42,456 nucleotides of DNA from a virus: IMG/VR virus record IMGVR_UViG_3300032524_000324, positions 1-42,456 of that record; one strand, 5' to 3'. The position numbers were made by a program, and so were the translations under genes. The first letter of the stretch is position 1, and the number at the start of each line of letters is the position of its first letter. Below are positions 1 to 42,456 of the stretch, one piece after another. Under the pieces are notes generated by a model. It saw nothing but the letters and a program-made list of their open reading frames with translations. It was not told the origin of the DNA and did not search any database.

Positions 1-2
1 AT

Positions 3-215
3 ATAGGCCATTTGATTTTGGGAACGTCTGTTGCGGGGAAGTTTGTGTACGACGTGGCCGGCCGCAAAACGGTTCTGGAGCCGGGGCAAGAAGTTGTCTT
101 AGAACTGATTACCGCGGCCGTGGGCACCCCCACGGGTCATATTCGCCCGGTACTGGTGGTAACTCCCAGGGATGAAATGTTTGCCAACCTGAGCGGCATG
201 ACCGAAACGACATAA
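3..215 (+). CDS. C-terminal part of a phage protein, probably structural (partial)
   Basis: The reading frame is open from the first bases of the window, so the start lies upstream. About 70 residues are visible, rich in Val, Gly and Thr, with no recognisable domain. It ends ahead of the stem-loop that precedes the next gene. Its position at the head of a run of virion genes suggests a structural role, but the sequence does not prove this. A TTG at 12 could be read as a start, but it has no ribosome binding site in view. Confidence 0.55.
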   Translation: MGHLILGTSVAGKFVYDVAGRKTVLEPGQEVVLELITAAVGTPTGHIRPVLVVTPRDEMFANLSGMTETT

Positions 216-221
216 AATTAA

Positions 222-233
222 TGATTGTCGATT
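222..233 (+). repeat. GATTGTCGATT intergenic repeat, copy 1
   Basis: The short element TGATTGTCGATT follows the stop codon of the first gene. The same core recurs between genes near 6223, 10163 and 10240, and a variant lies inside the gene at 37548-38480. It looks like a small dispersed repeat and not a protein-coding segment. Confidence 0.5.
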
Positions 234-240
234 AATGTAG

Positions 241-274
241 CCGGTTGGTTCTGCTTGCGGGCAGGGCCAACCGG
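241..274 (+). promoter_or_regulatory. 14-bp RNA stem-loop in the leader of the next gene
   Basis: The arm at 241-254 pairs with 261-274 over 14 consecutive base pairs, two of them G-U, leaving a six-base loop (255-260). There is no T run after it, so it is not a classical terminator. It lies about 8 bases before the AGGAGG ribosome binding site of the gene at 296. It may protect or process the mRNA of a highly expressed virion gene, or mark the end of the upstream message. Confidence 0.6.
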
Positions 275-295
275 ACAAAACAGGAGGTATTCAAA

Positions 296-763
296 ATGAC
301 AGCATTAGCATCTACGGATGTTTCCGTTTCGATTCCGGTTGCGGATCGTAATATAATCCCTACCGGAGCTAAAGTTATTTCCATTGCGGATGTCACTTTT
401 GGCGACGGATCTTTGACGTATCCCGCCGGGGGCGTGCCCCTGCCCGACAAATCGATGTTCGGTTTTAAAAAGCAGATCGAGTTTGTCGCCATAGAGCCGC
501 CCGTGGGAAACGGGTTTGTGTATAAATACGACCGCACCAACCACAAGATCAAAATATTTACCCAGGGCGCGGTCACCGGAAGTACGGCGGCGGCCGATTC
601 AACCAGCGGCGCTCTGGCGGAGGATTCCGCTGCAGCGGAAACGGCCATGCGGCTGATGGGGTCTTCGGTTGATACCACTTACGACCTTGGCGGCATGATC
701 GAGCTGCCTGCAGCTATTGCACCGGCGGAAGTGACGTTGAGGCTGCTGATGTTCGGGCAGTAG
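296..763 (+). CDS. Small virion-type protein, unknown (155 aa)
   Basis: I chose the ATG at 296 because a clear AGGAGG lies 8 bases upstream. A GTG at 245 in the same frame would run through the leader stem-loop. The protein is rich in Val, Ile, Ala and Gly, with alternating beta-type stretches and an Ala/Thr/Asp-rich segment near residues 95-120. It has no Cys, no membrane segment and no catalytic motif. This composition is usual for capsid decoration or head-tail proteins, and the strong RBS and leader hairpin suggest high expression. The exact role is unknown. Confidence 0.7.
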   Translation: MTALASTDVSVSIPVADRNIIPTGAKVISIADVTFGDGSLTYPAGGVPLPDKSMFGFKKQIEFVAIEPPVGNGFVYKYDRTNHKIKIFTQGAVTGSTAAADSTSGALAEDSAAAETAMRLMGSSVDTTYDLGGMIELPAAIAPAEVTLRLLMFGQ

Positions 764-798
764 CAGTCTGAAAAACAAAAATCGGAAAGGATATTATT

Positions 799-1638
799 AT
801 GCAAACATTGCAAGTAAAAACCAGGGACGCGGATGGGAAAGAATCCAAAAAAACCGTGCAGATCGTGCGAAGCTGGGGCGTGTCATCGGGTCATCAGATT
901 TTTTTGCACGCCAACGGCACTTATGGTTTCAAGGACGGCGCCCCGGCAAGAAGCGAGCAGGATTTAAGGCAGGTCATTACCGATCCAATTCAGTTGGAGG
1001 CCGCGCTGAGCTGGTGGAATCGGGTAGGCCGCAAGCAGTCGGAAGCGTACTATGCGGTTCTAGAAAAAAGGCAGCGACAGCTCATCGGTGATTATGGCGA
1101 CACCGGAAGTGCGGATGACAGCGATAAAGATATGGTTCTTTATGTGCGAATTCCTGTCGGTGCCGAAGATTCGGCCGAGTTTCAGACGCCGCAAACATGG
1201 ATGGAGCTGGGTTTTGACCGCCGGCCGGGTTGGTGGGGTCAAGCCGCTGGCATCAAATTCGACGACTGGGTGTATGTGCGTCAAGACGAATTAGAGCCCG
1301 GCGCAGAGCCCGAAACCGCGTCCGGCCAGAAACAGCTTGCCGACATGACGGTGGCTTTTTTGGCCGAGAACGAAGTGCTTGCGCGGCATAACGATGACGC
1401 GCTGTACGAGCAATACGGGCCGCTACGGATTACCAAGACGACTCCGAAGTTCGCCCAGGCGATCACGATTGTGAATGACCCCGAGCACGATCCGATTGTG
1501 TTTGCCGGCGAAGATGAGCCGAATCCCAAGATTTCGCTTGAAAGTCTGATGCTGGTCAGCGTGGAGCCCGTTGTCGGGAAAGCTGGCCCAGGTGCCGAAA
1601 ACCATGACCCCAAGAGCGTCAATCCCGGCGAATTTTAG
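799..1638 (+). CDS. Hypothetical phage protein (279 aa)
   Basis: An AAGGA ribosome binding site lies ahead of the ATG. The protein is acidic and soluble, with no signal peptide or membrane segment. The first 100 residues are mixed alpha/beta with several Trp (a WGVS and a WWNR motif). The C-terminal 40 residues are Pro/Gly-rich and probably disordered. I recognise no family. It lies between small structural-type genes and the tail fibre gene and is probably co-transcribed with them, so a virion or tail-assembly role is likely. Confidence 0.7.
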   Translation: MQTLQVKTRDADGKESKKTVQIVRSWGVSSGHQIFLHANGTYGFKDGAPARSEQDLRQVITDPIQLEAALSWWNRVGRKQSEAYYAVLEKRQRQLIGDYGDTGSADDSDKDMVLYVRIPVGAEDSAEFQTPQTWMELGFDRRPGWWGQAAGIKFDDWVYVRQDELEPGAEPETASGQKQLADMTVAFLAENEVLARHNDDALYEQYGPLRITKTTPKFAQAITIVNDPEHDPIVFAGEDEPNPKISLESLMLVSVEPVVGKAGPGAENHDPKSVNPGEF

Positions 1639-1641
1639 GCA

Positions 1642-1875
1642 ATGGCTTACGGCGACATTAGAAAATGTTCGGCATGCCCGGCGTTTTGGATCGAGGACGA
1701 TCAGATGTACGAGGACCCTAACACCTGCCCTCATTGCGGGGTAGATGTTGGGGATCATGCGGCGGTCGGTTTGGGTGCAAGCAGCTCGTACAGTTTTCCC
1801 GTAGCAAGCGTTCCGTTTGTTGCCATCGGCTGGCAGGCGGCTGAAACCATAACAGTTTATCCTTTAGGGGCCTAA
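1642..1875 (+). CDS. Small zinc-ribbon-like protein (77 aa)
   Basis: The gene starts three bases after the previous stop and ends two bases before the next start, so it is tightly coupled. The N-terminal half carries CSAC and CPHC (CxxC...CxxC with about 20 residues between), the pattern of a zinc ribbon. The C-terminal half is hydrophobic and beta-rich. Small metal-binding proteins next to tail fibre genes are common in phages. I cannot say whether it is a virion part or an assembly factor. Confidence 0.65.
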   Translation: MAYGDIRKCSACPAFWIEDDQMYEDPNTCPHCGVDVGDHAAVGLGASSSYSFPVASVPFVAIGWQAAETITVYPLGA

Positions 1876-1877
1876 AA

Positions 1878-2987
1878 ATGTCTTCACAGGCTTATTATAT
1901 TATCTTGACAACCCTGGGTGAGAACAAGGTTGCCGAGGCCATTGCCGGAGGATCTACGATATCCTTAACACAGATGGCCGCAGGTGAGGGCGATTATGCG
2001 CCCTCGAAAAGTCAAACAAGTCTCGTAAACGAAAATTGGCGGGATTCGTTAAGCAGTGTGGCACGCGACGGCGGAGATCCGAACCGGGTGATTGCCGCAG
2101 GAGTGATCCCGTTGGGTACCGGTGGTTGGCCGGTACGTGAAGTCGGAGTGTTCGACAGCGACGGAGATCTTTTCGCTATCGGCAAATATCCCATGACGTA
2201 CAAGCCTACATTGGCTGAAGGGGCGACAACGGATCTTGAAATCCGCTTTATCATGGAGGTTGCCAGCGAAGCCAATGTCACCATTCTGGTTGATCCGGCC
2301 GTGGTTTTGGCAACCCGTGAATATGTGGACGATTCCATAGCGCCTGTGAGAAGGCTTTCGGCCGGAGCGACCGAGCCGTCTACCACCGTTGCATATATGC
2401 TATGGTTTGACACAGCCAACAACCTTTTGAAGATCCGGAACGCCGCAAATGACGCCTGGTATGTTTTGCCCTTTTCGGTCGTTTTGGATTATGTCCTGGA
2501 CGTTTTGGCTATCGCCGAACCGGCCAGTCCGGCGGCAAACCGGCTGCGCGTGTTTGCAAAGGACAACGGCGGAACCACGCAGCTTTATGCCAAAGATTCC
2601 GCTGGCCTTGTTACCAGGTTAATGGGGACCGGCGGACTGGCCTTTTTGGGCGAAGTCCAGGAATTTGCCGCCGCTCAAAACTTCAACGCCACCACACTAA
2701 CTTTCTCAGCTACTCAAAATTGGAACACCTCAACTGACCAGGTGACAAGGCTTACTCTTGCGGGCAACGTTACTATGGCCGCACCGACAGGCCAGGCCGA
2801 TGGTAGATGGTGTTCAATCACATTCTTCCAGGGCGCTGTTGATTACACCATAGCATACAACGGAGTATTTAAATTTGGCAAAGCCGGACCACCTGATCCG
2901 CCAAGTGGTAGCGGCAGCAAGTCGAAGCTGGTGTTTGAATCAGACGGCACGAATCTGTATTACATGGGCCGGTGGGAGGAAGCATAA
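1878..2987 (+). CDS. Tail-collar fibre protein, P2 gpH-like N-terminus (369 aa)
   Basis: Residues 1-150 match the phage tail-collar fibre N-terminal family (DUF3751, Pfam Phage_tail_fib) of P2 gpH. Visible landmarks are LVNENWRDSL, VREVGVFD and YKPTLAEG followed by a VATREYVDD-type end, lining up with P2's LVHEVWRHAL, MRELGLYD and YKPALAEG. This part attaches the fibre to the particle. Residues 160-370 are a beta-rich shaft and tip, ending in a short segment with Gly/Ser and aromatic residues. The stop overlaps the start of the next gene by one base, so translation is likely coupled. A P2-type fibre N-terminus beside podovirus-type tail genes shows mosaic origin. Confidence 0.85.
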   Translation: MSSQAYYIILTTLGENKVAEAIAGGSTISLTQMAAGEGDYAPSKSQTSLVNENWRDSLSSVARDGGDPNRVIAAGVIPLGTGGWPVREVGVFDSDGDLFAIGKYPMTYKPTLAEGATTDLEIRFIMEVASEANVTILVDPAVVLATREYVDDSIAPVRRLSAGATEPSTTVAYMLWFDTANNLLKIRNAANDAWYVLPFSVVLDYVLDVLAIAEPASPAANRLRVFAKDNGGTTQLYAKDSAGLVTRLMGTGGLAFLGEVQEFAAAQNFNATTLTFSATQNWNTSTDQVTRLTLAGNVTMAAPTGQADGRWCSITFFQGAVDYTIAYNGVFKFGKAGPPDPPSGSGSKSKLVFESDGTNLYYMGRWEEA

Positions 2988-5263
2988 TGTTGCCATTTGT
3001 TATGACAGGGATTAAAGACGATAATTTTCCCCCCCATTTGATTCCGTATAGTTGTCGGTTTGATGAGCCTTCTTTAGCTCATATGTCGAGAACTCCTGCG
3101 GGTGCGGGAGATCGACAAGTCTTCACCGTAGCTTATAGAGTAAAGTTGTGCAAATATGCCGCAAACAATGTTATACTTTTTGCCAGAGCTTCTGGTACTC
3201 AACATTTTTATATCTACTTTAATACAGATGGCAAAATTTGCATCCTTGATTATGATTCAGGTAATGAGTTTTCGTATATCTCAACTGCTACATACCGAGA
3301 TCCCACTTCCCACTATAATTTTTTAGTAGCTATAGATACTACTGAGGCAACCGAGGCTGACAGAGTTAAGGTGTATCTTGATAATGATCGCATAATTGAT
3401 TGGGACACGGAAGACACTTGTGGAACGCAAAACCACGAATGCTCTGTTAATTCGACAGGTGTTCATTATATTGGATTTGATAACGGCACATATTATTCTA
3501 ATATGAACTTATCAGATTTTCATATCATATCTGGCTCACAGCTTACCCCTTCTTCTTTTAACTATTTAAAATCAGGAATATGGGTTTCTAAAGCATATAC
3601 AGGGCATCCCGCTGATGATTGTACTTGTTATCTTGATTTTTCTGATCCAAATGATCTTGGAGCAGATCAAATAAATGGTAATGATTGGACGGAAGTAAAT
3701 CTGGCGGCAACAGATCAGTTGCTCGATACTCCGACCAATAACTTCGATACCATGAACCCGATTGATCTCTACAATAGTTCCCTTGCCTTAACGGAAGGAA
3801 ATTTAAAAGTAATGAGCACTGACAATGTCGATTGGGAAGCTGCAAGGAGTTGGATGTTCATTGATGCAGAGGCTTCAGAAAACAGGTATTGGGAAATTAC
3901 TGTTGAAGGGACTGGAACAATTTTTCATAGTGTTGGAATTGCAAAGGCCGCATCTACCTTGGATGCTGATTTAGGGACAGACACAAATTCCCTGTCACTC
4001 TATTTTAGCTCAGGGAGTGTATGGTATGATGGAGTAGAATATACTCATGGATCAGCCATAGATATTGATGATGTCATAATGTTTGCCTTTCTTGATGGTG
4101 GTTTATACATAGGATTAAATGGTAATTGGGCTGATGGTGATGGAAATTTTGATGAGGCTTCACCTACAGTTTCAATGAACTCTGAAGCTTCATTATCTCT
4201 TGAGGGACATTGGGCACCGGCTGTAAGTTGTAATAGGGTTAATAGTTGGTTGATTTTCAATTTCGGTCAAGGAGATCCGAATGGTAGTAATAATTACTCT
4301 GATGAAAATGGTTATGGTGGTTTTAAATATGAGCCGCCTACAACATGCCTTGCTCAATGTTCACAAAATCAAACAGAGCCAACCATCATTGATAGTTCGG
4401 AAGGATTTGTAGCTGAAGTTGATACTGGTGTAAATATCCCCACAACGCTTGCTTCGGCTCGTTCTGGATGGACTGATTATCTTGATATTTTAAAAAATAG
4501 GGATAATATTGAAAGTTGGGATTGGATATTTTCAGACGATCCAACAAACTCCATACACTCTGACACTGATGCAGGAAAGGGAGCCAAGCAAGCCCTTGCA
4601 GCTGGTGATGATTATGTTGGATACTCAATAAGAGTTGGTGCGAGGTATGGAGTTTACACGGATGAAATTTCCCATACAAATGGAGTCGAGACTGACCAAG
4701 CTCACGGACTCGGTTCTGGCGGTAAAATGGGAATTGTTAAGAGAACAGATAGTGCAGGTAGTTGGTGGACTTCGCATCCTGGGTTAACAGCAAACTATAA
4801 TATAATTCTCGATACCCCTACGGCGGAAACTGCAACTGAATACGTGGCTATTGATGGAACAAATATCACAATTAAAGCTGCTGCCCCAACTGGAACGTAT
4901 AGGGTAATTGGTTTTAGTGAAGTTGAAGGCTTTTTAAAAATTTTTACATATATAGGCAATGCCGATGCAGATGGGACTTATACTGATTGTGGCTTGAGAT
5001 TGAAATCTTCACTTTTTCTTCAAGTTCCTAATGCTGATAACAGATCAATGTTAGATACAGCAAGAGACACATTTAATCCAGCGTACCATAGCCTATATCC
5101 AAATGGTAACGATGTGGAATCAATCGCATTGAATCCCTATTTAGACATTTTATCAAAAGGGTTTAAACTGCGAACAGCTAATGTGGAAAGAAACGGAAGT
5201 GGTAGGGCTTACATTGGTATAGCATGGGCAGAACAACCAGGTAAATATAGCAACGCAAGATAA
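2987..5263 (+). CDS. Lectin-like receptor-binding tail protein (758 aa)
   Basis: The ATG at 2987 shares one base with the previous stop and has GGGAGGA six bases upstream. A GTG at 2972 is less likely. Residues about 40-190 look like a LamG/concanavalin A-type fold: beta-rich, with YRVKLCKY, FYIYFNTDG, VKVYLDND and YIGFDNG. Residues about 250-440 resemble a SPRY-like domain seen in phage fibre proteins, with a GWS/WMF-type opening, FHSVGIAKA and FNFGQ. The rest is another beta-rich module seen in fibre tips. It probably binds host surface glycans. The gene is clearly more AT-rich than its upstream neighbours, which suggests recent module exchange. Confidence 0.75.
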   Translation: MLPFVMTGIKDDNFPPHLIPYSCRFDEPSLAHMSRTPAGAGDRQVFTVAYRVKLCKYAANNVILFARASGTQHFYIYFNTDGKICILDYDSGNEFSYISTATYRDPTSHYNFLVAIDTTEATEADRVKVYLDNDRIIDWDTEDTCGTQNHECSVNSTGVHYIGFDNGTYYSNMNLSDFHIISGSQLTPSSFNYLKSGIWVSKAYTGHPADDCTCYLDFSDPNDLGADQINGNDWTEVNLAATDQLLDTPTNNFDTMNPIDLYNSSLALTEGNLKVMSTDNVDWEAARSWMFIDAEASENRYWEITVEGTGTIFHSVGIAKAASTLDADLGTDTNSLSLYFSSGSVWYDGVEYTHGSAIDIDDVIMFAFLDGGLYIGLNGNWADGDGNFDEASPTVSMNSEASLSLEGHWAPAVSCNRVNSWLIFNFGQGDPNGSNNYSDENGYGGFKYEPPTTCLAQCSQNQTEPTIIDSSEGFVAEVDTGVNIPTTLASARSGWTDYLDILKNRDNIESWDWIFSDDPTNSIHSDTDAGKGAKQALAAGDDYVGYSIRVGARYGVYTDEISHTNGVETDQAHGLGSGGKMGIVKRTDSAGSWWTSHPGLTANYNIILDTPTAETATEYVAIDGTNITIKAAAPTGTYRVIGFSEVEGFLKIFTYIGNADADGTYTDCGLRLKSSLFLQVPNADNRSMLDTARDTFNPAYHSLYPNGNDVESIALNPYLDILSKGFKLRTANVERNGSGRAYIGIAWAEQPGKYSNAR

Positions 5264-5273
5264 GGAGGGAATT

Positions 5274-5879
5274 ATGTGGAAATTTTCATGTGGGTCTATA
5301 GTAAAAGCCCCAATGAAAGGCCGGCATATTGTTAAAGATGGTGGGAGTGTTGTTCATCCCAATGTAGGCAATGCAGATGGTTTCGGATCAGATAGTATTG
5401 TTTATCCCCAATCTGTTTTGTCCAAGTGGAGCAAGCAGGAGATTTATAGTACCTTTGCAGCCAAACAGTTTATCGAAAAACGGAATTTTAACAAGAAATA
5501 TTACACCACAAACGGATATACAGACAATGAGGTCGATCTGGTTGTAACGCGAACATGGGGCTATAAGCCGAAGATGACTCTGGATGAACTAAAGGCGCTC
5601 CGAAAAAATGAAGTGCGGAGTATAGCAAGGGGCATATATGAACAATTTGATCGTTATACCCTGCGGTATCAAAGCACTCTGGCAGATTCAGGAACAGAGA
5701 CCCTTGAGATTCCTGCGAACGTAAAGGAATATATTCGCTTAGTCAGGTTAGCAAGCAAAACAATTAAAGCCATAATAGAAGGGTATGAAGAAGGGGAATA
5801 TGATCTTCTCGCAGCATTTGACTGCAACTACGACATTATTGGTGGAGTCCAAGTAAGCCGTTGGCCTGAAGGTCCATAG
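5274..5879 (+). CDS. Hypothetical protein, possible tail fibre assembly factor (201 aa)
   Basis: A strong AAGGAGGG lies ahead of the ATG. The protein is soluble and mixed alpha/beta. The C-terminal half (about residues 95-175) is helical and charged, containing LDELKALRKNEVRSIARG and a run around IKAIIEGYEEGEYDLL that recalls the helical C-termini of fibre-assembly or DUF4376-type proteins. The likeness is weak. It lies directly after the receptor-binding gene and shares its AT-rich base use, so the two probably move together. A role in folding or attaching the fibre is an inference. Confidence 0.6.
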   Translation: MWKFSCGSIVKAPMKGRHIVKDGGSVVHPNVGNADGFGSDSIVYPQSVLSKWSKQEIYSTFAAKQFIEKRNFNKKYYTTNGYTDNEVDLVVTRTWGYKPKMTLDELKALRKNEVRSIARGIYEQFDRYTLRYQSTLADSGTETLEIPANVKEYIRLVRLASKTIKAIIEGYEEGEYDLLAAFDCNYDIIGGVQVSRWPEGP

Positions 5880-5936
5880 CCACAGGAGAAGAAACGGAGG
5901 CCGCCCGGAGGTAACGTCAAGATGATTGGAGGTACT

Positions 5937-6209
5937 ATGAGTGTAAGTAAAAGAATGAAAGAACCGCCGTCTTTGAATCTGTTTTTTCCGGATGGGGGCA
6001 AGGTTCAACCCAAAGGCTTTTCAGAAGTAAACATGGATGATGATGTTACGATTGTTATTAAGGGAAAAGTGACAAGCCTGGCCAACAATCCCGATGCCTG
6101 GGATAAGGGCAAGCGAATCGGTGCCAGAATATCATCCTGTGAAATATTAGGGCCGGACAAAAAGACGAGTTTTGATAAAGCGATAAAGAAAGCAAGAAAA
6201 ACAGTGTAA
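5937..6209 (+). CDS. Small hypothetical phage protein (90 aa)
   Basis: The second ATG (5937) is preferred over the one at 5922 because TTGGAGG lies just ahead of it. The protein is basic at its C-terminus, ending in a run of Lys, and has a central beta-type segment around DDVTIVIKGKVTSL. There are no Cys and no membrane segment. Similar short proteins occur near tail genes of other phages, but I know no function. It is probably part of the late operon. Confidence 0.6.
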   Translation: MSVSKRMKEPPSLNLFFPDGGKVQPKGFSEVNMDDDVTIVIKGKVTSLANNPDAWDKGKRIGARISSCEILGPDKKTSFDKAIKKARKTV

Positions 6210-6222
6210 GGATTGATGATTT

Positions 6223-6253
6223 TTGATTGTCGATTGAAAATTGAAGATCGAAA
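6223..6253 (+). repeat. GATTGTCGATTGA intergenic repeat, copy 2
   Basis: The stretch reads TTGATTGTCGATTGA followed by AAATTGAAGATCGA, so it holds two degenerate GATTGA units. It ends just ahead of the ribosome binding site of the next gene. It belongs to the same family as the copies at 222, 10163 and 10240. Confidence 0.55.
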
Positions 6254-6268
6254 AGAGGGAGAAGGGTT

Positions 6269-6655
6269 ATGAGGCGATTATTGACAGCAATTATATTGAT
6301 ATTGGGATTAATGTTTTTGACACAAGCGGCTGTACCTTCGCATGCGTTCATGCCGCCGGAATGGTGCCAGCAGAGCGATGAGAAGACAGCGGATGCAACC
6401 ATTGATACGGGTGCCGGCTTTTTTTACGGGATCGAAGTCATGACCGACGGCACCAATCCCGTGACCATAGACATATATGACAATACTGCTGCCGGCGGAA
6501 CAAAATTGATTCCAACCTGGGTAGTTACGACTGCTGCAACCGACAGGCGTAAGCCTTTGGATAGATTTCCATCAGTACCGTATTCCAAGGGAGTGTATGT
6601 AGATATCACGACTTCCGGGACTGTTAAATATATGGTGTTTTTTCGGGAAAGGTGA
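6269..6655 (+). CDS. Secreted-type small protein with Sec signal (128 aa)
   Basis: A GAGGGAGAAGG ribosome binding site precedes the ATG. Residues 1-26 form a standard Sec signal: Arg-Arg, a Leu/Ile-rich core, and SHA as a likely cleavage site. The mature part is about 100 residues and beta-rich, with GFFYGIEVMTDGTNPVTIDI and a C-terminal YMVFFRER. It resembles small beta proteins found in virion operons. A signal peptide is unusual for a virion protein. Either the product goes to the host periplasm, or the hydrophobic start has another use. Dispersed repeats flank the gene on both sides, so it may be a late insertion. Confidence 0.65.
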   Translation: MRRLLTAIILILGLMFLTQAAVPSHAFMPPEWCQQSDEKTADATIDTGAGFFYGIEVMTDGTNPVTIDIYDNTAAGGTKLIPTWVVTTAATDRRKPLDRFPSVPYSKGVYVDITTSGTVKYMVFFRER

Positions 6656-6664
6656 CGTTTTTTT

Positions 6665-6712
6665 GGTTCAAGGTTCAGGGAACCCTGAACCCAGAACGTT
6701 GAACCCTGAACC
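6665..6712 (+). repeat. GGTTCAAGGTTCAGGG palindromic intergenic repeat
   Basis: The units GGTTCAA, GGTTCAGGG, CCCTGAACC and TTGAACC are nested as inverted repeats, followed by one more CCCTGAACC. GGTTCAGGG pairs with CCCTGAACC over nine bases across a two-base gap, and can pair with the second copy instead. It fills the gap between two genes and could act as a transcription pause or mRNA-stabilising hairpin. I associate this type of repeat with deltaproteobacterial intergenic regions. Confidence 0.6.
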
Positions 6713-6724
6713 TGTGGAGGCACG

Positions 6725-7645
6725 ATGGATGGGAAAAAGCTGACAAGGTTGGTGCTGGACGCCCTGGACGAACAGAGCATTTCGGACAATTTTGCGGATC
6801 AGCGCCGCATATATGAAAATCTGGACTGGGCTGCGGAAATCTACAGTGCGGAAACCGGCCAGTTGCGCACTTCGGTGGATATTGCCACGATCATCTATCA
6901 TCAAGCATATGATCTGCCGCCGAATTTCATAAAGCTGTACATGAAGACCGGGCGCGGCAAGTTCTATGCAAAATACATTTACGATACGGATCAGGTGTGC
7001 TGGCCGCAAATGGTTTCATATGAGAGAATATTCAGGGCCGATTACATCGATCCTCAAAAAACCCCCAACTGTTTTGCGATTAAAGAAAAAGAAGATCCCG
7101 AAAGCCTAATCACCGGAACCACAACGGCCAATGGTGCGGCCAGCGGCGGTGAATGCACCCTGACAGACAGCACAAAGAAATTCCTTAGCGACGACAAGGT
7201 TTATCCTCGCGATATCATCCATAACACAATAGACGGGTCCGACGGTTATGTGCTGTCGGTAACCGACGACACGCACGTGCAATGCGCCCTCTTCGCCGGC
7301 ACGGATAATGATTTCACAAGCGGCGATACGTATGTGATCCAGCCGGCCGCCGAACGCCAGATTTATCTGGAGGCGCCTTCGGAAGTTACCGGCCATATCA
7401 TCACGATTCCGTATATATGCACACCTCCTCCGATCTTTTCGGATTACGGTTTTTGGCCGTTTCGACCGCGTACATGCCGGGCGATTGCCTGGGGCGCGGC
7501 CAGTCTTTTCAAGGTTCCCAAACGTCAATTCAAAGAATCGAGCGAGTTGGGCGGGCATTTTGCAGCCGAGGTCAACCGGATGCGGAATGTGCAGGCCCAG
7601 AGAATTTTACGGTCAAGTTACGGGCATAGAGGGGTTCGGCTGTGA
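6725..7645 (+). CDS. Head-tail adaptor protein, podovirus type (306 aa)
   Basis: Residues 1-100 have the look of podovirus gp11/SU10-type adaptors, a small helical domain with NLDWAAEIYSAETGQLRT followed by a beta part. Residues about 115-210 hold an extra beta domain with Thr/Gly/Asp-rich strands. The C-terminus returns to a helical region with FWPFRPRTCRAIAWG. Such adaptors form the ring between portal and nozzle. The large nozzle-type gene starts inside its stop codon, as expected for this pair. The assignment rests on general similarity and gene order. Confidence 0.65.
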   Translation: MDGKKLTRLVLDALDEQSISDNFADQRRIYENLDWAAEIYSAETGQLRTSVDIATIIYHQAYDLPPNFIKLYMKTGRGKFYAKYIYDTDQVCWPQMVSYERIFRADYIDPQKTPNCFAIKEKEDPESLITGTTTANGAASGGECTLTDSTKKFLSDDKVYPRDIIHNTIDGSDGYVLSVTDDTHVQCALFAGTDNDFTSGDTYVIQPAAERQIYLEAPSEVTGHIITIPYICTPPPIFSDYGFWPFRPRTCRAIAWGAASLFKVPKRQFKESSELGGHFAAEVNRMRNVQAQRILRSSYGHRGVRL

Positions 7646-10164
7646 GCACGGAAGGGAAAAAGTTTAAAAGAAAACAGTTCGCTTTTACCGGCGAGTGGAA
7701 TCCCACCGACGACCCCCTTGCAATTGGAGATGAGAATTACAGTGAACTTGAAAATTATCGTTATCGAAAACGATCCGGCCTGGAGGCAGTAGAAGGCTAC
7801 ACTCCCATCAATACCTCGCCCATGTCCGATACGCCGGGAACGTATTATAAAGGGCGTTCCGGAATACAACTCAGAAGTCCTCATACCCAGAAGTCACGGG
7901 TTCTGGTGCAAGCGTTGAATGCCGCCGGGACCGGATCGGCGGTGCTGGAAAACTTAGCGGCCATTCCCGACCAGGGCAATTTCGAAGCCTCGGTTTTGCA
8001 TGTGGATGAATCCGGCACCGGATTAGGCAGATTTGCAAAATGGCCCGGCGGCCACATTGCCTATTGCAACGGCAAGGAATCCAAAATTTACGCCGGTGAC
8101 GAGAAAGAATGCGATGCTTTTATAACATCGACCGCCGCGATTGTGCATGAAATTACCAATGCAATCAATTATACCGATGCCGTAAAGAATATTCTCGATA
8201 CCTCGGGAAATATCGCAATTATTGACGCCACGTCAAAATGCTGGCTTGTGGGTTCAACTCGTCCGCTTAAGGGCGTGAAAAATTATATCAAAACACCCAA
8301 CACAACCACCTCGACTTTAACCGTCAAAGAGTGGATCGGCAACGCCTGGTCGTCTCTTACGATTACCGACAACACGGCGGCCGGCGGCGTCTCTCAGGCG
8401 CAAACCGGGACCGTTACCTGGTCGCATACCAAAGATTCTTCAAAAGTCAAAATGTTGTATGGCCGATTGCTTTACTGGTATCAATTTGAGTTGAGCGCCG
8501 GCAGTGCGGAGATTTCTCACGTGACCCTTGATGCGGGTTGGCAAAATATTCTTGATCTCTGGGACGGGCTTTATCGGGTTGTGGGGCAGTTTCGGTTTGA
8601 AAGGTCGTTATTTGTACATGATGCCACCATGGATGTAAATACCGAGACTCCGGCCGGAGCCGATGCAGCCGGCTCTTATACAGCCAAAGTAGGCGGGCTT
8701 ACCTCCAGCGAATGGATCGATGGCGGACTGGAAGAAAGTACCTGTGCGCTTTATGTGAAAATGTTTGAAGGTGAGTCCGGCTATGTCAATGCCAATGCAG
8801 CCGTGATGACCCTGGAATATTGGACCGGTACTGCATGGCAAGCGGTTTCAGGCTTTTTTGACGGTACATCGGAAGGCGGCAAAACTTTGGCAAAAACCGG
8901 GTTCATCGTTTGGGACCCGCCTGACCTGGCTGATGAGGCTGTTAAAAACGACTATGGTTCCAATTTTTATTACTACCGGATAACAGTCAGTGCCACGTTG
9001 AGCGCCAATGTTTATATCGACCTGGTTAAAGGCGTCCCGTCTCCGCAGATACTCTTGCCGGGATACAAGTTCCCTTTTATGTTCCGCGGCCGTCCCATGC
9101 TTTGCTGTAATATCAGCAGCAAACAAGGAAACCGAGTGGATTTCGGTATCTCCAGATCGACGGAAGGATTTAACGGGCCTGACAGCAGCTTCGGCTATGA
9201 ACCGCTCTCTTTCGGCGGGGTTGAAGACTTGACCTGTGCCTGCGAGCTGTATAACCGGTTCGGTGCCAATATTTATCATATGGGGATCTTTTGTAAAGAT
9301 GCCGAAACATATCTTTTAACCGGAAATGATGCCGACGATTACGATATCAGAAAAATATCCAGCACGGTGGGCTGTCCTGCGCCTTTGACCATGGATACGA
9401 TGGAAATGGGCTACGCCATGACCGAAGGCGTTGTGCGCAATATAGCAGGCTGGGTGTCATACAGCGGACCGTATTTGTTTGACGCCGGCATTCTGGAGCC
9501 GATCACCAAAAACCTTGCCTGTTATTTCGACAAAAGCGATCCGAGATGCATCAATTTTGATGCCATTGAAAACTGCCGCGGCTGGATGGACCCGGACAAT
9601 CTGAGCTATGTCTTGGGGCTTTGCAGCGGGGCCGGCCAGACCGAGATCAATGTATGGGTGGCATATGATCTAGTCTTGAAACGCTGGTATCCCATCAAGC
9701 CGGCCGGAAGCAACGCCTATCCGCAAGCTGCTTTCAGGGTGGTAGATGAAGACGGCGCCCAGTATGTTTACGGGCTGCGCGACAACGGGCACATGATGAA
9801 GTTGGAGAATGGGCCTGACTGGGACGGAGAAGCAATAGTTCAAAAAGTGGTTTTTGCGGATCAGGTGCCGACCGGGAGCATGTGGGACATAGTTACGACC
9901 CGGCATTTCAAGCTTGTTTGCGAAGCGATCAGCGAGGCCGCGACGATTGAAATTAAGCACTATAAAGACGGTGAAGCCGCTGCGACTGAATTGCGATCCA
10001 TAGCAGCTAACGGAAGCAATCGTTATGTCAGGAACACGCAAAAGTTTGAAAAGAAAGGCTGGTCCCATAAATTTGAATTGCAGACAAGCACATCGAGCGT
10101 CAAAAAGGGCGTGCCCCTGCTGGCATGGGGCTACACCTGTGAAATTTTACAGAAAGACTATTGA
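7642..10164 (+). CDS. Tail nozzle / stabilisation-type protein (840 aa)
   Basis: The GTG start overlaps the adaptor stop (GTGA), with GAGGGG upstream. The N-terminus follows the pattern of podovirus tail-tube and stabilisation proteins: a short basic start, FTGEWNPTDDPLAIGDENY and a YRYRKRSGLE motif. The rest is a long chain of beta domains with many WxxG and Asp/Thr-rich turns, and no catalytic motif or membrane segment. Residues about 200-500 contain two similar beta units (an RPLKGVKNYI-type and a WIDGGLEESTCALYVKMF-type), suggesting carbohydrate-binding-like inserts. It probably builds the distal tail together with the adaptor. Confidence 0.65.
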   Translation: MSTEGKKFKRKQFAFTGEWNPTDDPLAIGDENYSELENYRYRKRSGLEAVEGYTPINTSPMSDTPGTYYKGRSGIQLRSPHTQKSRVLVQALNAAGTGSAVLENLAAIPDQGNFEASVLHVDESGTGLGRFAKWPGGHIAYCNGKESKIYAGDEKECDAFITSTAAIVHEITNAINYTDAVKNILDTSGNIAIIDATSKCWLVGSTRPLKGVKNYIKTPNTTTSTLTVKEWIGNAWSSLTITDNTAAGGVSQAQTGTVTWSHTKDSSKVKMLYGRLLYWYQFELSAGSAEISHVTLDAGWQNILDLWDGLYRVVGQFRFERSLFVHDATMDVNTETPAGADAAGSYTAKVGGLTSSEWIDGGLEESTCALYVKMFEGESGYVNANAAVMTLEYWTGTAWQAVSGFFDGTSEGGKTLAKTGFIVWDPPDLADEAVKNDYGSNFYYYRITVSATLSANVYIDLVKGVPSPQILLPGYKFPFMFRGRPMLCCNISSKQGNRVDFGISRSTEGFNGPDSSFGYEPLSFGGVEDLTCACELYNRFGANIYHMGIFCKDAETYLLTGNDADDYDIRKISSTVGCPAPLTMDTMEMGYAMTEGVVRNIAGWVSYSGPYLFDAGILEPITKNLACYFDKSDPRCINFDAIENCRGWMDPDNLSYVLGLCSGAGQTEINVWVAYDLVLKRWYPIKPAGSNAYPQAAFRVVDEDGAQYVYGLRDNGHMMKLENGPDWDGEAIVQKVVFADQVPTGSMWDIVTTRHFKLVCEAISEAATIEIKHYKDGEAAATELRSIAANGSNRYVRNTQKFEKKGWSHKFELQTSTSSVKKGVPLLAWGYTCEILQKDY

Positions 10165-10259
10165 ATTGTCGATTGACCCGACTTCGCCTTGCGGCTCCCG
10201 CCTACGCAACGCTACGGCGCGGGAACACGCCGGGCAAGTGATTGTTGATTGACAAATTG
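10160..10259 (+). repeat. Composite intergenic repeat: GATTGTCGATTGA units flanking a GC-rich hairpin
   Basis: ATTGAATTGTCGATTGA at the left and GTGATTGTTGATTGA at the right flank a GC-rich core (about 10180-10237). The core contains TCCCGC and GCGGGA arms around CTACGCAACGCTACGG. The core resembles REP-type palindromic elements. The layout, two copies of a short repeat around a palindrome, suggests a small mobile or spreading element in a phage gap. No reading frame of note lies in it. Confidence 0.55.
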
Positions 10260-10270
10260 AGGAAGGCATT

Positions 10271-10723
10271 ATGGATCTGTCAAAAGACTACTATTTTCAG
10301 AGGAAGCTACGAAAAATCATGAATACCGCGCCTGAAGTAAGAGCAATTCCGAATACTGAAGGCGTTGTTGCGGCGCATGTTTCCGGCAAGGCGGCTGAAA
10401 GCACCCGGGCCGGTGCTAAAAGTGCGGGAAGAAGTTTAAGAAAAAGAAAGCTGGCTGAAATCGTGCGCCAGAACACAGCCATGCGCGGCCTGAGATATGA
10501 CGCCCTGAATATCGCCAAAAGCAACAGGGAGACTATGAGAGACTTGGGCCGCAAAGCAACTTGGATTGAGATTGCCAATATTGCAGGGACCGGTATGGCC
10601 GGCTATCAAAAACACCAAAAACAAAAAAAGCAGGAACAGCAACTTGGAGAGCTAATGGCGTCCAATGAGCGACTGTTGGAAATAAAACGAAACTATTACA
10701 ATAAACTGCTACAACAAGATTAG
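10271..10723 (+). CDS. Probable small internal virion protein (150 aa)
   Basis: A GAGGAAGG ribosome binding site precedes the ATG. The protein is strongly basic and almost wholly helical, with an Ala/Gly/Lys/Arg-rich middle (residues 35-65) and a long charged helix from about residue 105 (HQKQKKQEQQLGEL) that may form a coiled coil. There are no Cys. It is the first of three helical proteins between the nozzle gene and the giant polyvalent gene, the place where podoviruses keep ejected core proteins. The role is inferred from position. Confidence 0.6.
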   Translation: MDLSKDYYFQRKLRKIMNTAPEVRAIPNTEGVVAAHVSGKAAESTRAGAKSAGRSLRKRKLAEIVRQNTAMRGLRYDALNIAKSNRETMRDLGRKATWIEIANIAGTGMAGYQKHQKQKKQEQQLGELMASNERLLEIKRNYYNKLLQQD

Positions 10724-10732
10724 GGGTGTATC

Positions 10733-11563
10733 ATGGCGAGTTTGAGCAATATTTACAGTTTTAAAGCTAAAGATCTTTTCAGTCCGCAATATACGGCGTT
10801 GACCGAAAAGAAGCCCAGAATCCCGCTGGCAGCAATCATCCATGCACAGACTCCGGCTTATAAGGCTGCTAAAGAAGTATCTGTTGAAAAACAAATGGAA
10901 GAGGAGGCGCTTGGGCAGGAACAAGAGCAGTTTGAAGAGGAGATGAAGCTAAGGAAAGCGGAGCAGGCGGAGACCGCGGCGTATCATACCGAAGCTCAAA
11001 AACAGGCTGAAAAAGCAACAAAGGTTTCCGGGGCCAGTGTAGGAGCCGCGACAGGTGCGATAGTAGGATATGCCGCCGCGGGTGGTGGCGCTGCCGCCGG
11101 AGCCCAAGCCGGAGCCCAAGCCGGGACGGCGGTGTCACCAGGAGTCGGCACGGCAGTGGGAGCGGTTATTGGCGGTGTTCTCGGTTATGTAGCCAGCGGA
11201 ACGGTTTTATGCACGGAACTGCATCGCCAGGGGTTATTGCCGGATGAAATTTACCAGGCGGACTGTGAGTACGCCAAGAGCATACCGGAGGTTGTAAAGA
11301 TCGGTTATCGGATATGGGCGCGTTATCTGGTTTTGGCAATGCAGAAAAGCAAGCTGGTTACCAGGCTGCTGACTCCCCTGGTCCGCGCCTGGGCCTATCA
11401 GATGGCCTATAAAATGGGTGTAGTAGAGAAAGGCAGCCGGTTGGGCGCCCTGCTTGAATGGGCCGGTGTGCCAATCTGTAAAATGATAGGTGAAACAATC
11501 GTAAAGAATCTGTCGATCATCGATAGCGCAAAAAAAAGGTATTTTAACTTTAATTTAATTTAG
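10733..11563 (+). CDS. Glycine-zipper internal virion protein (276 aa)
   Basis: Residues about 50-95 form a charged coiled coil. Residues about 100-160 are a long Gly/Ala stretch with GxxxG spacing and a small tandem GAQAGAQAG, typical of membrane-inserting segments in ejected phage proteins. Residues about 160-230 match a block seen in many phage proteins: CTELHRQGLLPDEIYQAD, then RIWARYLV, KSKLVTRLL and WAYQMAYKMG. The protein most likely enters the cell envelope during DNA ejection. It forms one operon with its neighbours. Confidence 0.7.
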   Translation: MASLSNIYSFKAKDLFSPQYTALTEKKPRIPLAAIIHAQTPAYKAAKEVSVEKQMEEEALGQEQEQFEEEMKLRKAEQAETAAYHTEAQKQAEKATKVSGASVGAATGAIVGYAAAGGGAAAGAQAGAQAGTAVSPGVGTAVGAVIGGVLGYVASGTVLCTELHRQGLLPDEIYQADCEYAKSIPEVVKIGYRIWARYLVLAMQKSKLVTRLLTPLVRAWAYQMAYKMGVVEKGSRLGALLEWAGVPICKMIGETIVKNLSIIDSAKKRYFNFNLI

Positions 11564-11577
11564 ATCAGGAGAAAACA

Positions 11578-12543
11578 ATGAATCCATATACCGCCGTGCC
11601 CCAGGCTTTGCGCGAGAGCCGCCGCACCCTGCGGGATATAATTACGGATATGGCGGCCACCCGGTCCGAAGAGGCCAAGTCTCAATTTGCACAATCCCAA
11701 CAAAAAGGCGAGATTGAACTGGCTGAAATGCAAAGTAAGGCCAAGCTTGCCGAGATCGCCGCTGGTCGTAAATTTAAAGAAGATCAGTTGGATGAGACTA
11801 CGCGGCATCACAAAGCAATAGAAAATATCCAGTCCCCCCAGGCTGAGATGTTGAACAAGACGGATACGCTACATAATTGGATGTTGAGTTCACCGCTGAT
11901 TTCCTCGGCAGTCAAAGATATAGCTTCCAAGAACCTGCCGCCGGAGGAGCTTAACCAGGTGGTGTCCGGCCATCAGGCCAAGCAGATGTTCGATCAAATC
12001 TCCAAGACTCCCGGATTTTTTTACCGCAACTTAAAAGGGTTGGCAATCGATAAACTTGAGAGCATTACCGCCCAAATTCAGGACCCGAATTCCGGGCTGG
12101 ATCAAGCAGCCATACAAAAACTTCATGATGAAGAGTATAAGCCGTTGTTCGACCAATTGGAAAAGCTGAGTGTAATTTTGGGTGAAAACGAAAAGATTAC
12201 GCCCGAGCAGGAAGAAACAATCATTGATATGGCTATGGATTATGTCAAGGCCGGGGCCGGTACCGTGAGCCTGGAGGATGCAATCGTTGAGGTCATGGAT
12301 GCGGTCAAGCAAATCCGTAATGAGGTCCACGGTAATAAAAAGTGGTTTCCGGCCAGCCTGGAAGAACTTCTGTCCCCGGCTGATGAAGCGAGTGCGGCCG
12401 GCGGTGATGATAAAGGGAGCTGGAAACATTATCTTAAAAACCCGCCGAAGTCTGAAACGACTCCGAAACCGCGAGCACAAGAGCCGACGAACCCGACCTT
12501 GCGAAAAATTATGACAGATCCGTATGCGCATATAACGCCATAA
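11578..12543 (+). CDS. Helical internal virion protein (321 aa)
   Basis: CAGGAG lies eight bases ahead of the ATG. Residues 20-75 form a charged, Glu/Lys/Gln-rich coiled coil. The middle is helical, with no membrane segment. Residues about 265-310 are Pro/Ser/Lys-rich and disordered. No enzyme motif is seen. It lies between the glycine-zipper protein and the giant polyvalent gene, so it probably belongs to the set of core proteins packed in the head and ejected with the DNA. The function is an inference from order and composition. Confidence 0.6.
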   Translation: MNPYTAVPQALRESRRTLRDIITDMAATRSEEAKSQFAQSQQKGEIELAEMQSKAKLAEIAAGRKFKEDQLDETTRHHKAIENIQSPQAEMLNKTDTLHNWMLSSPLISSAVKDIASKNLPPEELNQVVSGHQAKQMFDQISKTPGFFYRNLKGLAIDKLESITAQIQDPNSGLDQAAIQKLHDEEYKPLFDQLEKLSVILGENEKITPEQEETIIDMAMDYVKAGAGTVSLEDAIVEVMDAVKQIRNEVHGNKKWFPASLEELLSPADEASAAGGDDKGSWKHYLKNPPKSETTPKPRAQEPTNPTLRKIMTDPYAHITP

Positions 12544-12551
12544 TAAGAAAC

Positions 12552-15500
12552 ATGAATAAAACCGTCCAAAAGTGGTTTGATGATCCGGAATTCAAAGCCC
12601 TGCCCCTTTCGGAAAAAGAAAAGGCCCTGACTTTTTTCTTTGATCGGGAAATAGCCGGTAAAGATGCCGAAGGTTTCGGCAGGTTGCCGAGTACGGATCA
12701 GCGGCGGGTCAGGAACAACTTTGTAGAGATGAATCTGGCTCCGAACCGGCCGGCTCCGCCGTCGCGCGGACTGCTTTCCGATATTATGGTTTCAGGTGGG
12801 CGGGCTGCGGCTGGCGTACCTGAAATGTTTTTGCATGGCGCGGCCGGAGTCGATGAACTGGTTGAACGGCATGTCCTGCCTGAAGACGGCGGGTTTGATT
12901 TAAAAAAATGGGCCAGGGCCAAAGCGCGGGATATTGAGGGCTTCAAGGAAGAAAAGCTGCCATTATCAAAAGAAACTCTGACAGGTGGCCCCAGGTCATG
13001 GATTACCGGCGGACTTGAAAGCGCCGGCACTTCTTTGTCAATAAAACTACCGGCCACGTTAACCGGTTTTGCTTTGGCCGGCCCCTTGGGTGCGGTAATA
13101 GGATGGCTTTCGGGTGTACCGCTTTTTTCCATGGCCCAATATGATCAGAGCTTGCAGGAACATTTGAAAGCGGGCGTTTCGGAACCGGATGCCGAAGAAG
13201 CGGCAATTTTCGAGGCTGCGTCAGAAGGTGGCTTTGAGCTGCTTAGCGACGTGATTGAGGTTGTTACCCTCGGCACAGGCGGCATTCTGTCGGCACCCGG
13301 CAAAGAAGCCCTGAAAAAAGGGGCAGTAAAAGTATTAAAGGGAGCCTGGAAACAATCTCTGAAAAAAGGCGCTGCAGTGGCTGGGGCCGAAACCCTCGGC
13401 GAGCTGTCCAATATTGGTGTGCAGGCTGAAATACGTGCCCAGACCGGGATCGGTGATCAACGTTTCTGGCAGGCGATTAAAGAAAACCTGGGTTCTGTTA
13501 CGGTGGCCAGTCTGATATTCGGCACCCTGGGCGGCGGCTTGAATCTCACCAACGCACATATTACCCGCAAACTGCTTGAAGATCAGACAGCCGATCCGGA
13601 AAGAAGATTGGCTGCTGTCAAAGAAGTAGCTAATGCCCTCAATAAAAGCTCTCCCGAAGTTTCCCGGCAATGGACCGCAGGAGCCGTAGACGCCGTAACC
13701 GTCGGCGAGCCGATCAAGCTGACCATTGAAAAGCCGGTCGATACTGCTAAAGTTGCCGCCGAAAAGGAAAAAACGCTTAAGAAAAACCAGCCGTTGGCTT
13801 CGAATGCCGAGGCTGTCGCCGATATCGGCAAGAAAACGCAAAAACCGATAGTATCCGAAATAGAAACGCCCCCTCGGACCCCATCGCCGGAAATGTCGCG
13901 TGGCGCCGGCGCGGCAATGGCCGCATCTGCGGAACCTGTTGAAGATCCGCTTATGGTTCAGCCGCGATCCATGGAAGAACTTGAGGCGATGCTGTCACCC
14001 GGCCAAAGACAGACCATCAAAGATCGAGCTGAGGAAATGGCTGTGGAAGACGCTGCGACGGATGATATTACCCGTGAATACGCCCGCGCGGTGATTGCAA
14101 AGCATAAAGCCGGGATCCCATCGCCGGAAGCGGAGGTTGAGCCTGGCGATGAAAAGGTCGAACCTGCCAAAGTGAAGTTTATTATTACGGCCCAGGATAA
14201 GGCCAATCTCAAAGAGCTGGGGTATTCCGACGATCAGATCAACAAGATGAAGCCGAATGAGGCGCAGCGGATCATCGAAGCCGGAAAAGCTCTGGAAACG
14301 AAGCCACAAGAAACCGTAGGCGCGGGAGCGGTAAAACCGTCCGCCGTGCAGATATTGACAGGGAAAAGGTCGAAAAAGGCTGAAATTAAGATCGATGAAC
14401 CTAAAGCCGGCGGCGGGGAGCCTCCCGAAGTATCGACCGCGACGCAGATATTGGCCGGCAAGAAGCCTGAAACCAAAAAGGAAAAGGCGTTGCGGGAATA
14501 TACAGCGTTTGTTGTCGGATTGACCGCTGAGGAAAAAGGAATTGCCGGCGACTTGATTGTGGAAGCGCCTGAATTTGCGTTGCAACAAAAGCTTAAGATT
14601 GAAAAGAAGCTGACCGAGGCAGATGAAAAAGAGCCTTGGAAAATACCCCTTAAAGAGTTTGTAAAAACAAGACCAGTAGAAAAGTATAGGAGGGTTATAA
14701 AGAAAGAAGATTTTTGGCATGGCCTTCATTCTGAGAGCGTTAGACAGGCGGTTGAAAGTGGCGATCCGGTACCGGACGAAGTTCTTAAAGATTATCCCAA
14801 TCTACAGAAGAAAAAATCAGAAAAACTCAAGCCTAATGAAATCGGCAGAAACATCTACGGCGAAAGAGTAGGCGAAGACGAAGGCGGCCGCTATACGGTT
14901 ACAGACTCGGGGATAAGGGCTTATGCCGCAAGACCGATAACTCCAACCAGGGCAGGAGTAATCTCTGCGCCTTACACAGCGCAAGAGCTTTTTGATAAGG
15001 GAAGCGAGTCGTATCTATCCAGGGAAGAATATGAGAGTTTTACCGCCGAGGCGAAGGGTGAAGAAAAAACGCCCGAGAAGACCAAAGAAACCAATAAAGA
15101 TGAATGGAAAAGGGTTCCAGGAGGAGCGTTAGTTTCAACATTTGGAAATTATTTAATTAGTGGAGAGCCTGGTCAGTATCGATTATCAGACGAGAGTAAC
15201 GGACAGGCTTTGGGCACATTAACAAATCTTGAAACTGCTAAGACAAAGGCTTCTAACCATTGGATAAAAGCGAACAAGGACAAAAAAGAGGAAACGGAAA
15301 AGCCAATTAATACCATCTCCTTTGAGAAGATAGACGAAAAAACGGAAAAACCTACAGAGCCTTTGACAAGGTCAAAAAAAGATACTATTATAGGTCAAAA
15401 AGAACCTACTAAGAAACCTGCGTCTGAAATGACCGCTGACGATCTCCTCGCTGAGTGGGATCTGCAAGCCGCTGAAACTGAACCTGCTCCGGAACCTGAA

Positions 15501-18500
15501 GCTAAAGAAAAACCGGTAGAGCTTGTTGTAACTTCGCTGGTGTCGGGTAAAACCGAAACAATCTCTTTGCCGGAGCCGCTTACGGCTAAAGATAAAGCCA
15601 AAGAAACCGCCGATCATCTAAAAAATGCCTTTAACGCATTTAAGGATATTAACAAAATCCTTGGCGAAGAAGGGGCGGTCGGAGAGCTTGACCCGAAGAA
15701 GTGGGAGCAAATCAGGCCGCTATTAAAGCTGGCATGGGATGAAGTTTTAGCGGCCGGAAAATCAGGCAAAGAATTTGTTGCATTAGCCCTAAAGAATCTA
15801 CGATCTGAGGGCCGCCCGTACTTTGAAAAGTTTGTCCGCGAGGAAGTTGGAAAGGAGGGGCAAGATGAACGAACAAATACCGGCACCAATGTTCTGGATG
15901 AGGGCGAGGCTGATCTGGCTGCTGGCAAACGAACCGCAGGAGGTCAAAAGTCTGTATCAGAAAAGCCCGAACGTACTGCGCAAGAGGTTGCAGGAAAAAG
16001 CCCAACAAGCGGTATTGAAGCGCCGGAAACTGATGCAGGAAGGGGATCTGGCCGAGGACCAGATAGACGAGATAGTGCTGAACATGGTGGCCCCGAGCGA
16101 GGGAGTACCGTCCGAGCCGCTGCCGGAAGCGCAGGAACTGAAGATCAGGGACTGGTTGGAGAGTCAGAATTAGCTCCTGAAGACCGTAGCCATGTAATTG
16201 AAGAAGATGATGTAATAGTCCCCAAAGGCCCGGAGTCCAGAATCCAGGCCAATATCAAAGCCATACAGCTTTTAAAGAAGCTCCAAACCGAAGACCGCAA
16301 TCCTACCCCTGATGAAAAGAAAATCCTGGCCCAATATGTTGGCTGGGGTGCTTTTTCCCAAAAAGTTTTCAATAGAGAATTTACTGATTATTTAAAAAAT
16401 TTTGCCGACTATCGTTCTCCTGAAAGCCACTTTTACAATGATAGCGGCAAAAAATATCTTGCCTGGAAAAAGAAATACGGTACCAGGCTGCATCCGGCCC
16501 TCGGCGGTCTTTTATCCGATGAGGAATGGAAGAGCGCCGAAGAATCAACAATCAATGCCCACTATACGTCCAGATCCGTTATTAAGTCCATGTGGGCCAT
16601 GGCCGAGCGGTTAGGTTTTAAGGGCGGCACCGTACTTGAACCAGGGGCCGGAGTCGGTCACTTCTTCGGACTAATGCCACAAGGTCTTGCTGAGAATTCT
16701 TCATTGTTTGGTGTTGAACTGGACACCATCACCGGTGGAATTCTTGAAAAACTGTATCCGCAGGCCCATATTCAAACTACAGCCTTTGAAAAATCAAAGG
16801 GCATAGCTGACAACTCCATCGATCTGACGATTACCAATGTTCCCTTTGCCAATTACCGGGTAATAGATAAAAAACATCCTGATTATTCCGGGTGGTCGCT
16901 GCACAACTATTTCTTTGGCCGATCCCTCAGCTTAACCAAGCCGGGCGGTTTGGTTGTCGCCATTACCTCGTCATGGACCATGGATGCCAAGTCAAACGGC
17001 AAGGTGCGCGAATACTTAGCAAGCAAGGCTGATCTTGTGGGCGCTATCCGGCTTCCGAATACCGCCTTTGCTGAAAATGCCGGCACCGAAGTTGTTACCG
17101 ATATTTTAATATTTCGAAAGAAGGATTCCGGCAATGTATCGGCCGGTAATGATTTTAGGGTAACGCACAGGCTGGAAACCAAACAAAGCAAGCAGATTGT
17201 GGAAAAGCTCGATGCCGCCCGAAAGCGTTATGCCAAACTTAACGTTATGCCCAAAGGCCGGAAACGGACCAAGGCCGAAAAAGAGACATTGGCCGCGGCA
17301 AGGGTAGAGGTCGATAACCTTCTCGGAGAGCTTCAGGGCCTTTACGGTGTTAACGAATACTTTATTCAAAACCCGGAAATGGTTCTGGGCGAACATTCTA
17401 TGAAGGGCACCATGTATGCCGGTGATTCATACACGGTAACTCCAACCGGCAATCTTGAAGAACAAATACAAGAGATTGTTCAGAGGCTTCCCGAAAATAT
17501 AGCAGGCGAAGGCACTGACATATCTAAAATCAAGCCGGTATTATACGCTGATTTGGATTCTAAAGAAGGTACGCTGACTCAAAAAGACGGAAAGATTTAT
17601 CTGGTTGATAACGGCCGCATGGTCGAACCTTTCTATCTCGATACAAAAGGCAAAAAGCAGAAGGTTGCCGGCGTAAGACTCAAACGCTTAAAGTCATACC
17701 TGGAACTGCGAGATCTTACAACCAACCTGTTTGAAGTGATGGCTGATGTAGATACAACAGACGATGATATAACGTATCTACAAGACAAGCTTAACAAAAA
17801 ATATGACGCCTATGTTAAAAAATATAATCATTTCGGTCACACTTCAAACTCTTATATCAGAAAAGTCGATAATGATTTTGCTGTTGTCGACGCCCTTGAA
17901 ATTGAGACCAAAGACGGTCCGGAAGATTTTGTTAAAGCGCCGATATTTAACACCCGAACCATCTTCCCGTTTGTAGAGCCTACCACAGCGGAAAGCATCG
18001 AGGATGCCGCCAACCTGTCTATTATTTACAGGGGGAGCATTCAGCCGGCTTATATTGCATCCCTGACCGGGACAGAAAATATCGATCAGGTTAAAAGCGA
18101 TCTTATCAAAAAGGGTTTGGCATTTATCGATCCCACAACAGGATTAATGGAAGCAAAAGACCTGTACCTTTCCGGGAATGTAAAGAAAAAGCTGAAAGCC
18201 GCGAAAATTGCCGTTGAAGAAAATCCCGAATATAAACACAACATAAAGGCTTTAGAGGCAGTTGTCCCGGAAGATATGGATATTGCTTTTATTGAGTTTA
18301 GATTAGGATCTTCCTGGATACCGACTGATGTTGTTCAAGGTTTTTTAAAAGAAGTTTTAGAGGTTAATGCAAAGGTTGAGTATGCAAAAACAGATGTTAG
18401 CTCCCGTTGGTTGGTTTCTCGGGAGGGGTATGGCAACTGGGATAATGTAAAAAACAGAGAGACATACGGGACCGAGGATAATTACGGGACTTCATTGATC

Positions 18501-21500
18501 GAGGCTGCGCTGAACCTAAAGCGGATTACGATCAAGAAAAAAATGAGAAACGAGGCCGGTAATGAGGTCACGTATGAAGACAAGGACGCCTCAAAAGAAA
18601 ATAACCTGAAAATTCAGGAAATCAATACCGAATTTGTCACCTGGGCCAAAACCCATGAGAAGTGGGCCCCGAAGCTGGCAGAGGTATATAACGAAGAAAA
18701 GAACGGTCATGTTCTTCGCAAACACTCAGCTCCTGTATTCAAGGATGCCGAAGGCAATAAAACCCTTCATTATCCAAACGCTTCAACCGCAATTACTCTA
18801 AGAGAGCATCAGAGAATTGCAGTTTCAAGGGCGCTGCAGGAGTCTGTTCTTCTGGCCTATGGCGTGGGTACCGGGAAAACGTACATTTTTATCACCGCAG
18901 CTATGGAAATGCGACGAATCGGAACCGCCAGAAAACCGATTATCGTGGTCCACAATCAAACCATCGATCAATACCGTCAATCATTTAAAGTTCTTTATCC
19001 GGGTGCCAAGGTCCTTATCCCGAATTATCACCAACGTTCAAGCCGTATGCGCAAGAAAACGCTTGTGAGCATGGCCACAGGCGATTGGGATGCTATTGTT
19101 CTGCCGCAGTCATTCTTTGACGGAATTGCGAATGATCCTGCCAGAGAAACCGCATTTGTGGAAGAACAGCTTGATATGATCGATGAACAGATTTCAGATG
19201 CGGAGTCCGAAGACGGCAAAAACTCCTTGACAGTTAAAGAGCTGGTAAAACTAAAAAAACAAAAACGCCAGAAACTTGAGGCGTTGCTGGATCGACGTAA
19301 GGATGAAGCGGTTATCTTCGAACAGATGGGAGTCGATGCGTTGCTGATTGATGAAGTCCATGCATATAAGCGCAGCGAATTCTATACCAAAATGAACAAG
19401 GTGAAAGGGATTGACAGCGGATCATCCCAAAGAAGCACCAGTCTTATTCTAAAGAGTGAATTTGTCCGGGAGAAAACCGGGGGGAAAAACGTTATTACGG
19501 CAACGGGTACGCCGATTTCAAACACCATGGCCGAGCTTTGGACTATGCTGAGATATGTCCGCCCGGACCTGCTGGAAGAATACGGCGTTACGCTGTTTGA
19601 TGATTTTGCAGGGGCTTTTGGTAATGTGGTTGAAGGTACAGAAGAAACAGCCTCCGGATACAAACTGGTTGATCGTTTTGCCGAGTATGTCAACGGGCCT
19701 GAACTGCTGACCATGTTTTACTCCGGGGCTGATGTGAGGTTGACCAAAGACGCCAACTTGAACTTGCCAAAAATGAAGGGTGGCAAACCTCATGTTGTTG
19801 TATCTGAAAAGAGCCCGGAACTAACGCGGTACATTAAGGACATTATCAGGCAATGGAAAGCCTGGGAGAATCTTACCGGGCGTGAAAAAATGAAGAACCG
19901 CCATGTTCCCCTGGTGCTTTATGGCAGAGCTAAAAAAGCGGCGATTGATTTAAGGTTAATTGATCCTGATTATTACAAAGACGATCAGAACAGCAAAATA
20001 AGCAAGGCGGCTGAAAACATATACAAAGTATGGAAAGAAACAGCGAGAAATAAAAGCACTCAAATTGCATTTCTGGACGTATTCAGGGACCGGGCCAAGA
20101 ACGAAAGGTTTAACGGCCAGAAGGATCTTAAAGAAAAACTGATGGCCACGGGTGTTCCGTCTAAAGAAATCGCTATATTTTCGGATGCAGGCACCAGCGA
20201 GACCAAGCAGTCCCGGATGAAAGAGAGCATCCGTAATGGTGATATTCGGGTTGTTATCGGGTCAACGGCAAAGTTGGGCATAGGGGTTGATATAGCTGAT
20301 AAGATGATAGGTGCTCATCATATCAATGTACCGGACAGGCCCATGGATATCGAGCAAAGAGACGGCCGGATTATTCGCCAAACCAACGAGAACGAGGAAG
20401 TGGAGATATACCACTATTGCACAAAAGAAACCTTGGACTCGGTGATGTTTGGGCGTTTGATGAAAAAACAGCGATACGCGGATCAAGTGCTTACCGGTGA
20501 TGTTGAGGGTAGAACGTTCAAAGATCCGTATAGTGTAGAACAGGCCTCTTTTGCGGAGTTTGCCGCAGCTTCTTCCGGAAAGGCCGGAAAGCTTCTTTTT
20601 GAGAAAAATGAGCTTTTAGCAGCCGAAAATAAGTACAAGGTTGCCCAGACCGCACACATCCGGCGCGTATCCAACGCGAGAAAAAATGTTAATCAAATCC
20701 CCAATGAGATTAATGCGCTCGAAGATTCTCTTTCAGAAGAAAACAAGCTGAAAAAGCATGTTGAAGATACCTTTGAAGGTGTGAAGTTGGGCACGGTGAC
20801 GTTTGACGGCGAAACCATGGATCGGACGGATGCGGTCAAAAAGATCGAGGAGCGAGTCAGGGCCATAGCGGATGGGTGGAAAAAACAGCTTGAAGGCATG
20901 GCCTTCGGAGATTACCAGAAGCTTGTAGAAAGCCAGGCCGGAAAGTATCCGGGGAGTTTTTTTCATGACGAAGTGCGGGAGACTGTTCGAGCCAAGGCAG
21001 GCGGGATTGACATAAAAACAATCCTATCTGCAAACACAAACTGGAAACGAGGCGAAAAACCATCCCAAAAAATTAAGTTTAATAAAGAATGGGGTGGCGA
21101 GGAAGAACAGGTTCTTAGGCGGATTCGAGTTGCATATTTTTACAACGGGAAAAACCTTGATCGAGCAAATATAGATCCAGATACGCTTGGTCACAACTTT
21201 ACCCGTAAATTTAACGACATGCTGAGGGTGGTTGCCGCAAGGCCGGGCATAACCCAAAAAAGTATTGATAAGTCAAAAAATGATTTGGCTGAATTTAAAA
21301 ATATTTCCAAGGAAGCCTTTAAATATAAGCAAGAATTGTCGCACGCTCAGAAACGAATTGCCGATATTGACAGAGAGCTGGTTAATCTTTCGAATGAAGA
21401 AACTGAAGGAATGCCGATCACTGCACAGGAAACGACAAAGGAGATAGAGAAAGAAGCCGAAGTCGCCGAAGACAAACCTCAAGAGGAAATAGAGAAAAAA

Positions 21501-24500
21501 GATAGGGCCGCCAGTGTCTCCGGGTCAGTTCAGTATTACGCTTTTAGGGATAAGGAGTTTGTTCCGGTTGAGGGTAAAAAAGTTAAGGAGATTGATGGCT
21601 TTGATGCTTTTTTAAATAAGTACAATGACCGGTGGGAGGTTATTGAAGCCCGGAGCGGCCTTTCGATGGGATCTGGTGAGACTCAGGAAAAAGCCATTGA
21701 TAAAGCTTTGGAAAACATAAATCGGTTAGGGATAGACCATGTTAACAAGTCAATAGAAACTGCTGTTAGTGAAACCGGTGAATCCCCATGGAGTTCCGGT
21801 GGCCACCCTGAATTTTCTACCCGTACAACTCTTGCGGAATACGAATTAACCCAACAGGATATTCAGGATATATACGAAAAAAGAGGTATGCAAGCGGGCA
21901 TCTCCCCTGAAGGCCATGTTTGGGTAAAAACAAAGCCCGGCTATGGATTTGAGGTTCGGCTGGTCGATCATATTTCTGAAGACACTTTGGGGTTTGAAGT
22001 TGGAATCGGCCAGATGCAAAAAGACGGCAAGCTAATTGCCGGAAAATATGAAAATTCTACTATTGAACTGAGAAAAGACGTTGCGGATATATGGGCGCTA
22101 CACCATGAAGAAGGGCACTTGGCTGAAGATATCGGCTTGTTGGCTGCTGCTGATATACGTGTGTTAAATAGTGCTGTGCGGAAGGAAAAGAAAGATGATG
22201 CCTACCGTCCGACCAAGGAAGATCGGGCAAATTGGATTGAATCTAACCTTGAAGCGCGGGAAAAATACAGAGATCGCGGGCGGCTTTTCCGGGTTCTTCA
22301 GAAGATCAGGGATTTAATCGATGCGCTGGTGAATCTTGCCGAAAGAACAACCTCCAAGAGCGTTCTCAGGGGCTTCGAGACCGGAAAGCTATTTGAGCGT
22401 GAAGGCAGACCAACAGTTGCGGAAGCTGTCAAAAAAAAAGGGCCGCTGTATAAGGTAATTGAGCCCGGACCGGTGATGGGCAAGCAAGCCCTGGATGATA
22501 TTGAAAAGGATCGATCTTTTGCTAATAGGATATTTGAACAAAGGGATGTCGGAGTAAAAGAGGCTGAATTAGAGACCCAGGAGCTGCAAAAGGAAGTTCA
22601 GCGGCTGGCCGGACCCAAAAGCCGGCGGCGTTTCGCTCCTTTTGCTTATGACAAAGAGTTGAAGCGGTCTCGGGAGTCGGATCGGCTGGACATGGCCATG
22701 ATGATCTTTCGGGATCTTAAAATTAATCCGGATAAAGCGCAGGAATTTCGGCAATGGGCAAAAGAGGCTCTGGAGAACCCTAAAACGCCGAAGGGCCGCA
22801 AGATCCAGATAAAAGAATATCTGGATATCCTTGATCGAGCAGAGAAGCTCACAGACGAACAAAAGGCCCTGGTGGACGATATCGGCAGGCGCTTTGACCG
22901 GGCGTTTATGATTGCCCAGGCGAATAAGGTGGTGAGCAGATTTCTTGATCACTATGTGCGCCGGGTGTGGAGTTTGCCCAAAGGCAAGGAAAGCGATTTC
23001 AGGTCTTCAGGCGCGGCATACGGCTTTAAGACCTTTACTACGGCCAAGATGCAGCGCAAATTTGAGACCATCCTGGACGGCTGGACGGAGGGGTATGATC
23101 TGAAAATTAAAGGGTTAACCAATTCATACGGCGCGTATATTGCCGATCTGGAAGCTATTCTGGCAAACAAGGATTTTATTGTTCAGGGTTATAGCACCGT
23201 CGATACCGAAGGTCGGCATTTGTTTTCAACATCCAGAAAAGGTCCATATAAAGATTACGCGCCTTTGAAGGCTCCGGGATTTAAAGTATGGGAATGGGCC
23301 GGCCGGGTTGAAACCGAAATTGCGCCGGATGAATCGAATGCCTTGCTGGTGGATGATTACGGCAGAAAATTCTTTTTCGGTGCCGTGGAACGGGAACCCG
23401 AAACGTGGGCCGTATTTACAATCGATGAAGATGGCAACCGGGGCAACCGGGCGCTGCGAGCTTTTTTAGATCAGAAATCGGCAGAGGAATTTGCCGAGAG
23501 AGTAGAAGAAGAGTCGAAGCCTTGGGCGGTTTATAAAATCGACGATGAAGGCAACCGTGGCAACCAGGCCCTGCGGGTCTTTAAGGATCAGAAAGCGGCT
23601 GAAGAATTTGCCGGAGAAAAGGATTTTGAAACCCATATCGAGCATCGACCGGCCAAGGAAATTGAAACTCATATCGAGTATCGACCTGCTAAAGACATTG
23701 CCGACGCCTGGGAAGAACGGCAACTGTATGCCCCTAAACAACTGGCGGAGATCATCAACAAAATGACCGCCGGGGATCGGCTGTTTCCTCAGACACCGGC
23801 CCTGGAGTCTCTGACAAGATTTAACATCGGGCTAAAAGCCTGGATCTTGTTGTCGTCATTCTTTCATCATATTGCCGGAGCCAGATCATGGACGCTCGGT
23901 GTACACCACGGATGGAAAGCCGGCCAGGAATTAAAGGACCCGGTTACCGGTGAAACATATACAGCGTCCGGCTGGAATCCTGTAACTGCGTTTAAGTCGG
24001 GGATGAAAAAAATCGAGGATCGAGCGCCAATTGTCTTTCTGGGGATAAAAAACGGCCTTACCATAGGGGAATTACAGGACTGGTCGGAAGCCTTGTTGCG
24101 AGACCGCAAGAACGTTGCCGAACGGCTGGCTAATTATCTGGGAATGAAAAAGACCGGCCAGGCCATAGCACACGTCAGTTTTTTGCGAGAGAAATTCACA
24201 GACAGCCTGTTTAAAAAATATTTTGCAGGGCTCAAGGCCGAAGCGTTTGTTATGGAATACATCCATGAACTACAAAAGGCCCAGACCGCACATCTTGAAA
24301 AGGGAATACCGCCTCCGGATGTAAACAAAATTGCCGAACAGGTCGCGAGATTGATAAATGCCGACTTCGGCGGGCTGCACTTGCAGCGCATGGGTCGAAA
24401 CCCTACCTTGCAGAAAATATTGCGCCTTTTATTGCTGGCTCCGGACTGGACAGAAAGTAACTTCAGGACTGTCACCGGATTGATACCGGGACTCAATGAA

Positions 24501-25469
24501 TGGATTAGCAAAGCGGTCGGAGATGTAAAGCCGCCGCCGGGCATGGATAAAATATTCCGTAAATTCTGGGGCCGTGTTGCGTTACGGATCACCCTTTCGA
24601 CGATCTTGATACAACTCCTTTTGAACGGATGGGACGACACTAAGGAATTCTACAAAGAACAGTTGTTGTCAGATCAATGGAAAAAATTTCGATGGTTGGG
24701 AGTTGATATCAGCAAGCTTTATGAGGCTCTGGGGATTGATCTGGAGGGCAAGCGCAAGACGTTTTCAATCGGCGGTCACTTTTTCGATCCGCTGAAGCTG
24801 GTAGACCCCCCGAGATTGATCAAACATAAGGGATCTCCGATAGTTCGGGTAGGCGAGGCGCTAAAAAGCGGTACGGACTGGCGAGAGCGACCGTTTGTTT
24901 CAGCCACAGAGCTGCTGACCGGCAAAAAGACGGTGAAGGCGTCTCCTTACGAAGCTAAAGAGCAGTTTTTAAATAGGCTGCCAGCAACCATCGTCAATCA
25001 AATTGTTAATCTTCAGCCGGTTCAGGTGGGCTACTGGCTGCGTTATCTGCAAGGGGAAGAAGATGCATTGTCAGCTTTGTTGCAGAGCGCCGGGATGCAC
25101 ATGCATACGGCCTGGCCACCGAAACTTGAAGGTCCGATTACACCTGCCCAAGAAGGCGATCCGGTTTTTGATGCCATCCAGGATCTGATTAAATCCGAAG
25201 CGTTGCACATGGGTGCGCCGTCAAGACGAATCACCGCGGCCGGGATACCAAGGAAACTGACAGCGGCCCAATACAAAGAATATTTACAGGAATCGAGCGA
25301 TATTGTCCGGCGTAGGCTAAAAGATTTGATAGGCAGCGATCGCTGGAGCCGAAAGACCCCTGAGCAAAGGGCCGCAATAATCGAAAAGGTTGTTAAATCG
25401 GCACGGAAAAGAGCCCGGCAAAAATTGAAAAAACGTTACTGGAAACCCGGAATTAAAGAAGCGGCATAA
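12552..25469 (+). CDS. Giant polyvalent protein: methylase, SNF2 helicase, zincin, LPD-type domains (4305 aa)
   Basis: This one frame covers 30% of the window. Residues about 60-340 are an internal-virion-protein-like part with hydrophobic Gly-rich segments (about 166-195 and 315-335). Residues about 1340-1490 are an N6-adenine DNA methylase: VLEPGAGVGH at 1361-1370 binds SAM and NVPF at 1429-1432 is the catalytic loop. Residues about 2090-2660 are an SNF2-type helicase: GVGTGKT at 2104-2110, DEVH at 2267-2270, QRDGRIIRQ at 2602-2610. A zincin follows with HEEGH at 3185-3189. The C-terminus has hydrophobic helices, an LAPDWTESNFR motif and a basic end, as in LPD38-type proteins. The architecture fits the polyvalent and DarB-like proteins that enter with phage DNA and protect it from restriction. 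A low-complexity linker lies near residues 1105-1220. Peptide processing by the zincin is possible but not shown. Confidence 0.88.
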   Translation: MNKTVQKWFDDPEFKALPLSEKEKALTFFFDREIAGKDAEGFGRLPSTDQRRVRNNFVEMNLAPNRPAPPSRGLLSDIMVSGGRAAAGVPEMFLHGAAGVDELVERHVLPEDGGFDLKKWARAKARDIEGFKEEKLPLSKETLTGGPRSWITGGLESAGTSLSIKLPATLTGFALAGPLGAVIGWLSGVPLFSMAQYDQSLQEHLKAGVSEPDAEEAAIFEAASEGGFELLSDVIEVVTLGTGGILSAPGKEALKKGAVKVLKGAWKQSLKKGAAVAGAETLGELSNIGVQAEIRAQTGIGDQRFWQAIKENLGSVTVASLIFGTLGGGLNLTNAHITRKLLEDQTADPERRLAAVKEVANALNKSSPEVSRQWTAGAVDAVTVGEPIKLTIEKPVDTAKVAAEKEKTLKKNQPLASNAEAVADIGKKTQKPIVSEIETPPRTPSPEMSRGAGAAMAASAEPVEDPLMVQPRSMEELEAMLSPGQRQTIKDRAEEMAVEDAATDDITREYARAVIAKHKAGIPSPEAEVEPGDEKVEPAKVKFIITAQDKANLKELGYSDDQINKMKPNEAQRIIEAGKALETKPQETVGAGAVKPSAVQILTGKRSKKAEIKIDEPKAGGGEPPEVSTATQILAGKKPETKKEKALREYTAFVVGLTAEEKGIAGDLIVEAPEFALQQKLKIEKKLTEADEKEPWKIPLKEFVKTRPVEKYRRVIKKEDFWHGLHSESVRQAVESGDPVPDEVLKDYPNLQKKKSEKLKPNEIGRNIYGERVGEDEGGRYTVTDSGIRAYAARPITPTRAGVISAPYTAQELFDKGSESYLSREEYESFTAEAKGEEKTPEKTKETNKDEWKRVPGGALVSTFGNYLISGEPGQYRLSDESNGQALGTLTNLETAKTKASNHWIKANKDKKEETEKPINTISFEKIDEKTEKPTEPLTRSKKDTIIGQKEPTKKPASEMTADDLLAEWDLQAAETEPAPEPEAKEKPVELVVTSLVSGKTETISLPEPLTAKDKAKETADHLKNAFNAFKDINKILGEEGAVGELDPKKWEQIRPLLKLAWDEVLAAGKSGKEFVALALKNLRSEGRPYFEKFVREEVGKEGQDERTNTGTNVLDEGEADLAAGKRTAGGQKSVSEKPERTAQEVAGKSPTSGIEAPETDAGRGSGRGPDRRDSAEHGGPERGSTVRAAAGSAGTEDQGLVGESELAPEDRSHVIEEDDVIVPKGPESRIQANIKAIQLLKKLQTEDRNPTPDEKKILAQYVGWGAFSQKVFNREFTDYLKNFADYRSPESHFYNDSGKKYLAWKKKYGTRLHPALGGLLSDEEWKSAEESTINAHYTSRSVIKSMWAMAERLGFKGGTVLEPGAGVGHFFGLMPQGLAENSSLFGVELDTITGGILEKLYPQAHIQTTAFEKSKGIADNSIDLTITNVPFANYRVIDKKHPDYSGWSLHNYFFGRSLSLTKPGGLVVAITSSWTMDAKSNGKVREYLASKADLVGAIRLPNTAFAENAGTEVVTDILIFRKKDSGNVSAGNDFRVTHRLETKQSKQIVEKLDAARKRYAKLNVMPKGRKRTKAEKETLAAARVEVDNLLGELQGLYGVNEYFIQNPEMVLGEHSMKGTMYAGDSYTVTPTGNLEEQIQEIVQRLPENIAGEGTDISKIKPVLYADLDSKEGTLTQKDGKIYLVDNGRMVEPFYLDTKGKKQKVAGVRLKRLKSYLELRDLTTNLFEVMADVDTTDDDITYLQDKLNKKYDAYVKKYNHFGHTSNSYIRKVDNDFAVVDALEIETKDGPEDFVKAPIFNTRTIFPFVEPTTAESIEDAANLSIIYRGSIQPAYIASLTGTENIDQVKSDLIKKGLAFIDPTTGLMEAKDLYLSGNVKKKLKAAKIAVEENPEYKHNIKALEAVVPEDMDIAFIEFRLGSSWIPTDVVQGFLKEVLEVNAKVEYAKTDVSSRWLVSREGYGNWDNVKNRETYGTEDNYGTSLIEAALNLKRITIKKKMRNEAGNEVTYEDKDASKENNLKIQEINTEFVTWAKTHEKWAPKLAEVYNEEKNGHVLRKHSAPVFKDAEGNKTLHYPNASTAITLREHQRIAVSRALQESVLLAYGVGTGKTYIFITAAMEMRRIGTARKPIIVVHNQTIDQYRQSFKVLYPGAKVLIPNYHQRSSRMRKKTLVSMATGDWDAIVLPQSFFDGIANDPARETAFVEEQLDMIDEQISDAESEDGKNSLTVKELVKLKKQKRQKLEALLDRRKDEAVIFEQMGVDALLIDEVHAYKRSEFYTKMNKVKGIDSGSSQRSTSLILKSEFVREKTGGKNVITATGTPISNTMAELWTMLRYVRPDLLEEYGVTLFDDFAGAFGNVVEGTEETASGYKLVDRFAEYVNGPELLTMFYSGADVRLTKDANLNLPKMKGGKPHVVVSEKSPELTRYIKDIIRQWKAWENLTGREKMKNRHVPLVLYGRAKKAAIDLRLIDPDYYKDDQNSKISKAAENIYKVWKETARNKSTQIAFLDVFRDRAKNERFNGQKDLKEKLMATGVPSKEIAIFSDAGTSETKQSRMKESIRNGDIRVVIGSTAKLGIGVDIADKMIGAHHINVPDRPMDIEQRDGRIIRQTNENEEVEIYHYCTKETLDSVMFGRLMKKQRYADQVLTGDVEGRTFKDPYSVEQASFAEFAAASSGKAGKLLFEKNELLAAENKYKVAQTAHIRRVSNARKNVNQIPNEINALEDSLSEENKLKKHVEDTFEGVKLGTVTFDGETMDRTDAVKKIEERVRAIADGWKKQLEGMAFGDYQKLVESQAGKYPGSFFHDEVRETVRAKAGGIDIKTILSANTNWKRGEKPSQKIKFNKEWGGEEEQVLRRIRVAYFYNGKNLDRANIDPDTLGHNFTRKFNDMLRVVAARPGITQKSIDKSKNDLAEFKNISKEAFKYKQELSHAQKRIADIDRELVNLSNEETEGMPITAQETTKEIEKEAEVAEDKPQEEIEKKDRAASVSGSVQYYAFRDKEFVPVEGKKVKEIDGFDAFLNKYNDRWEVIEARSGLSMGSGETQEKAIDKALENINRLGIDHVNKSIETAVSETGESPWSSGGHPEFSTRTTLAEYELTQQDIQDIYEKRGMQAGISPEGHVWVKTKPGYGFEVRLVDHISEDTLGFEVGIGQMQKDGKLIAGKYENSTIELRKDVADIWALHHEEGHLAEDIGLLAAADIRVLNSAVRKEKKDDAYRPTKEDRANWIESNLEAREKYRDRGRLFRVLQKIRDLIDALVNLAERTTSKSVLRGFETGKLFEREGRPTVAEAVKKKGPLYKVIEPGPVMGKQALDDIEKDRSFANRIFEQRDVGVKEAELETQELQKEVQRLAGPKSRRRFAPFAYDKELKRSRESDRLDMAMMIFRDLKINPDKAQEFRQWAKEALENPKTPKGRKIQIKEYLDILDRAEKLTDEQKALVDDIGRRFDRAFMIAQANKVVSRFLDHYVRRVWSLPKGKESDFRSSGAAYGFKTFTTAKMQRKFETILDGWTEGYDLKIKGLTNSYGAYIADLEAILANKDFIVQGYSTVDTEGRHLFSTSRKGPYKDYAPLKAPGFKVWEWAGRVETEIAPDESNALLVDDYGRKFFFGAVEREPETWAVFTIDEDGNRGNRALRAFLDQKSAEEFAERVEEESKPWAVYKIDDEGNRGNQALRVFKDQKAAEEFAGEKDFETHIEHRPAKEIETHIEYRPAKDIADAWEERQLYAPKQLAEIINKMTAGDRLFPQTPALESLTRFNIGLKAWILLSSFFHHIAGARSWTLGVHHGWKAGQELKDPVTGETYTASGWNPVTAFKSGMKKIEDRAPIVFLGIKNGLTIGELQDWSEALLRDRKNVAERLANYLGMKKTGQAIAHVSFLREKFTDSLFKKYFAGLKAEAFVMEYIHELQKAQTAHLEKGIPPPDVNKIAEQVARLINADFGGLHLQRMGRNPTLQKILRLLLLAPDWTESNFRTVTGLIPGLNEWISKAVGDVKPPPGMDKIFRKFWGRVALRITLSTILIQLLLNGWDDTKEFYKEQLLSDQWKKFRWLGVDISKLYEALGIDLEGKRKTFSIGGHFFDPLKLVDPPRLIKHKGSPIVRVGEALKSGTDWRERPFVSATELLTGKKTVKASPYEAKEQFLNRLPATIVNQIVNLQPVQVGYWLRYLQGEEDALSALLQSAGMHMHTAWPPKLEGPITPAQEGDPVFDAIQDLIKSEALHMGAPSRRITAAGIPRKLTAAQYKEYLQESSDIVRRRLKDLIGSDRWSRKTPEQRAAIIEKVVKSARKRARQKLKKRYWKPGIKEAA
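15865..16173 (+). CDS. Overlapping 102-aa gene inside the polyvalent protein linker
   Basis: In the +1 frame relative to the giant gene, an ATG at 15865 has AAAGGAGGGG just upstream, one of the best ribosome binding sites in the window. The product looks like an ordinary folded protein: an N-terminal helix with FWMRARLIWLLANEP, a charged helical middle with RLQEKAQQAVLKRRKLM, and a C-terminal helix ending in KIRDWLESQN. The giant protein's own frame here is a low-complexity Gly/Arg/Glu/Ser linker, as expected when another frame carries the constraint. It begins right after a domain end (RPYFEKFVREEV), which hints that two genes flanking this one were fused. I know no family for it. Confidence 0.6.
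   Translation: MNEQIPAPMFWMRARLIWLLANEPQEVKSLYQKSPNVLRKRLQEKAQQAVLKRRKLMQEGDLAEDQIDEIVLNMVAPSEGVPSEPLPEAQELKIRDWLESQN
23406..23618 (+). repeat. Tandem duplication inside the giant gene (39-aa period)
   Basis: Two copies of a 30-residue unit lie 117 bases apart. They start at Trp3619 and Trp3658 and share WAV, IDEDGNRGN or IDDEGNRGN, ALR, DQK and AEEFA. Just after them an 11-residue unit, ETHIEHRPAKE, is repeated as ETHIEYRPAKD. The base sequences have diverged, so the duplication is not fresh. Confidence 0.8.
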
Positions 25470-25485
25470 AATAGGAGCCTGAAAT

Positions 25486-25689
25486 ATGACAAACGAGAGT
25501 TGTAAAGATTGCAGGGCTCACAGTGGTGTTTGTAAGGACATAAAGCACCTTGAAAAAGGAAATGAAGATCAGTGGAAGGAGATTAATGCCATGAAAAATT
25601 GGATGATAGGAACCCTTGCATCATCGGTTCTTAGTTTGATCGGAATTGTTGTTATGCTTTTTTTGAAATTAACCGGAAAAAGCCCATGA
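25486..25689 (+). CDS. Small single-TM protein, XhlA/holin-like (67 aa)
   Basis: The N-terminal half has four Cys-type positions (CKDC and VC), then a charged amphipathic helix. Residues about 40-62 form one membrane helix, followed by a short basic tail. This layout resembles haemolysin XhlA and other small lysis-associated membrane proteins. Its ATGA overlap with the amidase gene and the 3TM protein that follows place it in a lysis cassette. It probably helps the endolysin reach or cross the membrane. A spanin-type role is less likely, as it has no lipobox. Confidence 0.65.
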   Translation: MTNESCKDCRAHSGVCKDIKHLEKGNEDQWKEINAMKNWMIGTLASSVLSLIGIVVMLFLKLTGKSP

Positions 25690-26156
25690 AACACGAATAC
25701 ATCATCCTGCATCATTCGCTGACTAAAGACAGCAAGACCGTGTCCTGGGGCGCGATTCGCAGATTCCACAACCGGGACCTGGGCTGGCTTGATATCGGCT
25801 ATCATTTTGGCATTGAGTTGCTGCGTGACGACTACGAGATACTTGTTGGCCGCATGATGAACGTTGCCGGGGCTCATTGCCCCCAGGGCGGCATGAATCA
25901 AAAATCCCTGGGCATCTGTTTTGTGGGCAATTTTGATGTTGCTTCGCCCACCAAGGAGGTGTGGCGGCTCGGAATTCGGCTTGTTAGCTCCCTGCTGAGC
26001 ATATTTAATCTTCCCATCGAGAACGTCTATGGCCATCGAGATTTTAACCCCAAGAAATCATGCCCTGGAAAGATGTTTAGTGTCGAAGCGTTCAAAAAAG
26101 ATTTAATCATTTTACCATTAAAAAAAGATGAAATGCTACGGGACGGAGGATATTGA
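25686..26156 (+). CDS. Endolysin: N-acetylmuramoyl-L-alanine amidase, T7 lysozyme type (156 aa)
   Basis: The ATG overlaps the stop of the previous gene. The protein belongs to the amidase_2/PGRP family and cuts the bond between muramic acid and L-alanine in peptidoglycan. The zinc ligands line up with T7 lysozyme H17, H122 and C130: H9 in ILHHS, H117 in GHRDF and C126 in SCPG. The conserved Tyr is in DIGYHFGI. Length is normal for the single-domain form, and there is no signal peptide, so release needs a holin. The last 25 residues are a Lys-rich extension. Confidence 0.92.
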   Translation: MKHEYIILHHSLTKDSKTVSWGAIRRFHNRDLGWLDIGYHFGIELLRDDYEILVGRMMNVAGAHCPQGGMNQKSLGICFVGNFDVASPTKEVWRLGIRLVSSLLSIFNLPIENVYGHRDFNPKKSCPGKMFSVEAFKKDLIILPLKKDEMLRDGGY

Positions 26157-26157
26157 T

Positions 26158-26676
26158 ATGGGTACTCCACTAATCGGAGACGTTATAGAGGCTGTAACCA
26201 ATATCGGCGGCAAGATAGCCGATAAGATCTGGATGGATAAAGAGGCCCAGGCTCAGCTTTCTTTTGACAAAGAAAAGTTTAGCCAGGAAATCGGCCTGGC
26301 CGTTAAAAAGCTGGCCCAGGATGGCAATCTGGCCGAGTTGGAGGCCGTGTTTAAAGAGGCCCAGGCTCAGAGGGATTTTGTTTTAAAACAGTTTGGATCC
26401 GCCGAAACGCTAAAAGGTTTTGTTATCGGCCGGATCATCCTGTTAGGGCGGGCATCGATCCGTTGGATTATCGTCGGATGGGCAGCCTATATGGCCAACA
26501 AGGTTATTAAGATGATATTGACAGACAAGGTTATCTTGGCCCTGGCCGGCGGTACGCTTTCCGGTTCCATGGCCTGGGTTGTAACCCTGATTGTGATTTG
26601 TATCCTGGGTATTCCACTGTCATATGTAACCGGTGTTAGCATCGAAAAGCTGTTAAAATCCAGAGGGGTTATTTAA
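26158..26676 (+). CDS. Holin-like 3TM membrane protein (172 aa)
   Basis: The ATG at 26158 is preferred over 26128, because GGAGG lies upstream and the earlier start would overlap the amidase end by 29 bases. Residues 1-90 are a charged helical cytoplasmic part with KEAQAQ repeats. Residues about 95-170 hold two or three membrane helices. This is the layout of the 3TM holins used for gene-transfer-agent release (GTA_holin_3TM). It follows the amidase directly, as a lysis partner would. The C-terminal tail is short and basic. Confidence 0.72.
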   Translation: MGTPLIGDVIEAVTNIGGKIADKIWMDKEAQAQLSFDKEKFSQEIGLAVKKLAQDGNLAELEAVFKEAQAQRDFVLKQFGSAETLKGFVIGRIILLGRASIRWIIVGWAAYMANKVIKMILTDKVILALAGGTLSGSMAWVVTLIVICILGIPLSYVTGVSIEKLLKSRGVI

Positions 26677-26860
26677 ATGATTAATGCAGCGACTTGTTGT
26701 TTTAGAGAATATGCTTGACTTATTTCTTAATTATATTATATTTCATTCCACTTTTTGGATGTGTGTAAGTTGTTGAAAATACGTACTCCAAAAAGATCAA
26801 ATGGAGAGCAAAATACACTTTAACTGATTTAAAATCAACAGCTTAGGCAAGAAAGACTTT

Positions 26861-26885
26861 GCCGAGGTAGCTCAGTCGGTAGAGC
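26861..26885 (+). pseudogene. 5' fragment of a tRNA gene (Phe-like)
   Basis: The 25 bases equal the acceptor 5' strand, GCCGAGG, the linker TA and the complete D-arm of a bacterial tRNA, closest in my memory to tRNA-Phe. The match stops exactly at the end of the D-arm. No anticodon arm, T-arm or acceptor 3' strand follows. A terminator begins 16 bases later. It is best read as an integration or deletion scar at a tRNA attachment site. Confidence 0.7.
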
Positions 26886-26901
26886 GATTGGGCGTGAATA
26901 C

Positions 26902-26930
26902 AGGCGTTTCCAGGCGGAAACGCCTTTTTT
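26902..26930 (+). terminator. Rho-independent terminator
   Basis: A perfect 10-bp stem (AGGCGTTTCC with GGAAACGCCT) has a four-base loop and five further T bases after the stem. It would end transcription coming from the lysis genes 225 bases upstream, or it is the original terminator of the truncated tRNA gene. Confidence 0.88.
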
Positions 26931-26932
26931 AT

Positions 26933-27123
26933 TTAGAGACGTATGCGTTTGGTGTGAGAACCGTTTGCCATTACAAAAAAGCGACAAAATAGACAGGCGT
27001 TGTTGGAGTAGACTTTTATCATTTAAAAACAAACCTTTAGCGCCATGCGGGATTCGTGGAAAACTGTGGAGCGGACCGGAAGGTTTGTCAGGGTTTCTAT
27101 ACTTTCCGGATGCATTTTCAGAA
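26933..27123 (-). pseudogene. Remnant of a serine recombinase C-terminus
   Basis: Reading leftwards, this stretch translates to the same C-terminal region as the intact recombinase at 31597-33045: PESIETLTNLPVRST, then ALK, IKVYSNNA and NGSHTKRIRL, ending in TAA. An in-frame TAA replaces a Ser codon between the two halves. In one 81-base block 67 bases match the intact gene without gaps. Upstream of about 27123 the likeness fades. It is a decayed copy from a second element and not a duplicate of the present integrase, as the differences are spread evenly. Confidence 0.85.
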
Positions 27124-27280
27124 CAATTTGCAGTCACGATGCAGTTATGTTATCTTGTATTTCCGGAGATTAAAGATTCAGGCAAGACGAGCGAGTTCAC
27201 CTAAAAGGCTCGCTCGCCTCCCTGACATCTACCTCTCAGAAAGGTACCAGTTATCTTCAAAATGATAAAGGGGGATATTC
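27124..27280. other. Gap before the first cassette gene: weak repeat copy and hairpin
   Basis: Positions 27147-27188 share TTATGTTATCTT and TTCAGGCAAG with the repeat copies at 27522 and 29268. Around 27186-27219 GACGAGCGAG faces CTCGCTCGCC, forming a 9-of-10 stem with a loop of about 13 bases. No gene is seen. AAAGGGGGA near 27267 is the ribosome binding site of the next gene. Confidence 0.45.
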
Positions 27281-27517
27281 ATGAATTGGGAATATAAAAG
27301 AGTGCTTATTCCTGTCAAGGAAACTGTGGGTAAAAAATATGATAAGCACGGCAGAGATAGAGATCCTGAAGCTGCAGATTCCGTAGAAAATTTATTAAAC
27401 ATGTTGGGTTCTGAAGGATGGGAGCTTGTAACTGCAGTAAATCTAGATAGTGGTATTGATTCACCCCGTGCGCCAGTAGACGGTGTAATTGAATACTTAT
27501 TTAAACGAAAAAAATGA
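27281..27517 (+). CDS. DUF4177-like small protein, cassette gene 1 (78 aa)
   Basis: The N-terminal NWEYKRVLIPV, the central LLNMLGSEGWELVTAV and the C-terminal EYLFKRKK follow the DUF4177 pattern (WEYK...LN.LG.EGWELV...FKR). The function of that family is unknown. AAAGGGGGA precedes the ATG. It is the first of five same-strand genes that look like integron cassettes. Confidence 0.75.
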   Translation: MNWEYKRVLIPVKETVGKKYDKHGRDRDPEAADSVENLLNMLGSEGWELVTAVNLDSGIDSPRAPVDGVIEYLFKRKK

Positions 27518-27521
27518 AGCC

Positions 27522-27592
27522 CAAAATATTTACGATTGTCTTACGTTATCTTCAATGTTATTAGCGAGATATTGCCTATCGGTTCAGGCAAG
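27522..27592 (+). repeat. 71-bp cassette-boundary repeat, copy A
   Basis: It begins CAAAATATTTACGATTG and ends GGTTCAGGCAAG. It aligns without gaps to 29268-29338, with 51 of 71 bases identical. Both copies lie between genes of the same island. The ends, GTCTTAC and GTTCAGGC, are roughly inverted, as in a degenerate attC site, but the fit is weaker than at 28350, 30221 or 30958. Confidence 0.55.
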
Positions 27593-27641
27593 GGATCATC
27601 AGTTTTACAAGTCAATATAAAAAATAAGAAGAAATATAGAA

Positions 27642-28343
27642 ATGACTGGGGATATAAGTTGGGCTAAGATTTTTAAAAACTCAAAGCAAGGGTTTTATAA
27701 AGACCATTTGTGGGATACCATTTTATGCCTGTTAGCAATTTGTTTAGGACCAGCCGCAGGAGTCATAATGAACAGCAAAAAATCAATTATCATTGGGGCT
27801 GCAATCGGCCTAACCGTTTTGATTTGGGTCTGTGCTTTATTCCTTATTAAATCTGCCAAAATAGAATCAGAAAGCACTCCAAAAGAAAAGACGCCTAAAA
27901 AGCAAGAAGAATTAACCCTGTTGTATCTTTTTGAAAATGACTTCAATAAGTTATTGCGTTCTGGGCAAACTGCATATTTCTTAGGCAGCAACGGAAAGAA
28001 AATAGATTTTAAAACAAAAGAATATTTTGATTTTGAAGCGCAATCAAAATTCATTGGTTTTTATATTCCGTCTGCACCAGAAACGTTTGAAGTGTTAGTT
28101 GGTTTGCCAGAGGTATATACACAATTTAGTTCTGCCGGAAAAATGATGGTAGAATCTGGCGCTCCTGGTTTACAGCCAGTAAATACAGATGAATTAAAAT
28201 TTTCTGGAAGAATTTTCATTTATCATGAGTATCCAATTCTTGAATCCCAAAAAAGAGAACTTTATACACTTTATGAGAAACATGGCTTAGCTCCACAATT
28301 CAGAGGTTCTGACTACCTTTTTAAGAAAAAAGAAATTGAATAA
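27642..28343 (+). CDS. Two-TM membrane protein, cassette gene 2 (233 aa)
   Basis: Two membrane helices lie at about residues 24-43 and 48-68, separated by a short basic turn (NSKK). A Lys/Glu/Pro-rich linker follows, then a soluble alpha/beta domain of about 150 residues with FLGSNGKKIDF, FIGFYIPSA and GRIFIYHEYP. I recognise no family. The ribosome binding site is AAGAAG only. The gene is AT-rich and flanked by the repeat at 27522 and an attC-like site at 28350, so it is probably a mobile cassette and not a phage gene. Confidence 0.65.
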   Translation: MTGDISWAKIFKNSKQGFYKDHLWDTILCLLAICLGPAAGVIMNSKKSIIIGAAIGLTVLIWVCALFLIKSAKIESESTPKEKTPKKQEELTLLYLFENDFNKLLRSGQTAYFLGSNGKKIDFKTKEYFDFEAQSKFIGFYIPSAPETFEVLVGLPEVYTQFSSAGKMMVESGAPGLQPVNTDELKFSGRIFIYHEYPILESQKRELYTLYEKHGLAPQFRGSDYLFKKKEIE

Positions 28344-28349
28344 AAAACA

Positions 28350-28419
28350 CATTAACAATTGCATTAAGAGGGATTGCCAGCACTGACGCGCTGTCAACCG
28401 CTTATGCAAAACGTTATAT
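28350..28419 (+). other. attC-like recombination site A
   Basis: The R''-type box CATTAAC at 28350 faces an R'-type box GTTATAT at 28413. Inside, TTGCATTAAG pairs with CTTATGCAA, and GATTGCCAGC pairs with GCTGTCAACC at 8 of 10 positions. Nested imperfect arms and AAC/GTT ends define integron attC sites. It lies just after gene 2 and just before gene 3. Confidence 0.7.
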
Positions 28420-28442
28420 TTCTCAAAAAATAGGAGGATGTA

Positions 28443-29174
28443 ATGGGTTTCTCTCCTAAGATAGCAGAAAGCGCTTTGTTGGGTAGTGGTAGATGCTGTT
28501 GCCTATGTCACAAATTCTGTGGAACGAAAATCGAACTGCACCACATAGTTCAGACGCAGGAAGGTGGAGACAATAGTTATGATAACTGTATCCCTTTATG
28601 TTTCGATTGCCATGCTGAGGTCAAGGCTTATAATCCTAAGCACCCAAAAGGTAAAAAATATTCTATTACCGAATTGAAAGCACATAGAAATCGATGGTAC
28701 GAAAAAGTTTCAAAGAGCCATGGTATAACAGCAAATCCAGATTTTGTAGAAGTTGACCAAAAGGTTTTTGGTGAATTGCGTGATATTCTACCTAGTGATA
28801 AGGGAGCAATTCCATTTCTTCGATTCCATGATTATGGGGCATCCTACCCCTGTGACATTCATTATAATCTGCACAAATTTGCCCATAATTGCATCAAACC
28901 AGAATTTGAATTTTTCGATATGGACCTGGAAGGCTGTAGGGCTAAACTCGTCAAGAATATAAATGATTTTTTAGATGCGGTTGGGCACTATGTCTATACG
29001 CTTGATAGTAGATCTGATAGATGCCGAGTGCCAAAAGAGTGGTCCTATGGTTCTAAAGAGGAACAGAAGGAATGGCATAAAGCAGTGGAGCTTCTTAATA
29101 AGCTTAAATCGGAGGTAATTGAAACTTACGATGAACTCATTAGGATGTGTAGAAAAAAGTTGGTGGTTCACTAA
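28443..29174 (+). CDS. HNH endonuclease-domain protein, cassette gene 3 (243 aa)
   Basis: A strong AGGAGG precedes the ATG. Residues about 17-60 form an HNH nuclease: CCCLCHKFCG, IELHHIVQ with the catalytic His pair, the Asn in YDNCIPLC, and FDCHAEV. Four or more Cys would bind a structural zinc. Residues 90-240 are helical and of no known family, perhaps giving target or partner specificity. Such HNH proteins cut DNA and occur in defence systems and integron cassettes. The attC-like site ahead of it supports a cassette origin. Confidence 0.8.
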   Translation: MGFSPKIAESALLGSGRCCCLCHKFCGTKIELHHIVQTQEGGDNSYDNCIPLCFDCHAEVKAYNPKHPKGKKYSITELKAHRNRWYEKVSKSHGITANPDFVEVDQKVFGELRDILPSDKGAIPFLRFHDYGASYPCDIHYNLHKFAHNCIKPEFEFFDMDLEGCRAKLVKNINDFLDAVGHYVYTLDSRSDRCRVPKEWSYGSKEEQKEWHKAVELLNKLKSEVIETYDELIRMCRKKLVVH

Positions 29175-29529
29175 TTATACATAACCTGTGCCTGGATGCA
29201 GACGGGTTAAAAACCGCGCCCGCTGAAGAGCACGATTCCTGCCTTGACCCTATCAAAAATCAAGCCTCAAAATATTTGCGATTGCCTTAACGAATCTTCA
29301 ATGATATTGATTTGACGATGATTGTTGGTTTAGGCAAGACATCTTGCATTGAGGATTACACAGCAGACCGTGCACTATTGCGCAATTTTCTATTCAGCTT
29401 TGAAAATTTATCAGCAAAATTATTGAAACTTGGCCTGCAATATGGTGCTATCAGGATTCCCGCAATATGGTGCTATGGGGAATCCCGCCTATTGAATATG
29501 CGGGCTTCCCACTAATACCTGTTGGGCAG
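29175..29529. other. Intercassette region: degenerate attC, repeat copy B, hairpin
   Basis: The first part (29179-29250) has a CATAAC start, AGACGGG facing CCCGCTG, and a TTGACC end like that of the site at 30958. It looks like a worn attC. The 71-bp repeat copy B is at 29268-29338. GCAATATGGTGCTAT occurs twice (near 29437 and 29462). GGGAATCCCGC pairs with GCGGGCTTCCC near 29478-29510, and GTTGGGC (29521) just before the next start resembles an R' box. No gene is convincing here. Confidence 0.5.
29268..29338 (+). repeat. 71-bp cassette-boundary repeat, copy B
   Basis: Second copy of the repeat at 27522 with the same length. Its inner part, GCCTTAAC to GTTTAGGC, has inverted ends (7 of 8) and imperfect inner arms (AATCTTCAATGAT against ATGATTGTTG), closer to an attC site than copy A. 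Confidence 0.6.
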
Positions 29530-30234
29530 ATGGTGGTAAAAATGACTTTCAACGATCAGAAACGTGAAAAATTAAAATTTCGAATCGCTCTTAGTTCTAT
29601 TTTCTCTGTAATCCGAGATGACATGGACGACTTAGAGGAGCTAATAGAATTAACAGAAAATTACCTAAAGAAAGAGGCAAAAAGATTTGGCAAGCGTGTT
29701 TCTAAGGAAATAGAAAAATTAACGGATGAGGAAGAAAAGGAAGAGATAATCGGCTGGTATGCAGATGATTTTAATCGTCTCGAAAAGGTTTTTCCTATCA
29801 TCCAACGCCGATCTTTATTTCTAACTCTAATGTGTAAAACAGAGGCAAACCTTCTTCTTGCCTGTAGAATATGCAAAAGTGCTTTCAACCTACAAAAGCC
29901 ATTTAAAAAGAAAGGAAGAGACAGGCTTATAAATCAAGCGCTTTCGTACCTTCAAGAGAATCTGACAATTCGTAATCGGTACATTCAAACCAACTGGCAG
30001 TTCATTCAAGAATTATGGACAATCAGGAACGCGCTCGTTCATAATGATGGAATACCGAAAAAGTCTGAAATAGAACAGGTTAAGAAATTTTGTGATCCGA
30101 TACCTTCCTTAGAGGTAGACGATAAAAATCGTATTATCTTGAAGGATGGTAGCATTCAAATTGCACATCATGAGGTCAATCAGTTCTTTATGAGATTAAG
30201 GGAAGAAATTGAAAGAAATAGCCCAACCATTTAA
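29530..30234 (+). CDS. HEPN-like protein, cassette gene 4 (234 aa)
   Basis: I chose the ATG at 29530, just after the GTTGGGC box. The ATG at 29542 is also possible, while an upstream start at 29467 would run through the hairpin region. The protein is helical and charged. The motif IRNALVHNDG near residue 175 contains RNxxxH, the active-site signature of HEPN ribonucleases, within a helical context that fits the fold. HEPN proteins act in toxin-antitoxin and anti-phage systems. The substrate cannot be told. The C-terminus overlaps the attC-like site that follows. Confidence 0.65.
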   Translation: MVVKMTFNDQKREKLKFRIALSSIFSVIRDDMDDLEELIELTENYLKKEAKRFGKRVSKEIEKLTDEEEKEEIIGWYADDFNRLEKVFPIIQRRSLFLTLMCKTEANLLLACRICKSAFNLQKPFKKKGRDRLINQALSYLQENLTIRNRYIQTNWQFIQELWTIRNALVHNDGIPKKSEIEQVKKFCDPIPSLEVDDKNRIILKDGSIQIAHHEVNQFFMRLREEIERNSPTI

Positions 30235-30287
30235 TAAACCCGACCGGGCGATAAAACGCCGCCCGGCGCGTTATCAAGCCGTTAGGC
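30221..30287 (+). other. attC-like recombination site B
   Basis: GCCCAAC at 30221 and GTTAGGC at 30281 are standard R'' and R' boxes. TTTAATAAAC faces CGTTATCAAG as the L arms, and CCGGGCG pairs perfectly with CGCCCGG. The 67-bp length is typical. It overlaps the stop of gene 4 and ends 10 bases before gene 5, as in integron cassettes. Confidence 0.82.
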
Positions 30288-30297
30288 ACTTAGCACC

Positions 30298-30963
30298 ATG
30301 AAATATGACGACATCGTTAAGGAGTTTATTGATTTTGTGAACCTTCAAGTCGGGGTATACATGAATTCAATAGCAGGGTTTTCCGACGCTAAGATGCAGA
30401 TGGAACGGCAGGTTGCAAGGGTATTAAGAGCACAGTCTCAAAAGAAGGATGCAAGAGGCGATCAGGTTATTACCCATCAGAGCTTTGAAGACCCCAAAAG
30501 CCCAGATGCTGTTCATTCAAGAATAGTCACGGCAGATAAGTTCATCGAAGAAAACTCTCCAGCAGGTATTAATCAACGGCAGCTGTCCTATTCTGTCATC
30601 GTATTTATTTACACATATTGGGAAGCCGATATAAGGCCAAGGCTCGCAAAGGCTTCCGGAGTAGATGAGAAAAATGTTACGAGTGACATTATGGGTGATC
30701 TTCGGTGCATTCGTAATTCTATACTTCATACCAAAGGAGTTTTCACATCCGAGTGGCACAGAAAGCTTGTGGTCCTCAAGGATTGCTTCACTGTAGATGA
30801 GCAAATCGAAATAAGCTACGAGCTAATGCATCAAATTTTCGTGAAGATAAAGCAGGGGTGTGCCAAGCTAATCTTTGAATGGCTTGGTGTTGATCCTGAG
30901 GGTAGGTTTGATATTGATCAACTCAAAGGGTTTGCTATTCAAAAGGGGCGAAAAAATGCCTAA
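30298..30963 (+). CDS. HEPN-like protein, cassette gene 5 (221 aa)
   Basis: The ATG lies 10 bases after an attC-like site, the usual place for a cassette gene. The protein is helical and soluble. CIRNSILHTKG near residues 141-151 contains RNxxxH, the HEPN signature, preceded by a YWEADIRPRL helix found in similar cassette and RiboL-type HEPN proteins. It shares no obvious overall similarity with gene 4, so the two are separate acquisitions. A role as a ribonuclease effector is plausible. No antitoxin partner is evident. Its end overlaps the last attC-like site. Confidence 0.65.
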   Translation: MKYDDIVKEFIDFVNLQVGVYMNSIAGFSDAKMQMERQVARVLRAQSQKKDARGDQVITHQSFEDPKSPDAVHSRIVTADKFIEENSPAGINQRQLSYSVIVFIYTYWEADIRPRLAKASGVDEKNVTSDIMGDLRCIRNSILHTKGVFTSEWHRKLVVLKDCFTVDEQIEISYELMHQIFVKIKQGCAKLIFEWLGVDPEGRFDIDQLKGFAIQKGRKNA

Positions 30964-31056
30964 CAAGTCGTTCAACTACACTGCGGCGTTTCGCGCCTCC
31001 GTCGGACAGCCAAAAGCACGGCTTCGCCGTGGCTGCCGGTTAACTCAGCGTTGACC
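30958..31056 (+). other. attC-like recombination site C
   Basis: GCCTAAC at 30958 overlaps the stop of gene 5, and GTTGACC at 31050 is the far box. AAGTCGTTCAAC faces GGTTAACTCAGC as the L arms. CACGGC and GCCGTG close an inner stem with a TTC loop. Length 99 bp. It is the last site of the array. Confidence 0.82.
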
Positions 31057-31150
31057 CAATGCTTGATGCCTGCCTTGAACCATGAACCCAGGTCATCTCA
31101 CGCGCGGTGTTGATTGGGATTCTTAATCTTTGCTTTATTTAATCGAAACA
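31057..31150. other. Gap after the last attC-like site
   Basis: It contains CCTGCCTTGAACCATGAACCC, close to CCTGCCTTGACCC at 29238 after another worn site and to the GGTTCAA repeat family. No gene or terminator is clear. Confidence 0.35.
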
Positions 31151-31393
31151 TTATTTATACATGATGGGGATTTTGAATTTTTGGCGGATGCGGCTGGTGG
31201 TTTCGATGCCGTCGATCCGGGCGTACAGATCGGGGTCAATGACAACAACATCCGGCTGGTTTTTTTCAATTTCAGATAAGAGCCTTTCTTTGCAGGGCAC
31301 ATAAGTATCTATTTTAAACCACTGGCTGATAAATCTGCATTTTATGCCCTGCTTGTGACCCGCTTCAAATGACATCACTTTTAATCCTTCCAT
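31151..31393 (-). CDS. Truncated response-regulator receiver-like protein (80 aa)
   Basis: The ATG at 31393 has AGGAGGG upstream; the ATG at 31438 is less likely. The C-terminal half reads PDVVVIDPDL, then DGIETTSRIR and KIPIMYK, as in receiver domains, where the Asp after VVI accepts phosphate and a DGIE block follows. The protein ends where the fourth strand of a receiver domain would. The remaining strand, helix and output domain are missing. The first 45 residues do not show the usual acidic pair. It may be a decayed host gene or a small stand-alone regulator. Confidence 0.6.
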   Translation of the reverse strand: MEGLKVMSFEAGHKQGIKCRFISQWFKIDTYVPCKERLLSEIEKNQPDVVVIDPDLYARIDGIETTSRIRQKFKIPIMYK

Positions 31394-31516
31394 GAGATCC
31401 CTCCTGTCAATTTTTGTATATGTATATCCAAGATTCATGCCAAAAAGGATAAGTCTTTATTCTTATTGAAGTTATGGTTTTATGAATGAATTAAATCCAT
31501 TTGTGGGATATCGATT

Positions 31517-31557
31517 TTGCACAAGATGATGTGCTTCATGCACATTATTTTGTGCAT
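31517..31557. other. Nested palindrome beside the integrase gene, possible att site
   Basis: TGCACAA at 31518 mirrors TTGTGCA at 31550, and TGTGC at 31530 mirrors GCACA at 31540, giving a 40-bp imperfect palindrome. Large serine integrases use att sites of about 40-50 bp with imperfect inverted halves, usually beside the integrase gene, whose end is 40 bases away. A second pair, TTGAC at 31565 and GTCAA at 31578, lies next to it. The rest of 31394-31596 shows nothing else. Confidence 0.45.
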
Positions 31558-31596
31558 TTCGGAGTTGACCTATTGCTGTCAACAAACTTCATTTAC

Positions 31597-33045
31597 CTAA
31601 AGGCGTATGCGTTTGGTGTGGGAGCCGTTTTCCATGACGGGAAAGCGGTAATATAGGTAGGCGTTTTTGGAATAGACTTTTATCTTGCTAAGGTAAGCTT
31701 TCAGCGCCAGGCGGCATTCTTGGAAATCTGTGGATCGGATTGGGAGGTTTGTCAGGGCTTCGATGGTTTCCGGATCCCAGGCAGGATTGTTTTGTTCGGT
31801 GTTATTTATTTCGTCTTGATGTTCCTGGATCGAGATGTTGATCTCCTGAATGCGCTCTTTTGCTTCTTGAAATTGTATAACCCCTTCCTCGATGGCTTTG
31901 ATGAGCCGTTTTTTTCGTTGCCGTTCTTTTTTTAATTCCTTTTTAAGAGCTGATAATTTGCGAAACATATCCGGACTGGATTGATTCGCAGAACGAAAGG
32001 CTGTTTCAAGAATGTCTGTGCCGGCCAGGGTTTTATCGATGTTGGAGAGGATTCTGTTTTCCAGTTTTTCGCCCGGCATCATGCGGCTGTCTTTGCAGGG
32101 GCCTTGGACATTGTGGATCGATATGCAGCGGTAATAAAGCCGGTCGTAGAGTTTGCCGCTTTTTCGGATTTTACGGTCGTGCCAGGCTTTCAGGGTTTTG
32201 TCGCAATATCCGCACCGGAGGATTCCCAGGCCGGTAAGCAGGTGCGTGGCGACGGTTGATTTTCCGCCGGCGGCGTTGCGGTTCTTTTTGGCCGCGATGA
32301 TTCTATCCCGGTCGTTTTTCTTTATGATGGGCGACCAGTTGGCCTTTACAACCTGGTCATCGATTTGGATTTGACCGGTATAGAAAAGAAGCCTGGAAGG
32401 TTCGAGGATGCGGCGAATCATTCGGGGCGTGTATTTAGGTATAATTCTGGAAATCTCTCTGGGGGAATGGTCTACTGACAGGGTGAGTATTTTTTTGAGG
32501 TCTGTGAGCTTCTGGTCATCGATTTCCAGGCGTTTCTTGCTGCGGTTATAGGTATAGGGTATGGGCGGAGTTCCGCCGGTCCAGTGGCCTTGCAGTCGTT
32601 TTTCGCGGATCCCCCGCATGCAGCGTTCACGAATAGTCTCTTTTTCGTACAGACTGATCGTGCCTTTGATGTTGAACTGGAGGCGGTCGTTGCGGTTGTT
32701 GAGGTCGTAAACCTGGTCCGGGGTGACGACTTTAATGTGGTGCTCCAGGCAGATATCGACAATCAGCGCCCTTTCTGAGTCGCGGGCAAAGCGGGTGAAG
32801 CGGTCGATATCTACGATCAGGATCCGGTCGAAGCGTTCGGCCTCGGCGTCTTCGAGGAGCTTGCTGAGTTGTGGCATAAAGCGCAGGGCCTCACCGGAAA
32901 CGCCGTCGTCCACGTACATGCGATAAACGGGCCAGCCATTGGCAGCGGCCAGGGCCGGGAGAATCCTTTTCTGGGATTCAATGGTGTGCTTTTCTTTTTG
33001 CTTTTCCGTAGATACTCGGCAGTATATGGCGCAGGAGGATTGCAT
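31597..33045 (-). CDS. Large serine recombinase / phage integrase (482 aa)
   Basis: Residues 1-150 are the resolvase catalytic domain with YCRVSTEKQ, placing the nucleophile at Ser12, plus ILIVDIDRFTRFARD. A recombinase domain with IREKRLQGHWTGG and the DNA-binding region follow, about 160-260. A zinc ribbon (CGYCDKTL and YRCISIHNVQGPCKD) lies near 280-325 and a coiled coil (KKELKKERQRKKRLIKAI) near 365-415. This is the domain order of large serine integrases, which join attP and attB without host factors. Start choice follows the resolvase consensus. It is last in a leftward operon with the repressor. A decayed relative lies at 26933-27123. Confidence 0.93.
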   Translation of the reverse strand: MQSSCAIYCRVSTEKQKEKHTIESQKRILPALAAANGWPVYRMYVDDGVSGEALRFMPQLSKLLEDAEAERFDRILIVDIDRFTRFARDSERALIVDICLEHHIKVVTPDQVYDLNNRNDRLQFNIKGTISLYEKETIRERCMRGIREKRLQGHWTGGTPPIPYTYNRSKKRLEIDDQKLTDLKKILTLSVDHSPREISRIIPKYTPRMIRRILEPSRLLFYTGQIQIDDQVVKANWSPIIKKNDRDRIIAAKKNRNAAGGKSTVATHLLTGLGILRCGYCDKTLKAWHDRKIRKSGKLYDRLYYRCISIHNVQGPCKDSRMMPGEKLENRILSNIDKTLAGTDILETAFRSANQSSPDMFRKLSALKKELKKERQRKKRLIKAIEEGVIQFQEAKERIQEINISIQEHQDEINNTEQNNPAWDPETIEALTNLPIRSTDFQECRLALKAYLSKIKVYSKNAYLYYRFPVMENGSHTKRIRL

Positions 33046-33055
33046 AGTAAGCAGG

Positions 33056-33463
33056 TTATTTTGAATTGTTGGCTATATCTTCAGCCTGTTTTTTTATTTT
33101 ATTAAAAAGATAATTTACCATACGGGCTTCATGGCCTAAAGCAGTTAGTTGCGGGCCTTTTGTAGCGGCCATTAAAATGACAATTGTCTGGTTCTCCCCT
33201 TTTTGCAGTAGCCGCATGTTTACATCGTCTGCCCAGCTCCACCAAGTAATGTGTTTGGTTGCTACTATTGTATAGTTTTCTTTGTTAACCGAATTGAGTG
33301 TCATTCTTTCGTTTGGCAATATTTGCAATGCTGTTTCCCAAACGGTGTCGATCGGTGCATTGATTATATTCATAGTGTCTGGCCTTGTAGCAGTAGTATA
33401 ATGCGTACAGGCGGTTGTTGCTAAAAACAAAAGGGTAAGGGCTGCTTTGAGTGTTTTCTTCAT
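33056..33463 (-). CDS. Lipoprotein of the lysogeny operon (135 aa)
   Basis: Residues 1-19 are a lipoprotein signal: two Lys, a Leu-rich core, and a lipobox ending ATTAC with Cys19. The mature part has an alpha/beta layout: INAPIDTVWETALQIL at the start, a central IVATKHITWW and a C-terminal helix. GAGG lies upstream. It is expressed with the repressor and integrase, so it is probably made in the lysogen and placed in the envelope. Exclusion of related phages or another conversion trait would fit, but no specific family is recognised. Confidence 0.7.
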   Translation of the reverse strand: MKKTLKAALTLLFLATTACTHYTTATRPDTMNIINAPIDTVWETALQILPNERMTLNSVNKENYTIVATKHITWWSWADDVNMRLLQKGENQTIVILMAATKGPQLTALGHEARMVNYLFNKIKKQAEDIANNSK

Positions 33464-33493
33464 ATTAAAACCTCATAATATTTAATATTGATA

Positions 33494-33859
33494 TCATGGA
33501 GCAATTCTCGCAGTTAGTAGTTTGGTGGAGAAAACAATGATCTCCTGGTCGGAACTCGGTATAGCCCTTACGAGTCTCAAATTAGCTTCGCCCTCGAAGG
33601 TAAGGGTGATCGGTAATGTTGCGCCGATACCGGGGACGTTGTGGAGGGCAAAAAGATATTCCGCCAGCGTTTCGGCAATCGGCAGGTTAGATGGGTGAAT
33701 AAAGTCGCGAATATGCTTGCCTATCAGCTCTTCGGCATTGACCGGGCTATTGTGATTTTTGCTGACCCAAGCCTGGCGTATGACTTTATCTCGGCATAAT
33801 CTGGTGACTACCGCATCGTCGCGTTGGGCAACATGCTGCAACCATGATGTTATTAGCAC
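33494..33859 (-). CDS. PAS-like domain protein in the lysogeny operon (121 aa)
   Basis: The only start in frame after the repressor is a GTG at 33859, with no clear ribosome binding site. Residues about 25-110 resemble a PAS fold: ELIGKHIRDFIHPSNLPI matches the PAS helix-turn (ELIGK...FIHPDD), followed by a helix and three strands (ATLPITLTFEG, LRLVRAIPS, EIIVFSTKL). PAS domains sense ligands, redox state or light, or pair proteins. There is no output domain. Lying between repressor and integrase, it may modulate the repressor. That role is an inference. Confidence 0.55.
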   Translation of the reverse strand: MLITSWLQHVAQRDDAVVTRLCRDKVIRQAWVSKNHNSPVNAEELIGKHIRDFIHPSNLPIAETLAEYLFALHNVPGIGATLPITLTFEGEANLRLVRAIPSSDQEIIVFSTKLLTARIAP

Positions 33860-33896
33860 ACTTTTTTTTACATTAGATACCCGGCACGGGCACCAA

Positions 33897-33914
33897 ATAC
33901 CCCGGCTGGGGTAT
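33897..33914 (-). terminator. GC-rich hairpin after the repressor gene
   Basis: On the leftward message ATACCCC pairs with GGGGTAT over seven bases with a four-base loop, starting right after the repressor stop. A second small stem (CCCG TGC CGGG) follows at 33880-33890. Only three T bases follow the first stem, so it is at most a partial terminator. It could set repressor and integrase levels apart. Confidence 0.45.
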
Positions 33915-33915
33915 A

Positions 33916-34407
33916 TTATCCCGAGGCGACTTCACCTTTTTCCTCCAGTGCTTTTTCCAAGGCAGCGATGCGATCTTCCAGTTGGTGTATTTTTTGGTTC
34001 TGGTCTTCGAGTTTGTCCTCCGTTTCAATTGCGTGATAGAAGGCATTTATATTTGCCGTCAAAGCGGTTTTGTATACTGTGTTTGAGGTTAATATTTTAT
34101 GGGTTTTTCCAAGCATATTCCAGTCTTGCGGATCTGCCTGGGGAGTCCAGTCTCCGTGTAGGCCATAATCTCTTCCAGGTTCTTTTATTTTTTCTTTATA
34201 TTTTGGACCTTCGCCAGTAATAAGCCAGTCCAAGTTCCCGTCAGAGTGTAATTCAGAGCATTTCTTAATGATTTCGGGGGTCAATGTCCCTTTGCGTTTG
34301 CGGTTTGAGAAGTTTTGTGCTTTTAAACCAAGAAGTTGCGCAAGCTCCTTGTCGGTTTTGAAGCCACAAACTTCATTCATTCTGTCGGTTACTTTATTAT
34401 TTTTCAT
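33916..34407 (-). CDS. CI-type phage repressor without peptidase domain (163 aa)
   Basis: Residues 1-65 match the Bac_CI_repressor helix-turn-helix family known from phage 186: KTDKELAQLLGLKAQNFSNR, then GNLDWLITGEGP. Residues about 115-160 form a coiled coil (QIHQLEDRIAALEKALEE), probably for oligomerisation. There is no LexA/S24 peptidase part, so RecA-driven self-cleavage is not expected. Induction may need an antirepressor. It faces the early operon across a 78-bp control region with a sigma-70-like promoter, and heads the leftward lysogeny operon. Confidence 0.85.
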   Translation of the reverse strand: MKNNKVTDRMNEVCGFKTDKELAQLLGLKAQNFSNRKRKGTLTPEIIKKCSELHSDGNLDWLITGEGPKYKEKIKEPGRDYGLHGDWTPQADPQDWNMLGKTHKILTSNTVYKTALTANINAFYHAIETEDKLEDQNQKIHQLEDRIAALEKALEEKGEVASG

Positions 34408-34425
34408 TTTTGAGTGTATTTTTTA

Positions 34426-34453
34426 TTGACAACTTCATCTTATAATGTATCAT
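34426..34453 (+). promoter_or_regulatory. Early rightward promoter in the repressor control region
   Basis: TTGACA at 34426 and TATCAT at 34448 are 16 bases apart. A TATAAT at 34441 lies too close to that -35 box to use it and may serve an overlapping promoter. The site is between the divergent repressor and first early gene, where operators are expected. I see no clear repeated operator. Confidence 0.6.
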
Positions 34454-34485
34454 AGGTTCTAAACATTCACCCCAAGAGAGGGATT

Positions 34486-34731
34486 ATGAAAAACCCATTA
34501 GTTGGTAAAACTTCCCATTGTCCGGAATTTCAGTCCTTATTGAAAAAGATTTTTCCGAACAAGGAGCAGGCCGATCTTTTACAGAGAACGTTAGGCGTCG
34601 ATATTGAGAAACTCAAAACACAGCGCCGGGGCACATTGGTTTGGCTTGAATCCGGTGCTAAGCAGATGGCGAAGGACGCCGGCTATACTGAAACATCGCC
34701 CGAAAAATCCACATTTAAGGAGTTTTGTTAA
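34486..34731 (+). CDS. First early gene, unknown (81 aa)
   Basis: GAGAGGG precedes the ATG. The protein is small, basic and helical, with HCPEFQSLLKKIFPNKEQAD and RRGTLVWLESGAKQMAKDAG. The position, first gene opposite the repressor, is where Cro-like proteins lie, but I see no clear helix-turn-helix. It may be a regulator or host-takeover protein. Confidence 0.6.
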   Translation: MKNPLVGKTSHCPEFQSLLKKIFPNKEQADLLQRTLGVDIEKLKTQRRGTLVWLESGAKQMAKDAGYTETSPEKSTFKEFC

Positions 34732-34753
34732 TTGTATCAGAGGTTACAGGAAA

Positions 34754-35074
34754 ATGGATCAAAAGACAAGTTTGAATAATATGTGCATGGAAACCAATCA
34801 CATCAATCATATCGCCTTTTTGGGGCTGAAAAAACTGGGATATCCGGTTGTCAATATCCGTAAATCTTTTCACAAGCTGACCGGTGTCGGGCAGCCGGAG
34901 ATGGCCGAGATGATCGGGACATCCCGGATAAATGTCACCAAGAACATCGACGGCAGCCGCAACACACCGGATGTTCGGGAAGGGATCTCCAAGATCTGGG
35001 GCGTGCCGGTTGATGATCTTTGGGAACCCGCCGGAGATAAGGCGGGCAAACCTGAGATGGGCAAACAAAACTAA
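34754..35074 (+). CDS. HTH regulatory protein (106 aa)
   Basis: The ATG at 34754 is chosen after ACAGGAAA; the upstream part of the frame overlaps the previous gene and lacks a ribosome binding site. Residues about 45-90 hold a helix-turn-helix: QPEMAEMIGTSRINVTKNI followed by GISKIWGVPVDDLW, in which the last block is the Xre-family closing helix. It likely binds DNA as a Cro-like or early activator. The gene ends directly against the next ATG. Confidence 0.7.
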   Translation: MDQKTSLNNMCMETNHINHIAFLGLKKLGYPVVNIRKSFHKLTGVGQPEMAEMIGTSRINVTKNIDGSRNTPDVREGISKIWGVPVDDLWEPAGDKAGKPEMGKQN

Positions 35075-35716
35075 ATGGGACTGATAGCGTTTCCACGAAA
35101 AAGCGCCCAGAACCATGAAGGGCCAATGACCTCGCCGGAACTGAGCTGGCTGAGAACCCTTGAAGACAAGATCGAAAAGAATATGAAGGGTTTTTACGAG
35201 CTTGGCAGCGCATTGGCGAAGATTCGGGAGAATCGTCTGTATCGAGATGAATACAGAACTTTCGAGGAATATTGCCGCACCAGATGGGATTTTACAAGAC
35301 GCCATGCGGATAATCTGATCGGATCGTATAAAGTAATCGACAACCTAAATGAGAACCGTGGTTCTCAAATCCCCTCACCGACTAATGAGCGCCAGACTCG
35401 GCCTCTCAGAAGACTCTCAGCACCCCTTCAAAAAGAAGCATGGCAGAATGCAGTTAAAGCCGCCCCGGACGGTGAGGTAACGGCGAAGCACGTGAAGGCG
35501 GCGGTGGCGGAAATACTGGACTGGAAAGTTAGGGTTCATGTGAAGCGGACTTCCGAGGAAATTAAGACAGAGCCCCGCGTCACTCTTGAATTCAAAGCAG
35601 TGTATGAACGGCTTTTGCAAATCATCCAGGATGCGCGGCAAGATAAATGGAAAAACTTGTCTAAATCGGCGGTGCTGAAACACGTGCAGTCGCTGGAGAC
35701 GATTGTGAGGCTATAG
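35075..35716 (+). CDS. DNA-binding-like early protein, DUF3102/ParB-HTH type (213 aa)
   Basis: The ATG at 35075 follows the previous stop directly; an ATG at 35126 with GAAGGG ahead is a good alternative. Residues about 40-90 carry LGSALAKIRENRLYRD, FEEYCRTRWDFTRRHADNLI, a pattern seen in phage and plasmid proteins with a KorB/ParB-like helix-turn-helix. The middle has a Pro/Arg-rich linker, then a second helical part around AVKAAPDGEVTAKHVKAAV. It may take part in replication or partition. Confidence 0.65.
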   Translation: MGLIAFPRKSAQNHEGPMTSPELSWLRTLEDKIEKNMKGFYELGSALAKIRENRLYRDEYRTFEEYCRTRWDFTRRHADNLIGSYKVIDNLNENRGSQIPSPTNERQTRPLRRLSAPLQKEAWQNAVKAAPDGEVTAKHVKAAVAEILDWKVRVHVKRTSEEIKTEPRVTLEFKAVYERLLQIIQDARQDKWKNLSKSAVLKHVQSLETIVRL

Positions 35717-35717
35717 T

Positions 35718-35912
35718 ATGGCTGGAATGTTTAAAAATCCGAAGGCTTTTTGCCTTGCATGCCACCAAGAACTGAGCGCTATGCTGTCGATATTGGTCGG
35801 CGAGCCAACGGATGTATTGTTTTATAAGTGCCCGTATCATCCAAGGTCGCCTGTTTATTTCAAAGAGCACGGTGAATATTATGAGCTGGTCCCCGACAAA
35901 GGAACAAGTTGA
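35718..35912 (+). CDS. Small Cys-containing early protein (64 aa)
   Basis: The gene starts one base after the previous stop. CLAC near residue 12 and a CPYHP near residue 39 could bind zinc together with nearby His. Otherwise no family is seen. It overlaps the next gene by 32 bases in another frame. Confidence 0.5.
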   Translation: MAGMFKNPKAFCLACHQELSAMLSILVGEPTDVLFYKCPYHPRSPVYFKEHGEYYELVPDKGTS

Positions 35913-36126
35913 GCTGGCAAAGGCCGAGGCCGGCCGGGTTCTATTAGCGAATCGGATTAAAGAGTTTGAGCGGCTGTTTCAGCTTATCTTGCTGCTGCAA
36001 TTTGCCAGTCCGTGTCTGCTTTGGGCGGTGATGGGCTGCCGGTACCGGGCTTCGGTGGCCGGGCATCGGACTTCGGATCATGGTTTGCCGTACAAAGTCG
36101 TTAAGATCCGCAAGTTGGTCGATTAA
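35881..36126 (+). CDS. Small early protein with hydrophobic middle (81 aa)
   Basis: The ATG at 35881 is chosen over 35812, which would bury the start deep in the previous gene. Residues 1-30 form a charged helix (TKEQVELAKAEAGRV). Residues about 31-50 are Leu/Phe-rich and may span or touch the membrane. The tail is basic. No family recognised. The overlap with the previous gene suggests coupled translation. Confidence 0.5.
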   Translation: MSWSPTKEQVELAKAEAGRVLLANRIKEFERLFQLILLLQFASPCLLWAVMGCRYRASVAGHRTSDHGLPYKVVKIRKLVD

Positions 36127-36230
36127 TTTGCGGGCTATTTATTTGCCCAAAGATTAAGCGGTTGGGCTTGCATGGTGTTACATCATATATTTTTTTACTT
36201 AGTCAATGATAATTACAAGGAAAAATTACC

Positions 36231-36752
36231 ATGAAAACGGGTAATAAAATGGACAAAAACGAAATTCTCAACCAGGTGAAGATCGCGGTGATGGGCTATC
36301 CCATGAAGGCCATGGCCGATGAGCTGGACAAGGCGTATTCCACTTTGTCTAACGAACTGGACCACCGGGACACGGCCAAATTAGGTTTTTTGACGGCTCT
36401 GGGGATTCTGGCAAAGAGCCAGGGTGCCGGGGCTCCCTCACAGAGCCGTTATGCCGGCATCAAGGCGGTGGATCTGATCGAGGCCGGTTTTGGGCGCGTG
36501 GCGTTCGAGCTGCCCAAAGCGATTCCCACGGACCCGCGTCCGATTATGCAGATGGCGGCCAAGCTGTCGAAAGAGTTCGGTGAAGCCGTCCAGGAGCTGG
36601 CAAGCTGCATCGATCCGGAGTCTCCCGGCGGCGGAAGGACTATCGCCGAAGAAGCCGAGCGCTGCCTGAAAGAAATCGGCGATTTGGTTAAGGCGTGTAT
36701 CGAGCTGCAAGGCTATTTTCAGTGCCTGCAGGCAGATAGTCGGAAGGGTTGA
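36231..36752 (+). CDS. CII-like regulatory protein, Phage_CP76 family (173 aa)
   Basis: AAGGA precedes the ATG; a second ATG at 36249 is possible. Residues about 20-60 follow the Phage_CP76 pattern: YPMKAMADELDKAYSTLSNEL, then a Thr/Leu-rich FLTALGILAK helix. Family members control the lysis-lysogeny choice. The C-terminal half is helical and acidic and ends in a coiled-coil-like stretch. A 104-base gap with TTGGGC and TATATT 18 bases apart lies upstream, so it may have its own promoter. Confidence 0.78.
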   Translation: MKTGNKMDKNEILNQVKIAVMGYPMKAMADELDKAYSTLSNELDHRDTAKLGFLTALGILAKSQGAGAPSQSRYAGIKAVDLIEAGFGRVAFELPKAIPTDPRPIMQMAAKLSKEFGEAVQELASCIDPESPGGGRTIAEEAERCLKEIGDLVKACIELQGYFQCLQADSRKG

Positions 36753-36967
36753 TGCGTCAGATCGAATGGAAAAGGCTGCACCGCTTGCCCAAGAAATGTA
36801 GGCGAAAGCCATGGAGCGCACAAGCAAGCTACCTTTATCAGCGGTCTTTAGAGCGGTATTTAAAAACACCGGATGGAATTTATCTCCAGGAAGCCTTGCG
36901 GTCCGCTTTTTCTCAGGGGGAGTTTGGGAGGGTCGAAAGTTGCAGAATAATTCATCAAGCGAAGTAG
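36752..36967 (+). CDS. Small basic early protein (71 aa)
   Basis: The ATG shares one base with the previous stop (TGATG), so it is translationally coupled. The N-terminus is strongly basic (WKRLHRLPKKCRRKPW), the rest helical. It could bind nucleic acid. No family recognised. Confidence 0.5.
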   Translation: MRQIEWKRLHRLPKKCRRKPWSAQASYLYQRSLERYLKTPDGIYLQEALRSAFSQGEFGRVESCRIIHQAK

Positions 36968-36988
36968 ATACCGTCGTGGAGAAGAAAA

Positions 36989-37135
36989 ATGAGTGCAGAG
37001 ATCATGCATATGTACGACGGCAACGATAGAAAAGTTGCTGAACTGGATATTGCCAGCAAAAGCGGTGCGGAGGTTGCAGATATGATCGAGATCCAGGAGA
37101 TGGTCGGGCGGCGGTGTGTGGTTGAAGACGGCTGA
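36989..37135 (+). CDS. Small acidic early protein (48 aa)
   Basis: GGAGAAG lies just before the ATG. The product is acidic with a helical centre (GAEVADMIEIQEMVGRR). After the TGA the same frame stays open for 21 further codons and reads CYRRDENGYWTAEEEF, so an ancestral longer protein or readthrough is possible. Confidence 0.45.
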   Translation: MSAEIMHMYDGNDRKVAELDIASKSGAEVADMIEIQEMVGRRCVVEDG

Positions 37136-37197
37136 GTTAGGGCTTGTTATCGGCGTGATGAAAACGGCTACTGGACGGCGGAGGAGGAATTTCTAAG

Positions 37198-37353
37198 TTG
37201 ATTCAGTTCGAATTAAAAACAAGAAAACATAGGGTTAAATTTCATCTTTATAAATGCATGGATTGTTCCGGCTGGTGGCTTTGGATTCGAACGTCGCGCT
37301 TAGAGAAAATGATACACGTTCCACAATACAATGGAATCTGTATTCCGTTTTGA
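37198..37353 (+). CDS. Small Cys/Trp-rich early protein (51 aa)
   Basis: A TTG start follows GGAGGAGGAATTT. The product has HLYKCMDCSGWWLWIR, a CxxC knuckle followed by aromatic residues, resembling small zinc-binding phage proteins. No ATG is available in the first half, so the TTG start decides the gene. Moderate support only. Confidence 0.4.
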   Translation: MIQFELKTRKHRVKFHLYKCMDCSGWWLWIRTSRLEKMIHVPQYNGICIPF

Positions 37354-37363
37354 GGGAAAAATA

Positions 37364-37531
37364 ATGTTGAAACGAATCGTTACAAATAACTGGACCTTGG
37401 GTTTTCTGTTTGGCTTAGGGATTCTGATTGCCGGATCTGACGGTCTTTGGTTTCCCTGGATTAATTTAGCCGGAGTTTTTTTGATAGGTTGCGTCGGTCT
37501 CGTTGCGATCTGGCTGTGCCCGGCGCCGTAG
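37364..37531 (+). CDS. Small two-TM membrane protein (55 aa)
   Basis: The ATG at 37364 follows GAGGGAAAA; the one at 37331 would overlap the previous small gene. Two hydrophobic helices (about residues 9-25 and 32-50) are joined by a short aromatic turn. It may be an exclusion or inhibitor protein in the host membrane. Confidence 0.5.
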   Translation: MLKRIVTNNWTLGFLFGLGILIAGSDGLWFPWINLAGVFLIGCVGLVAIWLCPAP

Positions 37532-37547
37532 TGACAAAGGAGGTCAC

Positions 37548-38480
37548 ATGAAAAGAGTAATTTTTTATCATAATGATGCAGACGGCAGGTGTGCGGCAGC
37601 GATTGCGTGGCGCCATGCCAAAGAGCACGGCTGGAAAACGGCTTTTGCGCCGTTTGAAGACGGCGATCCCATGGACTGGCAGATATTTGAGCACTTTAAG
37701 ACCGACGTTGATACCCTCTGGATTCTCGATTTTGCGTTTGAGCCTGAAGTAATGGCAAAGATCCGCGAGATTGCGGGCAGCAACCTGGTGTGGATCGATC
37801 ACCATGTTGAGAACCGGGATCTGTTCGAGCGGTTCAAGGATGTTGAAGGTATCCGCAAAGACGATGTGGCCGCCTGCATTTTAACCTGGAATTATTGCTA
37901 CGGGAATATAGACGACATTCCGAGCGCCGTAATATACATCGGCGACAGGGATGTGTGGGTATTTGACGGCGGGGATATCACCCGCTTTTTTTATGAAGCA
38001 TTTTTGCAGGAGAACACCGAGCCGTGGCAGGGGTGCTGGGATCGCTGGCTGAATAAAAAATACGACTTAAGCCTTGAGCTGGCAAAAGGCAGAGTAATCT
38101 ATAGGGCCAGAATGAAATGGCTGCAAGATATGGCTAAGCGCCTGGGGCGCGAAAATGATGAGATTGTTTCCGGAGTGGCAACGCTTACGGTTAATTTTCC
38201 GGGTTCCGGCGACATGGGCCATATCATCCAGGACCTTGGTTTCGAGATTGCCCATTGCTATGAGGATAAGCCCAACCGGGACGGCAAGGTAGTGCGGCTG
38301 CATCATGTGTATTCGGGCACGGTGGATGTGGGTGCGATTGCCAAGGAACGCGGCGGCGGCGGTCGTAAGGCCGCGGCCGGATGGGAGGAATCGATTGAAG
38401 ATCGCCGATTGAAGATTCCCGCTCAACCAGACTTCTCCTTACAGCTTCAGCCCGGCAAAGTGATTGAAGGGGGAAATTAA
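37548..38480 (+). CDS. DHH-family phosphoesterase (310 aa)
   Basis: AAAGGAGG precedes the ATG, and the frame upstream has none. Residues 1-20 hold the DHH motif I, YHNDADGRCAAAIA. WIDHHVENRD near residue 85 is the DHH motif proper. GDRDVWVF near 140 gives another Asp. VDVGAIAKERGGGGRKAAAG near 275 is the DHHA1 substrate-binding motif. Members (RecJ, NrnA, GdpP type) are Mn-dependent nucleases or oligonucleotide and cyclic dinucleotide phosphodiesterases. The substrate here is unknown: nanoRNA, DNA ends or a defence signal are possible. The last 30 residues run through a GATTGAAGATT-type repeat and look like an added tail. Confidence 0.88.
   Translation: MKRVIFYHNDADGRCAAAIAWRHAKEHGWKTAFAPFEDGDPMDWQIFEHFKTDVDTLWILDFAFEPEVMAKIREIAGSNLVWIDHHVENRDLFERFKDVEGIRKDDVAACILTWNYCYGNIDDIPSAVIYIGDRDVWVFDGGDITRFFYEAFLQENTEPWQGCWDRWLNKKYDLSLELAKGRVIYRARMKWLQDMAKRLGRENDEIVSGVATLTVNFPGSGDMGHIIQDLGFEIAHCYEDKPNRDGKVVRLHHVYSGTVDVGAIAKERGGGGRKAAAGWEESIEDRRLKIPAQPDFSLQLQPGKVIEGGN
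38391..38415 (+). repeat. GATTGAAGATCGCCGATTGAAGATT repeat variant inside a gene
   Basis: Two GATTGAAGAT units are spaced by CGCC. It belongs to the family seen between genes at 222, 6223, 10163 and 10240, but here lies within the 3' end of the phosphoesterase gene. Confidence 0.5.
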
Positions 38481-38482
38481 TT

Positions 38483-38680
38483 ATGAAGCTGCCTAAAGTG
38501 GATGTGAATCAAATTCCAGAGATCCCATATATCCCGTGTGGGTGCGGGTGCATCTATTTTATTGAAGCGAGGAAATTTAAGAAGATCCAGAAATATGGAT
38601 CAAAAATCGTTGGGGACAAAGAGACCGTGGCGTTTCAGGTTTTTTTGTGTCTCGAATGCAATAGTGAATTGCAGGCTTAA
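38483..38680 (+). CDS. Small zinc-ribbon protein (65 aa)
   Basis: The gene begins two bases after the previous stop. CGCGC near residue 19 and CLEC near residue 58 form two metal-binding knuckles with a beta segment between, the usual zinc-ribbon spacing. Function unknown. It is coupled to the phosphoesterase gene. Confidence 0.6.
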   Translation: MKLPKVDVNQIPEIPYIPCGCGCIYFIEARKFKKIQKYGSKIVGDKETVAFQVFLCLECNSELQA

Positions 38681-38685
38681 AAATT

Positions 38686-38925
38686 ATGCGGGAAATCGGG
38701 CCGGAAGAAATATTGAAGATACGGGTGGAGAACAATCTGACGCTGGAGCAGTTCGGGGCCAGCGTAGGCGTGACCGGCAAGACCGCATCCTTGTGGGAGC
38801 GCGGACTGTCGAAGCCGCGCAGGACCCATGCGTTTGTCATTTTGCAACGATGGCCGGGGGTATTGGATGAAAAAGGTGCTGCTGGACAAAGGCCGGGAGA
38901 TCGTAACTCCCTGGCTGAATGTTGA
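38686..38925 (+). CDS. Xre-family HTH protein (79 aa)
   Basis: Residues about 8-45 carry ILKIRVENNLTLEQFGASVG, then KTASLWERGLSKP, the Xre helix-turn-helix. The last 30 residues, in the overlap with the next gene, are of mixed composition, so the end may have been changed. It could be a second Cro-like regulator. Confidence 0.72.
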   Translation: MREIGPEEILKIRVENNLTLEQFGASVGVTGKTASLWERGLSKPRRTHAFVILQRWPGVLDEKGAAGQRPGDRNSLAEC

Positions 38926-39061
38926 AGAGGCCGCTAAGTATGTGGGGATGAGCGTGCCGACATTTTTAGCAAAAAACGAAGAGGTACCGTGCAGCGGCAG
39001 CGGCAGAAATCGCAAATACAATACCGAGGCCCTCGATGTGTGGATGAAGGCGAGAGAGTAG
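38867..39061 (+). CDS. Excisionase-like HTH protein (64 aa)
   Basis: The ATG at 38867 overlaps the Xre gene by 59 bases. The protein follows the HTH_17/MerR-type pattern of excisionases: WLNVEEAAKYVGMSVPTFL, a Gly/Arg-rich wing and YNTEALDVWMKARE. It may direct excision with the serine recombinase or act as another regulator. Confidence 0.72.
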   Translation: MKKVLLDKGREIVTPWLNVEEAAKYVGMSVPTFLAKNEEVPCSGSGRNRKYNTEALDVWMKARE

Positions 39062-39067
39062 ATCATC

Positions 39068-39271
39068 ATGAGATACAAGCATCTGGTTCCGAGTGAGGAA
39101 GATATAAAGAAGAGTATTAGGTTGCAGTATTTGGCGGTGCATGCACCGAGGCGGATAACGATCCCCGAAGGCTTTGTGCCTGAAACGTCGCTGGACAAAA
39201 GAATTTTATGGTTAATCCATAGAAACGAAAAAGGAAGTCATGATGGGGACGAAGATCGATTATGTGGATGA
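39068..39271 (+). CDS. Small early protein, unknown (67 aa)
   Basis: It follows the excisionase-like gene by six bases and overlaps the next gene by 32 bases. The product is charged with a central PRRITIPEGFVPETSLD. No ribosome binding site is strong and no family is recognised. Confidence 0.5.
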   Translation: MRYKHLVPSEEDIKKSIRLQYLAVHAPRRITIPEGFVPETSLDKRILWLIHRNEKGSHDGDEDRLCG

Positions 39272-40184
39272 GTCCTGGAATCCGTTCCAGGATGTGCACA
39301 AAGGCAAGTCCGGCCGAGGATATCACTGCACGAAGGTATCTCCGGGATGTGACAACTGCTGGGCGGAAAGGTTTAATAATCGATTCGGCAATAAGATCCC
39401 CTTTGATGATGCTCCGGCGAAGTTAGAGTTGGTGGAAAAAGAACTTACCAGGCCGCAGCGATGGACGCGCAAGCGGCGCAGAGTACTGTTTCAGGCCATG
39501 GGGGATATCTTCCACGGCGGTGTTGACTGGTTGGATATCGATAAGGTGCTTTTGATTTGCGCCTTGTGTCCCGAACATCATTTTTTTTTGCTTACAAAGC
39601 GGTCCAACCCGGCTTGGTACTATTTGGTCAACAGGCCAACCGGTGAATATTTGAAGCGCAAATATCGGGTAATGAGGGAGGTTTCCAAATTCAAAATAAA
39701 GGAATTGCCTCTGGAAATGGAATGGCCGCTTCCCAATCTTTGGCTTGGGATTACCGCTGAGGATCAGGAGCGTTTTAACGAGCGCTGGAATATTTTAAAG
39801 CAGATACCGGCGGCGGGTTACTTTATCAGCCACGAGCCGGCCTTGGGGCCGATTGAATATCCTGATGATTTTTTGTCTCTGGGGATTCGTGCGCTTGTGA
39901 TCACCGGCGGCGAGGCGGGTCCCGGATCGCGGCCGATGCATCCGGATTGGGTCAGGCGTGACCGGGCGCAGTGTGTTCTGCCCGGCGTGCATTTCTTTTT
40001 TAAGCAGTGGGGTGATTGGTCGCCATGCGTCCCTGACAAGAAAACCATCTCGTATGATTTCGACCACCCTTACCACAATTTCAGGGTTTACAGAGTCGGC
40101 AAGAAAAAGGCCGGGCGGTTGTTGGGTGGGCGGGAGTGGAATGAGTTGCCCGTAATGCCTCCTTTGCCGGATTGTCCTTTTTGA
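39240..40184 (+). CDS. Phage Gp37/Gp68 family protein, DUF5131 (314 aa)
   Basis: AAGGAAG precedes two tandem ATG codons. SWNPFQD, then HCTKVSPGCDNCWAERF, is the hallmark of the DUF5131 (Gp37/Gp68) family. Its three Cys in a CX6CxxC row resemble a radical-SAM or iron-sulfur site, and FLLTKRS, WLGITAEDQ, FISHEPALGPI and ITGGEAGPGSRPMHPDW complete the family pattern. The activity is not known to me; a modifying enzyme of nucleic acid is a common guess. Length is normal. It lies two genes before the cytosine methyltransferase. Confidence 0.85.
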   Translation: MMGTKIDYVDESWNPFQDVHKGKSGRGYHCTKVSPGCDNCWAERFNNRFGNKIPFDDAPAKLELVEKELTRPQRWTRKRRRVLFQAMGDIFHGGVDWLDIDKVLLICALCPEHHFFLLTKRSNPAWYYLVNRPTGEYLKRKYRVMREVSKFKIKELPLEMEWPLPNLWLGITAEDQERFNERWNILKQIPAAGYFISHEPALGPIEYPDDFLSLGIRALVITGGEAGPGSRPMHPDWVRRDRAQCVLPGVHFFFKQWGDWSPCVPDKKTISYDFDHPYHNFRVYRVGKKKAGRLLGGREWNELPVMPPLPDCPF

Positions 40185-40201
40185 TAGTTTTGGAGGGAAA
40201 T

Positions 40202-40348
40202 ATGGGAGCATACGAAGAAGGACGAGAGGCTTTTTACAGGGGCGATGATATCGACACTAATCCGTATGATGATCAAGATGCCCAACACGATGAATGGGAA
40301 GAAGGGTATTTTCATGCCGATATTCAGGAATCTGGAGATTACTCGTAA
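40202..40348 (+). CDS. Rmf/CrpP-like small protein (48 aa)
   Basis: TTTGGAGGG precedes the ATG. AYEEGREAFYRG, then NPYDDQDAQHDEWEEGYFHA, matches the short fold shared by ribosome modulation factor and CrpP-like phage proteins (G-R-x-A ... NPY ... W--GY). The role in phage is not settled. It is very acidic, unlike true Rmf, so ribosome binding is doubtful. Confidence 0.6.
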   Translation: MGAYEEGREAFYRGDDIDTNPYDDQDAQHDEWEEGYFHADIQESGDYS

Positions 40349-40357
40349 CCATATTGC

Positions 40358-40423
40358 GGCCGAGAGCGTTGCGAGGATGTCATTCCGTGTCGAGCCACGA
40401 AGGGTATAAGACCCTACTCGGCC
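40358..40423 (+). ncRNA. Possible structured RNA, tRNA-like fold
   Basis: GGCCGAG at 40358 and CTCGGCC at 40417 form a perfect 7-bp closing stem. Inside, CGTG pairs with CACG around a 6-base loop, and GGG pairs with CCC around TATAAGA just before the closing arm, in the place of a T-arm. The T-loop lacks TTC and the D-arm is not clear, so it is not a normal tRNA. A structured leader for the methyltransferase gene is the other option. Confidence 0.35.
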
Positions 40424-40456
40424 TCAATTTAATAAGTTAATTATGAAAGGGCGGGT

Positions 40457-42070
40457 ATGCAGCATTGTAGGAGGGAAATAATAGTTGATTTATTTGCAGG
40501 CGGCGGCGGTGCATCGGAAGGAATAAGGCAGGCGGTGGGTCGTGATCCGGATGTTGCGATTAATCATGATCGAGTGGCAATTTCGATGCATGCAGCCAAT
40601 CATCCTGATACCTGGCATCTTAGGCAGGATATTTGGGAAGTGCCGCCGCGTTGGGCCACTCGCGGCCGTCCTGTCGGTATTTTGTGGGCATCGCCGGACT
40701 GCAAACACTTTTCCAAGGCCAAAGGCGCAGCCCCGAAACGAGATCGAGACATACGGAGTCTGGCCTGGGTGGTTGAAAAATGGGCCAGGGAAGTGCGGCC
40801 CAGGGTAATTATTCTGGAAAATGTCGAAGAGTTTAAAACCTGGGGTCCGCTGGATAAACAAGGCCGGATTATTCCGTGTCAAAAAGGATCGACGTTTCGC
40901 GCGTTTGTCAAGCGCCTGAAACGGCTTGGCTATGAGGTTGAAATAAGAAGTTTGCGTGCCTGCGATTATGGAGCCCCGACGATACGAAAGCGGCTGTTTC
41001 TGATAGCACGGTGCGACGGTATGCCGATTGTGTGGCCGGACCCGACGCACGGGGCGGGGCTGATCCCATACCGAACAGCGGCGGAGATTATTGACTGGTC
41101 CATCCCCTGTCCTTCTATTTTCGAGCGTAAAAGACCGCTGGTTGAAAACACATTGCGCAGAATAGCTGAAGGTATTCGGCGCTATGTTATCGAGGCTGCC
41201 GAGCCGTTCATCGTTACATATTACGGGCCAAAAAAGAAAGGTGAATTCAGAGGTTCCGGGATCAATGATCCCTTGCAAACACAAACAACGTCAAACCGGT
41301 TTGGTCTGGTAACCCCTTTTGTTGCTCCACTTACTCACCATGGAAAAAACAGAATCTACGATATAAAAGATCCGTTAAATACCATTACAGCAGCACATCG
41401 TGGAGAGATGGCACTGGTTGCCCCATTTATTCAAAGACAGTTTGGTAACAGTGTAGGTAATTCCGCCCAAGAGCCAGTGGGATCGATAACCGCCGGAGGT
41501 ATGGGCAAAACAGCCTTGGTATCGGCCTTTTTAGCAAAACATTACAGCGGCGTTGTCGGGCATGAAGTCAATCGACCTACCGGCACCATCACCACGAAAG
41601 ATCATCATTCCCTGGTTACTTCCAACCTTATTAAACTGCGTGGCACCTGCAAAGACGGCCAGCCCGTCACCGATCCGATCCCGATGGTTACCGCCGGAGG
41701 CAATCATGTCGGAGAGGTCCGGGCTTTTTTGATGAAATACTATTCAAAAGGCGCGTCAGTGCAAAGCATGAATGACCCGACGCATACAGTTACGACCAGG
41801 GATCATCTCAGCCTGGTTACGGTAGTGATCCACGGAGAGCCGTACATAATCACGGATATCGGTATGCGGATGCTTTCGCCTGCCGAGCTTTTCCGCGCCC
41901 AGGGGTTTGACGACAGTTACCAGATAGATATCGAAATTGACGACAAGCGGATTACCAAAACCGACCAGGTGCGGTGTTGCGGGAATTCAGTGTGTCCGCC
42001 GATAGCCAGGGCACTGGTGGAAGCAAATTGTGATTGTGAAAATTATTTAATTCAACGAGCCGGAGGATAA
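40457..42070 (+). CDS. C5-cytosine DNA methyltransferase with internal repeats (537 aa)
   Basis: DLFAGGGGASEGI near residue 11 is motif I. SPDCKHFS holds the catalytic Cys82 (SPDC instead of the usual PPCQ, as in many phage enzymes). ENV at 121-123 is motif VI, and RKRLFLIA near 175 is motif VIII. MLSPAELFRAQGF and QVRCCGNSVCPPIARAL close the C-terminal part. Between them, residues about 265-460 hold six copies of a 34-residue unit in the place of the target-recognition region. The enzyme methylates cytosine in DNA and may protect phage DNA from host restriction. Confidence 0.9.
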   Translation: MQHCRREIIVDLFAGGGGASEGIRQAVGRDPDVAINHDRVAISMHAANHPDTWHLRQDIWEVPPRWATRGRPVGILWASPDCKHFSKAKGAAPKRDRDIRSLAWVVEKWAREVRPRVIILENVEEFKTWGPLDKQGRIIPCQKGSTFRAFVKRLKRLGYEVEIRSLRACDYGAPTIRKRLFLIARCDGMPIVWPDPTHGAGLIPYRTAAEIIDWSIPCPSIFERKRPLVENTLRRIAEGIRRYVIEAAEPFIVTYYGPKKKGEFRGSGINDPLQTQTTSNRFGLVTPFVAPLTHHGKNRIYDIKDPLNTITAAHRGEMALVAPFIQRQFGNSVGNSAQEPVGSITAGGMGKTALVSAFLAKHYSGVVGHEVNRPTGTITTKDHHSLVTSNLIKLRGTCKDGQPVTDPIPMVTAGGNHVGEVRAFLMKYYSKGASVQSMNDPTHTVTTRDHLSLVTVVIHGEPYIITDIGMRMLSPAELFRAQGFDDSYQIDIEIDDKRITKTDQVRCCGNSVCPPIARALVEANCDCENYLIQRAGG

Positions 42071-42081
42071 AGGAGGAAACA

Positions 42082-42357
42082 ATGGCGCATCATTCTCAAA
42101 GCAATGATCCGGAGATGATTAAAAAGTTTATGGAGAACTATCATCACATGGTTAATGACCTTGGGGCAACGGGACAATTCCCAAACGGGAAACTAACCAA
42201 GCAGGATGAAGGTGAAATCAAATTTGCAGTAATTACCATGGACAACAAGGTCGTCATTGAATTCGGCCAATCAGTTCACTGGTTCGGGATGACCGGAGAA
42301 CAAGCAATAGAATTAGGCCGGATACTTATTAAACGGGGAAGAAAGATAATCATTTAA
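42082..42357 (+). CDS. Hypothetical early protein (91 aa)
   Basis: AAAGGAGGAAAC precedes the ATG. The protein starts helical (PEMIKKFMENYHHMVNDLG) and ends in a beta part with VVIEFGQSVHWFGMTGEQA and a Lys-rich tail. It has no recognisable motif. It is probably translated with the methyltransferase. Confidence 0.6.
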   Translation: MAHHSQSNDPEMIKKFMENYHHMVNDLGATGQFPNGKLTKQDEGEIKFAVITMDNKVVIEFGQSVHWFGMTGEQAIELGRILIKRGRKIII

Positions 42358-42379
42358 TTCATGAAAGGGAGTTGAGTCA

Positions 42380-42456
42380 ATGAGTAAAGGCCAAAAAAAC
42401 GTGTATGTGTGTCAGTTGTGTGGCGGGGAAGTAGTAACGGTAGACGCTGATGAAGG
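42380..42456 (+). CDS. Desulforedoxin-like Cys protein (partial, 3' end outside)
   Basis: GGGAGTTGAG lies ahead of the ATG. The visible 25 residues include VYVCQLCGGEVVTV, close to the first half of desulforedoxin and the N-terminal domain of desulfoferrodoxin (YKCELCGQVVKV), in which four Cys bind iron. The second Cys pair would lie beyond the window. A plain zinc ribbon is the alternative. Confidence 0.5.
   Translation, partial: MSKGQKNVYVCQLCGGEVVTVDADE

Follow-up and report, generated by a model that had tools for sequence, protein, structure and literature searches.

A probable integron cassette array between the lysis genes and the serine integrase of a temperate phage

Cassette arrays in phages

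Integron gene cassettes are swappable gene units that bacteria store in integrons. CALINs, rows of attC-bounded cassettes without an integron integrase, also occur in phages: Qi et al. 2023 detected 17 CALINs in 10,705 phage genomes, in both temperate and virulent phages, and five of the six phage attC sites that were tested recombined with attI1 through IntI1 (PMC9892861). In the temperate Vibrio anguillarum phage Va_90-11-286_p16, a piece of the host chromosomal integron has been captured, and excision at attC sites was proposed as the route (PMC9892861).

The array described here shares with these CALINs the attC-bounded cassettes and the lack of an integron integrase, but it belongs to an uncultured temperate phage, lies beside a serine integrase and includes one cassette for which the link to a bacterial array is resolved to the base. 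It resembles Va_90-11-286_p16 as a temperate phage with a captured integron piece. However, the Vibrio piece contains intI and Vibrio-type sites, whereas the present array is devoid of intI, and its edges are marked not by attC direct repeats but by remnants of an integrase and of a receiver domain. The closest bacterial counterparts are two contigs (L001 and L061) of the gammaproteobacterial MAG RIFCSPLOWO2_12_47_11, which share cassette 5 (88% protein identity) and the HNH cassette family with the phage but are bacterial, come from a genome with integron integrases and otherwise contain other cassettes. The initial annotation regarded such an array as an uncommon route for moving cassettes; a claim that the route is new would find less support, given the phage CALINs published in 2023 (PMC9892861). 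The present array is a further phage CALIN of a kind already known, and its tracing is better than usual: a phage and a bacterium have one integron cassette in common, and the crossover can be located to a single base, which supports phages as cassette vehicles.

Phage context of the array

The window, i.e., the whole stretch of DNA that was analyzed, is the 42,456-base IMG/VR virus record IMGVR_UViG_3300032524_000324. Its left 26.7 kb encodes tail genes, a 4,305-residue protein and a lysis set. In the right part, the minus strand encodes the serine integrase and a repressor of the CI type; early genes and a DNA methyltransferase follow. The array is located between the end of the lysis genes and the serine integrase. 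The 4,305-residue protein is encoded by a single open reading frame (12552-25469) that is the largest gene of the phage. The phage genes and remnants around the array are as follows.

25686-26156, +: amidase at the end of the phage late operon (Pfam Amidase_2, E 2e-15; PHROG amidase)
26128-26676, +: holin at the end of the phage late operon, 25686..26676 (PHROG holin)
26862..26888, +: tRNA-like 5' half (gccgaggtagctcagtcggtagagcg), read from the sequence; possible old attachment site
26928..27111, -: remnant of a serine integrase 3' end, about 60 codons with one in-frame stop (direct repeat D1 and translation)
31151..31438, -: response-regulator receiver-domain remnant, bacterial-type DNA (Pfam Response_reg, E 2.5e-5, partial)
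31597..33045, -: the phage's own large serine integrase, intact, 482 aa (Pfam Resolvase, E 1.6e-29; PHROG integrase, E 1e-76)
33916..34407, -: CI-type phage repressor (Pfam Phage_CI_repr, E 4e-10)

A second IMG/VR contig, 3300033064_006589 (G572) from sample 3300033064, places the window in a circle. The last 26,959 bases of G572 (18566-45524) are 99.9-100% identical to window positions 1-26959, and its first 48 bases (1-48) find their unique match in the last 48 bases of the window (42409-42456), with an open reading frame with a cysteine pattern running across the join. Window and G572 together close a circle of ~60,973 bases (about 61 kb), and the 18.5 kb outside the window contributes genes for replication, terminase, a portal-like protein and the major head protein. 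The integrase, repressor and virion genes are thus on the same molecule as the array, as in a temperate phage. Because G572 joins both arms of the window in one circle, the two neighbors of the array are the ends of one phage. Accessory genes of temperate phages usually sit at such a place in the circle. The phage location, which the initial annotation took for granted, is backed by this closure; the array lies in the phage circle, and the second contig settles most of the phage-or-host question.

Could the array nevertheless be host chromosome, either as DNA between two neighboring prophages or as a chromosomal array misassembled onto phage ends? The bacterial scrap around the array (tRNA half, receiver-domain remnant and old integrase end) and the low coding density there are in favor of such an origin, as is the end of the second contig at position 26959. 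Two neighboring prophages were indeed the leading alternative until G572 closed the circle. However, G572 connects the arms at 99.9-100% identity and through a unique 48-base overlap. A chimera would thus require a chance joining of precisely the two right ends, and host DNA between the copies of a tandem lysogen would call for an additional event. We therefore consider a host-chromosome origin improbable.

The window contig is the only one that spans 26960-31597; since G572 reaches no further than 26959, on the border of the array region, the array junctions rest on one assembly. G572, an otherwise identical phage contig, thus ends 31 bases into the integrase remnant of the window, and this end may mark a mixed population of phages with and without the array.

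The edges of the array bear traces of older events. A complete tRNA was not found in the window. A promoter-like TTGACT/TATATT pair (26715-26742) and a terminator-like hairpin (26902-26925) are located on the two sides of the tRNA-like half. Direct repeat D1 links positions 26928-27111 with 31592-31775, the 3' end of the intact integrase, at 78% identity. Duplicated serine integrase 3' ends hence bracket the array, the left copy being the remnant beside the tRNA-like 5' half. Given the receiver-domain fragment, the old integrase 3' end and the tRNA-like half, the edges resemble bacterial flanks in which old prophages have left traces.

Protein scans of viral contigs returned no relatives of the integrase or of cassettes 4 and 5, and none for the right-arm proteins used as queries. 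A DNA pattern from the integrase 3' end led to three contigs, none of which contained an integrase relative and one of which was the overlapping G572. Among 398 genomes of the MAG's phylum, integrase relatives reach only 29% identity, a level that assigns no host.

attC sites and cassette boundaries

Five plus-strand genes at 27281-30963 constitute the array. Their GC content is about 37-42%, versus about 50% in the phage arms. The genes and sites are listed below in order.

27281..27517, +: gene 1, 78 aa, DUF4177-like (Pfam PF13783, E 1.1e-4, below the cut-off); no clear attC of its own
27642..28343, +: gene 2, 233 aa, open reading frame with no Pfam match; good 3' attC, worn 5' boundary
28350..28419, +: attC of cassette 2 (model match 28353-28416; R1 24.3 bits, E 2e-4; bottom-strand fold z -3.7)
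28443..29174, +: cassette 3, 243 aa, N-terminal HNH endonuclease domain (Pfam HNH, E 1.6e-6)
29521..29527, +: R' box GTTGGGC, start of cassette 4; complementary at 7/7 positions to the R'' box GCCCAAC at 30221
29542..30234, +: cassette 4, 230 aa, HEPN-like motif RNALVH (weak Pfam and PADLOC HEPN matches)
30221..30287, +: attC of cassette 4, overlapping the stop of the gene (R1 28.3 bits, E 1.6e-5; fold z -2.5)
30298..30963, +: cassette 5, 221 aa with the HEPN-like motif RNSILH; a copy with 88% identity lies in the MAG array L001
30958..31056, +: last attC of the row, belonging to cassette 5; R'' 7/7 with its own cassette start; not a full R1 match

Rfam has no match in the window, and we therefore built our own attC covariance model, R1, which is distinct from that of IntegronFinder. 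R1 is based on an ungapped alignment of 43 chromosomal attC sites with an R/L stem structure, taken from arrays beside integron integrases in genomes of the MAG's class (Gammaproteobacteria). The variable centers were trimmed from the training sequences, and R1 consequently penalizes sites with a long center. Over both strands of all 42,456 bases, R1 produces two matches only, at 30221-30287 and 28353-28416, which are 1.8 kb apart. Applied to 33 related phage loci (440 kb), the model finds matches only in five contigs of one lineage, where they read as real cassette rows; this confinement indicates a low false-positive rate. The covariance search and the bottom-strand folding suggested in the initial annotation, which named the absence of model hits as grounds for abandoning its idea, thus come out in its favor, with R1 matches at two of the three proposed sites and fold z values of -3.7 and -2.5 for these two.

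The third proposed site, 30958-31056, fares differently, as it lacks an R1 match as a whole (partial only, 6.7 bits) and its inner arms do not outdo shuffled sequences (p 0.18), although its R'' pairs at all seven positions. The R1 failure may be due to the terminal position and the long center of the site. Its R' box, GTTGACC, is odd in comparison with the R' of the excised form, which would be the start of cassette 5, GTTAGGC. This oddity is accounted for by the place of the site as the last in the row, where the outer half of R' is flanking DNA.

The R'' box of a cassette is expected to pair with the R' box that is formed on circularization, i.e., with the cassette's own start. Cassette 5 carries the R'' box GCCTAAC, which is 7/7 complementary to its own start G|TTAGGC, and the R'' box of cassette 4 is likewise fully complementary to GTTGGGC. 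For cassette 3, the R'' trace ACATAAC (29179-29185) is complementary to its own start at six of seven positions, as read by hand. Genes 1 and 2 show no such complementarity. Random GTT/AAC box pairs at such distances match at 7/7 in 0.6% of cases, and the pairing of cassette 4 weighs less than this figure suggests because its start was located after the fact.

Of the two boundaries that the initial annotation called worn, one retains a real trace, the R' box at the start of cassette 4 (GTTGGGC at 29521-29527). No attC is seen at the gene 2 start or at either end of gene 1, and genes 1 and 2 are probably older, worn members of the array. An AT-rich element occurs in two copies that are imperfect by eye, at 27506-27600 and 29262-29345, after genes 1 and 3 (AAGCCYCAAAATATTTRCGATTG...GGTTYAGGCAAG). 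As candidates for degraded attC sites, both copies were rejected, given that they do not match R1 and fold no better than shuffles.

A CALIN is defined here by at least two attC sites within 4 kb and no integron integrase nearby. The array contains two R1 sites 1.8 kb apart and no intI, in agreement with the initial annotation. The window has no PF00589 match, and an IntI query from L026, which did recover its positive control, has no match there or in the first 20 kb of G572. A live integron, in which the phage recombines cassettes with an integrase of its own, is barely credible against this lack of a tyrosine recombinase or IntI relative, even though the attC sites are preserved well enough for a model score and cassettes also occur in a related phage lineage. 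Serine integrases are not known to use attC sites.

Bacterial relatives, route of entry and cargo

In a scan of 84,980 species genomes, cassette 5 had a single close relative, encoded on L001 with 88% protein identity. This contig is a cassette row with toxin-antitoxin genes, a HEPN_RiboL-PSP protein and five attC matches, four of which are strong. The DNA identity between the phage and L001 is 27% to the left and 87% to the right of G|TTAGGC, the attC crossover, and the two copies have a cassette boundary at G|TTRRRY in common. At the sequence level, this is the same cassette in two arrays with different neighbors. The copies differ with a dN of 0.055 and a dS of 0.72 (dN/dS 0.08), which indicates that the cassette 5 protein has been under purifying selection since they parted. 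A further relative with 46% identity is found in another genome with no attC nearby, and thus the family of cassette 5 is not confined to integrons.

An HNH relative of cassette 3 is the first cassette beside intI on L061 (11420-12076, with an attC at 11357-11413), in the same MAG as L001, and another lies between two attC sites in a second bacterial genome (L115). Cassette 4 has no relatives among the 398 genomes; only distant plasmid relatives (25%) were found.

L001 also contains two copies (93%) of a ~165-base element that ends in GGTAATCCACTGTTA, at 390-554 and 3604-3767, each just before a cassette. The element resembles window positions 29440-29527, the DNA just before cassette 4, and is possibly attI-like or another attC class.

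These relatives bear on the view that the genes are simply a fixed moron block of the phage, with terminator-like hairpins at the gene ends by coincidence. Two of the sites do score as terminator-like on the minus strand, and accessory genes are often carried beside attP in phages. However, the R1 matches arise at a low false-positive rate, the cassette boundary coincides with the attC crossover, and relatives of two cassettes lie inside attC-bounded bacterial arrays, contrary to the fixed phage module that the initial annotation had weighed against its own idea. A moron block of this kind is very unlikely.

How did the array come to lie in the phage? The segment is very probably a CALIN in a temperate, podovirus-like phage of ~61 kb, between the lysis genes and the serine integrase, in which cassettes 3-5 are genuine cassettes that arose through attC recombination in an integron of a bacterium. 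The attC sites, the G|TTAGGC crossover common to a bacterial array, the signature of purifying selection in cassette 5 and the closed phage circle support this reading directly. The attC matches, the bacterial-array relatives and the G572 circle also uphold the initial annotation's reading of the array as a CALIN that lies next to the integrase in the phage attP region.

We propose that the phage would have taken up the array as a block with other bacterial DNA. Imprecise excision may have brought the array in, or else recombination with a related prophage already resident; integron recombination within the phage itself is the less probable route. A lysogen would carry the array genes as accessory (moron) genes, and through their intact attC sites the cassettes could pass back to any integron with an integrase active in that cell.

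The nature of the cargo is consistent with a role in defense. The HNH match of cassette 3 is sound as a profile match. Cassettes 4 and 5 both contain an RxxxxH motif and give weak HEPN profile matches, and the arginine and histidine of RNSILH in cassette 5 are kept in two to three aligned relatives, one of them at 45%. The predicted structures of cassettes 4 and 5 have mean pLDDT values of 48 and 40, respectively, and are too poor for comparing folds. The earlier proposal of defense cargo from an HNH and two HEPN-like proteins is less well supported than the array itself, its support coming from the HNH match and the RxxxxH motifs. Defense cargo is plausible; the HNH and HEPN-like products are most likely nucleases against competing phages, and the exclusion of rival phages by the lysogen would be the likeliest use.

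Cassette carriage may extend beyond the present phage. Among about 14 phage records that were chosen by terminase alone, not for attC, one lineage (five contigs, L087-L091) bears a cassette row of its own that differs from the present one and lies elsewhere in the genome, in the early region. A single lineage is too few to claim a rule. It is conceivable, though doubtful, that the phage group is a recurrent cassette carrier, in which members take up different cassettes, keep attC and pass the cassettes between bacteria and integrons, with nuclease cassettes kept for excluding rival phages. This second lineage in the same phage group nonetheless suggests that some phages may act as cassette vehicles repeatedly, and such cases are countable in existing virus collections. 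L110 (IMGVR_UViG_3300022846_000002), which belongs to the lineage of L087-L091, contains small genes flanked by attC (10190-10246, 10527-10591 and 15619-15678), which lie before the terminase, in the early part of the genome. One of its cassette genes (about 15269-15665) is related to a gene that the present phage carries without attC (L069 677-1132).
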